Below are positions 1 to 64,000 of a stretch of 64,000 nt of DNA, piece by piece (the first letter of the stretch is position 1; every line of letters begins with the position of its first letter). A program made the position numbers and the translations under genes. The DNA is from Candidatus Poseidonia sp. (GTDB taxonomy: Archaea > Thermoplasmatota > Poseidoniia > Poseidoniales > Poseidoniaceae): positions 1 to 64,000 of the forward strand of contig JADHPT010000001.1 of assembly GCA_016778305.1 (NCBI GenBank). The letters run 5' to 3'. The notes under the pieces were generated by a model. The model made no database searches. It was not told the DNA's origin and saw nothing but the letters and a program-made list of their open reading frames with translations.

Positions 1-37
1 ACAAGATGAAGCCTGGAAGGAATCACGAGAACAGCAT

Positions 38-1846
38 TCAGCCTTCGTCTTCAGGTTGAAGGTCGTAGACTGAGTTCGCAGGTTCTTCCTCAGTTTCTTC
101 AACCTCTGCCAGTGTCGGGTCAACATCTTCGGACTCAGCGCTCTCAGTCTCTTCTGGATGGGTTTTTTCCTCATTCTCTCGTTGGGACTCGATTGGATGT
201 GAGGAATACTCCTTTTCTTGCTGACGCCTTTGTGAGGCGATAAACAAGGCAAGTGCCATGAATCCTACAATTGCTATGATCCAAATGATAATGGGTGCAT
301 CCTCAGTTTCTTCTGCATAGGTCCAAACGACCGGGTCTGAAGCAGCGCCATCAAGATTGGCAACTTCATTGGCCATTTCATTAAGGGCAGCGGGCAGGAA
401 GGGCTTGCAGGTCAAGGTTTGGGATCCGTCAGCGTAAACATACCATGTGACTGGGATCTCTTTCGTTTCACCTGCCGCAAGACTGGCAGTAATGGTTGAC
501 GGTGCGGTGTCTGCATCTTCTCCATCAACATAGCATCTGAAATTCGCGGTGGTATCAGCGGAACCACTGTTTTCAACGGTGACCATCAGCCCGATGCTTC
601 TGTTGACCGTTGCGACGGTAGTTTCGGGACTGATTTCAGTAACGCTGACGAGTGGGAGGTCGACATTGATGGTTCCTACAGAAGTTGTTGGGGCATCGAC
701 GGTCGTTGAGAACGTGCCCCAGTTGCTGGTAATGGAAAGGGTGATGCTCGCCTCTTCTTGATGTTCGACACCATCTCCGTCCATCCATTCGACAATTCTC
801 TTGTGTTCGTTGGTAGCAAGTCCCGGTACGAGGACAATATTGCCATTTTCATCGGTGAGGTCGTTCCAATCACTCGCACTCCAGCCCATGTCATAGATGT
901 CAAGGCTGCCGTTGGGGATATTGGTTTGAAGAACACGTTCAGAGAGAAGACGAATCCAAGCGTCAGTAGTACCGCCAGTACCTACCGTATTGGTGTAGGT
1001 GATGGTAGCCTGGTCGTGAAGAATAATGTCTTCATCGGTTCTTGAGCCGGTAATGAATGAATCGATAACGCTGATACTGGTTGCATCAGCAACGTGGATT
1101 GGTGCACTGCCGGTCATCTGAATATCGGTGAAGGAACACGCCATTGAACATGATAAATTGGCCCCTCGCAATTCACTGTTCACTGCATCAAATTGGCCGT
1201 TGACGGCAAGGTCAAAGCCAGATTGGAACCAATAGAGGGGGGCATTGTTGGCAATAATGTCTGGTGCCTGGAGGGTTTCAACATTTCCTCCTCCGTAAAT
1301 CGCTTGGGCCTGAAGCAGGTAGGTGGGCGTGAAATAATATGCATCAAAGGTCACTGTTAGGTTGGTTGCGTTCAATGGAGCATCAAACTGAACGCTGTCG
1401 CTGCCACGAGCATCAACGGTTGTATCGCCCATGGTGACGTTGAACCAGCCGGTATCACCTGTCGTGATTTCATGGTCGAAGAGGAGTTGAACAACTCCCG
1501 TTTCAGCGATATCACCAAAATTCAATTCGAGGTTCGCATTCATGTTGTTGACCAACAGTCCGGAATTGAGTTCTTCACTCATCAGCGAACCGTTGTCCAG
1601 CACAAGCGAAGCGCCTTCGTCCACGGTGATACTTGAGCCGGGTTGCATGATGATGTCAGACTGAATGGTCAATGTGGCTCCGTTGGTCACAGTAAGATGG
1701 CCGTCCATCGTAGCTGTTTCAGTCCAAACTTCATTGGCTTCAATGGTGGTGCTCTCACCCGATTCTGGAGGTGCTGCTTGAGCCAACGGGGCCGAGAGGA
1801 AGAGCAGGACGATGATCATTGTGAGCGTTGAGCGTGGTACTCGCAT
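38..1846 (-). CDS. Membrane-anchored secreted protein with CARDB-like domain
   Basis: No specific function is recognised. The protein opens with a signal peptide (hydrophobic run ending in APLAQA), followed by about 480 extracytoplasmic residues rich in beta structure. A CARDB-like domain lies near residues 400-500. One transmembrane helix follows around residues 517-539, then a very acidic tail of about 63 residues that should lie in the cytoplasm. I chose the ATG at 1846 because the open frame upstream adds only six residues from a TTG, and the ATG places Arg residues directly before the hydrophobic core. It diverges from purD. It could be a structural surface protein or an anchored sensor. 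The architecture (signal peptide, beta domains, single C-terminal helix, charged tail) recurs in several other genes here. Confidence 0.8.
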   Translation of the reverse strand: MRVPRSTLTMIIVLLFLSAPLAQAAPPESGESTTIEANEVWTETATMDGHLTVTNGATLTIQSDIIMQPGSSITVDEGASLVLDNGSLMSEELNSGLLVNNMNANLELNFGDIAETGVVQLLFDHEITTGDTGWFNVTMGDTTVDARGSDSVQFDAPLNATNLTVTFDAYYFTPTYLLQAQAIYGGGNVETLQAPDIIANNAPLYWFQSGFDLAVNGQFDAVNSELRGANLSCSMACSFTDIQMTGSAPIHVADATSISVIDSFITGSRTDEDIILHDQATITYTNTVGTGGTTDAWIRLLSERVLQTNIPNGSLDIYDMGWSASDWNDLTDENGNIVLVPGLATNEHKRIVEWMDGDGVEHQEEASITLSITSNWGTFSTTVDAPTTSVGTINVDLPLVSVTEISPETTVATVNRSIGLMVTVENSGSADTTANFRCYVDGEDADTAPSTITASLAAGETKEIPVTWYVYADGSQTLTCKPFLPAALNEMANEVANLDGAASDPVVWTYAEETEDAPIIIWIIAIVGFMALALFIASQRRQQEKEYSSHPIESQRENEEKTHPEETESAESEDVDPTLAEVEETEEEPANSVYDLQPEDEG

Positions 1847-1953
1847 GGTTGCTTTAGGGAACAACGAGCAATAAGCCTTCGTACACCTTGCCTACAACGG
1901 CTCCGAAGAGGAGGCACGAAGCACTTATTCAATGCCGATACCCACACGCAATC

Positions 1954-3234
1954 ATGGAGGAGGCCGTTGTTGTTGTAGTGGGCAGTGGCGGGCGAGAACA
2001 TGCTCTCTGTCTCGCGTTGGCACAATCTCCTCGAGTGACCTCCATTCATTGTGTTCCAGGCAACGCTGGAACGGCTCAACTTGCAACGAATCATCAACTG
2101 GATGACACCAGTAATTCGGGATTGACTGAATTTTGCCAGTCGGTAGATGCCCATTTGGTCGTTGTCGGCCCCGAGGCTCCTCTCTGTGCTGGACTTGCTG
2201 ATGCATGCAATGAGGTAGGCATTCCATGCTTTGGGCCGGTAGCGGCACTGGCGCATCTCGAGGGTTCGAAATTGCACGCTAAGGAAACCATGACTGCCGC
2301 GGGCGTGCCTACAGCCGACTACCAACGATTGGATTCAAATTCTGATATCGACGCTGCTTTGGATACTTTTGCAAGTGACCCTTGGGTGGTCAAGCGCGAC
2401 GTTCTCGCAGGAGGAAAGGGGGTCATTGTGACTCGAAACCGCCAAGAGGCCTACGAATTCATTCAAAAATCGATTAAAACAGACGGCTTTGTTCTGCTTG
2501 AAGCCTTCTTACCTGGCGAGGAAGCGAGCATGCTCGTAGTCATGGACGGCACTGGATTTTGTGCCCTCCCAGCGAGTCAAGATCACAAGCGAGCCTACGA
2601 TGGAGATGAAGGTCCCAATACGGGTGGAATGGGGGCATACTGCCCGGCTCCTGTCATCGATGGTGATGTCCGTGAACGTGTCATGAAACGGATTGTTGAA
2701 CCCATGCACGCCTACCTTTCCAGCCAACCTATTCCCTATCGGGGTGTTCTCTTTGTAGGTCTCATGATCGATGAAAAGAAGGATCCTTACGTTGTGGAAT
2801 TTAACGTACGATTCGGAGACCCTGAATGTCAAGTTACGTTGCCCTTGGTAACCAGCGACCTCTTTTCCATGCTCTACGCTGCAGCAACAGACGGAATGAG
2901 TGAGCACAATGCGACCTTCAGTGACCAGGCAGCCGTAACCGTCGTTCTGGCTTCCGAAGGTTATCCCCGTTCCCCGCGCAAAGGTCGAACCATTGGTGGA
3001 TTAGACGAGGTCGGTGAATCCACATCCTACCGGAAAGCGTGGATCAACTTTGCAGGTGTCTCAGGTTCGCAGAGCACCGGATTCATCGCCAGTGGAGGGC
3101 GTGTATTATCCTGCACAGCCATGGGTGATAATTTGGCTGATACGCAAAAAGAAGCTTACAAACTCATCCAGCAACTGAGCCTCCAAGGCGGTCATTTTCG
3201 AACGGATATTGCACACCGGGCCCTTCGGCGTTGA
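1954..3234 (+). CDS. purD: Phosphoribosylamine--glycine ligase (GARS)
   Basis: Catalyses the ATP-dependent joining of phosphoribosylamine and glycine, the second step of purine synthesis, in the cytoplasm. The 426-residue product has the normal monofunctional PurD length. It begins with the family's N-terminal loop GSGGREHAL and carries GPEAPL. The ATP-grasp part contains the SQDHKRAYDGDEGPNTGGMG segment and the metal-binding NVRFGDPECQ segment. The frame is open 22 codons further upstream, but the ATG at 1954 gives the canonical start with the first beta strand immediately before GSGGREHAL. No other purine genes are in the window. The stop codon directly abuts the TATA-like element of the next gene. 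Confidence 0.95.
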   Translation: MEEAVVVVVGSGGREHALCLALAQSPRVTSIHCVPGNAGTAQLATNHQLDDTSNSGLTEFCQSVDAHLVVVGPEAPLCAGLADACNEVGIPCFGPVAALAHLEGSKLHAKETMTAAGVPTADYQRLDSNSDIDAALDTFASDPWVVKRDVLAGGKGVIVTRNRQEAYEFIQKSIKTDGFVLLEAFLPGEEASMLVVMDGTGFCALPASQDHKRAYDGDEGPNTGGMGAYCPAPVIDGDVRERVMKRIVEPMHAYLSSQPIPYRGVLFVGLMIDEKKDPYVVEFNVRFGDPECQVTLPLVTSDLFSMLYAAATDGMSEHNATFSDQAAVTVVLASEGYPRSPRKGRTIGGLDEVGESTSYRKAWINFAGVSGSQSTGFIASGGRVLSCTAMGDNLADTQKEAYKLIQQLSLQGGHFRTDIAHRALRR

Positions 3235-3244
3235 TTATATAAAA
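3235..3244 (+). promoter_or_regulatory. TATA box of the aglB-fusion gene
   Basis: TTATATAAAA begins at the base after the purD stop codon. It is the best archaeal TATA match seen in the window. Initiation about 25 bases downstream would give a leader of roughly 120 bases before the ATG at 3387. A purine-rich GAGGGA just upstream of that ATG can serve as the ribosome-binding site. Confidence 0.6.
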
Positions 3245-3349
3245 GGCGGTAATTCCCGAAAAACCATCTAAACGGAGTACTGGGGAGCGATTGTAACTGC
3301 TTCTCAACCCGTCACCTTCAAGAGGGGTTCACAAGTGGGCAAAACGCTT

Positions 3350-3363
3350 CAGCCTTGAGGCTG
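3350..3363 (+). promoter_or_regulatory. Hairpin in the aglB leader
   Basis: CAGCC-TTGA-GGCTG is a perfect 5-bp stem with a 4-base loop, 23 bases upstream of the aglB start codon and just before the ribosome-binding site. It lies inside the predicted 5' leader. A regulatory role is only inferred. Confidence 0.3.
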
Positions 3364-3386
3364 GACCATAAACAGAGGGAAACAAT

Positions 3387-6300
3387 ATGAATGAACAGAT
3401 GGAAACGAAGGCAAACGAGCCAGCTTTCGCATTGGGGTGGCTTTTTGCCCCTCTTGCGGTACTGCTCGCTTTTGCCACCACCAAGGTCGTAGGCATTGAC
3501 TACGATCTCTCGTTGAACAACATGATGCCGATGCTCGTCGTCGCTGCCGCCAGTATGCTGGCCATCGTACCGCGCATGGTTCAAACTTCTCGTCCTGATC
3601 TTCCATCATCATCCATCTCCCTCGTGGTGTTGCTGGTTGCCTTTATTGGCGCTGAAGGTTTGTACAACTTCACAGAAGTTGACGCCGTTGCTGCACTGAT
3701 GTTCGCGTTGGTATTGACCATCGGTTCTATGCTCGATCGTAATGGGCGACATGAATGGAACACTGCGCTCACCTTCTCAGCCGTTGGTTTCTGGCTTGCT
3801 ATTGCAGCCGCAAGCAGTGCCATGGGAGACCTTCCAACCACCTTCGAGCGAGAATCTGGACAATTGGTGTCAACACTCAACCTCGAACGTCAAGCAACCT
3901 TGTACGTGTTCTTTGCCTACTGGACAATGGCTACCGCTGCTGGTCTTCTAGCCGGTGTGATGTCCCGTGGTGTATTGCATCCCGCAGGTCATGACGGGTG
4001 GTTTTCCTTCATGGGCCATCACGATGGTTTCAACCGAAAGGCGTTGCCGCTCATGGTCGCTCTTGGTGTTTGGGTTCTCGCCTTCGCAGGCTCGCTCTGG
4101 CATTTCAATTCGGTAGGCGTCGTAGACCAACTCGGTATTACCGACGAAGCAGGCTACCATGGTTATTACGGCTACTGGTCGGCCTTCTTTACCGGTGTCA
4201 TCGCCTTGATGATCGCCGGAATGGTTGCCGAGCGCTGGTTCACGCGCGCCATGCTCACCGGTTCGATGTGGGGACTTTACCTCGTCTCTTCTTGGTTTGA
4301 GTCTGGAATCTGGTACGCAGAAGAACTTGACGGTTCTTGGGGCGCTTTGATTTGGCTGGGTATTACCTTCTTCATCGGCGTAGCAATCTACACCATCGCC
4401 AATCACGAAAAGTACGGTGGTTGGGCCAACCGTGGCGAACACGAGCCCTCACAAGCCCGCTTGTTCATGCGCTCTCACGGCGCTGGAATGATGGTTGCCC
4501 TTGCGTTCATCATTGGTCTCACCGTTCGTATTCAATGGTATGCTGTACCTTCCATGAACGCCTTCGGCACTGGCCAATGGGACATGACCGGCGGTTCTGA
4601 CCCGTGGTACATGAAGCGAGTTGTGGATTATATCCTCGCAACAAATGCTCATCTGGTCTACGATGCTGACCGATTCTACCCAATCGGAGGCATTAACCCT
4701 CGTCCGCCATTGTTTTCATGGTCGATGGCTGTTGGTGCAATGCTGCTCAAACCATTCATCGCTAACCCTGACGACGCAGTTTGGTTCAGCATGCTCGGTC
4801 TTCCCGCAGTTTACGGCGCCCTTACGGTCTTCCCGATTGCCTCCATGGCAAAGGATCACTTCGGAAAAGGTGCAGGTGTTCTGGCCGCTTGGCTTGTCGC
4901 CTTCATGCCAGCCCACGTTACGCACTCCACATGGGCTCTCGCAGACCACGACTCCTTCGTGATGCTCTTCATCTGTGTCGGGTTCATGTACTGGCTCCGT
5001 GCGGTGAAGTACGCTGGCTCAGCACGTATTACCCGGACAACAACAGCACATCCGTTGTCTTTTGCTCGTGCTTTCAGGGATGTTGCAGTGCACCGCCAAG
5101 CAGCGATGGCCAATGCGATACTCGCTGGTGTTGCCTTCGGTATTGTTGCCCTCGGTTGGAAAGGGTTCGTTGTCGGACCTTCAATCCTCTTCTTGGCTTA
5201 TGCGCTTCAAGTGGCCCTCAACATGTTCCGACGCAGAGATTCAACCACGCTCAGCGTGATGTTCCTTACCATGTTAGCCGTTATCTTCGTGATGGTCCTT
5301 CCGTTCTATGGCCACCCACAGTTCGACCTTATCTTTGACGGCACAGGCTTGCAACCCTTCTTGTTTATCTTCATCTTCACCCTGGCAATTGCCTTCGTGA
5401 CGACAGGATTCCGTGACAAGCCTTGGTTGCTCGTTTTGGGGACGCTTGCAGGCTTGGCAACGGTCTTCTTTGTGATTTTGTATGTCCTGAAGGCCTTGGA
5501 ATTTTCCAACGCATGGGATGTCTTGTTCACCGGTAGTGGGTATTTCACCAAGACCAAGATTTTTGGAACGGTTGCTGAAGCAAACGCTCCGAACCGCGCT
5601 CAACTCTTTGCTTCCTTTGGACCGATTACATTCCTGCTCGCCCTGATCATGGGTGGAGGACTGCTGTGGAAAGGAATGCGTCATCGTCAAGCCACATCGT
5701 TGGTATTTGGTGTTTGGGTCTTTGCGGCTACCTTCATGGCTTGGAACGCTGCTCGTTTCATGTTCAATGCAACACCGGTCATGGCAATTCTAGGAGCAGC
5801 GGGTATTCTCGCATTCTGGCAGTGGGCTGGATGGAGCGGTTTGGTCCGATCTTGGAAGAAATTTGGTATCCGAACACCTGCTGACCGAATCACAGCAGCT
5901 CGTAAAGCCGTTTGGCGAACTCCGCAATTTTCAGCGGTCTTCCTCGTGATGATCATGATCTTCGGACAGCAGGCGACCTACGGATTGGACTCTGCTATCC
6001 CGAGTACCTCGAACCAAGAGGCTGAAATTGACGAACGCATTCACAATATCGTACCTGATATCCTTCGCTTTGATGGCTTGGGTTTCTCAATTCTTGACAG
6101 CAGCACCTACGACGGCCGAGAATATCTCGGCAGCTTTGGGTCATCCTTCAACGACAATGGCTGGAATTCAGCCTATGCATGGTTAGCTGACCAAGATACG
6201 AATATGACCTATTCAGATCGCCCTGCCTTCGTTTCATGGTGGGATTATGGTTTCCAGGCCATGAATAACGGAAAACACCCGTCCGTCTCGGATAACTTCC

Positions 6301-9300
6301 AGTCAGGAATCCCTGCAACAGGTAACATGCTCCTAGCACGCAGCCAAGAGGACTTGACAGCGATGTTCATTTGGCAATTGGCCGAAGGTGACCGAACCTA
6401 CGCAACAGGTGACGGCGAATCTTACACATTCACGCCTCAATTTGAGCGCACCGTTGAGGGATACCTCAGCGAGGATCAGTGGAATGATTTTGAACACATG
6501 CAAACGAACTTTGGTGAAGGCATGCTTGAATTCATTGAAGAACGCTCGTTCCAGGTTATCAAGACCAACCGGAATGTAGTGATGGCGGAGGGATATCCAT
6601 CCACTGCTGGTATCTTCGACACCGACAGCAATACCTACCGCATCTACAAAGACGGCGTTCAGATTCCGTGCACAGATGAACTTTCAACCAGCTGTTTGGG
6701 TGACGATTGGAGTTCACAAGACCAAGCAGACATCACCTTTGGTAATAACATCCGCACGGGCGAAGATACAATCGAAAGCAAGACACACGTGATTTTCGGG
6801 GATTATTGGTATACCAGCGACCTTGTTGATGAATACCTTTCAGTCTCAACATCAATTCATCGAAAGAATGCCCGTTTGGCCATGGCCACACAATTGCTAA
6901 CCGATGCATTTGATGCCAACCCTGATGCTACGATCCACGACCTCTACGCTGACCTCATCAACCTCGAAGGTCTGTACACCGTTCAAGATTTCAACGGTCT
7001 CCCCGGAGAAACCATCGACCGTGACCACGAGATACGTTACTTCGCTATCGACGACCGACTCTACCCACGTGCTGGCCGCTATACGGCTGATGCAAACTAC
7101 AACCGTGGACAGCCAATGGGTATTTTCGGTGCTCCAACCATCCTATCTGGACAAGATGTATCCACCTACATGGATGAGGTCTACGAGACCACACGTGGAG
7201 AATTCCAAGATGAAATGTCTCGAGAAGAAGTCGATGAAGCCATGCAAAAGGATTTCTTAAACCAACAATCTGGTGCAGACATTGACCCGCTCATGGTCAA
7301 CGACGTTCGGGTTGATCACAATGCAGCATTCTTTGACACCATGGTGGCACGCACCTATGTTGGCTACGGAGCATCTACGCTCGGTATTTCAACCGGTTCA
7401 TCCAATCCACAACCGGCTCAGCACTTCGGTCAATCCGGTTCACCCGGTACCATCTTGAATCAAGCTCTACCGTTGCCAGGTGCCATGATGAACAACTTTG
7501 TTATCGCAAATTGGTACAATGAAGATGCGAATGTTTCAATTCAACAAACCAATACGCTTGTGAAGATTTTGAAGTATTACCCTGGCGCAGAAATGAATGG
7601 TCAAGTAACCATGAGCGACACCGGTGAAGGCTTGCCAGGTGTGCGCCTCTTGATTGAACGTGACGCCTTCTCAGGTGAAGGTGCAGAAGATCTTGACGAA
7701 GACACCTATTGGGTTCCAATCGGCTTTGTTGATGCTGATGATGACGGTGAATACACCTTCATTGTTCCTGCAGGACGTATCCGAGTCACGGCCTTTGCCG
7801 GTGATTACGACCCAACTTCGACCCGTGACGAAATCCGTGACGGCTCATATGCAGACCGTTTGGGAGATATCTTGACCGACACCAATGAGAACCGTGAAAT
7901 CAACCAAATCACAGCACTGTTGGGTAATGTAGCAAACATGACCTGGCTCGGTGAAACTCAGGTGAACGTCACAGGCGATCAAGCCGACCGAATGACTGAC
8001 ATGACAGAATCTATTGATCTTGCAATTCAAAGCAGCGGTGTCTCCGGAACAGTCGTATGGAGCGGAGATGAATCCTTTGCGGGTGACCCTATTTCCGAAA
8101 CCACCTTTATCCTTCGAAACATTTGGTCAATGACCGATAACTACACCGTTGAGACAACCAGCGGTAGTTTCACCAGCGATGAATCACGTATCCTTCAAGG
8201 AACTGGAGAGGCGACGTTCGTCGAAAACGGAACCTTCGACAGTGAAGGTATAGCCATCGCTCGCAACTTTATTGGTACCTTTACTCGAGACATCGGTAAC
8301 GAACGTACCTTCTTCGCTAACGGTACGTGGGACGGCTACGGAACCATTGAAGCCACGTGGACCGAATCAAACGACATCGCGTCGTGTGAATTTGATAATG
8401 ATTCACTTCCAACCATGCCAGCAAACGAAACCTTCTGTCTGGTTGACGATACGGGCGACCTGCCAATCTACAAGTTAGAAGGCGAGGTCAATGCCACAGG
8501 CAGCTTTACGTCAGAAGGAACCAGTATCCTTACCCGTACCTACGGTGATTACGACACCGGCCAAGGAGAAACCATTGAAGGAGCAGGTTCCTTTGCAGGT
8601 GTTGGTACATTCAACGGCACAGGTCTCTTCGTCGGTATCGGGTCCTTCTCAGGTCAAATGGTCGAACCCGGTTCATTCTACAAGACCGGGCTGCTTCCAG
8701 GAACTTACAACATGATTGCACAACTCGACAACGGAAAGGAAGTTCTTCTTCCAGACCCGGTTGAAATTGGTATTGAAGCAACTTACGACCTGAACATGAA
8801 CATGCCAGGAGGTATCTTTGAGGATGTCCTCAAGGACATGCACGATGAAGTCTTGGCCAACAAAACCATTGAATTGATCGACGTAGATCTCGGTGAAGAA
8901 TACAAAGTTCTCATTCCAACCGATGAAAACGGTTCCTTCAGTTACGGACCAATTGCGAAGGGGCAATACTACTACCGTGTCGACGTTGATCAAGATGGTT
9001 GGTATGACCTGAACGCATCAGCGCTGGTTGACGAAACGGTCACCAACATCACGATTTTGTTCAATGTTCCAGATACTGCGGATTTGACCCTCAACTTGGT
9101 TTCACCTGTTGACCCCTTGACGCAAGAACCCCTCTTTGACGTGACGAATCGAACCATCACCTTTGACAATACAGCGGGTCTTCTTGACCCAATCAACGTC
9201 ACATCTGACGAATCCGGAGAGATTTACGTTGAATTGTTCTATGGTGAATGGGAAATTCGTGATGACGTCAATCCAGAATTTGTTCTGTTTGACCAAATCG

Positions 9301-12300
9301 TTCTCGATGTTGGTGATGACGAAGTTCAACGAGAAGTCACCTATGCAGAAGCTGCTTGGGTGAACGGGACCATTCGAAACCACAACATCTTGACTAACTA
9401 CGCAACATGGGAAGAAACTGAGCCAGATCGATTCAACACGTCTGAACCAACCACTGCACTGAGCATTGAGTTCCGTGCGGGCAATCTTGTATTCCCTGCT
9501 GTTACTGACTCAAGCGGTCAATTCTCCGTACGTGTTCCATCTGGATTTGACTACCACATGACTTCACAACGGGCATTTGAGCCCATTGGATACGGTCAAT
9601 TAGTGACCGTTGAAGTTGGTGAGGACATCGACATGGGCACCATCTACGCTACCACATTGGTAACGGTGCCTGGCGTGATTTATCTCTATGACAACTCGTC
9701 GTCGAAGTGGGATAATTCCCTACCTCTTTGGCAAGCCCCAGTCGTGTTGGCTACCAATGAAGACGGACTTGAATGGCGAACCGATGCGGGTGATAACGGT
9801 GAGTTCGTATTTGCTTTGCCTGCTGGAACATGGGACATCAGTATGGAAGATGAGTTGCTCAATGCAACCAGCGTTGCTGATATTGATGTGAATTTCTCTG
9901 CCGTTGAGGAGCTCTCATCGCAGGAACTCTTTGTACATCCAAATGCCGTGGAATTAACCATGAACATCTTCCTCAATTCAGACGAAGATGGTACGTTTGA
10001 AAATGGGACAAAGGTGACACCTGGTTTCTACTTGCGACCAATGGATGAGAACCGCGATTCACTTTACTTCACTTCAGAAGATTACAGCGAAGACGGAATC
10101 ATCACGGTTTCATTGACCCCGGGTGGTTATGATTTGCTCTTCAACCGAACCACGGCCGATTCTGAAAATGCTACCGATTACGACCTCGTTGCCGAGATTT
10201 TCTTTGATGCGATTCAAGTCGGACTTGACGAATTTGATCAAGCCTTTGAGGTCCCACTACGCAACACCTACCTCGTTAACGGTACTCTGACCAATGTTTC
10301 TGGAGACGGTATTGCCAATGAGTTCTTGCTTTACAATGAAGCAGAGGAAGAATGGTTCAACGTTGGTTCTGACGAAAATGGAACCTTTGCGGCCTATGTT
10401 CCCGCTGGCGAGTGGTTGATTATTGTCGCACCCTTCATGCAAGACAATGTTACTGAAACCCTCCGTCAACCTCTGTCAGTCGGTGCAACTTCGGACCGTC
10501 TCAATCTTGATCTGAACACAGAGGAAAGCGTGCATGTGACCTTGCAACTGAAGGAATTGCTAACTGAATCAGCACTTTCGGACATGAGCGTCACGGCAGT
10601 GAGCAATGACGGATACGGTAACATCACCTTCGAAAGAACCGATGATGACGGTAACTCCTCTGAAATGATGATGCCGGGAAGTTGGAGTCTCTACTTGAAC
10701 CGCACTGTCGGGACGAAAATGTGGTTCATGGACACCAGTAGCGAACCGTTCACAACCGATGATGCTGACAACAATACGTTGATTCTTGACGTAAATTACG
10801 CTGCATTGGAAGTTGAAATTGGTGGTAAAATCTATTGGGATCTCGATAATAACAGTCTACCAAGCATGAACGAAGGTATTCCAGAAATGAATGTCACCCT
10901 TCAAGGAACCAATAATTCCGAGTACTCAACCGTCGTTCAAAGCGATGAGCAAGGAGTATGGCGAGCCTTTGTCCCAATCCGTGACGTGTACAACGTTTCG
11001 GTGACAAAGGATGGTTTCGAGACCGTTTATTACGAAACTGACAACACAACTGGATACATGGTCTTGGACAGTCCCGATTCAAAGGATATTGAAGTTTCAG
11101 CTGGTTCAGTTCAGGTGACTGGATCGGTGACCGACCAAATTGATGCAGCTCGCCTTGAGGGCGCTTCGATTGTTCTCTATCCCGCTGTCGGTATCGAGCG
11201 GGACATCATTGAACTCACAGGAACCGTGGTTGATGATGTTCTCGAATGGAATGCAGAAATTCAACCGGGTGAATGGATTGTCATCGTGACCGATACGAAT
11301 CCTGGTCCGAATGGAGGCGGTGTCGCCATTGGTATGCTCGATGCTTCTGTTGCCAACGGTGGAAACATCTCGATGGTGATGGCGCTTGGCGGATATGTCG
11401 ACCTCGCAACCTCTTGGAACGATATCGCACAGGAAAGCCACCACGCTGGATCTGATGATACAGAAGGAGCAGCCATGCTACAAGCACCGGTTGACATCGA
11501 AGTGACCTTTGGTGAGATGAGTTGGATGATGGACGTACCAGCATCCGGAACCCTCACAAAGTTGCTCCCCGAGGGCAGTGTTGCTTTCGACAGCGAATTT
11601 GTCACGGTGCAACATGATGACGCACTTGAGATGGAATACTATGGTGGTCAAACTGCTAACGTGAACGCAGACTCTACGATTTCGACGACGTTGAACTACA
11701 ACCGTCGTGTCAATTCAGACTTGGTTTTGGAATACAACAATGCCTCCTTGGTCAACGCAACCTCTGTTGACATCGCTAACCCAGAAGTCATGGCCCGTGT
11801 ATCCTCTACAAACGAGAGCAACTACGATGTCATCAGCTTTGACATCGATGTGACCTACAACGGTACCGAAGTGATGGATATCTTCTCTGTCTCTGCTGAG
11901 ATGGGCCTTGCCCAAGATTCTGGATTGTGGACGGTTGAAGTGTACAATACATCGAGCGAAGCCTACGAAAGCAGCACTGACGTGAGCCTTGGTATTGGTG
12001 ATAACGAAACTTCGGCTGTCGCCACTGCAACGGTAAGCATTCGAGTAACGCTGCCTTCGGTTGAAGACGCTTGGCACTTGGATGATGCACATCGTGTCAC
12101 CCTACGTATGGAAAGCGAACTTGGCGAAGCCAGTCAATCCTCTGTCAAGGTCATTGTGCCTCAAAACTTCGGATTCAGCATCGGTGAAGCAACTGAGGTC
12201 GTCGGTATCTCCCCTCTTGTGGAGCGATCGTTCTCCTTCGAGGTCACCAATGATGGAAACGGCCAGGATACATTCAGCATTGAATTGCTTGAAAGCGGTG

Positions 12301-12941
12301 TGCCGGCAGATTGGTCGGTCACTCCAATGAATACCAACCTGACATTGGCAAAGGGTGAAACACGAACGCAGCAATTCTCAGTCTTCGCTCCTGCGTCCTT
12401 TGACGGTGGTGAATTTGACCTGACTGTCTATGTTATCGGCAGTGATGAAGAACAACCTGAAGAAATTGATGTTACCGTCCAGTACGCTCAGATCAAGCTC
12501 AATATCGATCAAGGTGCTATCGTCACTGAATCCGGCCAAATCGCTGGTGTATCCGGCGATGTCGTGATCCCCGTTGAAAACCTTGGTCTTCTCGATGCTA
12601 CATCGGTGATTGTCTATCTTACTCCTGATGGTGAGGCGGAGCGATCCGTGACGATTTCCGTTCCCGCTGAAAGCACCGTGAACGCGGTCTTTGACGGCAT
12701 CACACAAACGCAAGGAAACAAGCGTTACGATGTTCGAGTCGAACTTGCAGGTGAGGAAGCGAATAACGTTGAGGAAATCACTCCTGACAACGGCGTATTT
12801 GACCTATCGATCGAATACAACACTGCAACTTCATCTGACGGTGATTCAATCTGGCTCACTTTGGCGATTGTAGCACTTGGTTTGCTCGTGATCTACGGCG
12901 GTGTGCGCACAGCACGTAGCCGTGGTGGAACGAAGTTCTGA
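3387..12941 (+). CDS. aglB: AglB/STT3 oligosaccharyltransferase with giant extracellular extension
   Basis: Transfers a lipid-linked oligosaccharide to Asn of N-X-S/T sequons on the outer face of the membrane. The catalytic motifs seen are the first acidic motif in SDPWYMKR (Asp405), the second DXD motif DHD at 520-522, a TIXE-like TVAE at 728-731, and WWDYG at 951-955 followed by DNFQSG. An extra block of about nine to ten membrane segments (residues 1-350) precedes the STT3 core. After the usual C-terminal globular domain (to about 1400) come roughly 1750 more residues of carboxypeptidase-regulatory-like and CARDB-like beta modules. These end in a second anchor at about 3154-3172 and a short Arg-rich tail. 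AglB proteins are usually about 600-1000 residues, so this 3184-residue form is exceptional. The extension holds more than forty N-X-S/T sequons by eye. No internal stop or frameshift is seen. Confidence 0.92.
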   Translation: MNEQMETKANEPAFALGWLFAPLAVLLAFATTKVVGIDYDLSLNNMMPMLVVAAASMLAIVPRMVQTSRPDLPSSSISLVVLLVAFIGAEGLYNFTEVDAVAALMFALVLTIGSMLDRNGRHEWNTALTFSAVGFWLAIAAASSAMGDLPTTFERESGQLVSTLNLERQATLYVFFAYWTMATAAGLLAGVMSRGVLHPAGHDGWFSFMGHHDGFNRKALPLMVALGVWVLAFAGSLWHFNSVGVVDQLGITDEAGYHGYYGYWSAFFTGVIALMIAGMVAERWFTRAMLTGSMWGLYLVSSWFESGIWYAEELDGSWGALIWLGITFFIGVAIYTIANHEKYGGWANRGEHEPSQARLFMRSHGAGMMVALAFIIGLTVRIQWYAVPSMNAFGTGQWDMTGGSDPWYMKRVVDYILATNAHLVYDADRFYPIGGINPRPPLFSWSMAVGAMLLKPFIANPDDAVWFSMLGLPAVYGALTVFPIASMAKDHFGKGAGVLAAWLVAFMPAHVTHSTWALADHDSFVMLFICVGFMYWLRAVKYAGSARITRTTTAHPLSFARAFRDVAVHRQAAMANAILAGVAFGIVALGWKGFVVGPSILFLAYALQVALNMFRRRDSTTLSVMFLTMLAVIFVMVLPFYGHPQFDLIFDGTGLQPFLFIFIFTLAIAFVTTGFRDKPWLLVLGTLAGLATVFFVILYVLKALEFSNAWDVLFTGSGYFTKTKIFGTVAEANAPNRAQLFASFGPITFLLALIMGGGLLWKGMRHRQATSLVFGVWVFAATFMAWNAARFMFNATPVMAILGAAGILAFWQWAGWSGLVRSWKKFGIRTPADRITAARKAVWRTPQFSAVFLVMIMIFGQQATYGLDSAIPSTSNQEAEIDERIHNIVPDILRFDGLGFSILDSSTYDGREYLGSFGSSFNDNGWNSAYAWLADQDTNMTYSDRPAFVSWWDYGFQAMNNGKHPSVSDNFQSGIPATGNMLLARSQEDLTAMFIWQLAEGDRTYATGDGESYTFTPQFERTVEGYLSEDQWNDFEHMQTNFGEGMLEFIEERSFQVIKTNRNVVMAEGYPSTAGIFDTDSNTYRIYKDGVQIPCTDELSTSCLGDDWSSQDQADITFGNNIRTGEDTIESKTHVIFGDYWYTSDLVDEYLSVSTSIHRKNARLAMATQLLTDAFDANPDATIHDLYADLINLEGLYTVQDFNGLPGETIDRDHEIRYFAIDDRLYPRAGRYTADANYNRGQPMGIFGAPTILSGQDVSTYMDEVYETTRGEFQDEMSREEVDEAMQKDFLNQQSGADIDPLMVNDVRVDHNAAFFDTMVARTYVGYGASTLGISTGSSNPQPAQHFGQSGSPGTILNQALPLPGAMMNNFVIANWYNEDANVSIQQTNTLVKILKYYPGAEMNGQVTMSDTGEGLPGVRLLIERDAFSGEGAEDLDEDTYWVPIGFVDADDDGEYTFIVPAGRIRVTAFAGDYDPTSTRDEIRDGSYADRLGDILTDTNENREINQITALLGNVANMTWLGETQVNVTGDQADRMTDMTESIDLAIQSSGVSGTVVWSGDESFAGDPISETTFILRNIWSMTDNYTVETTSGSFTSDESRILQGTGEATFVENGTFDSEGIAIARNFIGTFTRDIGNERTFFANGTWDGYGTIEATWTESNDIASCEFDNDSLPTMPANETFCLVDDTGDLPIYKLEGEVNATGSFTSEGTSILTRTYGDYDTGQGETIEGAGSFAGVGTFNGTGLFVGIGSFSGQMVEPGSFYKTGLLPGTYNMIAQLDNGKEVLLPDPVEIGIEATYDLNMNMPGGIFEDVLKDMHDEVLANKTIELIDVDLGEEYKVLIPTDENGSFSYGPIAKGQYYYRVDVDQDGWYDLNASALVDETVTNITILFNVPDTADLTLNLVSPVDPLTQEPLFDVTNRTITFDNTAGLLDPINVTSDESGEIYVELFYGEWEIRDDVNPEFVLFDQIVLDVGDDEVQREVTYAEAAWVNGTIRNHNILTNYATWEETEPDRFNTSEPTTALSIEFRAGNLVFPAVTDSSGQFSVRVPSGFDYHMTSQRAFEPIGYGQLVTVEVGEDIDMGTIYATTLVTVPGVIYLYDNSSSKWDNSLPLWQAPVVLATNEDGLEWRTDAGDNGEFVFALPAGTWDISMEDELLNATSVADIDVNFSAVEELSSQELFVHPNAVELTMNIFLNSDEDGTFENGTKVTPGFYLRPMDENRDSLYFTSEDYSEDGIITVSLTPGGYDLLFNRTTADSENATDYDLVAEIFFDAIQVGLDEFDQAFEVPLRNTYLVNGTLTNVSGDGIANEFLLYNEAEEEWFNVGSDENGTFAAYVPAGEWLIIVAPFMQDNVTETLRQPLSVGATSDRLNLDLNTEESVHVTLQLKELLTESALSDMSVTAVSNDGYGNITFERTDDDGNSSEMMMPGSWSLYLNRTVGTKMWFMDTSSEPFTTDDADNNTLILDVNYAALEVEIGGKIYWDLDNNSLPSMNEGIPEMNVTLQGTNNSEYSTVVQSDEQGVWRAFVPIRDVYNVSVTKDGFETVYYETDNTTGYMVLDSPDSKDIEVSAGSVQVTGSVTDQIDAARLEGASIVLYPAVGIERDIIELTGTVVDDVLEWNAEIQPGEWIVIVTDTNPGPNGGGVAIGMLDASVANGGNISMVMALGGYVDLATSWNDIAQESHHAGSDDTEGAAMLQAPVDIEVTFGEMSWMMDVPASGTLTKLLPEGSVAFDSEFVTVQHDDALEMEYYGGQTANVNADSTISTTLNYNRRVNSDLVLEYNNASLVNATSVDIANPEVMARVSSTNESNYDVISFDIDVTYNGTEVMDIFSVSAEMGLAQDSGLWTVEVYNTSSEAYESSTDVSLGIGDNETSAVATATVSIRVTLPSVEDAWHLDDAHRVTLRMESELGEASQSSVKVIVPQNFGFSIGEATEVVGISPLVERSFSFEVTNDGNGQDTFSIELLESGVPADWSVTPMNTNLTLAKGETRTQQFSVFAPASFDGGEFDLTVYVIGSDEEQPEEIDVTVQYAQIKLNIDQGAIVTESGQIAGVSGDVVIPVENLGLLDATSVIVYLTPDGEAERSVTISVPAESTVNAVFDGITQTQGNKRYDVRVELAGEEANNVEEITPDNGVFDLSIEYNTATSSDGDSIWLTLAIVALGLLVIYGGVRTARSRGGTKF

Positions 12942-12942
12942 T

Positions 12943-12968
12943 GTTCGTTTTTCGCTGCAAAAACAAAC
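12943..12968 (+). terminator. Hairpin after aglB
   Basis: Just after the aglB stop, GTTCGTTTTT and AAAAACAAAC pair over 10 positions with one mismatch around the loop CGCTGC. It may act as a terminator or processing hairpin before the protease gene. Archaeal terminators are mostly U-tracts and no long U-tract follows, so this is tentative. Confidence 0.3.
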
Positions 12969-13004
12969 AAGGGTTCTTGTGCCCAACACGGTAGAGTGAA
13001 AGCC

Positions 13005-14216
13005 ATGGAGGGACTTCGTGACGTTGAGTATCTTCCAGAACCAACGGACCGGAGCATCGTTTCGGCTGTTGATCCAACGGTACTTGACTTCCAAAACGAA
13101 TGGCGTTCGGAAGTTATGGGGTGGGCTCCTGTACAAGTTGAACCCATCGTGAGGAGTCACCGCTCCCGTGGAACCATCACAGGGATGATCGCTTTTGCAG
13201 TCTTTGTTTCCGTCAGTCTTCTGGCCTGGCAAAACCAATGGCTTGTGGTTGCATTACCGCTTCCAGATTCAGAGTGGGCTTACGAAGAAACAAATATTCG
13301 CTCCTTACAAGAAGACGGTTGGAGTGGTGAAGGTGTACGATTGTGCATGGTGGACACGGGTATTGACGCCACTCATGAAGCCCTCATGGATGTTGAGGTC
13401 GTCTTCAAGGACCTTATCGGTACATCAGTAACGCCAATGGACTACGGGGTTGTTGCCCACGGAACCCTGATGTCTGGAATTCTGCTGGCAGGGCAGCATC
13501 AACAAGGGGCTGCTCCTAATGTGACCTTTGCAATGGTAGCGGCCCTCGAGGACAACGGAAATGGTGAAAATGCAGGTTTGGATTCAGATGTGGCAGATGC
13601 GGTGAAATGGTGCCAATTTGAATTCGAGGCTGATATCATCTCACTCTCTCTGGGCGGAACTCCTGCCGTTGGGGAAAACCGGGAAGGAGCGTCTGCGTCT
13701 GCGGTTCGTCAAGCGACAGACGCTGGCGTCTATGTCGTTGCTGCCGCTGGAAATGACGGCCAAGATGATGATGGTGATGTAGCCTCGCCAGGAAGTGTCA
13801 CGCTAGCCATTTCAGTGGGGGCTACGCAAAAGTCCGGTGAAATTTGGGCAAATTCCTCGCTTGGAGGACCGATGACAAATGCAGGGGAGTTCCGTTTAAG
13901 CCCGCATCAAAAACCAGAAATCGTGGCGCCAGGGCAACGGATCATCAGTACAGGGGGCCAAAATTTGTGGTATTCGAGCAGTGGAACATCAGATTCGACC
14001 GTCTTCGTTGCGGGAGCACTTGCACTGATCCTCGAAGCGAATCCGAACCTAAAACCTCAACCTGATGGAGATGCCTCATGTCTCATCCATGTCAAAGAAG
14101 CGTTGCAACAATCAGCGCGTACACAAGGTGCTTCTGAACATGACGAATACTTCGGTTACGGCTCACTTGATGCTAAAGCTTGGATGGAGCAATCACGCCT
14201 AATTTCGGACTGCTGA
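13005..14216 (+). CDS. Membrane-anchored subtilisin-family (S8) serine protease
   Basis: Predicted extracellular serine endopeptidase. About 45 cytoplasmic residues precede one transmembrane helix near residues 58-80, so the catalytic domain is held outside the membrane as a type II protein. Numbered from the ATG at 13005, the catalytic residues are Asp117 (VDTGID), His152 (AHGTLMSG), the oxyanion Asn250 (AAAGNDG) and Ser329 (SSGTSDSTVFVAG). The last motif departs from the usual GTSMATPHVAG after the Ser. A GTG three codons upstream is an alternative start. The gene follows aglB by 63 bases on the same strand. Its substrates are unknown. A second S8 protease lies at the window end. Confidence 0.9.
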   Translation: MEGLRDVEYLPEPTDRSIVSAVDPTVLDFQNEWRSEVMGWAPVQVEPIVRSHRSRGTITGMIAFAVFVSVSLLAWQNQWLVVALPLPDSEWAYEETNIRSLQEDGWSGEGVRLCMVDTGIDATHEALMDVEVVFKDLIGTSVTPMDYGVVAHGTLMSGILLAGQHQQGAAPNVTFAMVAALEDNGNGENAGLDSDVADAVKWCQFEFEADIISLSLGGTPAVGENREGASASAVRQATDAGVYVVAAAGNDGQDDDGDVASPGSVTLAISVGATQKSGEIWANSSLGGPMTNAGEFRLSPHQKPEIVAPGQRIISTGGQNLWYSSSGTSDSTVFVAGALALILEANPNLKPQPDGDASCLIHVKEALQQSARTQGASEHDEYFGYGSLDAKAWMEQSRLISDC

Positions 14217-14375
14217 GTGATATTTTAACCCAAAAAGGACTGCGATTGGGGGAGTCGTTTCATTAAATTATTGCCGTTTTATGTTGCCAAAGGTCTTGTA
14301 AAATTCCATAATTCGGAGCATACAATGATACAAATAAGATAAATTGATACGATTCAATCGCCAATTGAGGCGCAG

Positions 14376-14401
14376 TATTATATTCGTCCCGTTCATGGGA
14401 C
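14376..14401 (+). promoter_or_regulatory. Candidate promoter and inverted repeat before the beta-helix gene
   Basis: TATTATATT (14376-14384) sits about 35-43 bases before the ATG at 14419, which allows initiation near 14406. A perfect inverted repeat, GTCCC-GTTCAT-GGGAC (14386-14401), lies between the TATA element and the expected start site, where an operator would act. GGAG at 14407-14410 is the ribosome-binding site. The surrounding 14217-14418 is AT-rich and otherwise holds nothing I recognise. Confidence 0.45.
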
Positions 14402-14418
14402 AATTTGGAGACTTGACT

Positions 14419-17400
14419 ATGTCCCGGAATCTAAAAACAAAATCTATGTCGCTCATCATGCTGTATCTCGTATCCATCGTGATTGGCATGGCCGCTGTCC
14501 CAACTGCTCAAGCCGTCAACGAAACAACCCAAGGAACCGTGACTGGTACCGAGACATGGTCCGGAACGATGAATCTCCAGGGCGACGTTACGGTCGCAGA
14601 AGGTGCGAAACTTATCGTCAACGCAGGTACAACGGTCAACATACCCTTCGGAAAATTCATCGATGTTGAAGGGGCTATTTGTATCGGAGATTCATCTTGC
14701 GGTGCCAGTGCAGGTTCATCATCGAGCAAGGCTCGTTTCATTTGGCAAACACCAACAGACTACAACAAGGTCGGACGATGCCTTAGCAATCAATCAAACG
14801 TGCTTAACAACCCCGACGCTGCTTGTGGTTCGGGAATGATCATCCGTGACACCATTGACCAGTCCATTACTTCAATCAACTTTGCACACTTTGAGAATGC
14901 CTACGGATACCCTATTTACGTGCCGAGTCTGCAATCCGTCCAATACGGCGCACTGGTGTTTGACGGATCGAGTACGACCGCAACCGGACTGAGTTTCACA
15001 GATATCAATACCTCCAACATCATCGGTGTCGACCTCGCATCCCCAGTCATTACAAACTCTGAATTCGAACTTGGTATTGACGGCCAGGGATACGACGCTG
15101 CGGCAGTTCGTGCTTATGGTGCTGGTGCAGGTATTATCTCAACCTTCCAACTCAAATCATCGACCTTCGTAGGCAATGATGCAGATTGCGGTCAACAAGG
15201 CGGTGGCCGTGCGGTGATTTACGTCGAAGATTCCTACATCGATATGGACGATCTCACCATCAGCCAGAATTCCTACGGATTACTCTTGAAATCGAGTTCA
15301 GGCTCCCTCACGAACTCGGATATCAACGTTAAGTGCAACGCCATTGACACCAACTCATTGAAAACAACCGGTTCAATCGAACACACGCTCATCGTCAACG
15401 ATAACGTGATCGAAACTGAAGAAGGTGCAGGTCTCACCGCCTACGATGGAGCGAAGGTGTACGCTGCACGTAACACCATCAGTGGCGCTGCAGAGGGTTC
15501 AGGCGTTGGTATCCGCTCATCAATTGTTGAACTCCATGAGAACTCAATTGGCCCCGTAGGGGGCTGGAACGGTATTTGGATTTACGGCACATCCGATGTC
15601 ATCGCTGAAAACAACACCATCGAAAGTACGGGCAAAGAACCCGTCCTCATTGGAGAATATCACTACCAAGACTCTGGATGGCAAGTACCGGCACCAAGCG
15701 CAGCTCGCCTTTATCTGGCCAACAACATGATTCGAGAAAACACAGGAACATGCAATTCACAGATGTATGATGGTGATTTCCCCTGTCCTGCGGTCCACGT
15801 TTTCCGTTCCTCTGCTACCATCGTTGACAACACGATCACCAACAGTACGGGAGACATCATCCGCGCCAAGGGTTCCATCGTCAATGTACAACGCAATACG
15901 GGAGATTCCCAAGGTGGATTTGCGGGCAATATCAGCGTGCATGACGACAATTACGGTAACAAATATGGTTCCATCGCCTACTTTTCAGGCAATACATGGA
16001 CCGGTGTTTCTCAAGTTTACAACGTCACAGAATCCAGAATGACGGTCCAATCCGAGCAAATCCCTTCACCTGGTTTTGGTGAATTATTCCCCGTTAGTAT
16101 CAGCTGGCTCGGTGCAGAATGTCCGTACGTTCAAGATGAATGTCTCAAACTGCCCGGTACCGTCAGCATGCCACCCGCTCAAATGCCCTTGGCGCTTGAG
16201 TTAATCGACAATGCTACGGTCTTCTCATACGCAGATGTGCAAAATTTCGACTCCACCATGATTCATGTTCAAAACCAAAACACAGCATGGGGTTCTCAAG
16301 TTCGTGAAGGTGAACTTGTGCGATACCAAGTCAAAGCCAAGAATTCCAACGTCGCTGGAGCAACAGTGGTGATCAAGGATTCGACTGGTTTGCCCCTCTA
16401 CGAATTGACAACGGATGCCTTCGGTTTTACCCAGCAAGTCTCCCTACCTTCCGATTTCTTACTCGACCGCAATTGGAATCACCAAGTTGGTGATAAAAAC
16501 GCAGCCATACCTGGTTCCAATGACGGGACGGGTCAACCGATTTATGTTGACGAGGACTCATGTGCAGACGGAATTGATAACGATGGTGACACCTACATCG
16601 ACGAAGATGACACAACGACCAATGACGGTTCAAACTGCGTTGGTGGCAACCGTGAAATGCCCTTTTACACCGTTGAAGCCTTCAAATTTGGCAGTGGTAC
16701 CAAAGACCTCTCCTACGTTCTCTCTGGCCCTGTTGATGACGTCATTAATCTTGATAACCTTCGGCCAGGTGTAACCGTCAACGAAATAGACGGCGCTTCA
16801 TTTGCCACGACAGTCACCCTGACCGGTCAAGCATGGGACGGTGCCAAGTGGCCATATGCCAACGACAACACTGCGAATCAGAAGCAATTCGGTGTCATTG
16901 AACGTGTAGAAATACAACCACCTGGTTCTTCAGAGTGGTATTCAGCCTCTGATATGTCCGGATCCAACGGTGACATAACCATGGCGAACCATCCGTACAA
17001 AGACTGGTCCTTTGACTGGGATATGTCCGCTCACCCAGAAGGTGAAAGCGACGTTACCTTCCGTGTTCGATCCTACGATGGTTTGGATTATTCTCCAGTT
17101 GAGGTACGTCAATACAAACTCAATCTGGTAGCACCGACCATCCTTGTCGATGTTCCATCGACTGGAAGCACGCACTCTACGGGCAAAGTTTTGTTCCAGG
17201 GAACTGCATCTGACCCCTATCAAGGTACTTCTGGAAGCGATGTGAAACAAATTTGGTTCAATATTATTGGCCCGGGTACCATCCAACGATTCGCAGAAAG
17301 CGGCTCCACAAGTTGGGCATACGAATGGGATGTTTCCGAATTGCCCTCAGGTGAATATACGGTGACGATATGGGCTGCCGACAGTGACTTTTGCATCGAT

Positions 17401-18816
17401 AATGAATCAGAATGTAATGTTGAGACACGCGTCCTCAATATCGTCAATGAAAACACTCCGCCAAATCTCCAGCTTTCATGGATAGGATCTGCTGACCAAT
17501 TAACCGGTGGCATCAACGGCGATACGATTCGAGCTGAGGTTGATACGAAAATCATCGGCGTTGCACGAGACATTGGTGGACAAGTAACACGGGTTGAAAT
17601 TGACATTGTCGACCTGTCAAACGGTTTGACTCTCAACAACGGTCCGTTGCCTGTGACATCCTTCAACCCTGATGGCTCCTGGGTCGCAACGTGGGATACG
17701 TCGAGATTGGTTCACGAAGTGATCTACGAAGTCACAGTTCGTGCCTATGACGGTGAAGACTACTCTGCAGCCACAGTTTGGCGTATGGAAATTAACAACC
17801 CGCTCGATGCAGCAAACCTCGACCCGCTCTTCAACGAAACTGGTTGGGCAGGATCATTGACCATCTTCTGTGATACCAAGTCAAATTCCTTTGACCGATG
17901 TGGTGGAGGTGCATCCATTGATTTGTCCTCCTTCTTTTCGGATCCAGATGGAAGCGGTGATCCAAATAACGATCTTGAGTTTAGCGTCTTTGACGACCAG
18001 AGCACCATCGAAGACGACTTTTATGGAGACTTCATGCGAATCAACCGGGTGACAGGTGTTGCAACATACGACCCAATGGACTACATGGCCCAAACCACGA
18101 GCACCATCTCCGAATGGTCGCTCAACGGCGTGATGTTCTACGCACAAGACGATCAGGACTCGAAGGTATATTCACTCAAGGTGAATTTCCTGGTGCGTGC
18201 CATTACCTTCAGTGCAGAGCGTGTTGATACCGGTTCGATTACGCCTACGGACCCTGCAACCTTCCAGGGTGAAGGTCTACCGGGCAGCCAAGTTATCATT
18301 CGCTTCGCAGATGGAAATGCGAAGTTGAATTCTACTCGCGTTCTTTCTGATGGTACCTGGTCCATGGATTTGACAACCAGTCAACTTGGAATCGAAGGGT
18401 CCTCTGCGGTCATCTTTGAGATGGACGGGCAGACCTTCAGCTTCGCTGGACAGACCGACAATGCTGAGTTTTCCATCAACGTCGCAGGTTCGGGAGACGG
18501 TGAGTCGGGTATGCTTGGAATTATTCTCATCGTGATAGCCGTTCTCGTTCTGATCGCAGTGGGGGCATTCTTCTTCATTGAATTCGAGGAAGTACCCGAC
18601 GAAGATGAGCTAACAAGCGATGATTCTGGTGCTGAGGAAGACCCATACGCATGGGCCAAGGCGAAACAAGCGGCAGTTCCACTACCACAGACACAGGTGG
18701 GCCAAGTTCAGGAAACTGCAGCTGCAGCACCTGCTGCTGCTCAGCACCCAGGTTGGTTGTGGGACCAAACAACGAATCAGTGGGTTCCTGACCCCAATTA
18801 TCAGCCCGAACAGTGA
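14419..18816 (+). CDS. Secreted beta-helix protein with MopE-like motif and C-terminal anchor
   Basis: A 1465-residue surface protein. A signal peptide ending near AQA is followed by a long region (about 40-560) of repeats typical of right-handed parallel beta-helices, with recurring Asn-Thr-Ile turns. Around residues 714-735 lies a Cys-Ala-Asp-Gly-Ile-Asp-Asn-Asp-Gly-Asp motif like the putative metal-binding motif of MopE-type proteins. Ig-like and cadherin-like domains fill 800-1360. A transmembrane helix at about 1364-1390 precedes a cytoplasmic tail of about 75 residues, rich in Ala/Gln and ending with the Trp-rich GWLWDQTTNQWVPDPNY. The ATG at 14419 is preferred because it has GGAG upstream and places the signal peptide correctly. 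Beta-helices often bind or cut polysaccharides, but no catalytic residues can be assigned. The regulator gene follows immediately. Confidence 0.8.
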   Translation: MSRNLKTKSMSLIMLYLVSIVIGMAAVPTAQAVNETTQGTVTGTETWSGTMNLQGDVTVAEGAKLIVNAGTTVNIPFGKFIDVEGAICIGDSSCGASAGSSSSKARFIWQTPTDYNKVGRCLSNQSNVLNNPDAACGSGMIIRDTIDQSITSINFAHFENAYGYPIYVPSLQSVQYGALVFDGSSTTATGLSFTDINTSNIIGVDLASPVITNSEFELGIDGQGYDAAAVRAYGAGAGIISTFQLKSSTFVGNDADCGQQGGGRAVIYVEDSYIDMDDLTISQNSYGLLLKSSSGSLTNSDINVKCNAIDTNSLKTTGSIEHTLIVNDNVIETEEGAGLTAYDGAKVYAARNTISGAAEGSGVGIRSSIVELHENSIGPVGGWNGIWIYGTSDVIAENNTIESTGKEPVLIGEYHYQDSGWQVPAPSAARLYLANNMIRENTGTCNSQMYDGDFPCPAVHVFRSSATIVDNTITNSTGDIIRAKGSIVNVQRNTGDSQGGFAGNISVHDDNYGNKYGSIAYFSGNTWTGVSQVYNVTESRMTVQSEQIPSPGFGELFPVSISWLGAECPYVQDECLKLPGTVSMPPAQMPLALELIDNATVFSYADVQNFDSTMIHVQNQNTAWGSQVREGELVRYQVKAKNSNVAGATVVIKDSTGLPLYELTTDAFGFTQQVSLPSDFLLDRNWNHQVGDKNAAIPGSNDGTGQPIYVDEDSCADGIDNDGDTYIDEDDTTTNDGSNCVGGNREMPFYTVEAFKFGSGTKDLSYVLSGPVDDVINLDNLRPGVTVNEIDGASFATTVTLTGQAWDGAKWPYANDNTANQKQFGVIERVEIQPPGSSEWYSASDMSGSNGDITMANHPYKDWSFDWDMSAHPEGESDVTFRVRSYDGLDYSPVEVRQYKLNLVAPTILVDVPSTGSTHSTGKVLFQGTASDPYQGTSGSDVKQIWFNIIGPGTIQRFAESGSTSWAYEWDVSELPSGEYTVTIWAADSDFCIDNESECNVETRVLNIVNENTPPNLQLSWIGSADQLTGGINGDTIRAEVDTKIIGVARDIGGQVTRVEIDIVDLSNGLTLNNGPLPVTSFNPDGSWVATWDTSRLVHEVIYEVTVRAYDGEDYSAATVWRMEINNPLDAANLDPLFNETGWAGSLTIFCDTKSNSFDRCGGGASIDLSSFFSDPDGSGDPNNDLEFSVFDDQSTIEDDFYGDFMRINRVTGVATYDPMDYMAQTTSTISEWSLNGVMFYAQDDQDSKVYSLKVNFLVRAITFSAERVDTGSITPTDPATFQGEGLPGSQVIIRFADGNAKLNSTRVLSDGTWSMDLTTSQLGIEGSSAVIFEMDGQTFSFAGQTDNAEFSINVAGSGDGESGMLGIILIVIAVLVLIAVGAFFFIEFEEVPDEDELTSDDSGAEEDPYAWAKAKQAAVPLPQTQVGQVQETAAAAPAAAQHPGWLWDQTTNQWVPDPNYQPEQ

Positions 18817-18839
18817 ACACCACATCGGGGGCGCATTCA

Positions 18840-21365
18840 ATGGTGGTTCAACCTAAACCAGGCGTGCAGGAGCGAATCCTGTTGCATTTGCTAGACTACT
18901 CCGATTTCATTGATAGTATCGAAGTCCCCTTTGCCTTGTCGCAAATGGGTATTGCCAATGCGGTTGCTATCGCTCGTTCAAATGTCCCTCGTGCTATTGC
19001 GGGATTAAAAGACGACGGTGTACTTGTCGAGCGCCAGGCTCACGTGAAAGGTGTATCGAGAAAACGGAAAGCATACTTTTTGACCGATAGTGGAACCCTG
19101 CTTGCAGGAGACACGTGGGAACGTTTGTCAGAGTACCCAATTCGTTGTATCCTCGATGACCAGCCTCCCATTGACACTACTTTGGGCGGGGCGAAGTCAG
19201 TACTCCCCTTTGAGATGCGACCGGTAGATATTCTTCGTTATCTCGACGAACACGGGTGCCTTGACCTTCGCACCCTCTCGGCAGATCTCGTTGAACGAGA
19301 CCTTTCAAAGCACATTGAGAAACAACTTGTCACATCACTGGCTGATTTGCCACGCTTGCGCCACTTCTACGGAAGAGAAACAGAATTAGACAACATGGTC
19401 AATTTGCTCGAGGCTCGAGCAACGACGCTTCTTATTCCCGGAATTGCAGGTATTGGTAAGACGACTGTTGCTTCAAAACTCATTGAACGATTCATGCATC
19501 GTCGCAATCTCCTCTACCACCGATGCCAAGAATGGGAAGGCTCCCGTTCGTTCTTTGAATCCATTGCTGATTGGCTTTCCAGCATGGGTAATTCGGACTT
19601 TACGACCTATCTTGCTGCCACACCAATTCCTCAGCCTGGAGATGCAGCACGCCTTCTTATTGAAGCCCTCGAAGGTTCACCTTCACTGATTGTGATCGAT
19701 GATTTCCACAAAGTATCGGACTTGGTGCTTCATCAAACCTTCCAGGCCATGTCACTGGCCTTATTGGGAAGCCAAGAGAAAATAGGCTTGGTCATGTTTT
19801 CCCGGTCATTCAAGCCGGTAGTTCCCACCAAGGACGCAGAAGGGCGAATCGCCAGCCTGGTGTTACCGCTTGACGGTCTTGACCCCGATTCAGGTCGTAA
19901 ACTCCTCAGCAGTTTCGTTGAACTCGGCGACGAACAATGGTTGCACATCCACGGATTGTCTCGTGGTCACCCGTTGGTGCTGGAACTCATCAATCGCGGC
20001 GCTTCTGCAGGAGCCTTTCACGAAACCCTAGAGAATTACGTGACGGTTGAGATTTTCTCAAAATTAACCGCAGAACAAAAGCGAGTTCTTTCCGCCCTCT
20101 CCATCTACCGTGAACCAGTCAAACTCGAAGCATTGGCACAGCAGAATCTTGACACCGATGAACTCGATGAATTGGTAGAATCTGGTTTGGCCCGCCAAGC
20201 GGATACAGAAACATACGACGTTCACGATTTGATTCGAGAGTTTCTCCTACGGAGCTTATCGCCAGCCCTTCGAGAAGAATTTCACGGGAAGTGCGTTGAC
20301 TGGTACACGAAACAATCGCCAAATCATGACGTCCTCATTGAATTGATCTACCATTCAATCCAGGCCAAACAATTTGATGCAGCCTCCGATCTTATCGTGA
20401 AGGAAGGGAGGCAACTCGTATCTCTGGGTCATATGGAATTGCTCGGCTTGGTTGAACAAATAGACACTTCGAATCTCGCACATGCAGTCATGGTTTCCCT
20501 AGCACAATTACGTGGTGAGATGCTCGCACTCTTGGGGCGTCTTGACGATGCCGAGGCGGTCTTGAACGAAGCCCTCAAGTTGGCCAAGAAGAAGTCTGAT
20601 GTATTGGTCCAGGCAGAAATTTTGTCGGCACTTGCGGACGTGAGTCGTAAACACGGGAATAGTGACACCGCTCTCAAGCGTCACAAAGAGGCACTCAAGC
20701 ACTATATCGCCTTGAGTCATGCTCGCTGGGCTGCTCGTACCTACAACAACATCGGGTATCTCTTGCGCCGTAAGAACGAACGAAACAAAGCCTTGGAGGC
20801 ATATGGTGAAGTTGAAGCTATTCTCAAAGGTTCACAGGACGATAAACTTCTCAACAGTCAAATTACACTCGCACGTGCACTCATTGACCTCGGGGAGGTT
20901 GAACGTGCACGTGAACATGCCATGGCGTCACACGAACGAACTTCTGAACTCGGAGACTCTGCTCTTCATGCTCGGGCCCAAGCTGTCTTGGGGCGATATT
21001 ATTCCCGCGTTGATCAATCTGAACTCGCTCTCTTCCACTATTACGAAGCCTTGGAAGCCATGAACGAAGCGGGTGACCCACAAGCCTTGGTTGAGATTAC
21101 CATCCTCTTTGGTGAAGTTCTGCACGATGCTGGAAGGACGGAAGAAGCGATGGAGCACTACCGGGAGGCTTTGGTTGTGGCAGAAAATAACGACCTTCGA
21201 ATGCAAATCGGGGAATTGTTAACTCGTTTGGGCGGCGTCACGCCCGACCGACAACGCAGGATGGAATATCTTCAACGTGCTCTTACTGTGTTCAGAGAAC
21301 TCGGTGCCCGAACTCGTATGAAGGAAGTTCAAACGATGGTTCACAGAGCCGTCATGGGTCGCTGA
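18840..21365 (+). CDS. Winged-helix, STAND-type NTPase and TPR regulator
   Basis: A cytoplasmic multidomain regulator resembling STAND (NB-ARC/MalT-like) ATPases. Numbered from a GTG at 18813 the order is: winged-helix DNA-binding region (about 20-110), a second helical wHTH-like segment (130-175), P-loop NTPase with Walker A GIAGIGKTT at 210-218 and Walker B LIVIDDF around 292-298, a helical arm, and tetratricopeptide repeats from about 560 to 840. STAND proteins are known to act as ligand-triggered oligomeric switches, with the repeats sensing the inducer. The ATG at 18840 has a G-rich sequence before it. The alternative GTG at 18813 would overlap the upstream stop as GTGA. The position directly behind the beta-helix gene suggests coupled expression. 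The ligand and target promoters are unknown. Confidence 0.82.
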   Translation: MVVQPKPGVQERILLHLLDYSDFIDSIEVPFALSQMGIANAVAIARSNVPRAIAGLKDDGVLVERQAHVKGVSRKRKAYFLTDSGTLLAGDTWERLSEYPIRCILDDQPPIDTTLGGAKSVLPFEMRPVDILRYLDEHGCLDLRTLSADLVERDLSKHIEKQLVTSLADLPRLRHFYGRETELDNMVNLLEARATTLLIPGIAGIGKTTVASKLIERFMHRRNLLYHRCQEWEGSRSFFESIADWLSSMGNSDFTTYLAATPIPQPGDAARLLIEALEGSPSLIVIDDFHKVSDLVLHQTFQAMSLALLGSQEKIGLVMFSRSFKPVVPTKDAEGRIASLVLPLDGLDPDSGRKLLSSFVELGDEQWLHIHGLSRGHPLVLELINRGASAGAFHETLENYVTVEIFSKLTAEQKRVLSALSIYREPVKLEALAQQNLDTDELDELVESGLARQADTETYDVHDLIREFLLRSLSPALREEFHGKCVDWYTKQSPNHDVLIELIYHSIQAKQFDAASDLIVKEGRQLVSLGHMELLGLVEQIDTSNLAHAVMVSLAQLRGEMLALLGRLDDAEAVLNEALKLAKKKSDVLVQAEILSALADVSRKHGNSDTALKRHKEALKHYIALSHARWAARTYNNIGYLLRRKNERNKALEAYGEVEAILKGSQDDKLLNSQITLARALIDLGEVERAREHAMASHERTSELGDSALHARAQAVLGRYYSRVDQSELALFHYYEALEAMNEAGDPQALVEITILFGEVLHDAGRTEEAMEHYREALVVAENNDLRMQIGELLTRLGGVTPDRQRRMEYLQRALTVFRELGARTRMKEVQTMVHRAVMGR

Positions 21366-21366
21366 A

Positions 21367-21843
21367 TCATTGGACTGCTTTTGGTCTGTCAAGTGACAAG
21401 AAGGTCACACCATCTTCATGGACAACCCACAAGCGGTCAACACCGGCGAGGGGAACTGTTCCTTCGTGTGTGCCCGCTCCAGTACCAGAAAGTGCGACTC
21501 TCATGTCAAGTGAGCCTCCTTCGTCAACAAGAATCACCGCTGTATCTGTTAATTCAATCAAAAAGAGAGATTCATCGGCTTCAGTTGGACGCCATGATAT
21601 CTCTTCGGCATAACTGACATTACCGATTCGGCTGGCCTCATCAGCACGCTCGATAGCTGCTGCAATGTCGTCCATGTTGGCTTGGATTGCTTCCTCATTC
21701 CATCGCAGTCGGGTATTGGTCTCAATGTCCCATGCCCAAACGCTGAACATCGTCATCAAGAGGACACCAAGAAGGAAGGTGAAGATGTAACCCAGTTCAG
21801 TTGCAGCGGCCCGGACGTCCTTTGTGAGTTGGGGATACTTCAG
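21367..21843 (-). CDS. Pilin-like small membrane protein, apparent CTG start
   Basis: Third gene of the pilin-like cluster, 158 residues. The hydrophobic N-terminal segment (AAATELGYIFTFLLGVLLMTMF) would be lost if translation began at the first standard start, a TTG at 21759. Between the preceding in-frame stop and that TTG there is no ATG, GTG or TTG. A CTG at 21843-21841 overlaps the upstream TGA by four bases (CTGA) and lies five bases after a perfect GGAGGTG. Starting there gives Met-Lys-Tyr-Pro, a short charged segment, one membrane helix and a soluble domain of about 110 residues. The family is unrecognised. Context suggests a minor pilin or an assembly partner. It converges tail to tail with the regulator gene. 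Confidence 0.75.
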   Translation of the reverse strand: MKYPQLTKDVRAAATELGYIFTFLLGVLLMTMFSVWAWDIETNTRLRWNEEAIQANMDDIAAAIERADEASRIGNVSYAEEISWRPTEADESLFLIELTDTAVILVDEGGSLDMRVALSGTGAGTHEGTVPLAGVDRLWVVHEDGVTFLSLDRPKAVQ

Positions 21844-24074
21844 ATCATCACCTCCCGCGAGCGGACATCAAGTGATGCCATCTGGAGCGTGAATTCAATG
21901 ATTTCTCCATTTGTATGCCATACTGCCTCGGATGTGCCGTATGATGGGTCTGGGACCCAGCCTACATAATCCGTGAGTAAATCCAAACGCCCTGGATAGA
22001 CCGTCCAATCCTCACTGGCTTCCAACCCGATACCGGCTTCATCAGCAATGGCCGTTCCATAGGGTTCGGCCCAACCTCGTCGAACTTCGTATGCAGGTGT
22101 TGAAGCGAGCGATGTACGTTGAACAAGTTCAATGTCAAGTTCAAGTTCACCAGCCCCAGTCATACTGTCTGCTGTGGGGTGGAGTGAAGGGACAGTTGCT
22201 GCAAACCGAGGGCCAGGACCACCACGGTCAGATGGTGGAGCGACTACGTAGGGTCTGAATTCAGGATGATTTGTGAGCACGGCTCCTCCGCTGTAGGCGA
22301 CTTCCATGCCATCAACTGATGATGCAAATTGATAGGATAGGCGAGACAAATGGAAGGCCCAAACCGTTCCAATCGTGGCGTGGTCGCTTTCACCATTGTC
22401 GCCCAATACGTCAATGCTTAGACTTGCAGGATGGCGCCCTTCATTCCACGCTCGTCTGATGTCAACTTCGCCTCGTCCACCCATGCGCTCCCAAGGCAAA
22501 TCGGTAGTGATCCAACCGCTGGCTTGCGTGTTGACCTTTGTGCAACGCTCTGCTCCATCATGGACGAGGTGCTGCATTCCATCGGTTCCACTCAAACGCA
22601 TGAGACGTATCGGATGGTCTTGTTCAACGGTAACGGTTGTTTCACCGCTGTTGAGCACAAGTGTCGCATCGTCATTGCTGTCGAGGAAGATTCCGGTTTG
22701 GTTGGCTGCACCACTTGCATTCCACGAGGAGGTATAACCAGCCAGTTGGATGCGCAGGTTTTCCGCTGTTGTGTTGTGGTTGTTATGATAGGCGAAGGAG
22801 CCACCCGATAAGGCGCCCGTGTCCCCTGCAGGCACCCACATATGGCCCGTTACGGCATCGGTGAGATTGGTTTCATGAGCGACCGACCATGTGACGAAAA
22901 AGGCCCCATCACCATCCAAGGTTGGAGATCCATCAACGCCGCTTGGTGGCCATTGTACATCCTCCACCCCGCCTGGTTGAACCGAAATCCCACCACCTCG
23001 CCACGTGATGGTGATGATTTGTTCGCCGGGATTTGAAAGGCGCAGGAGTCCATCCATGCTGGGTGGTTGGAAGGTCTGGCCCAAGTAGGCGCCTGTCGTT
23101 GAAGGCCATGAGGTTACTCCGACATCATCACCGCTGCCTGCAAGAAGCAGCATACGTGAGGGTGCGCTTGTCGTTACGTGAATCACGGCTGCTTGGGAGA
23201 GATTGAGGTCATGGGTTGATGTAACCGAGGTGCGAGAAAGGTTGCTGGTATAGCCGTAGTGAATCGAAGTTTCTCCATTTACGGTGAGATGTATTTGATT
23301 AGCAACATCACTGATGATGTGAAGTGATGTGGGACCAGCCTGCACGGGTATGGACCATGCTTGCCCGCGTTTATCTGCGGGTTCCGGGTCATTGGGGAGC
23401 ATGTAGGTGGCACCTCCATCTCCTCGCAATCCGATAACGTTCAATGGATGGCTGGATGCAAGCACAGTCTCACCGCGAGCGCTGAGATTGAGCGTAACCA
23501 TTTCATCCACTCGCAGTTGTGTTGTCTCCACTTCTACATCATCTTCAGCGAGTGTGAGATCGATTGGACCAAGCGGCATGGCAAGGCCGGGTGTAACGGT
23601 GACGCTTGCGGCATCAAATGCTGGGTCCAGCGTGTAGTAATAAGGTCGGTCGGGACCGAGACGCAAGTCGGTGATGCACACCGAAGAAACGAGGCTTTCG
23701 GGGTGGCGTATCTCAAGGGTATCATCAAAGTCAAGTGCCCCACGGGCACGAAGCGACATTGCTTCTTCCCAGGTAGCAGAATACCACATACCGCCTCGTA
23801 GACTGTCCCATACGAGGTTTCCATCCACTGGAATGAGGGTGCTATGAGTTGAATCACCAGGCATGCCACGTTCGCTCAACTCAGCGGTCTCATGAGCGAG
23901 GAGTGTCATTTGTGATGACATATCGTGTCGTTCAACCGAGCCTTCCATTTCTTCGATGACAGGCATCATTGAAATCATCATCAAACCGATGATAGAAAGA
24001 ACGCCTCCAAAGAGGAGGACGGTAGCGACAGCAGCCGATACTGCCTCCTCATCTCGCTTCAGATTGAACTTCAA
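21840..24074 (-). CDS. Large pilin-like secreted protein (archaeal type IV pilin N-terminus)
   Basis: A 744-residue protein whose N-terminus (KRDEEAVSAAVATVLLFGG) matches the archaeal type IV pilin pattern: a short charged leader, then a hydrophobic helix carrying Ala-Val-Ser. Such proteins are usually processed by a PibD/EppA-type peptidase and built into pili or pseudopili. The remaining roughly 690 residues are extracytoplasmic, beta-rich, with Gly/Ser/Thr and Trp, far longer than a major pilin. The start is a TTG whose TGA overlap with the upstream stop forms TTGA, preceded five bases upstream by GAGGTG (24085-24080). It could be a tip adhesin or a large minor pilin. No catalytic motif is seen. 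Confidence 0.75.
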   Translation of the reverse strand: MKFNLKRDEEAVSAAVATVLLFGGVLSIIGLMMISMMPVIEEMEGSVERHDMSSQMTLLAHETAELSERGMPGDSTHSTLIPVDGNLVWDSLRGGMWYSATWEEAMSLRARGALDFDDTLEIRHPESLVSSVCITDLRLGPDRPYYYTLDPAFDAASVTVTPGLAMPLGPIDLTLAEDDVEVETTQLRVDEMVTLNLSARGETVLASSHPLNVIGLRGDGGATYMLPNDPEPADKRGQAWSIPVQAGPTSLHIISDVANQIHLTVNGETSIHYGYTSNLSRTSVTSTHDLNLSQAAVIHVTTSAPSRMLLLAGSGDDVGVTSWPSTTGAYLGQTFQPPSMDGLLRLSNPGEQIITITWRGGGISVQPGGVEDVQWPPSGVDGSPTLDGDGAFFVTWSVAHETNLTDAVTGHMWVPAGDTGALSGGSFAYHNNHNTTAENLRIQLAGYTSSWNASGAANQTGIFLDSNDDATLVLNSGETTVTVEQDHPIRLMRLSGTDGMQHLVHDGAERCTKVNTQASGWITTDLPWERMGGRGEVDIRRAWNEGRHPASLSIDVLGDNGESDHATIGTVWAFHLSRLSYQFASSVDGMEVAYSGGAVLTNHPEFRPYVVAPPSDRGGPGPRFAATVPSLHPTADSMTGAGELELDIELVQRTSLASTPAYEVRRGWAEPYGTAIADEAGIGLEASEDWTVYPGRLDLLTDYVGWVPDPSYGTSEAVWHTNGEIIEFTLQMASLDVRSREVMI
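21847..21855 (-). promoter_or_regulatory. Nine-base Shine-Dalgarno for a CTG-initiated gene
   Basis: On the minus strand GGAGGTGAT is a full match to the usual 16S rRNA tail AUCACCUCC. It is followed by GAT and then the CTG. It lies inside the end of the upstream pilin gene. The only ATG nearby reads Met-Ile-stop in the upstream gene's frame, so this site most plausibly serves the CTG. Confidence 0.7.
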
Positions 24075-25144
24075 CGGCTCACCTCGATGCGTTGCAAGTC
24101 AACTTCAAAATAGAGCGGGAGGTCTTGTGAGGAGATACTGAATCCATCAGCACCACTGGCTCGCTGATAAGGTGAAAAACCGATGAATGTATCAAGCGTT
24201 CCAGCCGAGCGTTGAATGGTATAGTCGGAGAGCCATGTCTCGTGATATTGAGGTGTGATAACGTCATGCAGAACATTTGTGACCAAGAACCGGACATTGT
24301 ACGAGGGTCCACTGAACAGTGTCATGGGTCCCTGCGAGATGAATTCCATTCCAATGTTGCTTCCAGTGCCGATTGAACCGTTGGAAACAATGTCGGTAAG
24401 AAGAAGGGATAGGCGCAACTCATCGTTCGCCATCCGATCAAAATCAATCATCGGCATGGTGGTCACATCCCACGCACCGTTCGGGAAGCGTTCCGCACGT
24501 GCATTGTTCATGAGAACGATTTGATGTTCTCCTTGACCCAGAGATGTCTGAATTTGTAGACCCGATAGCGTGATCTCAAAACTACGGTGAAGAAGTTGAC
24601 CTTGTTCTCCATAGATGCTCGCCATCATCCAATGACTATCGCTGATGTTGTGGGTGACAAATACTTCTTGATGGCTCGCAGTGAGGGCGGATGTAAATTC
24701 GTTCAGCTCCGACTCGATGGTGATGCTTCGGGCACTCTCATTGGCCGCTAATACGGCGATGGTGGTGCCGTTGACGGTTCGAAGCGTGATGCTCTCAGTG
24801 GGTGTGAAATCGGCAGCAATGTACCAATGTTCCACGTTTTGTACGGAGCGTATCGAGGTGGATTGCATAGCGAGTGTGTTACGAAAGCCCGTTCCATCCG
24901 GGGCATTGCCAGCAACTTCGACACGATCTTCGATTCGGTCTGCGATGCCACTGGCCGAGTTCCAATTTGTATTGTCCTCAAAATCCGAAAGATAGGGATT
25001 GAGGAAAATCCACACTCCGCCCATAATGGTGATGACCATGGCCAAGAGCATGACGACGCCAAGAACTTCACTCACAGCACGCTCGTCCTGCTTGGACTGG
25101 CGTCGTGATATGACCTCGGCGTGTTGGTTCACGCTCCATGTCAC
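24071..25144 (-). CDS. Archaeal type IV pilin-like protein
   Basis: First gene of the three-gene pilin-like cluster, 357 residues. The N-terminal segment DERAVSEVLGVVMLLAMVIT is the classic archaeal pilin motif (charged leader, Arg-Ala-Val-Ser-Glu, hydrophobic helix). It is followed by a beta-rich secreted domain of about 300 residues. The frame begins with GTG at 25144. A second GTG at 25132 is possible and would shorten the leader by four residues. The gene overlaps the next one by four bases. The hydrolase gene lies 45 bases upstream on the same strand and may share the transcript. No pilus ATPase or membrane platform gene is in the window, so assembly would depend on genes elsewhere. Confidence 0.82.
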   Translation of the reverse strand: MTWSVNQHAEVISRRQSKQDERAVSEVLGVVMLLAMVITIMGGVWIFLNPYLSDFEDNTNWNSASGIADRIEDRVEVAGNAPDGTGFRNTLAMQSTSIRSVQNVEHWYIAADFTPTESITLRTVNGTTIAVLAANESARSITIESELNEFTSALTASHQEVFVTHNISDSHWMMASIYGEQGQLLHRSFEITLSGLQIQTSLGQGEHQIVLMNNARAERFPNGAWDVTTMPMIDFDRMANDELRLSLLLTDIVSNGSIGTGSNIGMEFISQGPMTLFSGPSYNVRFLVTNVLHDVITPQYHETWLSDYTIQRSAGTLDTFIGFSPYQRASGADGFSISSQDLPLYFEVDLQRIEVSR

Positions 25145-25189
25145 GATGCGGTATCATTTAGCCATTGACCTTGTTTTGGCTATGATGGC

Positions 25190-26002
25190 TCAGTTGGCGG
25201 TCTTTTTCTCCGCTTCTACCCGCTTCGTAGTATCGCCAATGTAGTGGGAGAATTCCGGGCCGTCCTGCATTGATATTTTGAGGTCCCCGCTAAAGATCTC
25301 CTCGATGTAATACAAAACCGTCGACTCAGCGATATGTGGCATGTTGTTTTTCTCGCTGAGGTGGGTGAGTGTGATGGTACGAGTTGCTTCAGTGCAAACT
25401 TCCGCTAAGAATTGACCTGTTTGGTCGTTGGAAAGGTGACCGCCTCTGCCAGTAATGCGATCTTTGAGTGAATAAGGGTACGGTCCAGAAACCAATCGTT
25501 GATGGTCATAATTGGATTCAATCGAGATATGTTCACAACCACGAACATGGGTAATCAGTTCGTCGGTCCAAGATCCCAAATCGGTAATGATGGCAGCACG
25601 TTCTCCTCCGTGGCTGGCAACGAAGGCGACGTTATCGGACCCGTCATGAGGGACAGGGACGGGTAGGAGTGTGAGGTCGTCACCAATTTTCACCAAATCA
25701 AGGGAGTTGAAGTACTTCGTAAGTTCTGGGTTGAGGCCGAGTTCGAGGGCTGTCCGTTCGTTGGCTAAAACGGGGATGTTCCATTTGGATTGAACGACGG
25801 AAGCGCCCCCTCCGTGGTCACCGTGATGGTGAGAAATAACGACGCAATCAATGTCTTCTGGTTCCAAATTCAGTCTTGCCAATCGCTTCTTGAGTTGGAC
25901 ACCGCTGAAACCCTGGTCGATCAGGATTTTTGCATTGGGTGTTTCAAGAAGAGTAGAGTTTCCTCTGCTTCCCGTTCCCAAGTGCGTGATGGTCATCGTC
26001 AT
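25190..26002 (-). CDS. Metallo-beta-lactamase-fold hydrolase
   Basis: A 270-residue MBL-fold protein with the dinuclear metal motif HHHGDH at residues 58-63 and further ligand candidates in the DLG and ESNYD segments and a C-terminal THLS. The closest named group by pattern is the YycJ/WalJ-like subgroup, thought to include nucleases and phosphodiesterases. The substrate is not readable from sequence. I chose the ATG at 26002 because it puts the first beta strand (TITHLGTGSRGNS) at the N-terminus, as in the family. The open frame continues 34 codons upstream without resembling MBL sequence. It is followed by the pilin-like cluster and diverges from the Asp-repeat giant protein. Confidence 0.88.
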   Translation of the reverse strand: MTMTITHLGTGSRGNSTLLETPNAKILIDQGFSGVQLKKRLARLNLEPEDIDCVVISHHHGDHGGGASVVQSKWNIPVLANERTALELGLNPELTKYFNSLDLVKIGDDLTLLPVPVPHDGSDNVAFVASHGGERAAIITDLGSWTDELITHVRGCEHISIESNYDHQRLVSGPYPYSLKDRITGRGGHLSNDQTGQFLAEVCTEATRTITLTHLSEKNNMPHIAESTVLYYIEEIFSGDLKISMQDGPEFSHYIGDTTKRVEAEKKTAN

Positions 26003-26190
26003 GTGAACAAAAGATACCCGTCGCGGGAGGGACTTGAACACACCGCTTCTCTCTCCCACAGTCGGCTTGTTTTTGCATGGTTTGAGGGTTGAGGAAGCCA
26101 GCAATGTATGAACAATGTTCCATCAGCCTCATAAGCAATCTTTCAAAGGTGTTCACGGGGCGAAGCGTATGTTACGCATGGGGCAGTAAT

Positions 26191-29100
26191 ATGAGGAGAA
26201 GTCAATCTACACTGTTGACGACCATAGCGGTCATCTCAAGCCTTCTTTTCATGTCCCAATTTCCAGCCATCTCAAATGTGGCGAACATCCATCCTGACGA
26301 CACTACCCAAACACCTCCACCCAACACCGACACGGATGGTGATATGATCCCTGACGTCCATGAAACGCTCTTTGAAGAATGGATGAACTGGACCTCTGTC
26401 GACGGACGTGATGTATTCCTTCAAGGCATGGACAAAAATAACGCCTCGGATGCATCCACTGATTTTGATCGTGATGGATTGAACGCAACCGAAGAGTTTT
26501 GTTGGCCCTATCCTGCCAACTGTACATCACCTGGATTTCCTCGAGGTTTAACGGGACAACTGGATGAAAATAACGACCGAATCTACCTTGACCCTCGTCT
26601 TTCCGACACCGATGGTGATGGAATGCCCGACGGATATGAGGCGTATATGTGCCTCCGAACAGGTGGTTTTGACACATCAGCACAACGTTACAACTGCGGA
26701 TCCTTTGACCCACTCAACAACAGTGATTTCACCCTCGATGGGGACAACGATGGCTTTGATGTTGACCGAAACGGCGAAATGAGTGAATCCGAACGGTATA
26801 CCGCTCCCGAAGAATACGCCTACGGAACTCCACTCAACTTTACGACAGAGCTCGACGGTTTGTGGTGTCACGCAACCCTTCCAGAGGGTTCAGTTCTCAA
26901 GAGCTGGCCCTACATTCAATCAGGGGCAAATGCGTCCTTCCATAATCTTCTACCAGCCTGCACCACCAATTCAACCGCTCCAGTCGGCGAAGATATGTGG
27001 CTTGGAACCGACCCGCTTCTTGACGATTCGGATCGCTATTATTGGGATGGTTTCTCAATTCGCCCCTTGTATCCATCCTTCGGTGACGGTATGCCCGATG
27101 GGTGGGAAGTTCATTTCGGACTGGACCCCCTCAACCGTAGCAATGCACTTGCCGACCCTGACCGAGACGGCTGGGATACAAATCGTGATGGTGCGATTTC
27201 TGCCGACCTTGCTCGAACGGACACGGCCATGGATTTCGGAGAAGCCCTTTCCACCCTGCAAGAGTACGGCGTTCATTTCGATGAGGGTAATACGGTTTAC
27301 CCGGGACTGAAGTCAACACCACTCGGGGAGGGCACGGATTACAACGTTATGCCACTGGTCTACGATGCGATAGAAGATGAAATGGCCGTCATGCACCACG
27401 ACATACGTGCGCTTGATGAGCAAGATGGAGATCTTTACGTTATGACAAAGTATGGTATTTCAGTACTCAATTTAGAGGAATCTTCCCAATACCATCAATG
27501 GATGCCCCAAGGCGTGGAAATTCACGATGGATTGTTGGTCCGCGCAAACGGCATACCCTACGCCCTTGCTCTCGCTACGACGGCAGGTTTTGGCCTTGCT
27601 CCGCTTTTGGCAGATGGTTCACTCGCCAATCTGGACTCATGGGATTGGAGCATGGTCGGTGAACTTCACGCCCTGTCCCTTCTCCAAGGCACGGACGGAA
27701 ACCAACAGGTGATCGGTCTTGGGCATGCAGGTGTTGGTGGAATCATCGACATCTCGTCGCTCGGATCGATCAGCGAAACCTTCGCTCTCGGGCAAGGTTT
27801 GCGTGCTGGTCTTGAAACAGCTAACGCATCGGTCACGGACATTGAACACGGCTCTGTCGGAGGCTCAACACTCGTTCTTTTCGTAGCTACCGACCGAGGC
27901 CTCATGACGGTTGAAACAGCTTCGGCCCGTGACGAGGCTATTGGTGAATGGCGTTTCTTCTACACTCAAGAATCAACGGGCATCTCACCTGACGTTGATG
28001 AATTGCGCAGTTTGCCGCTCGGTACTGTTGGCAATCCAGCAGAAGTGAGAGACATACTTCTTGACGGTCCTTCGTCAAACAATGCTCAATCTCTATGGTT
28101 TGGAACACCAGCGGGATTGCACAAGATGAATCTCGTAGAGGATACAATCGAGCACAGTGGGCTCCTGTTGCATCCGGGTGTGGACGGTACATTATCCAAA
28201 GAAACCAATAGTATTCAATCGATTTACGTCACAGGTGACGAATTGCTGATTGGTTCAGATTGGGGCATGTGGGCGATTGCCGGTGATTACACCGCCGTAT
28301 ATGGGCTTCAGGATCAGACACGACTTCCGGGTGAAATTACTGCCATCAGCACCATGCTCGTTGATGGGAATATGACCATTTTTGCAGGAGCCTCTCCGGG
28401 ACGCTACGCGAACTTGCAACTCATCGATCCGGGCGCCAATGATTCCGATGCTGACGGCATGCCAGACGGCTGGGAAGTCATTCACGGACTGGACCCCACT
28501 GACCCTTGGGATGCACTTTATGACACCGACGGGGACGGTCTTGATCTCGACCAATCTGGTGATATGAATTTGGAGCGCTTGTGGACCAATCTCGATGAAT
28601 TCCGTTACGTTCAATCAACGCCTGAAGGCTACAATTCAACCGACCCCCGCGAGGGAGATACCGACGGTGACGGATTGGGAGACGGTGCTGAATACTTCGG
28701 ATTCTTCTTTGAAGAATCGAATCTCTGGTGCCATTATGACGTCCAACTTGTCTACATTTGCAACGACGCTGCAGGCCTCGCAGCCAACGACACCTATCTG
28801 CAATATGCCAATATTGACAGCAATACCGATCCCACAAACCACGATTCTGATGGCGATGGTATGCCTGATGGTTGGGAGATTGAACATCGCCGATGGGTGG
28901 GCGCAACCTTCACTGGAGGAAATAACTGGAGTTTAGACCCTCTACGTGCTGAAGATGCAAACTGGGACGCAGACGGTGATGGCTTGCCAAACCTTTGTGA
29001 ATATCAGTGGTCCATTGTGCGATTGGTTGGTCTCAACGGGGATTTACTCGCCGAGTACGGCGAATCCCCTGAAGCCGTAGCCAACTGGTCTGTAGCCGAC

Positions 29101-31935
29101 CCCAATGCCATTGATTCGGATGGAGATACACTTCCCGACGGATGGGAATCCAAAGGCTTGTGCAGTTGGGACCCTTCTCGCAAAGGTGTTAATCCGCTCA
29201 ACGGGTCTGACGCCTTTGAGAACCCAGACGGTGACGGATACGATATCAACAGGGACGGGAGCATCTCATCGGACGAGGCTTTTGTGAACTATCTCGAATA
29301 TCACATCCGTAGCGACCTCTTTAGCGGCAACCAGACACTTGATGGAGTTGAGTTGCCAAATGGCTTCACAACGAATCTTTTCCAGAATATCTCAGAATAT
29401 GGATTGCCTGAAGCCAATTTTGGCGAACGCGCCTCGGGGGCACTCGCAGTAGGGCAATCATCCTACAGCATTGGTGCAGCGGATCCATTGGATGCAGATT
29501 CGGACGACGACGGTATGCCGGACGGGTGGGAAATTTGGTTTGCCCGCTGGGACTTGCTCGAAGATGAATGGACTCTCAATCCAATGGACACTTCAGACCG
29601 TTGGGGTGATGCCGATAACGACGGCATGACCAACTGGGAAGAGTACAACTCCATTTCCCCATTGTATTCCCAAACGGATGCCAACCGCTCATCGCCTCAA
29701 TGGTTTGTTACCACGATCGGTCAAGCCTATGCACTCCAACAATGGCCCGGTATTCCAACCGATTCTTCCTTTGGTGATTTCATTTCCCAGGATCAGATCA
29801 ACGCTACAGGTTGGACCACCGACCCGAACAATGTCGACACTGACGGAGACGGTATGCTCGACGGGCTTGAATTGCTCTTCACGACCTGGAACGTCTCTGC
29901 CAATATGTGGACGCTGAATCCACTGGTCGCAGGGGACGGCGACTTTGATGGGGACGAAGACGGACTTATCGACCGCCAAGAATTTGCCCTCGCGGTGGAA
30001 CAACCAGACAACGGTATTAACCACCCAAGCGACGCGCCACTCTTGCACGTCGATGGTGATTATCAACAACCTACTGAAAAAGCACAGCGTGTCTTCAACA
30101 TCCTCATTTCAAAGGAAACCCGCGGTAAACGGCTCCTCAACGATTTCAATGCATGGCAGCAAGGTGAGCCACCCAATGCCTTCATTGAGGTCATTCTTGG
30201 CATGACGGATCCAACCATTGCTGATACCGACGGTGATGGCATGTACGACGGCTTCGAGTACTGGTTCACCTCTTGGGACCTTGAAGAAAACCGATGGGCG
30301 ATGAATCCTCTTATCGACGGAGACGTGAACTTGGATTCAGACGGAGATAGTTTTGACTGCAACGAAGACGGTACCATCGACGTCAACGAAACTTTCAGCA
30401 ACTTACGTGAATGGGAATCCAGAACGTGGGGGAAATACCTGAACCGAGACACTGTTCCCTCTGGAATCATTGATTTCGGAGAGGATGCCATGGCCGCCTA
30501 CCAGGAAGAACTCGGCTATTCACTGATTCAAGCCCAAAGCGCACTTTACCTTGATTTCGTGGAAAAGGGACAAGACTCTCAGGATCGAATGGCTAAAATC
30601 AACACCTATGATAGCGAAAATTTCAATCGGAGTCTTCGAGGTGTGGCCGATCCGACCCACTCTGATTCCGATAGTGATGGAATTCCAGACGGTTGGGAAT
30701 ACTGCTACGCGACATACGGCATGGACGATATTACGACCATCAATCATTGGGCAGCCAACCCCCTTAACCCGTGGGACGTTAACTACGACGGAGACCATGA
30801 CGGATGGTACGATCGAACCAGCTTTGATACCCCTGCCGAACAAGGCACATGGGAGAATCGGGTCTTTACACCATCTGGGCAACTCATCCAGAATGGACTG
30901 GGAGACCTTCCGTTCACGAATTTCATGGAGTACGGTAACGAGACACGCCCTGACCTCAACGACAGCGACGAGGACAGTCGTACTTTCGTGACGACCGTCG
31001 TGAACGGTGTCGTGACCTCTCACCTACGTGATTACAATTATTCCGATGGACGTGAGGTGTTCAAGTACGGTTCCAATCCGAGTGATAACGACACGGATGG
31101 CGATATGCTCCCTGACTGGTATGAATACAAAATGGGATGGAACGAGAACAATGACAATTTCAGCACCAATCTTGAGATCCGGGTTGTTTGGATCGACGTT
31201 GCCACAGGTGGTCCTTGCGATACGAGTACAACGTCCTGCTTGCCGTTATCACAGGATGGCTCAGGAGGCACACTCAGTCGCCCCGATCTGGAATTCACCT
31301 GGTTTACGTTGGACCCCTCCGACCCGAACGATGCTAACTTCGACCCTGATCAAGATGGGAATTGGGATTGTTCAGGGGCAGGGTGCACCTACGAATCATA
31401 CACAAATTTCCAAGAATTCTATGCCATTACAACCAGTGATTATGCATCTCCAAATGCAGTCCGGCTGAGTGGATTGACCCACGAAGGGGCTCCCGTGACG
31501 GAAGGGTGGCAATTCAGAGCAGCCTTGTTGGGGCTCGGCCAAACAAATGAACTGAACCTCAATTATCTGAAACTTGACAAATATGCTGGCATGGACCGTC
31601 AATATGGTTATATCGTGGACGATGGCGACAGTAATTTCTTGATTGTTGACCCCTCTGATGACGTCGTGTTGATGGCTGGCAATCGGACCGACGCATGGGA
31701 GATCTACTATTCTGGCTCACCAAACACGCCTCCGGTACGGAACGTAGGTGAGCATGAGTTCGGCTGGTATCTTTTGGATTTCGATGATGATCACCTCGCT
31801 GAGGGCAGCAGTCCAATCAATTGGGATACTGATGGGGATTGGATGAATGACTGGTTTGAAGTCCGAGATGATGAGGAAGATGGAATTCGCGGTGACTCCT
31901 CGCCAATCCGGTATGATTCAAGGACCACCTTTTGA
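26191..31935 (+). CDS. Giant secreted Asp-repeat (thrombospondin type 3-like) protein
   Basis: A 1914-residue exported protein with a signal peptide and no C-terminal anchor. About fifteen copies of an acidic calcium-binding-type motif, D-[TS]-D-G-D-G-[ML]-P-D-G-W-E and variants, are spread through the chain. They often alternate with a second block containing W-x-x-N-P-L and D-x-D-G-D-x-x-x-x-x-E. This resembles thrombospondin type 3 or EF-hand-like loops that need Ca2+ to fold. A region of about 360 residues (roughly 390-750) without repeats has beta-propeller-like strands, for example LWFGTPAGLHKM and LLIGSDWGMWAI. The ATG at 26191 places Arg-Arg before the signal core. Longer starts exist. 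The role is unknown. A Ca2+-stiffened stalk or adhesin is plausible in seawater. How it is held at the cell is not visible. Confidence 0.82.
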   Translation: MRRSQSTLLTTIAVISSLLFMSQFPAISNVANIHPDDTTQTPPPNTDTDGDMIPDVHETLFEEWMNWTSVDGRDVFLQGMDKNNASDASTDFDRDGLNATEEFCWPYPANCTSPGFPRGLTGQLDENNDRIYLDPRLSDTDGDGMPDGYEAYMCLRTGGFDTSAQRYNCGSFDPLNNSDFTLDGDNDGFDVDRNGEMSESERYTAPEEYAYGTPLNFTTELDGLWCHATLPEGSVLKSWPYIQSGANASFHNLLPACTTNSTAPVGEDMWLGTDPLLDDSDRYYWDGFSIRPLYPSFGDGMPDGWEVHFGLDPLNRSNALADPDRDGWDTNRDGAISADLARTDTAMDFGEALSTLQEYGVHFDEGNTVYPGLKSTPLGEGTDYNVMPLVYDAIEDEMAVMHHDIRALDEQDGDLYVMTKYGISVLNLEESSQYHQWMPQGVEIHDGLLVRANGIPYALALATTAGFGLAPLLADGSLANLDSWDWSMVGELHALSLLQGTDGNQQVIGLGHAGVGGIIDISSLGSISETFALGQGLRAGLETANASVTDIEHGSVGGSTLVLFVATDRGLMTVETASARDEAIGEWRFFYTQESTGISPDVDELRSLPLGTVGNPAEVRDILLDGPSSNNAQSLWFGTPAGLHKMNLVEDTIEHSGLLLHPGVDGTLSKETNSIQSIYVTGDELLIGSDWGMWAIAGDYTAVYGLQDQTRLPGEITAISTMLVDGNMTIFAGASPGRYANLQLIDPGANDSDADGMPDGWEVIHGLDPTDPWDALYDTDGDGLDLDQSGDMNLERLWTNLDEFRYVQSTPEGYNSTDPREGDTDGDGLGDGAEYFGFFFEESNLWCHYDVQLVYICNDAAGLAANDTYLQYANIDSNTDPTNHDSDGDGMPDGWEIEHRRWVGATFTGGNNWSLDPLRAEDANWDADGDGLPNLCEYQWSIVRLVGLNGDLLAEYGESPEAVANWSVADPNAIDSDGDTLPDGWESKGLCSWDPSRKGVNPLNGSDAFENPDGDGYDINRDGSISSDEAFVNYLEYHIRSDLFSGNQTLDGVELPNGFTTNLFQNISEYGLPEANFGERASGALAVGQSSYSIGAADPLDADSDDDGMPDGWEIWFARWDLLEDEWTLNPMDTSDRWGDADNDGMTNWEEYNSISPLYSQTDANRSSPQWFVTTIGQAYALQQWPGIPTDSSFGDFISQDQINATGWTTDPNNVDTDGDGMLDGLELLFTTWNVSANMWTLNPLVAGDGDFDGDEDGLIDRQEFALAVEQPDNGINHPSDAPLLHVDGDYQQPTEKAQRVFNILISKETRGKRLLNDFNAWQQGEPPNAFIEVILGMTDPTIADTDGDGMYDGFEYWFTSWDLEENRWAMNPLIDGDVNLDSDGDSFDCNEDGTIDVNETFSNLREWESRTWGKYLNRDTVPSGIIDFGEDAMAAYQEELGYSLIQAQSALYLDFVEKGQDSQDRMAKINTYDSENFNRSLRGVADPTHSDSDSDGIPDGWEYCYATYGMDDITTINHWAANPLNPWDVNYDGDHDGWYDRTSFDTPAEQGTWENRVFTPSGQLIQNGLGDLPFTNFMEYGNETRPDLNDSDEDSRTFVTTVVNGVVTSHLRDYNYSDGREVFKYGSNPSDNDTDGDMLPDWYEYKMGWNENNDNFSTNLEIRVVWIDVATGGPCDTSTTSCLPLSQDGSGGTLSRPDLEFTWFTLDPSDPNDANFDPDQDGNWDCSGAGCTYESYTNFQEFYAITTSDYASPNAVRLSGLTHEGAPVTEGWQFRAALLGLGQTNELNLNYLKLDKYAGMDRQYGYIVDDGDSNFLIVDPSDDVVLMAGNRTDAWEIYYSGSPNTPPVRNVGEHEFGWYLLDFDDDHLAEGSSPINWDTDGDWMNDWFEVRDDEEDGIRGDSSPIRYDSRTTF

Positions 31936-32001
31936 TTTCTTATCTCGGATGACTGACCTTTGACCGCATGGTTCAAAGTATATGTCGGCTGTGTTCGCCC
32001 C

Positions 32002-35000
32002 ATGCAAGGTCGCGGTCAGCATTCAAGGACGTCTTATGGCGTATTCTTACTCTTGGTAGGATTGATGTTGTTTACCCCATTGAGTCCAATGGCTGAATTG
32101 TTCGCATCGGATGCGGAAGCTGCCGTGGGCACCCGTCACGTTTACGAATTTAAAGACGGTTCAAACGAATATATTGCTCTCTACCAAGGAGCCAATCCTG
32201 ACCTTGGAGCCGAGGTCTCCTTGCCCAAAGGTGCCTTGGTCACCGATGTGAGCATGACCCTTTCTGGAGCTTCTGCTACGGGTTGGTCTCAAGTCGTTGC
32301 TGATGATCGTGTCCATTGGATTCGAGGAGATGAAACCAACGTTGACGATCGTTCGGGAGATTTGACATTAGCGCTCGACAATCGGAGCCGAAACTTTCTT
32401 CCTCACGGAGATGATGCTTACGTCAATTCGAACTCAGATGCATGGTTGGATAATGGATCCTACGCCTTGCGACAACCACACACTTCCAACGCTACCGAAA
32501 GCCTCTTTTCACAACAATTGACGAAAACCTCGTCGAGTTTCAATGCTCAAAGCCAAGGAGCCATCCTCAAACACCATGATTGGCTCTTCCTGTCCACATG
32601 GTCTTCCTCAACCTTCCACAACGTCGTCCACAGGCTTTATGCCAACAATGCTTCACGAGAATCAATCATCACCCTTGACCAAGCACAGTGCACCCTCCCA
32701 CAGAAGCATTCCTCTTCCTACTACGGCTACTATGGATTCAGGGATTGGACCATCACCGATGATGAACGCCTCTTTGGAATCCTTTCAGGCTATCGTTACA
32801 CCTACGGCTCTTCGGCTCCCGTCAATTATCATCGCGTGTTGGAGATGGATATCTCCAGAGACGATACGTGGACGTGCATTGACTCTTATGACATCTCACC
32901 TTCTGTTGGCGAATACACAGGTATTGCTTACGACCGAGAAACCGGTTTGGTTTGGGTTGCTCACAATGCCATGAACCGCCTCTATGGATATGATTTCTCG
33001 GGTGATGGTACCTCAACCTACACTCGCAGCCAAGAATACTACACGTATTCATCTTCATCGAGTTCCAAGTGGGAATGTGGTGGCACCTTCAGTACCAGCC
33101 AGAAACAGATGCTGCGTGGCCTCGAGATGAACGGTACGACCTTCTTTATGCGCTGCCAAAAAGACGCGTATTACAACGATCGTGACCAACTTGAAGCATG
33201 GTCCATTTCGGGCTCATCAACAGCCCTCATCCCTGAAACTGAGGTTCGACAAATCTCTCGGCTTGGTTACGGGCTCCAGTTTGATGGTGACCGATTCGTA
33301 ACCGTGGACAGCGGATATTCAACCTGGTCCAGTACAACGCTGTATTATCGAGAATTTGGGACAAGTTGGTTGTATGAGACCACACCTGCTCCTGGAACAA
33401 CCACTTGGTACGGAGACGTTGTTGAATCTGGAGACGATGTATTGGCGGTCAATGTCCAGACCTACTGGTCGGCTGCTTCTATTGGGGACCGCGTGGATTA
33501 CTGGGTTTCCGCAGATAACGGCACCCATTGGGAAGCAGTAGAATCAAATCAGACGATTCATTTTGATTATCCCGGTAAGGAATTGGTTTGGAAGGCGCAA
33601 CTGATCGGTTCAACCGCAGTATCATGGTGGGTTGACATGGAATATGCTACGGCCTATACTGCCTCCGGACAATGGGAGTCGCCTCACTTCAATACGGGTA
33701 CAAAAGTCGGTAAAGTACGACCTCAGTGGACAGCGGATGTTCCTGCGGGTACGACCCTACAAGTCACCGTATCCAACGATAACGGTTCTGTATGGATTCC
33801 AGCAGCCAACAATGCTGAGACCAGTTTCTCAACTGAGGCCGCTGGCAATACTCTGAAGTATGGAATTTCCTTTACCACTACGGACCCGTCTCTGACACCA
33901 AGTGTTGACGAGTTCATTCTCGAATACGAAGAGGGTTATCCCGACCGCCCGATGATCGATATTGGCGGCGACGGCGATTATGATTGGGAATCTGATATTT
34001 TCCTCAACGAGTCATCAGTCGTCGCTTCAGACGATTCGGTCGTCGGTGACATAGTCAAGAAAGCACCAACACTGGTTGATGCTTTCAACGACTTCATTCC
34101 AGAGAACGGTGAGGGATGGCTGGACATACCGATCGGCGTCAAGGCAGCGTCTTCTGGAAGGGTTAAAATCTCCAATATTGACATTACCTACGCTATGCAA
34201 ACCCGCGCTGTTGATGCTTCCTTTGAGGGCGGGTTGGCAGCACCGGACGGCATTTATCGCAATTTCATCACTCGTGTTGCACCCGGCGACGATGTTGATC
34301 GGGTGACAAAGGCAGTTATTGCCATCAATCACTCCTACGGTGAAAATCCCACCTTTACATGGGAGCAAGGGGATGCCTGCAGCACCAACAATGATGTTGG
34401 AGAAATTGTCATGTTTGATGCCCCCAATTGCACCTCAACGGTGGATTCTGACGGTGTTGTTTCGATTTGGATGCCGACTTCAGTTAATTGGAGTTGGAAC
34501 GATGAAGCCTCAACCGAAGCGATTATTTCCGTCGAAGATGACTTGGGGGTTGCGGTCAACCAGTGGGATACGACAAGCATGGATTTGGCAGTTGAAAACG
34601 ACATTCAACTTGACGGGCTACAAGTCTGGGAAGAAACAGGGCGCCAATTATACCCCATGGATTGGGTCCGTGGTGGCTTCAATCTCAGTTTCAGTGGTAA
34701 AATACATTTCCAGGATTCACAATTGATGCCTCCAGCCGGTAGTTTTTCACTCCGTGTCATCGGTCAAAATGTCACCTATGATGGCGACCCCATTGGTGAG
34801 CCGACGCAGCTTTACCAAGAAGTCAATCCGGCTTTCGGTGAATATAACATGACCTTCACTTCGCCCATTGAATCAGCACCGGGTGGTATGATTTTCTATG
34901 TTCAGGCTGTGGATTTGAAAAACGGTTCAACCTACACCAACCCCAATTACAATTCGATACGCCTGATTCTTGACGGGAATTCTCCACTTGTTTTGAGTGC

Positions 35001-37422
35001 AACACCTGCAGATGGAGAAGAACGTCACGCTGGGGCTTCTGGAGTTGGACAGGCAGTCTCCATTGTGGTTCAAGATTCCGTGGACCCGCCCAAGCAAATC
35101 AACCTTCACTATTGGATTGGTTGCCGTGCGAGTGAGGCGATTGGATGCAACGATTACAATTTTGATGGTCTACCGAATGAAGATGAGTATGAACTCATGA
35201 CCCTTTCCTCCCCCGAAACTCGTACGGGAGGATTGAACATCTTTGATGGCCTCATTGACGACTCAATGCTGCTTCATAAGCAACGTGTATCCTTCTACGT
35301 CAGCGGAGAAGATGAGCAGGACAATCAGATTGCGATGGGCCAGGGACCTGTATGCCCTCCAAGTTCCATTACCTGTGGCACACGTCCGGGCGAAGTATTG
35401 CCCGATTGGGATGCCGATCTGGTGACCTACTTCATACGACAGGAATTTGAGCCTCTCGTGGATCTTGGTAACTCATCCATCATTGGACACGATGATTACG
35501 AGCCGATGCATCCAGGCATACCATATACGGCTCAAATCAAGTTGAGTGACCGCAATGGTTGGCAAGACATACAATACGTGCAGGTAGCCTTTGGTGGCGA
35601 CCTTGAGGATGATGAATCATCCATGTTCATCACGCTTGAAGAAGGGATCGACGGCCAGCCGGTCGCTACCATCGTGTCTGGTTCCGACAACATCGCCGTC
35701 TCGAATCTCTATTCAACGGTCGAAGTTGAAGAAAATAATGAATCAGTTATCGTCATACAGGCGCGTTTCCAACTTACTTGGATGTTCCCTGAATCCTTTG
35801 ATACCAATGGTGAATCACATTTCATCCCGCGTATTCGTGTAACGGATATGCCCTGCAACGAAGGGGAGATCATTCCATGTTTTGAAGTAACAGAAGGCCT
35901 GGGCGACGACTGGTGGAGTTTGGACAACGATTTCCGCTTTGATACTGAAGCAGGGCACATACGTGCCATTGAACTCCGCAACAGCGAGAATCACTACAAT
36001 TCCGAGAATTATGAGACCATTATCGGGGCAGGACAAGCCCTACGTGTCTCAGGGCGTGTCCTTTTCTCAGAAGGCGAGACACCAGCACCACCGGGTGCAT
36101 TTGACGTCGTCTTTGGAGATTATGAAAATAATTGGCGCACCTCAACACGCGATGATGGTGAGTTCAGTCTTGACCTTCTCGTGCCTTCGGTACGATCGGG
36201 ACGTCTCGATCTCCGCTTGAGCATGGACGACCTTCCCGGACTTGCAGTGGATGAAACTCCCTTTTCCCCACGCGTCCGTCTTGCAGTTGACAGCGTGCGG
36301 CCCACCATCGGCGGAATTGCTCTCAACGGTGTACCTGACGGTTCACCTCTCTCGATTGGCCAGGCTGATAACTTGGAAGTACGTCTTATCACGAACGATG
36401 AGAACGGATTCAATTTCAATGAAGATGCAGTGTTACACTATCGTGTGAAAGCAGGTGAAGCAGAAATTTCACGGGGCAGTGTCCTCCTTCCCGACGTGAT
36501 CTCTTTTGGTTCAGAATTCATTTGGAGCGGTCAGTTGGATTTGACAGATGCAGGAGCGACGACCCTGTTGCCTTCTTACGCAGTTGATGTATGGGTCTCG
36601 GGATCCGATGAAGCAGGTAATCCATACGACACGGCTTCCAATTCAATGATGGAGCCCTTTGCCTCGTGGCCTTTGGCTCTTCTCGGGCCCCGTGTCGACC
36701 TCCAAGATGAAGGCACCAAACTCCAGTGGGATAATCCCAGTCCCTATGCTGGTGATACAGCAACGATGACGGTAACCGCTACCAATCTCGGCGGTAATGG
36801 CATGGTTGAATATGCCCTGCAGGAACTCGTCGAAGGTGGATACTGGTCAACCAGTTCAATGGTCGGCGTAGAAGTTACCACCGGGCAGACCTTCACAGCA
36901 TCTCTTCCAGTGGCAGCCGATGCCCAGGAGGGAACGGCGATTGAATACCGTGTACTGGTGCTCGTTGACGGCGTTGAAATGGACCGTCAAAGTGTTGAAT
37001 CACTCCTGGTCAAGGCAGAAACGGTTCGTGACGGTGAAGCCCTCTCACAGCAGGTTTCTGATGACATCTTCAGCGTGACGTTATTCATCATCGCGCTCAC
37101 ATCACTTTCCTTCGGAATGTATGCACTCGTGCTACGACGTCGAATGTTGGCACCTGAAACCGAGGAGGAAGCCGCCGATCAAACCGAAGAAGTGGTTCAA
37201 GAAATGGAGGATCAAAAGGTCCTTCCGAGCATCGCTACGCCCGCAACGCCTGCACCGCCAAACATGGTTCCTGCTCCTGCAGCACCACCTATCCCCGCAG
37301 CACCCGCTGTGAATCGTACATCTCCACCCCCACTTCCCCCTACTGGACTACCAGAGGGATGGACAGAGAGCCAGTGGAATTCCTACGGTTGGCAATACAT
37401 TGACGCCCTATCAAAGAAGTGA
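32002..37422 (+). CDS. Giant membrane-anchored secreted protein
   Basis: An 1806-residue surface protein. An N-terminal signal peptide is followed by Ser/Tyr/Trp-rich beta regions (a possible propeller around 150-500), Ig-like or discoidin-like modules and one carboxypeptidase-regulatory-like module near 1370. A transmembrane helix lies at about 1690-1712, then a cytoplasmic tail of about 95 residues, first acidic, then Pro/Ala-rich, ending in PEGWTESQWNSYGWQY. That Trp/Tyr ending looks like a deliberate peptide motif and is discussed in the findings. The ATG at 32002 is preferred over a TTG 14 codons upstream. No enzyme motif is recognised. It follows the Asp-repeat gene by 66 bases on the same strand, so the two may form one surface structure. 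Confidence 0.8.
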   Translation: MQGRGQHSRTSYGVFLLLVGLMLFTPLSPMAELFASDAEAAVGTRHVYEFKDGSNEYIALYQGANPDLGAEVSLPKGALVTDVSMTLSGASATGWSQVVADDRVHWIRGDETNVDDRSGDLTLALDNRSRNFLPHGDDAYVNSNSDAWLDNGSYALRQPHTSNATESLFSQQLTKTSSSFNAQSQGAILKHHDWLFLSTWSSSTFHNVVHRLYANNASRESIITLDQAQCTLPQKHSSSYYGYYGFRDWTITDDERLFGILSGYRYTYGSSAPVNYHRVLEMDISRDDTWTCIDSYDISPSVGEYTGIAYDRETGLVWVAHNAMNRLYGYDFSGDGTSTYTRSQEYYTYSSSSSSKWECGGTFSTSQKQMLRGLEMNGTTFFMRCQKDAYYNDRDQLEAWSISGSSTALIPETEVRQISRLGYGLQFDGDRFVTVDSGYSTWSSTTLYYREFGTSWLYETTPAPGTTTWYGDVVESGDDVLAVNVQTYWSAASIGDRVDYWVSADNGTHWEAVESNQTIHFDYPGKELVWKAQLIGSTAVSWWVDMEYATAYTASGQWESPHFNTGTKVGKVRPQWTADVPAGTTLQVTVSNDNGSVWIPAANNAETSFSTEAAGNTLKYGISFTTTDPSLTPSVDEFILEYEEGYPDRPMIDIGGDGDYDWESDIFLNESSVVASDDSVVGDIVKKAPTLVDAFNDFIPENGEGWLDIPIGVKAASSGRVKISNIDITYAMQTRAVDASFEGGLAAPDGIYRNFITRVAPGDDVDRVTKAVIAINHSYGENPTFTWEQGDACSTNNDVGEIVMFDAPNCTSTVDSDGVVSIWMPTSVNWSWNDEASTEAIISVEDDLGVAVNQWDTTSMDLAVENDIQLDGLQVWEETGRQLYPMDWVRGGFNLSFSGKIHFQDSQLMPPAGSFSLRVIGQNVTYDGDPIGEPTQLYQEVNPAFGEYNMTFTSPIESAPGGMIFYVQAVDLKNGSTYTNPNYNSIRLILDGNSPLVLSATPADGEERHAGASGVGQAVSIVVQDSVDPPKQINLHYWIGCRASEAIGCNDYNFDGLPNEDEYELMTLSSPETRTGGLNIFDGLIDDSMLLHKQRVSFYVSGEDEQDNQIAMGQGPVCPPSSITCGTRPGEVLPDWDADLVTYFIRQEFEPLVDLGNSSIIGHDDYEPMHPGIPYTAQIKLSDRNGWQDIQYVQVAFGGDLEDDESSMFITLEEGIDGQPVATIVSGSDNIAVSNLYSTVEVEENNESVIVIQARFQLTWMFPESFDTNGESHFIPRIRVTDMPCNEGEIIPCFEVTEGLGDDWWSLDNDFRFDTEAGHIRAIELRNSENHYNSENYETIIGAGQALRVSGRVLFSEGETPAPPGAFDVVFGDYENNWRTSTRDDGEFSLDLLVPSVRSGRLDLRLSMDDLPGLAVDETPFSPRVRLAVDSVRPTIGGIALNGVPDGSPLSIGQADNLEVRLITNDENGFNFNEDAVLHYRVKAGEAEISRGSVLLPDVISFGSEFIWSGQLDLTDAGATTLLPSYAVDVWVSGSDEAGNPYDTASNSMMEPFASWPLALLGPRVDLQDEGTKLQWDNPSPYAGDTATMTVTATNLGGNGMVEYALQELVEGGYWSTSSMVGVEVTTGQTFTASLPVAADAQEGTAIEYRVLVLVDGVEMDRQSVESLLVKAETVRDGEALSQQVSDDIFSVTLFIIALTSLSFGMYALVLRRRMLAPETEEEAADQTEEVVQEMEDQKVLPSIATPATPAPPNMVPAPAAPPIPAAPAVNRTSPPPLPPTGLPEGWTESQWNSYGWQYIDALSKK

Positions 37423-37427
37423 GGTGG
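37421..37427 (+). promoter_or_regulatory. Ribosome-binding site deciding a TTG start
   Basis: GAGGTGG overlaps the stop codon of the giant protein gene and lies four bases before the TTG at 37432, supporting that TTG as the start of the next gene. Confidence 0.55.
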
Positions 37428-37431
37428 TACC

Positions 37432-37875
37432 TTGTCCGATGATGGGTCCATAGACGGTTTGGTGACTCTGCAGGAGCGCATGGTCAACCTCATCAATCAA
37501 CTCAGCATGCCCTTGGTTGAAGTTGCACTTGTTCTTCAAAAGCACATGAGTGCCTTGACGGCGACGCTTCAAGAACACCTTGATTCTGCTCAACAAAGCG
37601 CTCATGCGAATGTATTACTTCCGTGGCCGTTGGATGTAGAGGCGGCTGAATCAAGTACGAATTTTCCTGTTGAAAAAGTGATGAAGGTAGTCGACGCACA
37701 ACGAATGGATATCCTTGAAACATTGATTCGAGTAACGCTCATTGAAATTGATGCCTCCATCATTGAGGCTCTCTTAGCATTGCGTTCATGGGAGCATCTG
37801 GTACGAACCCAATTAGCTTTGGCCAAAGGACCAGGTCAACTCTTCTCACCACTTGATATACCCGAAGACTGGTAA
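37432..37875 (+). CDS. Small helical protein of unknown function
   Basis: Not recognised. The 147 residues are predicted to be almost wholly alpha-helical and cytoplasmic, without signal peptide or membrane helix. Two helical halves are separated by a Pro-containing linker around residues 62-80. Leucine, valine and isoleucine spacing suggests helical bundles or coiled coil. The TTG start is supported by GAGGTGG upstream. The gene begins nine bases after the giant surface protein and ends 37 bases before the lipoprotein metalloprotease, so the three are probably co-transcribed. It might bind the tail of the upstream protein, but that is a guess. Confidence 0.65.
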   Translation: MSDDGSIDGLVTLQERMVNLINQLSMPLVEVALVLQKHMSALTATLQEHLDSAQQSAHANVLLPWPLDVEAAESSTNFPVEKVMKVVDAQRMDILETLIRVTLIEIDASIIEALLALRSWEHLVRTQLALAKGPGQLFSPLDIPEDW

Positions 37876-37912
37876 GCATGAGATTGAAAAAGAAGGTATG
37901 GGAGGGCTGGCC

Positions 37913-38701
37913 ATGAAGAGGCAAACACTGCAGACACTTGTCGTTGTTGTGCTTGTTGCATTTACCAACCTTGCTGGTTGCCTTGGAGACAGCCTTGACG
38001 AAATTATTCCAGAGCGTAAGGGCATACCGGGTGGCCTCACACTTGCCTGTCTTACCTCTACATCCTACACTTCTATGATCGTTGAAGTAGATTACGAGCC
38101 CGGATATAAGCCCTTAACGAGCAGTACGGAGATGTTGATTGAACGGCTTACGAGCGTTTGCGACAAACCAGACGGGATCAGCGTTGAATTTCAGGAAGTG
38201 AATTTTGGACAACAAGGGGATTGGACTGCAGAAGACGTTCGTACCAAAGCTTGGGAAGAAAAAAGCGGCTCTCCCCGTGAGGATTCTACTCTTCGCTGGC
38301 AATTGATTTTCCCAGCGGGAACCTACACTGATGCATCGGTGTTGGGTGTCGCTGTTGACGCATCAACCATTGCCCTTTTCGGCGATTCTATTGAACAAGC
38401 AGAAGGTCCCTTCGGACGTCCGTCTGCTGAAGATGTCGAAAACAGCGTTGTTGTTCATGAGGTCGGACATCTTCTCGGATTGGTCAACCTGGTCTATGAG
38501 TCACCGGTTGACCACGAAGATGATGAGCATCCAGGTCACTCCAATAATGATCAATCTGTCATGTATTGGGCTGTTGAATCAACGGACCTTGCCAACTTCA
38601 TTTTTGGCTCTCTGCCCAATGAATTTGACAGTGATGACCTGAATGATTTGGCCGGCCTAGCAGACGGATCCATCCCAATACGCGATCAACTCTGGTCTTG
38701 A
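37913..38701 (+). CDS. Lipoprotein zinc metalloprotease
   Basis: A 262-residue extracytoplasmic metalloprotease. The N-terminus has a signal sequence ending in the lipobox LAGC (Cys23), so the mature enzyme is probably lipid-anchored. The zinc-binding motif HEVGHLLGLVN spans residues 182-192 (zinc ligands His182 and His186, general base Glu183). It is followed by His-rich HEDDEHPGHS and a Met-turn-like SVMYW. The usual third ligand of HExxHxxGxxH metzincins is Asn192 here, so one of the following His residues may complete the site. The ATG at 37913 is preceded by GGAGGG (37901-37906). The 3' end overlaps the convergent membrane gene by 16 bases. Substrates are unknown. Confidence 0.82.
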   Translation: MKRQTLQTLVVVVLVAFTNLAGCLGDSLDEIIPERKGIPGGLTLACLTSTSYTSMIVEVDYEPGYKPLTSSTEMLIERLTSVCDKPDGISVEFQEVNFGQQGDWTAEDVRTKAWEEKSGSPREDSTLRWQLIFPAGTYTDASVLGVAVDASTIALFGDSIEQAEGPFGRPSAEDVENSVVVHEVGHLLGLVNLVYESPVDHEDDEHPGHSNNDQSVMYWAVESTDLANFIFGSLPNEFDSDDLNDLAGLADGSIPIRDQLWS

Positions 38702-39051
38702 ATTTGCGACTTGAAAGCAATGGCATCACGCCAGGCATCAAAAATAGACCAAAGGTACAACCCAATCCACAAGACGATGGTCAGAGCAAGGGGAATTTGC
38801 AACAATAACCAGTCAATGCCACGGCGGTGCTCACGATTGAAGTGTTGACCGAGGTAGAGAAAGGGTATAATGGAGAGTAGGACGGCGAAAATAGGACGCA
38901 ATGCGCCCCATGTCCCTACTCCAAAGGTGATTTCCCGCCAAATTTCTTTGAGCATACGAACTGGTAGCAACCCCTTCTTTTGTTGGGATTGTTCAGGGGT
39001 GAACTGGACAACCAATTCTTCCTCCATGCTCATGATGCTAGAGCCCTTCAT
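38686..39051 (-). CDS. Small two-helix membrane protein
   Basis: Unrecognised 121-residue protein. About 45 cytoplasmic, charged N-terminal residues precede two hydrophobic helices (near 50-68 and 80-102) joined by a basic loop (NREHRRG). A short helical tail follows with the pattern IFDAWRDA, common in small archaeal and bacterial inner-membrane proteins. ATG codons at 39033 and 39027 are alternative starts. It is transcribed divergently from the peptidase-Nudix gene, with an inverted repeat between them. Confidence 0.6.
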   Translation of the reverse strand: MKGSSIMSMEEELVVQFTPEQSQQKKGLLPVRMLKEIWREITFGVGTWGALRPIFAVLLSIIPFLYLGQHFNREHRRGIDWLLLQIPLALTIVLWIGLYLWSIFDAWRDAIAFKSQIQDQS

Positions 39052-39062
39052 TTGTCAAGGTG

Positions 39063-39080
39063 ACGCCTTCAATGAGGCGT
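39063..39080. promoter_or_regulatory. Inverted repeat in a divergent intergenic region
   Basis: ACGCCT-TCAATG-AGGCGT is a perfect 6-bp inverted repeat in the 62-base gap between two divergent genes. It could be an operator for one or both promoters. No protein can be matched to it. Confidence 0.35.
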
Positions 39081-39113
39081 ATTGATGAATAACTGGGGGT
39101 CCTAACAGCAGAC

Positions 39114-40133
39114 ATGGGCAGACCTCGGGTTCTCGTCACGGGTTTCGAACCATTTGGTGTGCACATCACCAACATCAGTTCTCTCCTTGCAGAGCAATTC
39201 AAGGGTGTGCAACGGTTGGATCACCCGTGGAATGCATCTCATATTGAGGTGGATTTTATTTTTGATATTCTTTCGGTCGATCAAGCCGGCTCTGTGAGAA
39301 CAGCTCAGCGAATCAAGGAAGGGGAATCATGGGACGCAATTGTCCACCTTGGATTGTGTGAACAGTGCATTCAACCTCGGATAGAGAGGCGAGCTCAAGA
39401 CATCCTTCGAATGAGGATTCCTGATAATGCTGGACGACAGATATCGGACGAAACCTTGACCGGTGATGGGGACCGAGGATGCTGGATAGATCCTTCAATT
39501 TGGCCGCAGGACGCTTTCCCATCCCCCTTTGAGATCTCCATTGATGCAGGTACATATTTGTGCAACGAAACCTATTACAGAACCCTTGAAGCCTTGATTT
39601 CTTCACCCCATGAGAACAGAGCACTGCCCAATCCTGCACTGTTTTTACACCTGCCACCTGAGACGGTCATCGACCGAGCAGTCGCTCTGGAATTCGTCAA
39701 AGCAACGGTTGCCTTTATGCTCCATCCAACGCCTTTCCAACCTGTTGATGTTGTTGCTGGCTGCCTCTTGAATTCTGAAGGGGATCACATGCTTGCAAGA
39801 CGTGCGGTGGGGCACGACCAGCAAGGGACATGGGAGTTTCCAGGTGGGAAAATAGACGAGAATGAATCCTGGCGAACGGCGCTTATCCGTGAATTTGATG
39901 AAGAGCTAAACCTTAGTGTGCGCCCTCTTCATCCACTCGGTACGTGGGTTCACAACCGCCATGATGCCTCACTCATGATTCATCTCATCGCTTGTTCTTT
40001 GACAACACCATCAGACGAACCAACCCTTCGAGTTCATGATCATTGGATCTGGAAACGGGGAGGCGAAGGAGATGAACTGGACTGGACGGGGAGAGATGGC
40101 GAGATGGATGCCCACCTTGCACAGTCCGATTAG
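39114..40133 (+). CDS. pcp: Pyroglutamyl peptidase fused to a Nudix hydrolase
   Basis: Two cytoplasmic enzymes in one 339-residue chain. Residues 1-205 are a C15 pyrrolidone-carboxylate peptidase, which removes N-terminal pyroglutamate. The start VLVTGFEPFG, catalytic Glu91 (in IERRAQDILRMRIPDN), Cys150 (AGTYLCNET) and His179 (LFLHLPP) are all present. Residues 210-339 are a Nudix domain with the box G245-x5-E251-x7-RE-x2-EE (259-264). The glycine near the end of the consensus is Asn266. Nudix enzymes cleave nucleoside diphosphates linked to another group. The substrate here is unknown, with MutT-like cleanup one option. Pcp enzymes are normally single-domain proteins of about 215 residues, so the fusion is notable. 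The 3' end overlaps the convergent gene by four bases. Confidence 0.9.
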   Translation: MGRPRVLVTGFEPFGVHITNISSLLAEQFKGVQRLDHPWNASHIEVDFIFDILSVDQAGSVRTAQRIKEGESWDAIVHLGLCEQCIQPRIERRAQDILRMRIPDNAGRQISDETLTGDGDRGCWIDPSIWPQDAFPSPFEISIDAGTYLCNETYYRTLEALISSPHENRALPNPALFLHLPPETVIDRAVALEFVKATVAFMLHPTPFQPVDVVAGCLLNSEGDHMLARRAVGHDQQGTWEFPGGKIDENESWRTALIREFDEELNLSVRPLHPLGTWVHNRHDASLMIHLIACSLTTPSDEPTLRVHDHWIWKRGGEGDELDWTGRDGEMDAHLAQSD

Positions 40134-40645
40134 TTCCACGTAGAGGCTTCACCATCGTCATCCATCGTACGTTCGTCGTTGACGGTACGTGGTACTTGGG
40201 CTCTCCCTGGGTGCCATGTCGCTGCTTCAATCCATTGCGCCAATCCTTCTCCCCTGAGCTCAATGCGAAACACCCCACCGAGGGGTGAATCACCGGGAAT
40301 CGGAAAGGCTACTTTTCCGACCGCTGCAGCCTGCCGGCTCAATTCAAAGGTCGTTGAATCATCAGCGAGGTTCTTGGACATGGCGTCCAAGGCAGTATCG
40401 AGAATCCTCTGGTCGTGGAGCGCGCCCAAAAAGGTGGTCATGGAAGGTTCTTGAACGTGCCAGAACTCATCGGTTCCTTTTCCAAACGTTGGTTCTTCCA
40501 TGGGTGTTTCGTTAACGGCTTCAGGAAAGAGATGGTGCAATGCCTGTCGTACTTTTTCTGAGGAATCCGCCCCTGTAACTCGTGTTGAAATGGTGACGGA
40601 GATACCTTCTCCAATGCCACTAAGACGGAGCCTGCTCCCAACCAT
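40130..40645 (-). CDS. UPF0201 family RNA-binding protein
   Basis: A 171-residue protein matching the archaeal UPF0201 (COG1931) pattern. An N-terminal ISVTISTRV strand and EKVRQALHHLFPEA helix come first. The central LHDQRILDTALDAM and the LSRQAAAVGKVAF-to-GGVFRIEL strands follow, with a Trp-rich C-terminus. The family is predicted to bind RNA, with a dsRBD-like fold, but its biochemical role is not established. I chose the ATG at 40645. The open frame reaches to 40798 but that part would overlap the divergent glycosyltransferase and lacks family similarity. TATA-like AAAAATAC lies upstream on its strand near 40730. Confidence 0.72.
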   Translation of the reverse strand: MVGSRLRLSGIGEGISVTISTRVTGADSSEKVRQALHHLFPEAVNETPMEEPTFGKGTDEFWHVQEPSMTTFLGALHDQRILDTALDAMSKNLADDSTTFELSRQAAAVGKVAFPIPGDSPLGGVFRIELRGEGLAQWIEAATWHPGRAQVPRTVNDERTMDDDGEASTWN

Positions 40646-40735
40646 GCTTCGGGTACATCCATTTCCTTCAAGAACATACCCTCCGTTCCTCTGTTTGAGG
40701 CAAAGGGTGAAAATCTCCTCGTGTATTTTTAGTCT

Positions 40736-41773
40736 ATGGGAGGAGGAGACGGACCGTCGTATGCCACGATAATTCCAGTCCTCAACGAGCGAAATCACAT
40801 TGAGATGTGTCTTCGTTCACTCTTGCAACAAAGCATTGACCCGTCTCTTCACATGATCATGGTCCTTGACGGTGGTTCAACCGATGGTACCCAAGATGTA
40901 GTGCAGGCTTTACAAAAGGAATTTTCATCAAAAGAATATCCAGAATTGATGTTGTTGCATAACCCTGGAAGAACGGTTTCACACGGCCGTAATCAGGCGA
41001 TGAAACACCTACCTTCAACGGTTCAATATCTCATTGAAATGATCGGGCATGCTCGTGTCAACTCGACCCATCTCGAAGATCGCATTCAGGCTTGGGAGAC
41101 TTGTAAGCAACTCAGTGCTCAACCACTGGCTGGTGTCGGAGTGAAAGTATGCTCTCCAACCACATCGATGACACGTGTTGAATCCTGGATTGAATCTGCC
41201 CTCCTTTCTCCATTGGGTCAAAGTGGCGGTCAGTTCAGTGATTTCAGCGAGGTCGAAGCGACCCAAGTTCCTGCCTTTGTGATGCATTTGCGCGAGGCTG
41301 TTGAGGCCGTTGGGGGTTGGGATGAGTCCTACCTTACGAGTCAGGACAGTGAACTTTCAATGCGCTTGCTGGAGGCAGGATATTCCCTCTATCGTTCACC
41401 AAGCAGTGAGGTCATCATGCGAAAGCGGGAACGTCTGGGAAAATGGTGGAAAATGAGCCACCGATATGGTTTTTGGCGCACAAAAGTGCTGAAAAAACAC
41501 CCAAAGCGGGCTAAATGGCAAGAATTTCTTCCGATCATTGGACTTGCTGGAACCATGGCACTCTTCCTTGGTGGCGTGCCATTATGGTGGGTCGGGGCTG
41601 GACTTTACCTTGGTGTATTGGCGATTGAATCAATGCGCCAGAGCATTCTTCGAAAGGATATCACCTGCCTCGTTGGCACGCCTCTCGCTCTGTTGATACT
41701 GCACGCGGGTTTTTCTTTCGGTTTGGTGGATGGCCTCTTCAGAAAAGGACGCATGCCAAGTGATCGCAGTTAA
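40736..41773 (+). CDS. Family 2 glycosyltransferase with C-terminal membrane helices
   Basis: A 345-residue GT-A-type transferase. It carries the N-terminal nucleotide-binding pattern TIIPVLNERNH, the VLDGGSTDGT loop, an acidic acceptor-side SQDSELSMRLLEAGY motif (general base/ED-x-E-like) and a basic KRERLGKWWKM segment. Two to three hydrophobic helices end the chain, so it should act at the cytoplasmic face of the membrane. It resembles ExoA/succinoglycan-type GT2 enzymes. The sugar donor and acceptor cannot be read from sequence. In this setting it may extend a lipid-linked glycan for N-glycosylation or a surface polysaccharide. The start ATG lies only a few bases after an AT-rich element, so the transcript may be leaderless or begin further upstream. 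Confidence 0.85.
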   Translation: MGGGDGPSYATIIPVLNERNHIEMCLRSLLQQSIDPSLHMIMVLDGGSTDGTQDVVQALQKEFSSKEYPELMLLHNPGRTVSHGRNQAMKHLPSTVQYLIEMIGHARVNSTHLEDRIQAWETCKQLSAQPLAGVGVKVCSPTTSMTRVESWIESALLSPLGQSGGQFSDFSEVEATQVPAFVMHLREAVEAVGGWDESYLTSQDSELSMRLLEAGYSLYRSPSSEVIMRKRERLGKWWKMSHRYGFWRTKVLKKHPKRAKWQEFLPIIGLAGTMALFLGGVPLWWVGAGLYLGVLAIESMRQSILRKDITCLVGTPLALLILHAGFSFGLVDGLFRKGRMPSDRS

Positions 41774-41793
41774 CACAACGTGCCCATACATAC

Positions 41794-42756
41794 ATGAGTC
41801 ATGAACAAGAGCAGGGATTGAATTCTATGGTAGAAGCAAGGCGTCAGACGTCCCGCGGACTTACCGTGCTGCCACTCCTTCTCATGGGTGCCACACATCT
41901 ATCAATTCCTCCCCTCCGAACAATGTTTGAAATCGAACCTCGTTTGATGTACGGCTGGTACGGTATTGCCATTATACTCGGCATCGTACTTTTTCGTAAA
42001 TCTCGTGTCATCAAAGACCATGAATACAATCGTGCGAAGGCTATGAAGAAAATTAAGCACGTCTACGAGGCTGAACAACGCGGTGTTTGGGATACAAATG
42101 TCGAACTCAATGCTGCAATGGATCCCGCTACCAAAGCTGGCCTCACTCAAAGCGTAGCAGCCTTTTCGAGTGAAGCACCCGAGATGGAACTTGAGGGAGA
42201 TGAGAGGGTTGAAGTCAGCATGTTGACGGAATCCCAACATGTACGAAAAGCATCTGCACGGGTTTCTGGCGAGGTTTCATTCGATGATGAAGCTATTACA
42301 GGGACGATTGGTGCCACTCGTAAAACGGGTTTGATGGATCAGATTTTAGACGGGGTTTCCGGTATTTTTGGTCGCGATTCTCGTGCACTTCGTGAACAAC
42401 GGCGTCAGGCACGTCTCCAAGCCTCAGCCTCTTCCTCTCCAGTTGTTGCTCAGCGCCCTATCGCACCCTTGAGGCTCACGAAGAGCAACGATGATACCGA
42501 GATTGATATGACCAGCATGAGTGATTCTGGTGGCGTAAAAACAGTCATTTCATCTTCCGGTCAAGAGCGAGATGCTTACGCGACGAGCGAGGAAAAAAAG
42601 TCTCTGCCCTCGGAGTCGCTTGAAAGCATGGCCATGATGGGTCAGGCGCCAAGTCCAAGCAATCGGATTCAAACATCAGGACCCGTATGTTCTGGTTGCC
42701 AATCACCAGTCACGCCCAGTGAACGGTTTTGCCCGCATTGTGGCCTGGATCTTTAG
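41794..42756 (+). CDS. Membrane protein with C-terminal zinc ribbon
   Basis: Unrecognised 320-residue protein. Two hydrophobic helices lie in the first 70 residues (around 25-45 and 50-66), followed by a long, probably disordered cytoplasmic stretch rich in Ser, Ala, Arg and charged residues. The protein ends in a compact zinc ribbon with CSGC and CPHC at about 299-316. Such terminal ribbons usually mediate protein or nucleic-acid contacts. It follows the GT2 gene by 20 bases and may share its transcript. It precedes dnaJ on the same strand. Confidence 0.7.
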   Translation: MSHEQEQGLNSMVEARRQTSRGLTVLPLLLMGATHLSIPPLRTMFEIEPRLMYGWYGIAIILGIVLFRKSRVIKDHEYNRAKAMKKIKHVYEAEQRGVWDTNVELNAAMDPATKAGLTQSVAAFSSEAPEMELEGDERVEVSMLTESQHVRKASARVSGEVSFDDEAITGTIGATRKTGLMDQILDGVSGIFGRDSRALREQRRQARLQASASSSPVVAQRPIAPLRLTKSNDDTEIDMTSMSDSGGVKTVISSSGQERDAYATSEEKKSLPSESLESMAMMGQAPSPSNRIQTSGPVCSGCQSPVTPSERFCPHCGLDL

Positions 42757-42814
42757 ATGACGACCCGTGAGATTGAAAGCGGACCCCTCCTCGTGCGGGT
42801 AAGGGGGCACTGTT

Positions 42815-43936
42815 GTGGCTGACAAACGAGACTACTACGAGGTGTTGGATGTCGACCGTTCGGCCAGCGAAGGCGACCTGAAAAATGCTTTTCGAAGGCT
42901 TGCCAGGAAGTATCACCCCGACCGTAGCACAGAAGAAGACGCTGAAGATCGGTTCAAAGAAATCCAAGAGGCATATGCGATTCTCTCGGATTCGCAAAAG
43001 CGTGCTCATTATGACCGATTTGGACATGATGGCCCTCAAGGCAATCCCTTCGGCGGATTTGGTGGAGGCGGCTTCAATATCAATTTGGAAGACATTCTCG
43101 GAGGGGATTTCTTCTCGTCCATGTTTGGTGGTTCTTCCAGGCGCCGAAGTCGGAGAGGCTCGGACATTCTTCTTCGTCACTCTATTGACCTCGTTGACGT
43201 GTTGAACGGCTCCGACCAGGAGGTCACACTGGACTTGCCGAAACCCTGCGTCTCTTGCGACGGTACAGGAGCAGATGGAGGCGACTTGGTGACCTGCTCA
43301 CGATGTTCGGGCCAGGGTCAAGTACGCGTTCGTCAACAAGTTGGACCCTTCATCCAGGAATCCGTTCAACCTTGTGAGGCCTGTTCAGGCAGAGGAAGTG
43401 TCAGCGAGAAGTCATGTGATGCGTGTTCCGGAAAAGGCCGCACTGTGGAAAGCTCCACATTGCGCTTTTCTGTTCCACTAGGTACCGAGGACGGCAGCCG
43501 TCTTCGGATGCGTGGCAAAGGCGAACCAGCCCCTCAAGGTCAGGGAGAACCCGGTGACCTCTTCATTGAACTTGAAGTAGAACAGCACCCTTGGTTTGAA
43601 CGAAGTAATTCGGATTTGATCATGTCCCTGCCCCTTGGGTATCCTGACCTCCTTCTGGGAACGAGTATCACGATTGACCATTTGGACGGTAAACCACTGG
43701 TTGTCAAAGTCCCCTCCAACTCAAATTCAGGTGAAACCATCGAAATCAAAAAGCGAGGTTTGCCAAGGCAGCGAGGCAGCGGACGTGGAGATGTCATTGT
43801 TCTGTTGAAACTGCACATGCCGTCGAAGGTTCCCAAAGCGGCTAAGAAAACAATGGCTACTCTCCGAGATGAATTGGGTCCCAAGGACCAACAGCAAAGT
43901 ATCATTGATGACGCTCGGGAACGCCGAAATTCATGA
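42815..43936 (+). CDS. dnaJ: Chaperone DnaJ (Hsp40, type I)
   Basis: Co-chaperone that delivers unfolded proteins to DnaK and stimulates its ATPase. All type I parts are present: J domain with HPD at residues 34-36, a Gly/Phe-rich linker (about 75-110), four CxxCxGxG zinc repeats (CVSCDGTGA, CSRCSGQGQ, CEACSGRGS, CDACSGKGR), and the C-terminal substrate-binding domains. The 373-residue length is normal. The start is a GTG with AGGGGG upstream. DnaK and GrpE are not in the window. In archaea this chaperone set is generally attributed to transfer from bacteria. The last six bases overlap the convergent surface protein gene. Confidence 0.95.
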   Translation: MADKRDYYEVLDVDRSASEGDLKNAFRRLARKYHPDRSTEEDAEDRFKEIQEAYAILSDSQKRAHYDRFGHDGPQGNPFGGFGGGGFNINLEDILGGDFFSSMFGGSSRRRSRRGSDILLRHSIDLVDVLNGSDQEVTLDLPKPCVSCDGTGADGGDLVTCSRCSGQGQVRVRQQVGPFIQESVQPCEACSGRGSVSEKSCDACSGKGRTVESSTLRFSVPLGTEDGSRLRMRGKGEPAPQGQGEPGDLFIELEVEQHPWFERSNSDLIMSLPLGYPDLLLGTSITIDHLDGKPLVVKVPSNSNSGETIEIKKRGLPRQRGSGRGDVIVLLKLHMPSKVPKAAKKTMATLRDELGPKDQQQSIIDDARERRNS

Positions 43937-46144
43937 TTCTTCAAGAGCTCGTGGGAGGGTTTCAGGAATTCGTGCTGCAAATGGCTGGTTGTTGACTCGT
44001 CCGTTAAGTTCAATGTCAACAGATGGCGCATTTCCTTTGAGTTCAACCATCAAAAAGGTACGGTGTCCTTCACTGAGTGCATCCAAAAAGATCTCCTCGC
44101 CTTGATGTAAAAATCGTGGTTCAACCGAGACGACTTCATACGCTGCCCCATCCGGCGCATCGAACCTTAAGGCAGCCAATTCCCAATCATCTTCGATAAC
44201 GTGGATACCAATCACCAAAGGCCAACTTCGATCAACTTTAGCGATCCTCTGGTCCACCCGCCAAACAGCGAGTGCAAGATGTTCGGTACGATGGTGGAGC
44301 GCTGGCTCACCCCATGCATCCATTCCATCCTCCCATTCCATTTGGGCCACAGCGTGAAGAGCTCGAGCGAGATCTTTTTGCGAGGACTTCACGTCGAGGT
44401 CCCCAGAATCCAAACGTGCACTGTACCATGCAAGACGCTCCTTTTTCTCAATAATTTCACGACCAAACTTCTTGGCTCGTTTGATATCAATCGCTAGGTA
44501 GAGAACGGGTATTAAGAAGAGAGTTCCCAGGAACCAACGGGCAAACCCTCCCCAAAAGACAGCATCCTCACTGGGAGGGAACCATGGCTCTTCTCCCTCA
44601 TCAACCAGGGCGTATGTCGAAGTGATACGGTAGGTGTGTGAGGGGACATCTTCACCCCACAAATGAGGTGTGACTTCGGATGAATTCTGGAAGCGTAATT
44701 GTAGATATTGTGTACCTCGCCCAACCTGCAGGCCGAGTTTTAATTGATCTGCTGCTGGCCGGGTAATGTCGGTGTTCAGGACCTCCCCAGTGGTTTGATC
44801 AATATCCCAAACTTGAAGTTCCAAATCCGAAATATTTCCTTCAACCGTGAATTGGAGGAAATGAATCGAATCCATCCATCCGTCAACCTCCATTCGGTAG
44901 GTGTCCACCGTATCGTGAACTCCCAGTGTGAATTCCGCCTCAAGACTGCTCGTGAGGTTGAGAAGGGGCCACGAAGCATTGTTTTCCTCGCTGGATGTTG
45001 GGAGGACTGATGGAGCTTCAAGGCCATCGCTGTCACTGAAGTCATGCATGTTGAAGTCAACGCCAAAGACCTGGGTTTGTGATATGATGACACGGCCTCC
45101 GTCAACACCAGGATAGGGATAGGTTCGGAGCGATTCTCCTTTGGCCAAGTAGTGCTCATCGCCTTCAACCCAGTTGCCGTTTAACAACTGATCGACTTGC
45201 AAATAAACATCTCCCAACTCTGTGTGGAGGTCCAAGTAGTGAGTTTGGTTCCAGTCAAGGTGAGCAACGGTAGAATTGTGGCCGAGCACTTCACTCCCGT
45301 CATGCAGGTCATGCCCGATTAGAGGAGTGGTCGTTTGCGCCTCAAATAGGAATATGTTGGCACTCCACAACGTTGGTGAAACGCTGGTACCCAGTCGTAC
45401 AATAAATCGTCCATTATCTTGCGCGGTCCACCATGCGGAGGAAGGTGCTTGCTCTGAAAATTCAGAGAAGGCATCGGTGAGATGGTGGTCATTGTACAAC
45501 AAGGTTTCAGTTGTACTGTTTTGGAAATACATTTGCAGGGTGACGTCGTCGGTTGTTTCCAACCATTGCCACTCAAGTGTATCTCCAAGTGAAACATTGA
45601 CGGTGACGTATTCATCATGTTCAGAATCAAGAATGCCTGAATGATGGAGGTTGACGAGATCTTTGTTCTCAATGCCCGTCAAGGTGCCAGTTGCGGTATC
45701 CATGCAGATGCTTGCATGAGCACAGAGGCCCACTTCTTGTCCCTCAGTTACCGTGGAGGGACTTGGACGAATTGTCGGATGCGTATCGGATATGTTCTTG
45801 GCCAATGAAACCTGCACGGACTCATCAACTGAGGAGGCGAGGGTCAAGGTCAATTCAGTCGCATCCTCGGTGAAGAGAACGACACGTTGCCCGTTACTTG
45901 CCGAGGCTTGGTCATGTTCCAGCGTCACTTCACAAGAATCGCAATCGACGCTTACCATCGTCGTGGTGTTGGGTTCGACCGTGAGACGTGCAACATAGGT
46001 CTCACCCGCAACAAGTTCGACCGTGTTGCGACGTTGCTCGGCGTCGAAATCGATAGGGGTGGCAGCCACATGAAGAGGCATTGCTGCCATCAAGAAAAGC
46101 CCGAGCATGAGGAGGGCTATCGCTCTTGAGTACTGCCTTCCCAT
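43931..46144 (-). CDS. Membrane-anchored protein with large cytoplasmic domain
   Basis: A 737-residue protein without a recognised family. A signal peptide ending HVAA leads into about 500 extracytoplasmic residues with pre-peptidase C-terminal-like beta domains (repeated YRMEVDGW and LEWQWLET-type strands). One membrane helix lies near 528-555. Unlike the other surface proteins here, the cytoplasmic part is a structured domain of about 180 residues: first a basic helical stretch (KRAKKFGREIIEKKERL), then an alpha/beta portion to the C-terminus. Such a layout could transmit a signal or tie the surface to an intracellular partner. The start ATG at 46144 gives a clean signal peptide. Confidence 0.75.
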   Translation of the reverse strand: MGRQYSRAIALLMLGLFLMAAMPLHVAATPIDFDAEQRRNTVELVAGETYVARLTVEPNTTTMVSVDCDSCEVTLEHDQASASNGQRVVLFTEDATELTLTLASSVDESVQVSLAKNISDTHPTIRPSPSTVTEGQEVGLCAHASICMDTATGTLTGIENKDLVNLHHSGILDSEHDEYVTVNVSLGDTLEWQWLETTDDVTLQMYFQNSTTETLLYNDHHLTDAFSEFSEQAPSSAWWTAQDNGRFIVRLGTSVSPTLWSANIFLFEAQTTTPLIGHDLHDGSEVLGHNSTVAHLDWNQTHYLDLHTELGDVYLQVDQLLNGNWVEGDEHYLAKGESLRTYPYPGVDGGRVIISQTQVFGVDFNMHDFSDSDGLEAPSVLPTSSEENNASWPLLNLTSSLEAEFTLGVHDTVDTYRMEVDGWMDSIHFLQFTVEGNISDLELQVWDIDQTTGEVLNTDITRPAADQLKLGLQVGRGTQYLQLRFQNSSEVTPHLWGEDVPSHTYRITSTYALVDEGEEPWFPPSEDAVFWGGFARWFLGTLFLIPVLYLAIDIKRAKKFGREIIEKKERLAWYSARLDSGDLDVKSSQKDLARALHAVAQMEWEDGMDAWGEPALHHRTEHLALAVWRVDQRIAKVDRSWPLVIGIHVIEDDWELAALRFDAPDGAAYEVVSVEPRFLHQGEEIFLDALSEGHRTFLMVELKGNAPSVDIELNGRVNNQPFAARIPETLPRALEES

Positions 46145-46186
46145 GCTTAGGCGTACCGGTGGTGGCTATCAAAGCAATCCCCTCAT

Positions 46187-48007
46187 TTGTTTCAAACCCT
46201 TGAAGAAGACGGGCGACCCCGACGCGTCATGGGCGAGGGCTTGGCACGTACCGTGATGCACCGTCATCGTTTTTCTCGTCAATGGGGTTTAGGGGATCGC
46301 AAATCCCCTACAAGTCTGACGCCATCGCTCGTGCTCATGGGTGATGATGTAGCCCTTCCTGTGCCTTATGCTCCCTTTAGCACCACTTCCACTTCAACAC
46401 TCCCCGCCACGCTTGAAATGAAGGCAAGAGGTGCTTTTGTGGCTCCAGATTTTATTGAGATAGGGCCCTCATATTCAGTAGGTGTCGGCCATGTTCTTCC
46501 TCCCTCCCTCGAGGATGCCAATGCGGGCGAGATGCAAGGAACCTCATCACTCCTGCCAGTGTCGTGGCAACGCATGAATCACGATGAGAGTCTCATCGAC
46601 CCATCACTCACTCCAGACATTGTTGTGCTGACGGATGCGGTACAACTCGCTGGACAAGGACAGAAATTATCGCAAGCCCTTCTGGCTCTCAAACAACGCT
46701 TCCCAGGTGCGCTTCTGTGGGCCCCGGGCATCGGTGGCCCAGATAATGTCGCACTGCTGACGCTCATGGGTGTTGACCTCTTCGACATGGCACGTAGCCG
46801 TGAAGCCTGTGCTAATGAGGCGCTGCTTACCCAACAAGGCCCGAGGTTCCCGCTGGACCACGAAACCTTCGTCATGGAGGCTCAGGCGTATCACTGGATG
46901 AAGGCACTTGATGAGGTTCGTGCAGCCATGGTTCACGGTACGCTTTCGACCCTCGCAGAACGGCAATCACTCTCGAGTCCGAAATCGGTTGAACACCTGC
47001 GACATCATCGAAATCTCGTCAGCAAGCAACACGACGCACTCTCCTCACATGTCAAAGCAGACAAACTCTTTGCCTGCTTCAGCGAAGCAGCCTTGCACGA
47101 CCCGCTTGTTGAACAGTGGGAACACTTCATGACTTCATCGTACCAAACGCCAGTACCAGTCCGAGAGGTCATGATTCTCCTGCCTTGCTCCGCACGGAAG
47201 CCATATCGGCTGTCTAAGACACACAGCCGATTCATTCGTGCCATTCAATCAACGGGTTGCCACGAAGTGATGATGACTTCACCCCTTGGTTTGGTTCCCC
47301 GTGACCTCGAGGATGTATGGCCCGCTTCAAATTACGATGTGCCGGTGACTGGTGACTGGAACCTTGATGAGTTGGCCCGAGTAGAACGGATGCTGAAGTC
47401 ACTTGTTGAACGAACCGGTTACAAACGAATTATCAACCACACCAACATGGATTTGGACTTTCTTGAAATTGAGGTAGTCAATACACGCCTCGGAAGAGGC
47501 TCAACCAACCATGATGCTCTCCAAGACCTCACGGCGGCAGTTAAGGACGCAGTTCAGACCTATGAGTTGCGCAATCAAAAGAATAGCCACCGACTTTTGG
47601 AGCACTTCAAGAGCATTGCTCGGAAGACCATGAAAAATGACGACTGGTGTGAAAACATCGTGGTTCGGGGTAAATTGCCACGGTGGAGATTGGAATCGGA
47701 CGGCCAACAAATCGCCGTTTGGTCGATTGATCGAAACGGTTTTTCTTTCTCAAGAGCCTCCATTGACCTGTTGGCCCAACACAACGCCTTGCCAAAAATC
47801 CATCTCGTTGAGGATACGGTTTGGAAAGGAGATGTTTTTGCCCAGATGGTGCAATCCTACGATCCAATGATTCGTTGCGGTGACGACTTGCTGGTCTACC
47901 AAAACGGAGTCGTCATTGGCCTTGCTCGAGCTGAAGCTCCGGGGTGGGAATGGGCTGGAACGCCGGGGACTCTTGCGAAATCGCACCAACGAAAAAAGAT
48001 GCCTTGA
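46187..48007 (+). CDS. arcS: Archaeosine synthase ArcS (TgtA2-type)
   Basis: Converts preQ0 at position 15 of archaeal tRNA towards archaeosine, known as the amidinotransferase step. The 606-residue protein has a degenerate TGT-like N-terminal domain starting FQTLEEDGRPRR, comparable to the FE-LxRDGxARxG start of tRNA-guanine transglycosylases. The ArcS signature PCSARKPYRLSKTH begins at residue 333, and a PUA domain near 530-590 (CGDDLLVYQNGVVIGLARA) binds the tRNA acceptor end. The start is a TTG at 46187, chosen because the TGT-like N-terminus begins exactly there. The next ATG would delete it. It diverges from the surface protein upstream and precedes rps15. Confidence 0.9.
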   Translation: MFQTLEEDGRPRRVMGEGLARTVMHRHRFSRQWGLGDRKSPTSLTPSLVLMGDDVALPVPYAPFSTTSTSTLPATLEMKARGAFVAPDFIEIGPSYSVGVGHVLPPSLEDANAGEMQGTSSLLPVSWQRMNHDESLIDPSLTPDIVVLTDAVQLAGQGQKLSQALLALKQRFPGALLWAPGIGGPDNVALLTLMGVDLFDMARSREACANEALLTQQGPRFPLDHETFVMEAQAYHWMKALDEVRAAMVHGTLSTLAERQSLSSPKSVEHLRHHRNLVSKQHDALSSHVKADKLFACFSEAALHDPLVEQWEHFMTSSYQTPVPVREVMILLPCSARKPYRLSKTHSRFIRAIQSTGCHEVMMTSPLGLVPRDLEDVWPASNYDVPVTGDWNLDELARVERMLKSLVERTGYKRIINHTNMDLDFLEIEVVNTRLGRGSTNHDALQDLTAAVKDAVQTYELRNQKNSHRLLEHFKSIARKTMKNDDWCENIVVRGKLPRWRLESDGQQIAVWSIDRNGFSFSRASIDLLAQHNALPKIHLVEDTVWKGDVFAQMVQSYDPMIRCGDDLLVYQNGVVIGLARAEAPGWEWAGTPGTLAKSHQRKKMP

Positions 48008-48083
48008 GACGAGATAGGCTCTTCGTACTGTGCGGAGTGATTAAGAAGGGGAGATAAGTCGGAAGGTCGCTTGGTGACGCTCT

Positions 48084-48542
48084 ATGGCACGTATGTATAA
48101 GTCTCGTAAAGGCCAAAGTGGCTCAACCCGCCCGCACGTTGCAGAGGCTCCCGAATGGTCAAATACGGACAAAGATGCCGTTACATCCATCATTCTTGAC
48201 CTTGCAAAGGCTGGAAAGTCAACCTCCGAAATCGGCACAATTCTTCGTGACAAGCATGCCGTCCCCAACGTCCGCTTGGTCCTCGGCAAGCGCCTTGGCC
48301 AAGTTTTGGCCGAGAATGAAATGGTAGGCGCCTACCCTGAAGATATGATGAACCTCATGCGACAAGCAGTCGCCATCATCAACCACTTGGGATCGGGCAA
48401 CCACAAGGACCTTCACAACAAGCGTGCTTTGGAAATCACCGAATCCAAGATTCGCCGTCTTGCAAATTACTACAAGGGCGAAAACCGTCTTCCTGCGGAC
48501 TGGCGTTACAAGCGTGACGAACTCCGCTTGATGGTTGAGTGA
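48084..48542 (+). CDS. rps15: Ribosomal protein uS15 (archaeal S15P/S13e)
   Basis: Small-subunit ribosomal protein that binds 16S rRNA. The 152 residues match the archaeal/eukaryotic long form: a basic N-terminal extension (ARMYKSRKG), the PEW segment, then the conserved helical S15 core ending LPADWRYKRDELRLMVE. The ATG at 48084 gives the canonical start. In many archaea a RecJ-like DHH phosphoesterase gene follows rps15, which bears on the identity of the next gene. Confidence 0.96.
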   Translation: MARMYKSRKGQSGSTRPHVAEAPEWSNTDKDAVTSIILDLAKAGKSTSEIGTILRDKHAVPNVRLVLGKRLGQVLAENEMVGAYPEDMMNLMRQAVAIINHLGSGNHKDLHNKRALEITESKIRRLANYYKGENRLPADWRYKRDELRLMVE

Positions 48543-48559
48543 TTCATCCCTAGAAATGA

Positions 48560-48576
48560 ACACCTTGATTTGGTGT
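48560..48576 (+). terminator. Possible hairpin after rps15
   Basis: ACACC-TTGATTT-GGTGT forms a 5-bp stem followed by the T-rich CGTTTGTTCG, in the 59-base gap after rps15. It is a weak terminator candidate. Confidence 0.25.
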
Positions 48577-48601
48577 CGTTTGTTCGTAAGAATGATAGAC
48601 G

Positions 48602-49525
48602 ATGCGAGATTTACTCAACAGTCCCTTCGTTCAACCTGTGAGCGACAAGCTTCATGCTGACCTTGAGTGCATGAAGTCGAGTGAATTGCTTCATTTTCAT
48701 GCACCGGCAAATCTCGAAGGGCTCCTTGCAATTGGCCAATTAGAGGCAGCGTGCCTTGATGCTGGAATCAAATACAGTCGTCGATTTTACTTACCAAAAC
48801 ATCATCGTCCACGTGACGAAATCTTAGAAATTCCACCCCCTTCTTCTGGTGTGAACGTCGTGATTGCTTCAGAAGAGGAGACCTGGCAAGTTGAAGACCT
48901 TCCAGACGTTGATGGTCTCCAATTCGTACCGCTGGCTACGAGGGTACAAATGGGAAATCAGCATCGTATTCATCACGGTTCGCTTGATTGTGTGATTCAA
49001 TGTGCAGCCATTGCTGCGCTTCTTGCTCCAAACGGCCGTCGTGTCAGGAAATTGAGGCCTTATATGTCACTTGGATTATGGCTGCGGGGAGCCCTTGATA
49101 CCACCCTTGATCCCATCCATTCAGCGGTTCTTCTTCACTTGAAGGAAGAAGGCAGTGTTCGAATCGTGCCGCTGCCTGAAGTAGGTCAACCGCGTCAAGG
49201 AATGATTCCTCACCTTCCAGAACGCCGCTTAATCAAGTTGCACAAAGCCTGGCCAACGATGAATGTTGATGAACGAAAGCAAGCCCTTAGTGAACTGGTG
49301 TTGCCGTGTTTGACCGATTCGAGTCTCTCAACGCCGCGATTGGAGGAACTGGTTTGGAAGCGGATGCTTGTCGGCCAGGAAGCGGTTGATTTGGCGAGTC
49401 AGGCCGAAGCCTTGCGTCAGGAGTGGCCTGAGGACGCAGATGCTTCGCGTATCCATGCCGCACAACGACTCGATCACTGGTTACGAACGGGTTCATTGAT
49501 GCTTGAACATCAAGCGACGGTTTGA
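48602..49525 (+). CDS. Possible degenerate DHH-family (RecJ/Cdc45-like) protein
   Basis: Not securely recognised. The 307-residue protein starts about 60 bases after rps15, where archaea commonly encode a RecJ-like or Cdc45-like DHH protein. The segment LLHFHAPANLEGLLAIGQLEAACLDAGIKYSRRF (near residues 30-63) has the strand-turn-helix layout of the DHH N-terminal HNDADGxxS region, but the catalytic Asp residues are absent. A later GSLDCVIQCAAIAALLAP helix would also fit. If so, it is an inactive paralogue that could act as a replication scaffold, as Cdc45 does in the CMG helicase. No GINS or MCM gene is visible, so function remains inference. Confidence 0.5.
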   Translation: MRDLLNSPFVQPVSDKLHADLECMKSSELLHFHAPANLEGLLAIGQLEAACLDAGIKYSRRFYLPKHHRPRDEILEIPPPSSGVNVVIASEEETWQVEDLPDVDGLQFVPLATRVQMGNQHRIHHGSLDCVIQCAAIAALLAPNGRRVRKLRPYMSLGLWLRGALDTTLDPIHSAVLLHLKEEGSVRIVPLPEVGQPRQGMIPHLPERRLIKLHKAWPTMNVDERKQALSELVLPCLTDSSLSTPRLEELVWKRMLVGQEAVDLASQAEALRQEWPEDADASRIHAAQRLDHWLRTGSLMLEHQATV

Positions 49526-49550
49526 AACCCCACGGCCTCTTGGAGTAACC

Positions 49551-49901
49551 ATGGCGATTGAGCGACTCTTGACGGGCAGCATGCAAAGTCAACTGCAAGA
49601 TTTACTCTCTACTGAAGACCTCGTCATTGAAGCATTCAGGGACCTTGTGAAGGACGAATTGAAAAGTCATATTCGCTCAAAGGTTGAAGAGGACCCCGAA
49701 TTGAAAGCGGAACTCAAGGAAGCAGTGGGCTATTATTTCCAGTCGAAAGCCCGCAGTATTTACGCAGAGCTCAAAGCCACTCGGGCTGCGACCCGGCTCG
49801 GCTTGCGGTTGCTGCCAGATGACCTTCAGGGTGAGGTTGGCGAAGCCCTTGTAACGCTCTTTGAGAAAGAACTCGGCGACCTGCTAGAGAAAGCACTTTG
49901 A
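49551..49901 (+). CDS. Small helical protein of unknown function
   Basis: A 116-residue, highly charged and almost wholly helical protein with no signal peptide or membrane helix. No family is recognised. The ATG at 49551 has GGAG nine bases before it. The frame is open a further 16 codons and would then overlap the upstream gene. It lies 25 bases after the possible DHH-family gene, so the two and rps15 may form one operon. A partner role in replication or translation would fit the neighbours but is a guess. Confidence 0.6.
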   Translation: MAIERLLTGSMQSQLQDLLSTEDLVIEAFRDLVKDELKSHIRSKVEEDPELKAELKEAVGYYFQSKARSIYAELKATRAATRLGLRLLPDDLQGEVGEALVTLFEKELGDLLEKAL

Positions 49902-49932
49902 TAGTTTTTCTTCACGCGGGTGAGTTCAAGTT

Positions 49933-51987
49933 ATGAACCCGCCAACCGTAGCATGGGCGAGGAAAATGAGACTGGCATTGTTTCTGTCGGCGTTGCTTGC
50001 GGCAACAATTCTCCTCCCGATGGTCCCTCAAGTTTCTGCCGATGCCTCTGATGAAGTCCTGGTTTGCTGCGATGCATCACCGGTTGAATTGTATCTTTTA
50101 GGCAGTGACAGTCAGCGAAAATTAACGCCTTTCATTTCCGAACTCGGCGAAGAGTCCCAATCCATTGCCCTTGAAACCTCTGTGTCCTCACAAGAAAGCC
50201 TCGGACGCTGGATGATGCCCAATCTATGGGAAGGTGAAATTCCATCATCAACATGGACCTTTTCGATTGCCTACACGGTGGAGAATGCTGCTGGCGTTCA
50301 AATCAATGCCACAGCAACCGTCAATATTGGTTCGAAAAGTTTCAGTGCGCAAACCGAACCCGGATCATCATTCTTGGCCCAAGGTTCAGGTTCACTGACC
50401 TTTGATATTGAGATTGAATCTCTTTCAACAACTGGGACTTCCAACATTGAACTTGAACTTGAGGCCCAAGCTATCGTCTTCAGCGTTCCTGGTGCAGATG
50501 CAAAGTTGGAGTTTTTGTGGGGCAGTGAAGAAGACCCATCTTCGCTTGAAGCCACCATCCCACTCTTGGACATTTTGATGTTGGAGCCAGAAGTTGAAGG
50601 CTCTGATGTTTATCTTGCAGTTCGCCTTGATTCCCCGTGGGGTCTTACGACGTTGGCGCTCGCTGAATCAATCAACTTACGAGTTAACGGCCGGGATGTG
50701 ACAGGGGACCCGATTGAAACCGCATCTGGCGATACAGTTCGAGTGACGTGGACCTGGTCGGATGCAGCGGGAGGTGTCGAAACGATTGGTGTTGAGGTTG
50801 AGTTAAGTTTCCAGCAAGACCAGGCATCCTTGAAAGGTTCTGCTTCATTTGAGATTGAAACATTTGACACTGGCGGTGGTACGGGCACCTATTACCCTCC
50901 TGATGAACCCCTGCGAACGGATGGTGCTGGAAGCTTTCTCGACGTGGATATCAACATCAATCTTGCTTCTGAGAATGGGAATTTGAAGTTAGAGCGCGTC
51001 ACGACCATTACCATGGATGACGAAATTGCGTTTTGGATGCGTTGGGGAATGGATCACATCGGGGATGAAAACCCAGCACTTACATCGATGCTTCGTGCCT
51101 TCAGCGCGGGCGCCGTCACCGACGAGGACCGTGTGAGCAGATTCATTGAACCGGTGGAATTGAGCGAGTTTGAACGTCAACTTGTCACCCTCGGGCCCAT
51201 GTATCTCACCGAAGGGCTCGGTCTAAATTCTGAAGAATTGGTAGGGGATTTCCGCTTATTTAATGAATTGAAAATTGAGGTTGATTTGAACGGTCAAAAT
51301 GCGGTGATTAATCACCCGGTCACGATTCGGTTTTTAACAACGGAATTGATCACGGAAGAGACGTTGCGAATGGATTTGATCAGCAAGTTCACCGTCGTTC
51401 AACCAGTACCATTGTGGAAGAGTTTCAATCTTAACCTTGAGGCCTCATCGAGTTATACAACTTCATTTAGCGAGAGTATTTTGCGAGAATCTGACGCGTT
51501 TGATTTTTCTGTTTCCCGCATGCCTTGGGGTGACAAAGTCACGCTCTCTGGGGAAGGTATCGGCCAATCCGAGTCATTTTCGCTGACTTCAGCCGCGACC
51601 CGGCTGATCATATTTGCACCGCTCACACTCACCATTCTCACGCTCCTCGGGACCTTCGGTTCATTTTTCATTGGACTTTTGATTACACGTAATCGAAAAC
51701 GCACCTATCTGTATCTTGAAGGAGTACTCATCCCGGTGATTGGCCTGACTCTTATTCTCGGTTACCCCTTGGAATTCATCGGAGGGAGCATCTTGGTCAT
51801 GAGCTTCATTTGGTGGACGACTGCCATTGCAAGTCCAAAACTGCTGCACGGCGTCACCCGGGGCGCCATCGTTCACCCGCAGATTCCGTGTCCCGCCTGC
51901 CAGGTTATGAACGCCGTAACGACCGATGAACGCCCTCATCGCTTTGCTTGTCAAGGATGTCAACGCACCATCAAATTGGTCGCTTGA
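49933..51987 (+). CDS. Secreted membrane protein with cytoplasmic zinc ribbon
   Basis: A 684-residue protein of no recognised family. A signal peptide (ending near QVSA) is followed by about 510 beta-rich extracytoplasmic residues. Three hydrophobic helices then lie between about 553 and 640, the first ending in a basic RNRKR stop-transfer. A C-terminal zinc ribbon, CPAC to CQGC, lies at about 655-675 and should face the cytoplasm. The combination of a surface domain with an internal zinc ribbon suggests it links outside events to a cytoplasmic partner. It ends two bases before the convergent CBS gene. Confidence 0.72.
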   Translation: MNPPTVAWARKMRLALFLSALLAATILLPMVPQVSADASDEVLVCCDASPVELYLLGSDSQRKLTPFISELGEESQSIALETSVSSQESLGRWMMPNLWEGEIPSSTWTFSIAYTVENAAGVQINATATVNIGSKSFSAQTEPGSSFLAQGSGSLTFDIEIESLSTTGTSNIELELEAQAIVFSVPGADAKLEFLWGSEEDPSSLEATIPLLDILMLEPEVEGSDVYLAVRLDSPWGLTTLALAESINLRVNGRDVTGDPIETASGDTVRVTWTWSDAAGGVETIGVEVELSFQQDQASLKGSASFEIETFDTGGGTGTYYPPDEPLRTDGAGSFLDVDININLASENGNLKLERVTTITMDDEIAFWMRWGMDHIGDENPALTSMLRAFSAGAVTDEDRVSRFIEPVELSEFERQLVTLGPMYLTEGLGLNSEELVGDFRLFNELKIEVDLNGQNAVINHPVTIRFLTTELITEETLRMDLISKFTVVQPVPLWKSFNLNLEASSSYTTSFSESILRESDAFDFSVSRMPWGDKVTLSGEGIGQSESFSLTSAATRLIIFAPLTLTILTLLGTFGSFFIGLLITRNRKRTYLYLEGVLIPVIGLTLILGYPLEFIGGSILVMSFIWWTTAIASPKLLHGVTRGAIVHPQIPCPACQVMNAVTTDERPHRFACQGCQRTIKLVA

Positions 51988-51988
51988 A

Positions 51989-52399
51989 TCAAAGGTTGAG
52001 CCCTTTCAGGTTCGCAACCAAGTCTACTGCATCTTGGTAGTCGCTAGGTGAGAAGTATCCCACAAATTCTTCGTTTTCATCAACGGCAACAACTGCTTGT
52101 GGTGTGCGTGTTTTTATGTCCTTCAACACATTCTTGAGGCTGTCTTTAAGATGGACTTTCATGAAATCCATTTCCATGTGTCCGTGACAGTGACTTTCCG
52201 TTGCATCAACTCCCTCACTAAGTGCCTTGATCAATTGGCGTTGACCGATAACGCCTTTGACACGCTGGTCATCATCCAATACCACGAGTATTCCACCAGA
52301 TGTGGTTAACAGGCGCAAGGCAGCTTCCTGCAGGGTATCGTCAATGCCAACGGTCGTATGCTCATCTTCAAGGTTCAGGTCACCAACAGTCTTGCTCAT
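51989..52399 (-). CDS. CBS-domain protein
   Basis: A 136-residue cytoplasmic protein made of two CBS motifs (about 10-65 and 78-130). Each shows the usual pattern of a strand, the LxEAAxxL helix, GILVVLDDDxxVKGVIGxRQL, and the second QAVVAVDENEEFVGYFSPSD. CBS pairs bind adenosine-type ligands (ATP, AMP, SAM) and act as energy or ligand sensors. A His/Met-rich loop (TESHCHGHMEMDFM) between the motifs could bind a metal, which is unusual. The partner protein is unknown. It lies 35 bases downstream of gltX on the same strand, so the pair may be co-transcribed. Confidence 0.88.
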   Translation of the reverse strand: MSKTVGDLNLEDEHTTVGIDDTLQEAALRLLTTSGGILVVLDDDQRVKGVIGQRQLIKALSEGVDATESHCHGHMEMDFMKVHLKDSLKNVLKDIKTRTPQAVVAVDENEEFVGYFSPSDYQDAVDLVANLKGLNL

Positions 52400-52434
52400 G
52401 TGTTGATGACTGCTTTGGTTACCTATGTATTTTC

Positions 52435-54201
52435 CTAAACATTTTCTTCGCCATGGTCCTCATGACAGAGAAGCAGTGAGTCGTCCTCCATGACTCTGGC
52501 GTAGCCGATGCGTTCGAGTTGAACGATGGTACCTGCGGTGTAGGCGTGTGTTTCAACCTGGCCCGTGACATGATGAATCTCGTTGTCCTTGGTATAACGC
52601 AGTATACTTTCCCTGGAGTGGTCGGCAGAGAGCCAATGAACAATAGGGCGGTTGTCCTTTCGTTCTTTGGAACCAATGCTCGCAACGGTATCGTTCAATG
52701 CAACGTCAGCGAATTCTTTGAGTCGAAGATCCATCAGTTCGATGTCGTCGCCTTCGAGCAAAATCTTCTTTGAACGCAAGGACCATGTTCGCATGCCCAT
52801 TGAATCATCGTTGGGATGAACGGGAAGTGAGACCTCAGAAGGTGTACTCCCCTCGAGGGAGAATGAAATTGGATGTCGAACGAAGGTGAGACGTGGTGCA
52901 GTACCGTCGACCACCTTCGTATTGTGGGAATACAGGGTCGCAAGCGGGACTGAGATATCCTTCTGCGTAATACCTAATTCAAGCCAAAATGATCGGAGTG
53001 CCTTGGAATCAATACCTCGCATTTTGAGTGCTTGAAGGGTAGGCAAACGTGGGTCACTCCATCCATCATACATTTCAGCCTCGACGTCCTTACGCATTTG
53101 AGAGGTGGAAAAACCTCCCCATTCGTGCACTTTCACTCGACCCCAATACATGGTTTCGGGATAGGTCCAACCAAAATGCTCATACAGTAATTTCTGCTTC
53201 CGGGTGGAATCCATGAGGTCTTTTCCGCGAATGATATGGGTCACTCCTTGGAGATGGTCTTCTACGGCACTTTGGAAATCGAGCAAAGGCCATACAATGT
53301 AGTTGGAAGCCACGGAAGGACGAGGATGTGGGTGGGCTTTCGTATCTTGCAGACGAAGAGCAGGCCAATCGCGAAGCGCTGGATTCTTCAACGTCATGTC
53401 GGTCTTTACACGGACTACGGCGTCCCCAGGTTTGAAGACTCCTTTGAGCATTGAATTCCATAACACCACGTTGTCTTCCGCTGATTGGTCTCTACACTGG
53501 CATGGTGTTTTACCGACACGGTGTACTTTGAATTCTTCAGCCGAGCAGCGGCAAACATAACCAAAGCCACCCTCAAGCATCTGCTTTGCATGCAAATAAT
53601 ATTCTTCAATTCGGTCAGAGGCGATCACAACACGGTCAGGTTTGCGTCCGGTTAACCACTCCGTTTCCTCCTCGATGCTTTTGTACGCCTCAAGCATGGG
53701 TGGTTTTACTTTCGTATCGGTATCGTCAAAACGCAAAATGAACGTCCCATCGTATTTTTCTCGATAGGTGCTGTTGATGACCAAACCTCTGGCATGTCCA
53801 AAGGAAAGCGGTCCGTTAGGATTCGGGGCAAAACGCAACACAACGGATCCATTTTCAGCATCCACAAGATCGGGAAGACCCTCCCGTCGTGCTTTCACCT
53901 CTCGCTTTTGGAGGAGTTCGGGGGCTTCATGAGCGAGAATATCTCGAAGGGATTCAACACCATTCTCTGCAGCCATTTCATTGGCTTTGGCTACTTCAGA
54001 AGCAACCAATGCGGTGACCGCTTTCCCGTGTTGACGAAGATCTGCACGCGCACCCATAATTCGGCCAATAACAGAGCCGACGGCACCTTTTCCTTCGTAT
54101 TCAATGGCATTTTGATAAGCGAGATGACGGAAAAAATCTCGAGTGTTCGCATCAGGTTCCCAAGTATCCGCCATCGTTTTATGCACGCAGCGTTCCTTCA
54201 T
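52435..54201 (-). CDS. gltX: Glutamyl-tRNA synthetase (archaeal type)
   Basis: Charges tRNA-Glu with glutamate. In many archaea it is discriminating and tRNA-Gln is handled by GatDE. The 588-residue class I enzyme has a helical N-terminal extension, then PNPNGPLSFGHARG carrying the HIGH-type motif at about 133-136. The KMSKS-type motif appears as FSTSQMRK, and an archaeal/eukaryotic C-terminal beta-barrel anticodon domain ends the chain. The ATG at 54201 overlaps the rnhB stop codon by one base (TGATG), which suggests coupling. An ATG nine codons later (54174) is possible. It lies directly downstream of rnhB. Confidence 0.95.
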   Translation of the reverse strand: MKERCVHKTMADTWEPDANTRDFFRHLAYQNAIEYEGKGAVGSVIGRIMGARADLRQHGKAVTALVASEVAKANEMAAENGVESLRDILAHEAPELLQKREVKARREGLPDLVDAENGSVVLRFAPNPNGPLSFGHARGLVINSTYREKYDGTFILRFDDTDTKVKPPMLEAYKSIEEETEWLTGRKPDRVVIASDRIEEYYLHAKQMLEGGFGYVCRCSAEEFKVHRVGKTPCQCRDQSAEDNVVLWNSMLKGVFKPGDAVVRVKTDMTLKNPALRDWPALRLQDTKAHPHPRPSVASNYIVWPLLDFQSAVEDHLQGVTHIIRGKDLMDSTRKQKLLYEHFGWTYPETMYWGRVKVHEWGGFSTSQMRKDVEAEMYDGWSDPRLPTLQALKMRGIDSKALRSFWLELGITQKDISVPLATLYSHNTKVVDGTAPRLTFVRHPISFSLEGSTPSEVSLPVHPNDDSMGMRTWSLRSKKILLEGDDIELMDLRLKEFADVALNDTVASIGSKERKDNRPIVHWLSADHSRESILRYTKDNEIHHVTGQVETHAYTAGTIVQLERIGYARVMEDDSLLLCHEDHGEENV

Positions 54202-54935
54202 CAAATGCTTGCATCATCATTCTTGAACAAACGTTGTTGTTTCGTTCTGAGTTGCCCTCTTACCGGGAGGTCCCCTGTTCTGTTGGCCTCCCAAAAACGT
54301 CTAACAGTTGCCCATCCCCAGCGAACTTCGCGATGAATTCCAGATTGGGTAATCAGGTGTTCAAGGGAGGCTTTTGTTTTCGGGTCTGCTGGATAGCCAG
54401 AACCGAGATCGAGATCAGTATCCAGTTTGAGCTGCTCTATTTGGCGGTCCCGCTCCTGTTTGGCCAAGATACTCGCCATTCCCACGATGGGATGGTGAAG
54501 ATCTGCTTTATGCTCACTATTCATCGAACTGTTCTTCCAAGGCCATCCCTCGATCCTTTCACAGATTCTGTCTGTGAATCGCTGAGGATTCACATCACAT
54601 GCATCAGCTAGAATCTGTACGCCTTCGCGACATGGGAGTTCACCAATCGCCTCACTAAATCCACGTACTTCGAGCCAATTAAGTCCGTCATCAAGCATTG
54701 CAAGGTCGATCCGTTCAGGTGTGCAGGTGACCACGGAAGCAACCCAACCTTTCGTTTCGGCTTGTGTGAAAAACCAAGCCTCTAGTTCATCACGGCGCTT
54801 TGAAGAAAGGTCCTTTGAATCCTTTACACCAGCATTGATGAGGAGATCATAATCTTCAGACGGCACGCCGCACGCTGCGATGACCAGTGGGCCGAGTACG
54901 GGGCCACGTCCAGCTTCGTCAACTCCAACCAGCAT
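54201..54935 (-). CDS. rnhB: Ribonuclease HII
   Basis: Cuts the RNA strand of RNA-DNA hybrids and removes ribonucleotides misincorporated in DNA. The 244 residues include the N-terminal VDEAGRGPVLGPLV with catalytic Asp6 and Glu7, Asp111 and Asp145 (HKADLHHPIVGMASILAK), and the GSGYPADPKT segment typical of archaeal RNase HII. The C-terminus after about 215 is basic and could bind the hybrid. The start ATG gives the canonical family N-terminus. The stop codon overlaps the gltX start by one base. A secreted protein gene lies upstream, on the same strand and facing the same way. Confidence 0.95.
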   Translation of the reverse strand: MLVGVDEAGRGPVLGPLVIAACGVPSEDYDLLINAGVKDSKDLSSKRRDELEAWFFTQAETKGWVASVVTCTPERIDLAMLDDGLNWLEVRGFSEAIGELPCREGVQILADACDVNPQRFTDRICERIEGWPWKNSSMNSEHKADLHHPIVGMASILAKQERDRQIEQLKLDTDLDLGSGYPADPKTKASLEHLITQSGIHREVRWGWATVRRFWEANRTGDLPVRGQLRTKQQRLFKNDDASI

Positions 54936-54946
54936 GCAAAGCCCTC

Positions 54947-57373
54947 TCAGAATTCAAGGTCGTCGGGAGGACCATGTGGAGATGATCTCTCAGTTGTTTG
55001 GACAAACCCAGTCATTTGTTGTGAAGAAGGTAGTGGTACGCTGTCTTGAGGTTGGTTGGTGTTTTGGGATGCGGGAAGAACCTCAGGGTGTTCCTCAGTA
55101 CCCTTGCCGAGAATGATCGATGCCGCTTCAACGAGCAGGGGCTCTACGGGAGGATCCTGTCTGCTTGGAGAAGTTTGGACGAGCATTGGGTCCCAATTAC
55201 TGCGAGCCTCACCCGTATGTGTTGCTGTTGAGGTCGCTTCTATGGAATCCACATCGTTGTCTCTAAATTTATCCATCCAATCATTGGCGTCTGGATTGAT
55301 TTGCTGATAAGGAAGAATGGCTTGCTCGCTCAACCGCCGATCACGATCGATGATCGCCTTGTAGATGATGACCCCTGCGGCCACGATGGAAATCACGATG
55401 AAAGCCCATGCCTTGACGTAATTCATCGTCGTTTCAAAGGCAGATGACCAATTAAATCCTTCATCAACTCCCTCTGCTGGTTGCCATACCATGCCGAGAT
55501 AATCACCTTGTGACATGTGGACAAAGGGAAGTTCTGGTGCAAAACGGGAGCGGATTGATGTGTTGATGAAGACGGTGCCGTTGCTGTTTTGATCTTGCGG
55601 TAGATCAACCCATGCACGAATCGTGAAATTCGCTCCTAGAGGTATGTCATTGATTTCAAAGGAGCGTGGATATTCAACTCCATCCTCATAGATTGCAGAA
55701 TCTGGTGGAATGAATCCCATCGGTGTTGAATGACTTGATTGAAGTTGAACGAGCAGCCCATCAACGGCATTTCCATCGTTGCGAACCTCCATTGCAATCG
55801 ATAATCGGCCGTTGGCATTGACTTGCTCTTCGATATTGCGGAAACTCCATTTGATCTCGGGTGCTACTTTAAGCGGAATTTCAACAGAGCCCACAATCAT
55901 ACCGCTGTCATCAAGCAATTCAAGGGTTGCTACACCAAGACGAAAAGCACTTGCTTGTTCTTCAGCATAAATCTGTACGAGCGGCCAAGTCTTGCTTTGA
56001 GTGGCTTGAACGAGCAATATTTCCGAGGGCAATACCACGGTGAACCCATCGGTAACGCTGCCAGTACGGAGTGCATATGAGTTGTATGAATTGCCCGTGT
56101 TGATTACGTCCAAAGTGGCGTCGCAAGACTGGTTGGGCAGGATTGAATCACATCCTGTTTGGGTGTAGGAAAGGTTGCCAGATGAAACCCTTTGGATGCT
56201 CGCTTTCACCTGAACGCTTCGAGTGGTCAACATCGCCCCGTCTGCAAATACGAGAATTTGAACAAAGATTTCGCCTGAGAATTCATTTGGTGACTGAATG
56301 CCAATTTCAATGGTTCTCGATTCGTTTGGCAGCAGTTCTACATATTCAAGGCCTCCAAAGAGAGCCACTGTCCAGCCATTTACATTGAAACGGTCGGCTT
56401 GTTGAAGGTTCGGCAGGGGATTGCCTGCTTCGTCCACGCCTTGAAGGGAAATATTGACTGTATTGGGTGAATTCCCCACATTGCGAACAACCACATTGAG
56501 TCGCCCATCTTCATTGGGAGCCAAGATCATGTCTTCATCCACATCGTCGATGGTGACATTTTTCTTTTCGTTCATGAGGAGATCAAAACTCCATGAGGTC
56601 GTAGCGCTGTCCAAACTCGATGTTGCCGTGAGCGTGAACCTCGGTCCTGTTTGCAATAAGGGCATACCGTTTTCAACCGCTGGGACATCAACCCATAGGT
56701 AGACGTATACCAGTGTGTCTGGAGACAAGACAGTGTATGCGTCGTCGCCAATTTGGTTGGCCATGTTCCACCCCCAATTCCAATTTGACTGGGTGTACAA
56801 TGAATACGTGACGTTGTCCTGGTAGATGCCGTTGTTGGATAAATTGACAGCAACCGACGTACGGACGTTTTCATCGACCGTTAACGCCGTTAACCCCTCG
56901 ACTCCAAAATTGAGGTTGGAGTAGGGTGCTACCGTGACGTTCATGGTGACAGTATGGTTGATTGCAGCGTCAATGTCTGAGGTGATCGATAGCTGAATTT
57001 GATAGGATGAGAAACTGGCTGAAGCATCCGCTTTGATGCCGAATACAAATTGCTGAAGGTGATTGGGGACGAGTGTGTAGGTAAGCGGTAGGTTCACCGG
57101 AGATAAAGGGGCTGGAAAGGCAAGAGGTGAGATGGTAAAATCCTGATTGATTGTGGCTTTATTGTGCAATGTGACATATGCGCTTACGGTTTCGTTTTGG
57201 TGAAGGATCACGTTCTCTTGGGCCGTAACTCCCATCGTCTCTTGATTCCTTCCATGGCTAGCCATATCTGCTATGGATGGTGGACAAAGCAGGGGCAAGA
57301 CCATCAAGAGTATGAGGCCGATGCTTCGCATGATAATAGGGTGCATGGTCTTTGATTTGAAGTGAACTCCCAT
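54947..57373 (-). CDS. Membrane-anchored CARDB-like surface protein
   Basis: An 808-residue protein without a recognised enzyme domain. A signal peptide (core GLILLMVLPLLCPP) is followed by about 610 extracytoplasmic residues of repeated Ig-like modules of the CARDB/NPCBM-associated type. These show Asn-Thr-Gly-Asn-Ser and Asp-Gly-Asn-Ala turns and many N-X-S/T sequons. One transmembrane helix lies at about 650-672, then a cytoplasmic tail of about 136 residues, basic at first, then disordered and rich in Ser, Pro and Gln. Later ATG codons (57346, 57331) are also possible starts. No ribosome-binding site stands out. The 5' end diverges from the small gene at 57426. Confidence 0.8.
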   Translation of the reverse strand: MGVHFKSKTMHPIIMRSIGLILLMVLPLLCPPSIADMASHGRNQETMGVTAQENVILHQNETVSAYVTLHNKATINQDFTISPLAFPAPLSPVNLPLTYTLVPNHLQQFVFGIKADASASFSSYQIQLSITSDIDAAINHTVTMNVTVAPYSNLNFGVEGLTALTVDENVRTSVAVNLSNNGIYQDNVTYSLYTQSNWNWGWNMANQIGDDAYTVLSPDTLVYVYLWVDVPAVENGMPLLQTGPRFTLTATSSLDSATTSWSFDLLMNEKKNVTIDDVDEDMILAPNEDGRLNVVVRNVGNSPNTVNISLQGVDEAGNPLPNLQQADRFNVNGWTVALFGGLEYVELLPNESRTIEIGIQSPNEFSGEIFVQILVFADGAMLTTRSVQVKASIQRVSSGNLSYTQTGCDSILPNQSCDATLDVINTGNSYNSYALRTGSVTDGFTVVLPSEILLVQATQSKTWPLVQIYAEEQASAFRLGVATLELLDDSGMIVGSVEIPLKVAPEIKWSFRNIEEQVNANGRLSIAMEVRNDGNAVDGLLVQLQSSHSTPMGFIPPDSAIYEDGVEYPRSFEINDIPLGANFTIRAWVDLPQDQNSNGTVFINTSIRSRFAPELPFVHMSQGDYLGMVWQPAEGVDEGFNWSSAFETTMNYVKAWAFIVISIVAAGVIIYKAIIDRDRRLSEQAILPYQQINPDANDWMDKFRDNDVDSIEATSTATHTGEARSNWDPMLVQTSPSRQDPPVEPLLVEAASIILGKGTEEHPEVLPASQNTNQPQDSVPLPSSQQMTGFVQTTERSSPHGPPDDLEF

Positions 57374-57425
57374 CTGCTTGTACTTGATTCGTAGGTTTCA
57401 TGAAGAGATGCACCTTGGGGTTGCC

Positions 57426-57818
57426 ATGGCACCAATTTGGCCTTTCAAGAAAAAGGAACCAATTGCACAGGTCGATGAAGCACCTCCCGCTGCAATCGTT
57501 TACAGAAAAGGGGAGGACCCAAATGCTCGCCCCCCACGAGAAGAAGTGGATTCAACTGCCTACAAAGATGCCCTCGCATTGTTTGGTGATGGCTCCTCGT
57601 CCGTTGAAGCGGCTAGCGACCAATCTATACGATATGACGGTGTTACTTCGCAACAAATTGAACCTTCTGCCCCCGAGCCTTCAGTGGTTGATGAGGCGCC
57701 TGATTATACATGGGTCCACCATACCGATGGCTATCATTACAAGCGCAAGTTGAACGGGGAATTTGAACCAACCCCTCACACAAAATCAGGTGATGGATCC
57801 TACACTCCGTATTCCTGA
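57426..57818 (+). CDS. Small acidic protein with Trp/Tyr-rich C-terminus
   Basis: Unrecognised protein of 130 residues from the ATG at 57426. It starts with a short basic, Pro-containing stretch (APIWPFKKKEP), continues through a low-complexity acidic middle, and ends in an aromatic segment, YTWVHHTDGYHYKRKLNGEF. That ending resembles the Trp-rich cytoplasmic tails of surface proteins in this window. There is no signal peptide or membrane helix. ATG codons at 57408 and 57378 are alternatives. The 3' end overlaps the convergent SRAP gene by 19 bases. Confidence 0.6.
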   Translation: MAPIWPFKKKEPIAQVDEAPPAAIVYRKGEDPNARPPREEVDSTAYKDALALFGDGSSSVEAASDQSIRYDGVTSQQIEPSAPEPSVVDEAPDYTWVHHTDGYHYKRKLNGEFEPTPHTKSGDGSYTPYS

Positions 57819-58486
57819 TCGAACAGTGTCGCTATCGGTTCAATAAGGCCTGCATGGTCATGTTGAGCATGATTCACATCTCTTGCAACAGCATGACGAT
57901 CAATGATGCCGAGTTCGGTTACAGGAGGGAGGGTCCCATGCTCAAGCCATGCATCGCTTTGGTCCGGCCGAACCAATACCGGCATACGATGATGAACGGG
58001 TTGACAATCTTCATTTGAATCCCGCGTGAGGATAGCATAGGATTCAATCATGTTTTCACCATCGCTCCACTGGTCAAAAATGACCGCCATATAGCTCAGT
58101 GATCCTTTCGTGTGATAGTGATACCAAGGGGTTTTTCCTTGCGGGGTGGTCATCCATTCAAACCAACCATCTGCTGGAAGTAGACCTCTCCGATGGATTC
58201 GAGCCGAACGAAACATTGGTTTCTCATGTGCCGTTTCACTCCGGGCGTTAATCGGCTCACGATTCGATGGCTGAGCCCACGAAGGTCGAAAGCCCCAACG
58301 CATGAGTCGCATGTGGCGCGGAGCAGGTTGGTTTCGCTCAACATCGGTCTGTGTGACAATGGGGACCCAGGCTTGAGGGGCAACGTTCCATGAGGGCTCG
58401 AATGGAGTGAGATCTGAGAGCGGTTCACAATTCAGGCTATTGGCCACCTCTTGGAGGGGCCGAGCAAGTGCAAACCTGCCACACAT
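57800..58486 (-). CDS. SRAP-domain protein (YedK/HMCES family)
   Basis: Shields abasic sites in single-stranded DNA through a thiazolidine crosslink to its own N-terminal Cys. The 228 residues carry every key element: Cys2 (MCGRF, exposed after Met removal), the NAR motif at 80-82, Glu110 (GWFEW) and the HHRMPV motif at 165-170. Length and order match the bacterial YedK and human HMCES catalytic domain. It lies nine bases downstream of pheT on the same strand and is probably co-transcribed with it. The 3' end overlaps the small aromatic-tailed gene. Confidence 0.94.
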   Translation of the reverse strand: MCGRFALARPLQEVANSLNCEPLSDLTPFEPSWNVAPQAWVPIVTQTDVERNQPAPRHMRLMRWGFRPSWAQPSNREPINARSETAHEKPMFRSARIHRRGLLPADGWFEWMTTPQGKTPWYHYHTKGSLSYMAVIFDQWSDGENMIESYAILTRDSNEDCQPVHHRMPVLVRPDQSDAWLEHGTLPPVTELGIIDRHAVARDVNHAQHDHAGLIEPIATLFDQEYGV

Positions 58487-58495
58487 GATACCAAC

Positions 58496-60244
58496 TCATA
58501 CCGGATCGGTTACCAGATTCATCAATGCAGCGACATCAAGTTCAGCTCCGTTGAGAGGCACGCGCAATTCAAACAGCGAGGCTACTGCAGGGTCAATTTC
58601 GCCAAAACATCCGACCCATTCACCGTTGATGATCAATTTGGCGCCACGGCCCGCTAACCAGGGGCCATCGTTGGCTTCAAGAGGTTCCGCATGCCATGAG
58701 GAGATGCCTAAATCGTTGCATAATGCTTGGATTCGGCCGCGTACAGATGCAAAGCCACCGGAACGCTCAGCCATGATAAATGCCAATCGGTCTGTATTGC
58801 GATGGTCCCGAACGACACTGCCTAGTTCATAGACGCCTTGTGGCAATTCATGATGTCGGTTTGTGGCCAACAATCGTAACAAGCCAGGGAGTAAATGCTG
58901 CCGGAGCATGGTGTGGTCAATCGTAATTGGATTGGTAATGCTGGTGACCTGATGGGTGCTTTGCCATCGCATGTTGTGAAACTGGTCGTGTTCGTTAGAG
59001 AGCGTAAGTGATTGGATTTGCATCAACCCAAGTCCCTGCATTGATTCTCGTAGTCTGCGACGCATGTTATGGTCGTCACGAGGTTGCGCAGTCAACTGAG
59101 CCTTCGGGCTGTCTTCTCCAAGGTCCTCATACCCGTGTCCGATGGCCAATTCTTCAACCATGTCGACGGGGTGGAGAAGGTCAAATCTCCATCGTGGCAT
59201 TGTAAACTCAAGAAGCGCCTTGCCTGCAGACGCTTGAGACATCTTTTCAGCCTTGAGTGGAGCATCGGACGGAGCCATACTTTTGCCGTTGTACCGTCCG
59301 CCCATGCGATTGATGGCGTGTTGCAATTCTTCATCGCTGAATGACCGACCCAGTAGATTCACGACCAACTCTTCGGGTACGTGATGAACGACACCTTCGC
59401 CAACAGGGGTGTGGATTATGTCCCCGTGACACGTTTTGATTTCTACGGAATGGACACTTCCTCCACGCTCTTGAAGTTGCAAACAGACCAACATGAGTGC
59501 TGCTTCGCAGGCTCGTTCATCCCAACCTGTGACGTCGATGAAGAACTCCTTTGTCTCGTGGTGAACGGTGGTGTGGCGTCCGTTGATGATTGGGGGGAAT
59601 GAGAGGACTGCATCACTTGCGTCAAGAATTAACGGATAACTCTCCATGCCCTCAAGGAGGTGAGCATAATCGATTCCCTTCGGATGCTGCTCAAGAATCG
59701 CAGAGATGGTCATTGGCGAGGTTTCGCCGAGCGGGGTAAACTCGGTGCTTCCTGGGACCGCTGTGACACGGAAAGGGGCTTGAAGGGCAGACATGTCGTG
59801 AACTCCAATCGATGCTCGCTTCCTTCCCCTTCCGAGAGCGAAGTGCAGTTTTTCCTGATGATCCATCAAGGATTTGATGAAGCCTTCAATCTCCTCCTCA
59901 CCGCCGTGTATTTCCACTCCCTTGACAATCGCTCCTAGGATGACAGGGCGAACTTCCGACAAGCGTGCATCGACCTCAACGGTGATGCCACTTTGACTGA
60001 CCTCCATATCGGGCGATGCTTGTGTTCCGTGAAGGAAGGGTCGAAGAGCATGTGCGAGTGTTTCACCGCTTAGTAAATCAGGTCGATCGGGAAAGATTTC
60101 GATGTCCAAGGTATCGTCATCGCACACGTCAATGTCCGTCCCCATCAATGGCAATTGATCACCCATGATTTCAACATCGTGCGTTAATCCATGCTGGCCC
60201 AACAGGTGACGCAAGAGATCTTGTTGAACTGATATGGTCGGCAT
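58496..60244 (-). CDS. pheT: Phenylalanyl-tRNA synthetase beta subunit
   Basis: Beta chain of the alpha2-beta2 PheRS that charges tRNA-Phe. The 582-residue length is typical of the shorter archaeal/eukaryotic form lacking the bacterial EMAP domain. It starts with the archaeal PTISVQQDLL and has the EIFPDRPDLLSGE segment, B3/B4 editing-type and B5 domains, and the C-terminal core-like region ending GELDPAV-like (here GEIDPAVASLFELRVPLNGAELD). The partner pheS is not in the window. It sits ten bases after the GXGXG gene and nine before SRAP, suggesting a three-gene transcript. Confidence 0.94.
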   Translation of the reverse strand: MPTISVQQDLLRHLLGQHGLTHDVEIMGDQLPLMGTDIDVCDDDTLDIEIFPDRPDLLSGETLAHALRPFLHGTQASPDMEVSQSGITVEVDARLSEVRPVILGAIVKGVEIHGGEEEIEGFIKSLMDHQEKLHFALGRGRKRASIGVHDMSALQAPFRVTAVPGSTEFTPLGETSPMTISAILEQHPKGIDYAHLLEGMESYPLILDASDAVLSFPPIINGRHTTVHHETKEFFIDVTGWDERACEAALMLVCLQLQERGGSVHSVEIKTCHGDIIHTPVGEGVVHHVPEELVVNLLGRSFSDEELQHAINRMGGRYNGKSMAPSDAPLKAEKMSQASAGKALLEFTMPRWRFDLLHPVDMVEELAIGHGYEDLGEDSPKAQLTAQPRDDHNMRRRLRESMQGLGLMQIQSLTLSNEHDQFHNMRWQSTHQVTSITNPITIDHTMLRQHLLPGLLRLLATNRHHELPQGVYELGSVVRDHRNTDRLAFIMAERSGGFASVRGRIQALCNDLGISSWHAEPLEANDGPWLAGRGAKLIINGEWVGCFGEIDPAVASLFELRVPLNGAELDVAALMNLVTDPV

Positions 60245-60254
60245 GTTCGTTCAC

Positions 60255-61832
60255 CTATCGTGCAAACCAATGAGGAAGAGGTCGTCCGTATCCTGCAAGG
60301 CGGAGTCCTCCCACAGATGCTGTTTCATGATCCAATGCCCTGAGATGCTTGCGATCGAGCATGTCGATGCTGCTCAATCCAATACGTCGGAGTTGATCTG
60401 ACAGGTCGGCTTGTGTGCCCTGTAACCAATACCCGATGTCTTGAGTCTCCGCCATCGGAGCTTCACAGGATACAATGTTGATTCCAGAACCTACCAATAC
60501 GGCGAGGTCGTGGGCATTTGCGGCGAAACCGAGCATCAGCCCGGTTTGAATTTCGTGCCCACTCAGGTTTGTTTTCGTAGAACGACCCATCATAGGAAGG
60601 GATGCTACCTCAGAAAGCCCAGATCCATCTTCAATACGCGCCATTGCAACATCGATTTGGTGATAGGCTGCTTTTTGATGAAGTGATTGAATCCGACTGA
60701 TGCCATCGATGAACATGACGGGGACATCGGCCTTGGCGAGTGCTCGAAGTGCCACCAACAATCCGTCGATGTGTTCTGCAATCATTGGAGGCATTCGTTC
60801 CATATCGATTGCAAACCCTCCAGCTTTTGGCAAGTCTTCAGCGATTGTCAACAGATTTGTAGGTTGTATTAGCAACAGGTCAACAGCCCTTGGCTTTCGT
60901 TCGACCAAGGCAGGATGCCGATTGAGTATCGTACTCAATCCATCGCTCTCATTTTTCCCGGCCAACATGGTGGCACCGTCTTCAAGAATTGGAAGGAGCG
61001 GTAAGGGGAGAGCGAGTGACTTGACGCTTTCTTTGATTCCAACGAGGGCGACTGTGTCAACGGTTGCATAAGGTGGCAAACGGTCTTCTTCATCGTTGAG
61101 TAAGCCTATTTGGCTGAGGTCGCCAGATGAAACAGCGAATCCCACGCTTTCGATCATCATCTCCTCTTGCGGTGTCAGGCAAACAGCATCACTCGGAACA
61201 TGCAGGTTTTCATCGTCGAGAAGCGCGTTGATTTCTATAACTTCTTTCTTCGTTAAGGGACGTAATACGACACCTGGGGGTGGCGTCGGACAGCGTCCGT
61301 TGATGATGATTCGCCCTCCCGTCATTCCAGCACCAGGGTCGGGGCCAACATCTCCATGAATCACGATGAGTCCGTCCGTCATTCCGCCGCCAATGCGAGG
61401 CCCTGAAGCGCCTCGTATGATGAGGACACCTCCAGCCATCATTGCACCGGAATCGCTCCCGCTGCCATCCAACACCGTGATGGTTCCTGACTTCATCATG
61501 TAGCCTGTAAAATCTCCTGCCATTCGTTCACAAACGATGGTTGTGCCTTGGTTTGCTGCGCCGAGGTAGCTTCCTGCATCACCTTGGAGGGTAAAGGATC
61601 CTCCTTTGCCAAAAGCAGCAACCCATGAACCGAGAACGCCGAGCGCCCGAATGCGTGCGCCGTCGGGAAGTGCGGGGCACAACCCCAGTTCTCCATTTTT
61701 GGGAACAGGGTCGCCAGCATTGGTCCAACCAATACGCAAAATTGCGTTTTGGTCTGCTGCTGCTTGCAAGCGTGGACCCAATTTTTCGTTGATACTCATC
61801 GAACGAGCAACGACCTCAGACACATCCGCCAT
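60255..61832 (-). CDS. GXGXG-domain, glutamate synthase-like protein
   Basis: A 525-residue protein. The first part (to about residue 200) is a GXGXG beta-helix like domain 3 of glutamate synthase large subunit and the FwdC/FmdC subunit of formylmethanofuran dehydrogenase. It has repeating G-x-M-x-G-G-x-[IL]-x-[IV]-x-G steps (GAMMAGGVLIIRGASG, GGGMTDGLIVIHG, GAGMTGGRIIINGRC). The rest weakly recalls the FMN barrel of GltB, ending GLSSIDMLDRKHLRALDHE, but the iron-sulfur Cys pattern is not clear. No glutaminase domain is present. The ATG at 61832 is preferred because the longer frame would run into the divergent gap gene. It could be a scaffold for a redox complex. Function is unassigned. Confidence 0.75.
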   Translation of the reverse strand: MADVSEVVARSMSINEKLGPRLQAAADQNAILRIGWTNAGDPVPKNGELGLCPALPDGARIRALGVLGSWVAAFGKGGSFTLQGDAGSYLGAANQGTTIVCERMAGDFTGYMMKSGTITVLDGSGSDSGAMMAGGVLIIRGASGPRIGGGMTDGLIVIHGDVGPDPGAGMTGGRIIINGRCPTPPPGVVLRPLTKKEVIEINALLDDENLHVPSDAVCLTPQEEMMIESVGFAVSSGDLSQIGLLNDEEDRLPPYATVDTVALVGIKESVKSLALPLPLLPILEDGATMLAGKNESDGLSTILNRHPALVERKPRAVDLLLIQPTNLLTIAEDLPKAGGFAIDMERMPPMIAEHIDGLLVALRALAKADVPVMFIDGISRIQSLHQKAAYHQIDVAMARIEDGSGLSEVASLPMMGRSTKTNLSGHEIQTGLMLGFAANAHDLAVLVGSGINIVSCEAPMAETQDIGYWLQGTQADLSDQLRRIGLSSIDMLDRKHLRALDHETASVGGLRLAGYGRPLPHWFAR

Positions 61833-61977
61833 AACACTTCCTTGCACAGCATGCACAAATATCCTGCTATCGTTATTCTCGGTGAGAGGTAATTTGGCTG
61901 GTGGACGCCATTCATCGGCTTCGTGAAGAAAAGAAGTGTTTATTGAGGTTCTTACAGAGCAACGCATGGAGAGGGTC
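61833..61977. promoter_or_regulatory. Divergent promoter region, GXGXG gene and gap
   Basis: On the plus strand TTTATT (61939-61944) would place initiation near 61967, and GGAGAGG (61968-61974) lies just before the gap ATG. On the minus strand AAATAT (61857-61862) is about 25-30 bases before the GXGXG ATG, implying a nearly leaderless message. Both boxes are weak matches. Confidence 0.35.
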
Positions 61978-63015
61978 ATGAGCATCAAAGTCGCCATCAA
62001 CGGATACGGAACAATCGGAAAGCGAGTGGCTGATGCTGTTGACGCTCAAGATGACATGGAGATCATAGGCGTGACCAAAACACGTCCATCATTCGGCTGT
62101 GACCTAGCCGTTCGCAAAGGGTTCCCACTGTATTGCACCTTTGATGACGCCGAACGCATCGCTGCTTTTGGTGATGCAGGCTATACCTGTCACGGTGGCT
62201 TGAGCGATCTCCTTGCCGTAGCCGATGTTGTCGTCGACTGTTCACCCGGTAAAGTTGGTGCTGCTAACAAGGAAACGTATGTCAAAGCGGGTGTCAAGTA
62301 CATTTTCCAAGGTGGTGAAAAGCATGCCATGGCAGGCATGTCATATACCTCTTCAGCCAATCATGCAGAGAACATGAATGCCCGGGGAACTCGCGTCGTT
62401 TCATGCAACACAACGGGCCTTTCTCGAACACTCGTCCCGCTCTACGAACACTGTGGTTCTCTGAAAGTTGAATGTACCATGATTCGCCGTGCTGCAGACC
62501 CAGGCGACTCTGCTAAGGGACCGATCAACGCCATCAAGCCAGTTCTGAAAGTACCTTCGCATCACGGGCCAGACGTGATGACGGTGAAACCAGAAATCAA
62601 TATCAACTCGATGGCCGTTGCAGTCCCTACCACGCTTATGCACTGCCATTCCATTGTGGCGACCCTCCCAGACGGGCACGGTCTGACCACCGAAAGCGTT
62701 CTCGAACTCTGGTCACAGCAACCTCGTATCATCATCATGAACGGACAAGAAACGAATATCACAACGACTGCTGAAGTCATGGAATACGCACGAGACATCG
62801 GCCGAAAATGGGGTGACCTCCACGAGATTTTCGTATGGGAAGACGGCGTGAAACTCGATGGGAATACGCTGTATTATTTCCAAGCAATCCATCAAGAGTC
62901 GGATGTGATTCCAGAAAATGTCGACGCCATTAGAGCGCTAACAGGTACTGAGTCAGACTGGAGAGTTTCGGTTGAAAAAACCGATGCAGCCATCTTCGCC
63001 TACAATGGATTGTAA
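61978..63015 (+). CDS. gap: Glyceraldehyde-3-phosphate dehydrogenase, archaeal type II
   Basis: Interconverts glyceraldehyde 3-phosphate and 1,3-bisphosphoglycerate in glycolysis/gluconeogenesis. The 345-residue protein is the archaeal form. An N-terminal Rossmann motif KVAINGYGTIGKRV is followed by catalytic Cys143 in VSCNTTGLSR and the RRAADPGDSAKGP substrate loop. Length and motif order are normal. The ATG at 61978 has GGAGAGG four bases upstream and starts exactly at the Rossmann strand. In-frame starts further upstream are unlikely. Confidence 0.96.
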   Translation: MSIKVAINGYGTIGKRVADAVDAQDDMEIIGVTKTRPSFGCDLAVRKGFPLYCTFDDAERIAAFGDAGYTCHGGLSDLLAVADVVVDCSPGKVGAANKETYVKAGVKYIFQGGEKHAMAGMSYTSSANHAENMNARGTRVVSCNTTGLSRTLVPLYEHCGSLKVECTMIRRAADPGDSAKGPINAIKPVLKVPSHHGPDVMTVKPEININSMAVAVPTTLMHCHSIVATLPDGHGLTTESVLELWSQQPRIIIMNGQETNITTTAEVMEYARDIGRKWGDLHEIFVWEDGVKLDGNTLYYFQAIHQESDVIPENVDAIRALTGTESDWRVSVEKTDAAIFAYNGL

Positions 63016-63062
63016 GCACACCGATGAGGTGTATTCAAAAGCGTGGTGGAAGTCCCATTGGT

Positions 63063-64000
63063 ATGCGTTCACGAGTAACCCTTCTGTTCGTACTCTTTCT
63101 CTTCGTTATGACGCCGCTCTCTGCGGCGATTAATTCCACGGTTTCTACCGTCTATCTCGAATCTCAAGATCAACCAGATGTGATGGACGTTCAGCCGCTT
63201 TCTGATGAGGAGCAACTGAAATTGGCTGCAGAGCATTGGGGTGAAATGCCACACGCCAGCATGATTTCTGTCGATTTGAAAGATGCAACAGGCATCCTTC
63301 ATTTGGCAGCAGGAAGTTTTGACCCAACGCAAACAAGCGGGCCGGACGTTGCACCGACATTGCGTCGCTCAAACGATGCATCCTACACGGGTTTAGCCAT
63401 CGTCCAACTTCATGATTCAAACGGACAAGTCCTTTCAGACCTCGTGGCAGAATATGATTTGAAGGTACTCGATACGCTTCACGATGAAGGTTGGCTCGTG
63501 CGACTTCCCCACTCGCCTCCATCCATGATCCAATCACTCAATGAAGACCCTCGGATTCGGTGGGCCGGCGATCAAGAGCCAGGATGGCGTATCTCACCTG
63601 AATTATTGACGCCTGCGGATGGAGAGCGGGTTGTTCAGATCATTCCATCAGCTGATTTGGGTCTTGGAGGTTACGGAGATTTAGCAACCGACCTCGTTCA
63701 ATACGGTGCCTCGGAAGCATGGTGCGATGCTTGGAGTTGTCAATCCCTGATTCCATCTCAATCCCATGTTGAATTCATTCGCAACATAGCTCATGATGGC
63801 CGCATTATTTGGAGCGAGCCTGCCATTGAAATGCGAGTGCACAATGCCGTTGCGTGGTCCCTTTCTGGTGTTCAGAGCGTTGAGAATAATGCAGCATTTA
63901 CCCTCGATGGTTCGGGGGAGATGATTGCAATTGCGGACACTGGATTGGATCAAAACCACCCGGATTTAACGGGCCGTGTCGCTGCCACATACACACAATT
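63063..64000 (+). CDS. Secreted subtilisin-family (S8) protease, cut by window end
   Basis: The frame is open from the ATG at 63063 to the window edge (312 complete codons), so this is the N-terminal part of a larger gene. A signal peptide (core LLFVLFLFV, ending PLSAA) precedes a propeptide-like region of about 260 residues. The catalytic Asp motif of S8 proteases, IAIADTGLDQNHPDL, begins near residue 291. The His and Ser motifs must lie beyond the window. It follows gap by 47 bases on the same strand. The propeptide is longer than usual for simple subtilisins, suggesting a large secreted protease. Confidence 0.85.
   Translation, partial: MRSRVTLLFVLFLFVMTPLSAAINSTVSTVYLESQDQPDVMDVQPLSDEEQLKLAAEHWGEMPHASMISVDLKDATGILHLAAGSFDPTQTSGPDVAPTLRRSNDASYTGLAIVQLHDSNGQVLSDLVAEYDLKVLDTLHDEGWLVRLPHSPPSMIQSLNEDPRIRWAGDQEPGWRISPELLTPADGERVVQIIPSADLGLGGYGDLATDLVQYGASEAWCDAWSCQSLIPSQSHVEFIRNIAHDGRIIWSEPAIEMRVHNAVAWSLSGVQSVENNAAFTLDGSGEMIAIADTGLDQNHPDLTGRVAATYTQ

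Follow-up and report, generated by a model that had tools for sequence, protein, structure and literature searches.

The window (the whole 64,000-nucleotide stretch of Candidatus Poseidonia sp. DNA that was analyzed) contains, at positions 3387-12941 of the forward strand, a single open reading frame with an ATG start, no internal stops, and a product of 3184 amino acids. purD lies upstream, and 54 bases downstream begins a gene for an S8 subtilase (12996-14216), followed by a gene for a 1490-amino acid surface protein with Ig domains; a TPR/AAA protein is also encoded among the neighbors. The purD, subtilase and 1490-amino acid genes are syntenic in most orthologous loci. Given these neighbors, the possibility that the locus is a glycosylation gene cluster was rejected.

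The large frame encodes the four motif groups of STT3 oligosaccharyltransferases (OSTs; SDP/GxD, DxD-type, TIxE, and WWDYG), all of which are conserved in the orthologue alignment. As claimed in the initial annotation, they sit in one uninterrupted frame, with D405 in GGSDPWY, D520/H521/D522, T728-E731 as TVAE, and W951-G955 as WWDYG. The DK/MI motif (kinked helix, Ser/Thr pocket) has variant forms that need structural alignment to be located (PMC3703281). Residues ~368-1000 were placed in AglB/STT3 by Pfam, NCBIfam, and PDB searches. Pfam STT3 (PF02516) matches residues 403-747 with an E-value of 9.1e-12 and 45.6 bits, above the membership cut-off of 24.5, and a profile built from 26 cores matches AfAglB-L (3waj/5gmy) with an E-value of 1.9e-36 over AfAglB-L residues 10-576. 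The best NCBIfam match is archaeo_STT3 (TIGR04154; residues 368-989, E 4e-48), but its score of 164 bits lies below the full-length cut-off of 450 bits and the match covers profile positions 2-575 of 831, and for this reason the giant protein is filed as AglB/STT3 in the wide sense only. No other STT3 was detected in the assembly that contains the window.

The predicted transmembrane catalytic core occupies positions 4449-6176 (residues 355-930, with GGSD405P, D520HD522, and TVAE731), as delimited by PF02516, TIGR04154, and the AfAglB-L profile. It is followed by a C-terminal globular domain of the central-core type (6177-7586; residues 931-1400, with WWDYG at 951-955), whose profile matches to the AfAglB C-terminal domain structures 3vu0 and 3vgp are restricted to the WWDYG region. 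The same forward-strand frame then continues through an arm of transthyretin/CarboxypepD_reg-like beta domains (7587-12386; residues 1401-3000), assigned from Pfam and Foldseek matches and from counts that include 44 sequons, a CARDB-type domain adjoining the anchor (12387-12836; residues 3001-3150; PF07705, E 5e-6; 0 sequons), and a membrane anchor recognized by hydropathy (12846-12902; near residues 3154-3172, WLTLAIVALGLLVIYGG), after which only a short basic tail remains. The many beta modules and the second anchor that had been proposed for this frame are thus present. The proposed extension of ~1750 residues is also found as a long arm, but its start lies nearer residue 1400, and it therefore measures ~1,780 residues with the anchor.

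Ahead of the core lies an N-terminal membrane extension (3387-4448; residues 1-354) with ~10 transmembrane helices, assigned from an AF2 model and from homology within the order. The model, which covers residues 1-410 (pLDDT 74.6, pTM 0.75), places 10 membrane helices before the first OST helix (TM1). The block is homologous in both Poseidoniales families, and is in frame with the core wherever the contig allows. Outside Poseidoniales, it was not found in 196 genomes of the phylum, and the possibility that it exists there as a separate gene was rejected in the same 196 genomes; a Foldseek search against the PDB for a fold relative gave a best E-value of 0.19, with a query TM of at most 0.22 among the matches listed. 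The extra membrane block of ~350 residues noted initially is therefore real, is present in none of the solved AglBs, and is confined to the order Poseidoniales, without a detected sequence or fold relative. Its role is a matter of speculation; this order-specific addition probably serves as a docking site for a partner or as a brace for the core. A different membrane block, with ~8 helices, precedes the same OST core in residues 1-240 of locus L105 (genome G087, family f13). Homology between the two blocks was rejected (hhalign probability 4.5%, aligned at OST TM1 only), and the L105 block probably arose independently.

An assembly artefact, or a fusion of neighboring genes, was ruled out by the orthologues. 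Among 54 copies with both ends inside their contigs, drawn from many independent metagenome assemblies, 51 encode 3,145-3,321 amino acids (median of all 54, 3,185). The other three are interrupted, as is a further copy from a single-contig genome, and all four resume in another frame. The breaks lie at differing residues (~1531, ~1660-1689, ~2000, and ~1401-1431), so that no stop or gene boundary recurs. Accordingly, the stop or separate gene after about residue 1400 that the initial annotation had named as evidence against its reading was not seen in independent assemblies, and the single frame stands.

We found the arm and terminal anchor through most of the phylum Thermoplasmatota, in which the full-length reading took in 60 further loci. 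Frames around the core are ~3.1-3.3 kaa long in Poseidoniales (marine group II); in the remaining Thermoplasmatota families, most measure 2.0-2.6 kaa. The C-terminal helix is present in 64 of 65 Poseidoniales and in all 33 long forms outside that order, where a median of 1,592 residues follows WWDYG. Seven short forms, of 1,196-1,427 amino acids, are without the helix; their neighbors include no split-off arm frame, and a short form accompanied by a separate adjacent arm gene was rejected on this basis. In the core tree, read without fixing a root, the short forms make up two supported clades amid long forms, so that the arm was either lost there or gained separately. The long anchored extension is therefore a departure from the solved and characterized AglBs, as had been suggested, but is standard in most Thermoplasmatota; the contrast with AglB at large rests on solved structures and family models, and lengths were surveyed within Thermoplasmatota. 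Since arm and anchor are standard in the phylum, the shared domain order that the initial annotation had listed as counting against a departure from the family is found inside Thermoplasmatota. No earlier account of the giant form of AglB was found in the open-access literature that was searched.

Judged by its profile matches, the arm is built from an array of transthyretin-like beta domains; this assignment is new here, as is the sequon enrichment described below. Pfam searches of 20 arms sampled over the phylum recovered CarboxypepD_reg in 19, SpaA in 13, NOMO_5th in 11, and the EMC7 beta-sandwich in 5, and the arm in the window matches CarboxypepD_reg, NOMO1-like, SpaA, and NPCBM_assoc families, with CARDB and NPCBM_assoc near the anchor. 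Its composition is acidic (16-19% D/E). Between the two Poseidoniales families, the arms are ~25% identical with few gaps (15-28% beyond residue 1800), and arm length and domain count are more tightly conserved than arm sequence. In an AF2 model of residues 931-2130 (pTM 0.33), many domains are locally confident and the global arrangement is not predicted. One glycine-rich stretch at positions 8187-8690 (residues ~1601-1768; GTGEATF..., GSFAGVGTFNGTGLFVGIGSFSG) is predicted, with low model confidence, to form very long antiparallel strands that differ from the adjoining beta sandwiches.

Foldseek searches with the model of residues 931-2130 returned beta domains of pilins and adhesins (E 1e-9 to 1e-5) and one S-layer protein, and the arm's beta domains resemble in this respect the CnaB/SpaA-type domains of Gram-positive pilins and adhesins (SpaA, BcpA, PitA). 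Many of the latter are sortase-linked and stabilized by isopeptide bonds, and they are not known to be fused to a glycosylation enzyme. These matches, together with the sequon-rich, acidic character of the arm and the CARDB and NPCBM_assoc domains near its anchor, would fit an S-layer-like or adhesive surface element for which the OST is the membrane base, coupling glycosylation to display. We consider this quite unlikely, because the gene is single-copy and keeps its length (51 of 54 orthologues), the arm is doubly anchored, in contrast to a free adhesin, and its domains are generic.

Searched against the PDB, the arm profile ranks NOMO2 first (E 2.5e-28, with several tandem alignments; the first non-NOMO match is at 6.5e-6), which raises the possibility of a substrate-recruiting or translocon-tethering device, comparable to NOMO beside Sec61. 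In this reading, the transthyretin-like domains would attach to the secretion channel or to nascent chains and deliver acceptors to the core, and the sequons of the arm itself would be incidental. NOMO, in the eukaryotic BOS complex, resembles the arm in having successive transthyretin-like (prealbumin) domains on the non-cytosolic side of the membrane and one C-terminal helix, and the NOMO_5th and EMC7 matches in sampled arms agree with this likeness, as does the shared place of BOS and OST behind Sec61 (PMC9630114). However, NOMO is a separate, non-enzyme protein, and its likeness to the arm is at the domain level only; BOS components are described as absent from prokaryotes (PMC9630114). 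Moreover, the generic CarboxypepD_reg is the wider match, and individual tandem alignments with NOMO reach only ~1e-10 to 1e-3. NOMO probably ranks first because few solved chains contain so many domains of this type. We regard a NOMO-like role as unlikely, and the sequon counts and catalytically dead relatives described below also bear on it.

To evaluate glycosylation of the arm, sequons were counted against expectation. Residues 1401-3000 of the window protein contain 44 N-x-S/T sites, compared with ~17 expected, and the arms of 65 Poseidoniales contain 2858, compared with 1124 expected (2.54-fold; 3.0-fold for N-x-T and 2.0-fold for N-x-S). Controls of the same composition in these arms gave 1.05 for S/T-x-N, 1.04 for D-x-S/T, 1.06 for E-x-S/T, 1.12 for Q-x-S/T, and 0.75 for N-xx-S/T, and the N-x-S/T ratio in Poseidoniales cores is 0.76. 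In 32 other Thermoplasmatota, the ratio is 2.28 for the arm and 1.89 for the core, which includes the extracellular globular part. Across 52 orthologues, 27 sequon columns are conserved in 60% or more of the sequences, and 26 of these are within the arm. Such a pattern would be expected if glycosylation of the arm were under selection, and is silent on which enzyme carries it out. When the comparison was made on other proteins of the window, an excess was also seen in the predicted surface proteins at 26089-31935 (31 sequons, 16.8 expected) and 43931-46144 (10 sequons, 3.7 expected), which are likely to be further targets of N-glycosylation; the arm may therefore be just one target of many.

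A natural control is provided by family f16, in which a homologue is present in 33 of 33 genomes tested, with 30 of the sequences read. One of these (L118) keeps all motifs, and another (L248) is cut at the contig start. The remaining 28 (L128-L132 and L225-L247) have neither DHD nor WWDYG intact, D405 is replaced in 25 of them, and only two retain E731, which is otherwise absent or substituted. They represent single-copy homologues of AglB in which the catalytic motifs are lost and a long anchored arm persists. The C-terminal helix is present in 28 of the 30 sequences; the exceptions (L118 and L234) reach the end of their contig. The 26 f16 genomes examined yielded no second STT3. In the dead arms, N-x-T is at 1.10 of expectation (166 vs. 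150.7; reversed control, 1.11), while in their live kin it is at 2.87 (59 vs. 20.6). N-x-S does not separate the two (1.51 and 1.55), and its persistence at about 1.5 in the dead arms means that glycosylation does not account for all of the N-x-S signal. On these counts, N-x-T selection accompanies an intact active site, and the arm is retained without one, which suggests that family f16 has lost N-glycosylation and kept its AglB as a pseudoenzyme. A second, independent loss of catalysis is likely in L121 (G216, family f36), where the DHD, E731, and WWDYG positions are altered and N-x-T is at 8 vs. 6.9 expected. The dead sequences mostly belong to one radiation in one family, and therefore represent few independent losses.

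Because f16 arms persist without catalysis, they cannot serve in that family to supply the core with acceptors, and the NOMO-like reading also leaves the strong N-x-T enrichment unexplained. The arm might instead be neutral baggage, in which beta domains accreted in an ancestor and persisted because they are harmless. Weak arm conservation between families beyond residue 1800 and the two short-form clades are in line with this, but the arm is kept in frame throughout the phylum, the length hardly varies within the order, sequon columns are conserved, and the arm outlasts the loss of catalysis. All of this speaks against neutral baggage, which we strongly disfavor as very improbable.

In the reading we consider probable, the protein is a membrane OST bearing a stalk that is densely N-glycosylated and anchored at both ends, and the structural job of this stalk is separable from catalysis. 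From homology and the intact motifs, the core would move a lipid-linked glycan onto N-x-S/T of secreted proteins. Past the globular domain, the chain would form a stalk of transthyretin-like domains outside the membrane and return to it via the single C-terminal helix. Sequon enrichment suggests that the stalk is a dense N-glycosylation target, probably of the same enzyme, acting in cis or on a neighboring molecule. Standing beside the site where secreted proteins are glycosylated, such a glycan-clad stalk or scaffold would keep room free or position partner proteins on the outer side of the membrane. Because stalk and anchor persist in family f16 although the active site is destroyed there, the job of the stalk would be independent of catalysis. 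The roles proposed in the initial annotation (delivering substrates, holding the complex at the S-layer, or acting as a scaffold) are not separated by these data, but arm-specific sequons and retention of the arm after active-site loss favor a glycosylated stalk or scaffold over mere substrate delivery. We infer OST activity, arm glycosylation, self-glycosylation, and the stalk or scaffold role from sequence. A fuller version, in which the OST carries a fused NOMO-like, self-glycosylated scaffold of the translocon or envelope that outlives the enzyme, one family having a dead, arm-bearing AglB, seems doubtful to us.

AglB is the central enzyme of archaeal N-glycosylation, and structural work rests on forms of less than 1,000 residues such as AfAglB-L of Archaeoglobus fulgidus (PDB 3waj/5gmy/7e9s), a chain of 875 residues whose membrane part is followed by CC, IS, and P1 units (PMC3703281). 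The giant form shares with AfAglB-L the membrane core, the SDP/NDP, DxD-type, TIxE, and WWDYG motifs, and the central-core domain, and adds ~1,780 residues including the anchor, plus ~350 membrane residues in front. A phylum that includes the abundant MGII archaea of the ocean uses a giant AglB, with an arm that appears to be selected for N-glycosylation sites; in an MGIIb genus, an OST gene was among the transcripts more abundant while the genus was active (PMC9723583). Comparison of live and dead forms offers a direct test of the arm's role apart from catalysis, the dead lineage points to a family without N-glycosylation, and a NOMO-like arm would bear on the origin of the domain arrays around the eukaryotic secretion channel.

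Variants of the core were also observed. In L122 (G328, family f46), an additional membrane segment lies inside the OST core, ahead of the globular domain. In L115-L117 (family f26), GRxHTPE stands in place of ADHDSF, the second acidic motif, while WWDYG and TIAEA are kept and a strong excess of sequons is seen (N-x-T at 3.35); GRxHTPE is possibly an alternative metal-binding arrangement.
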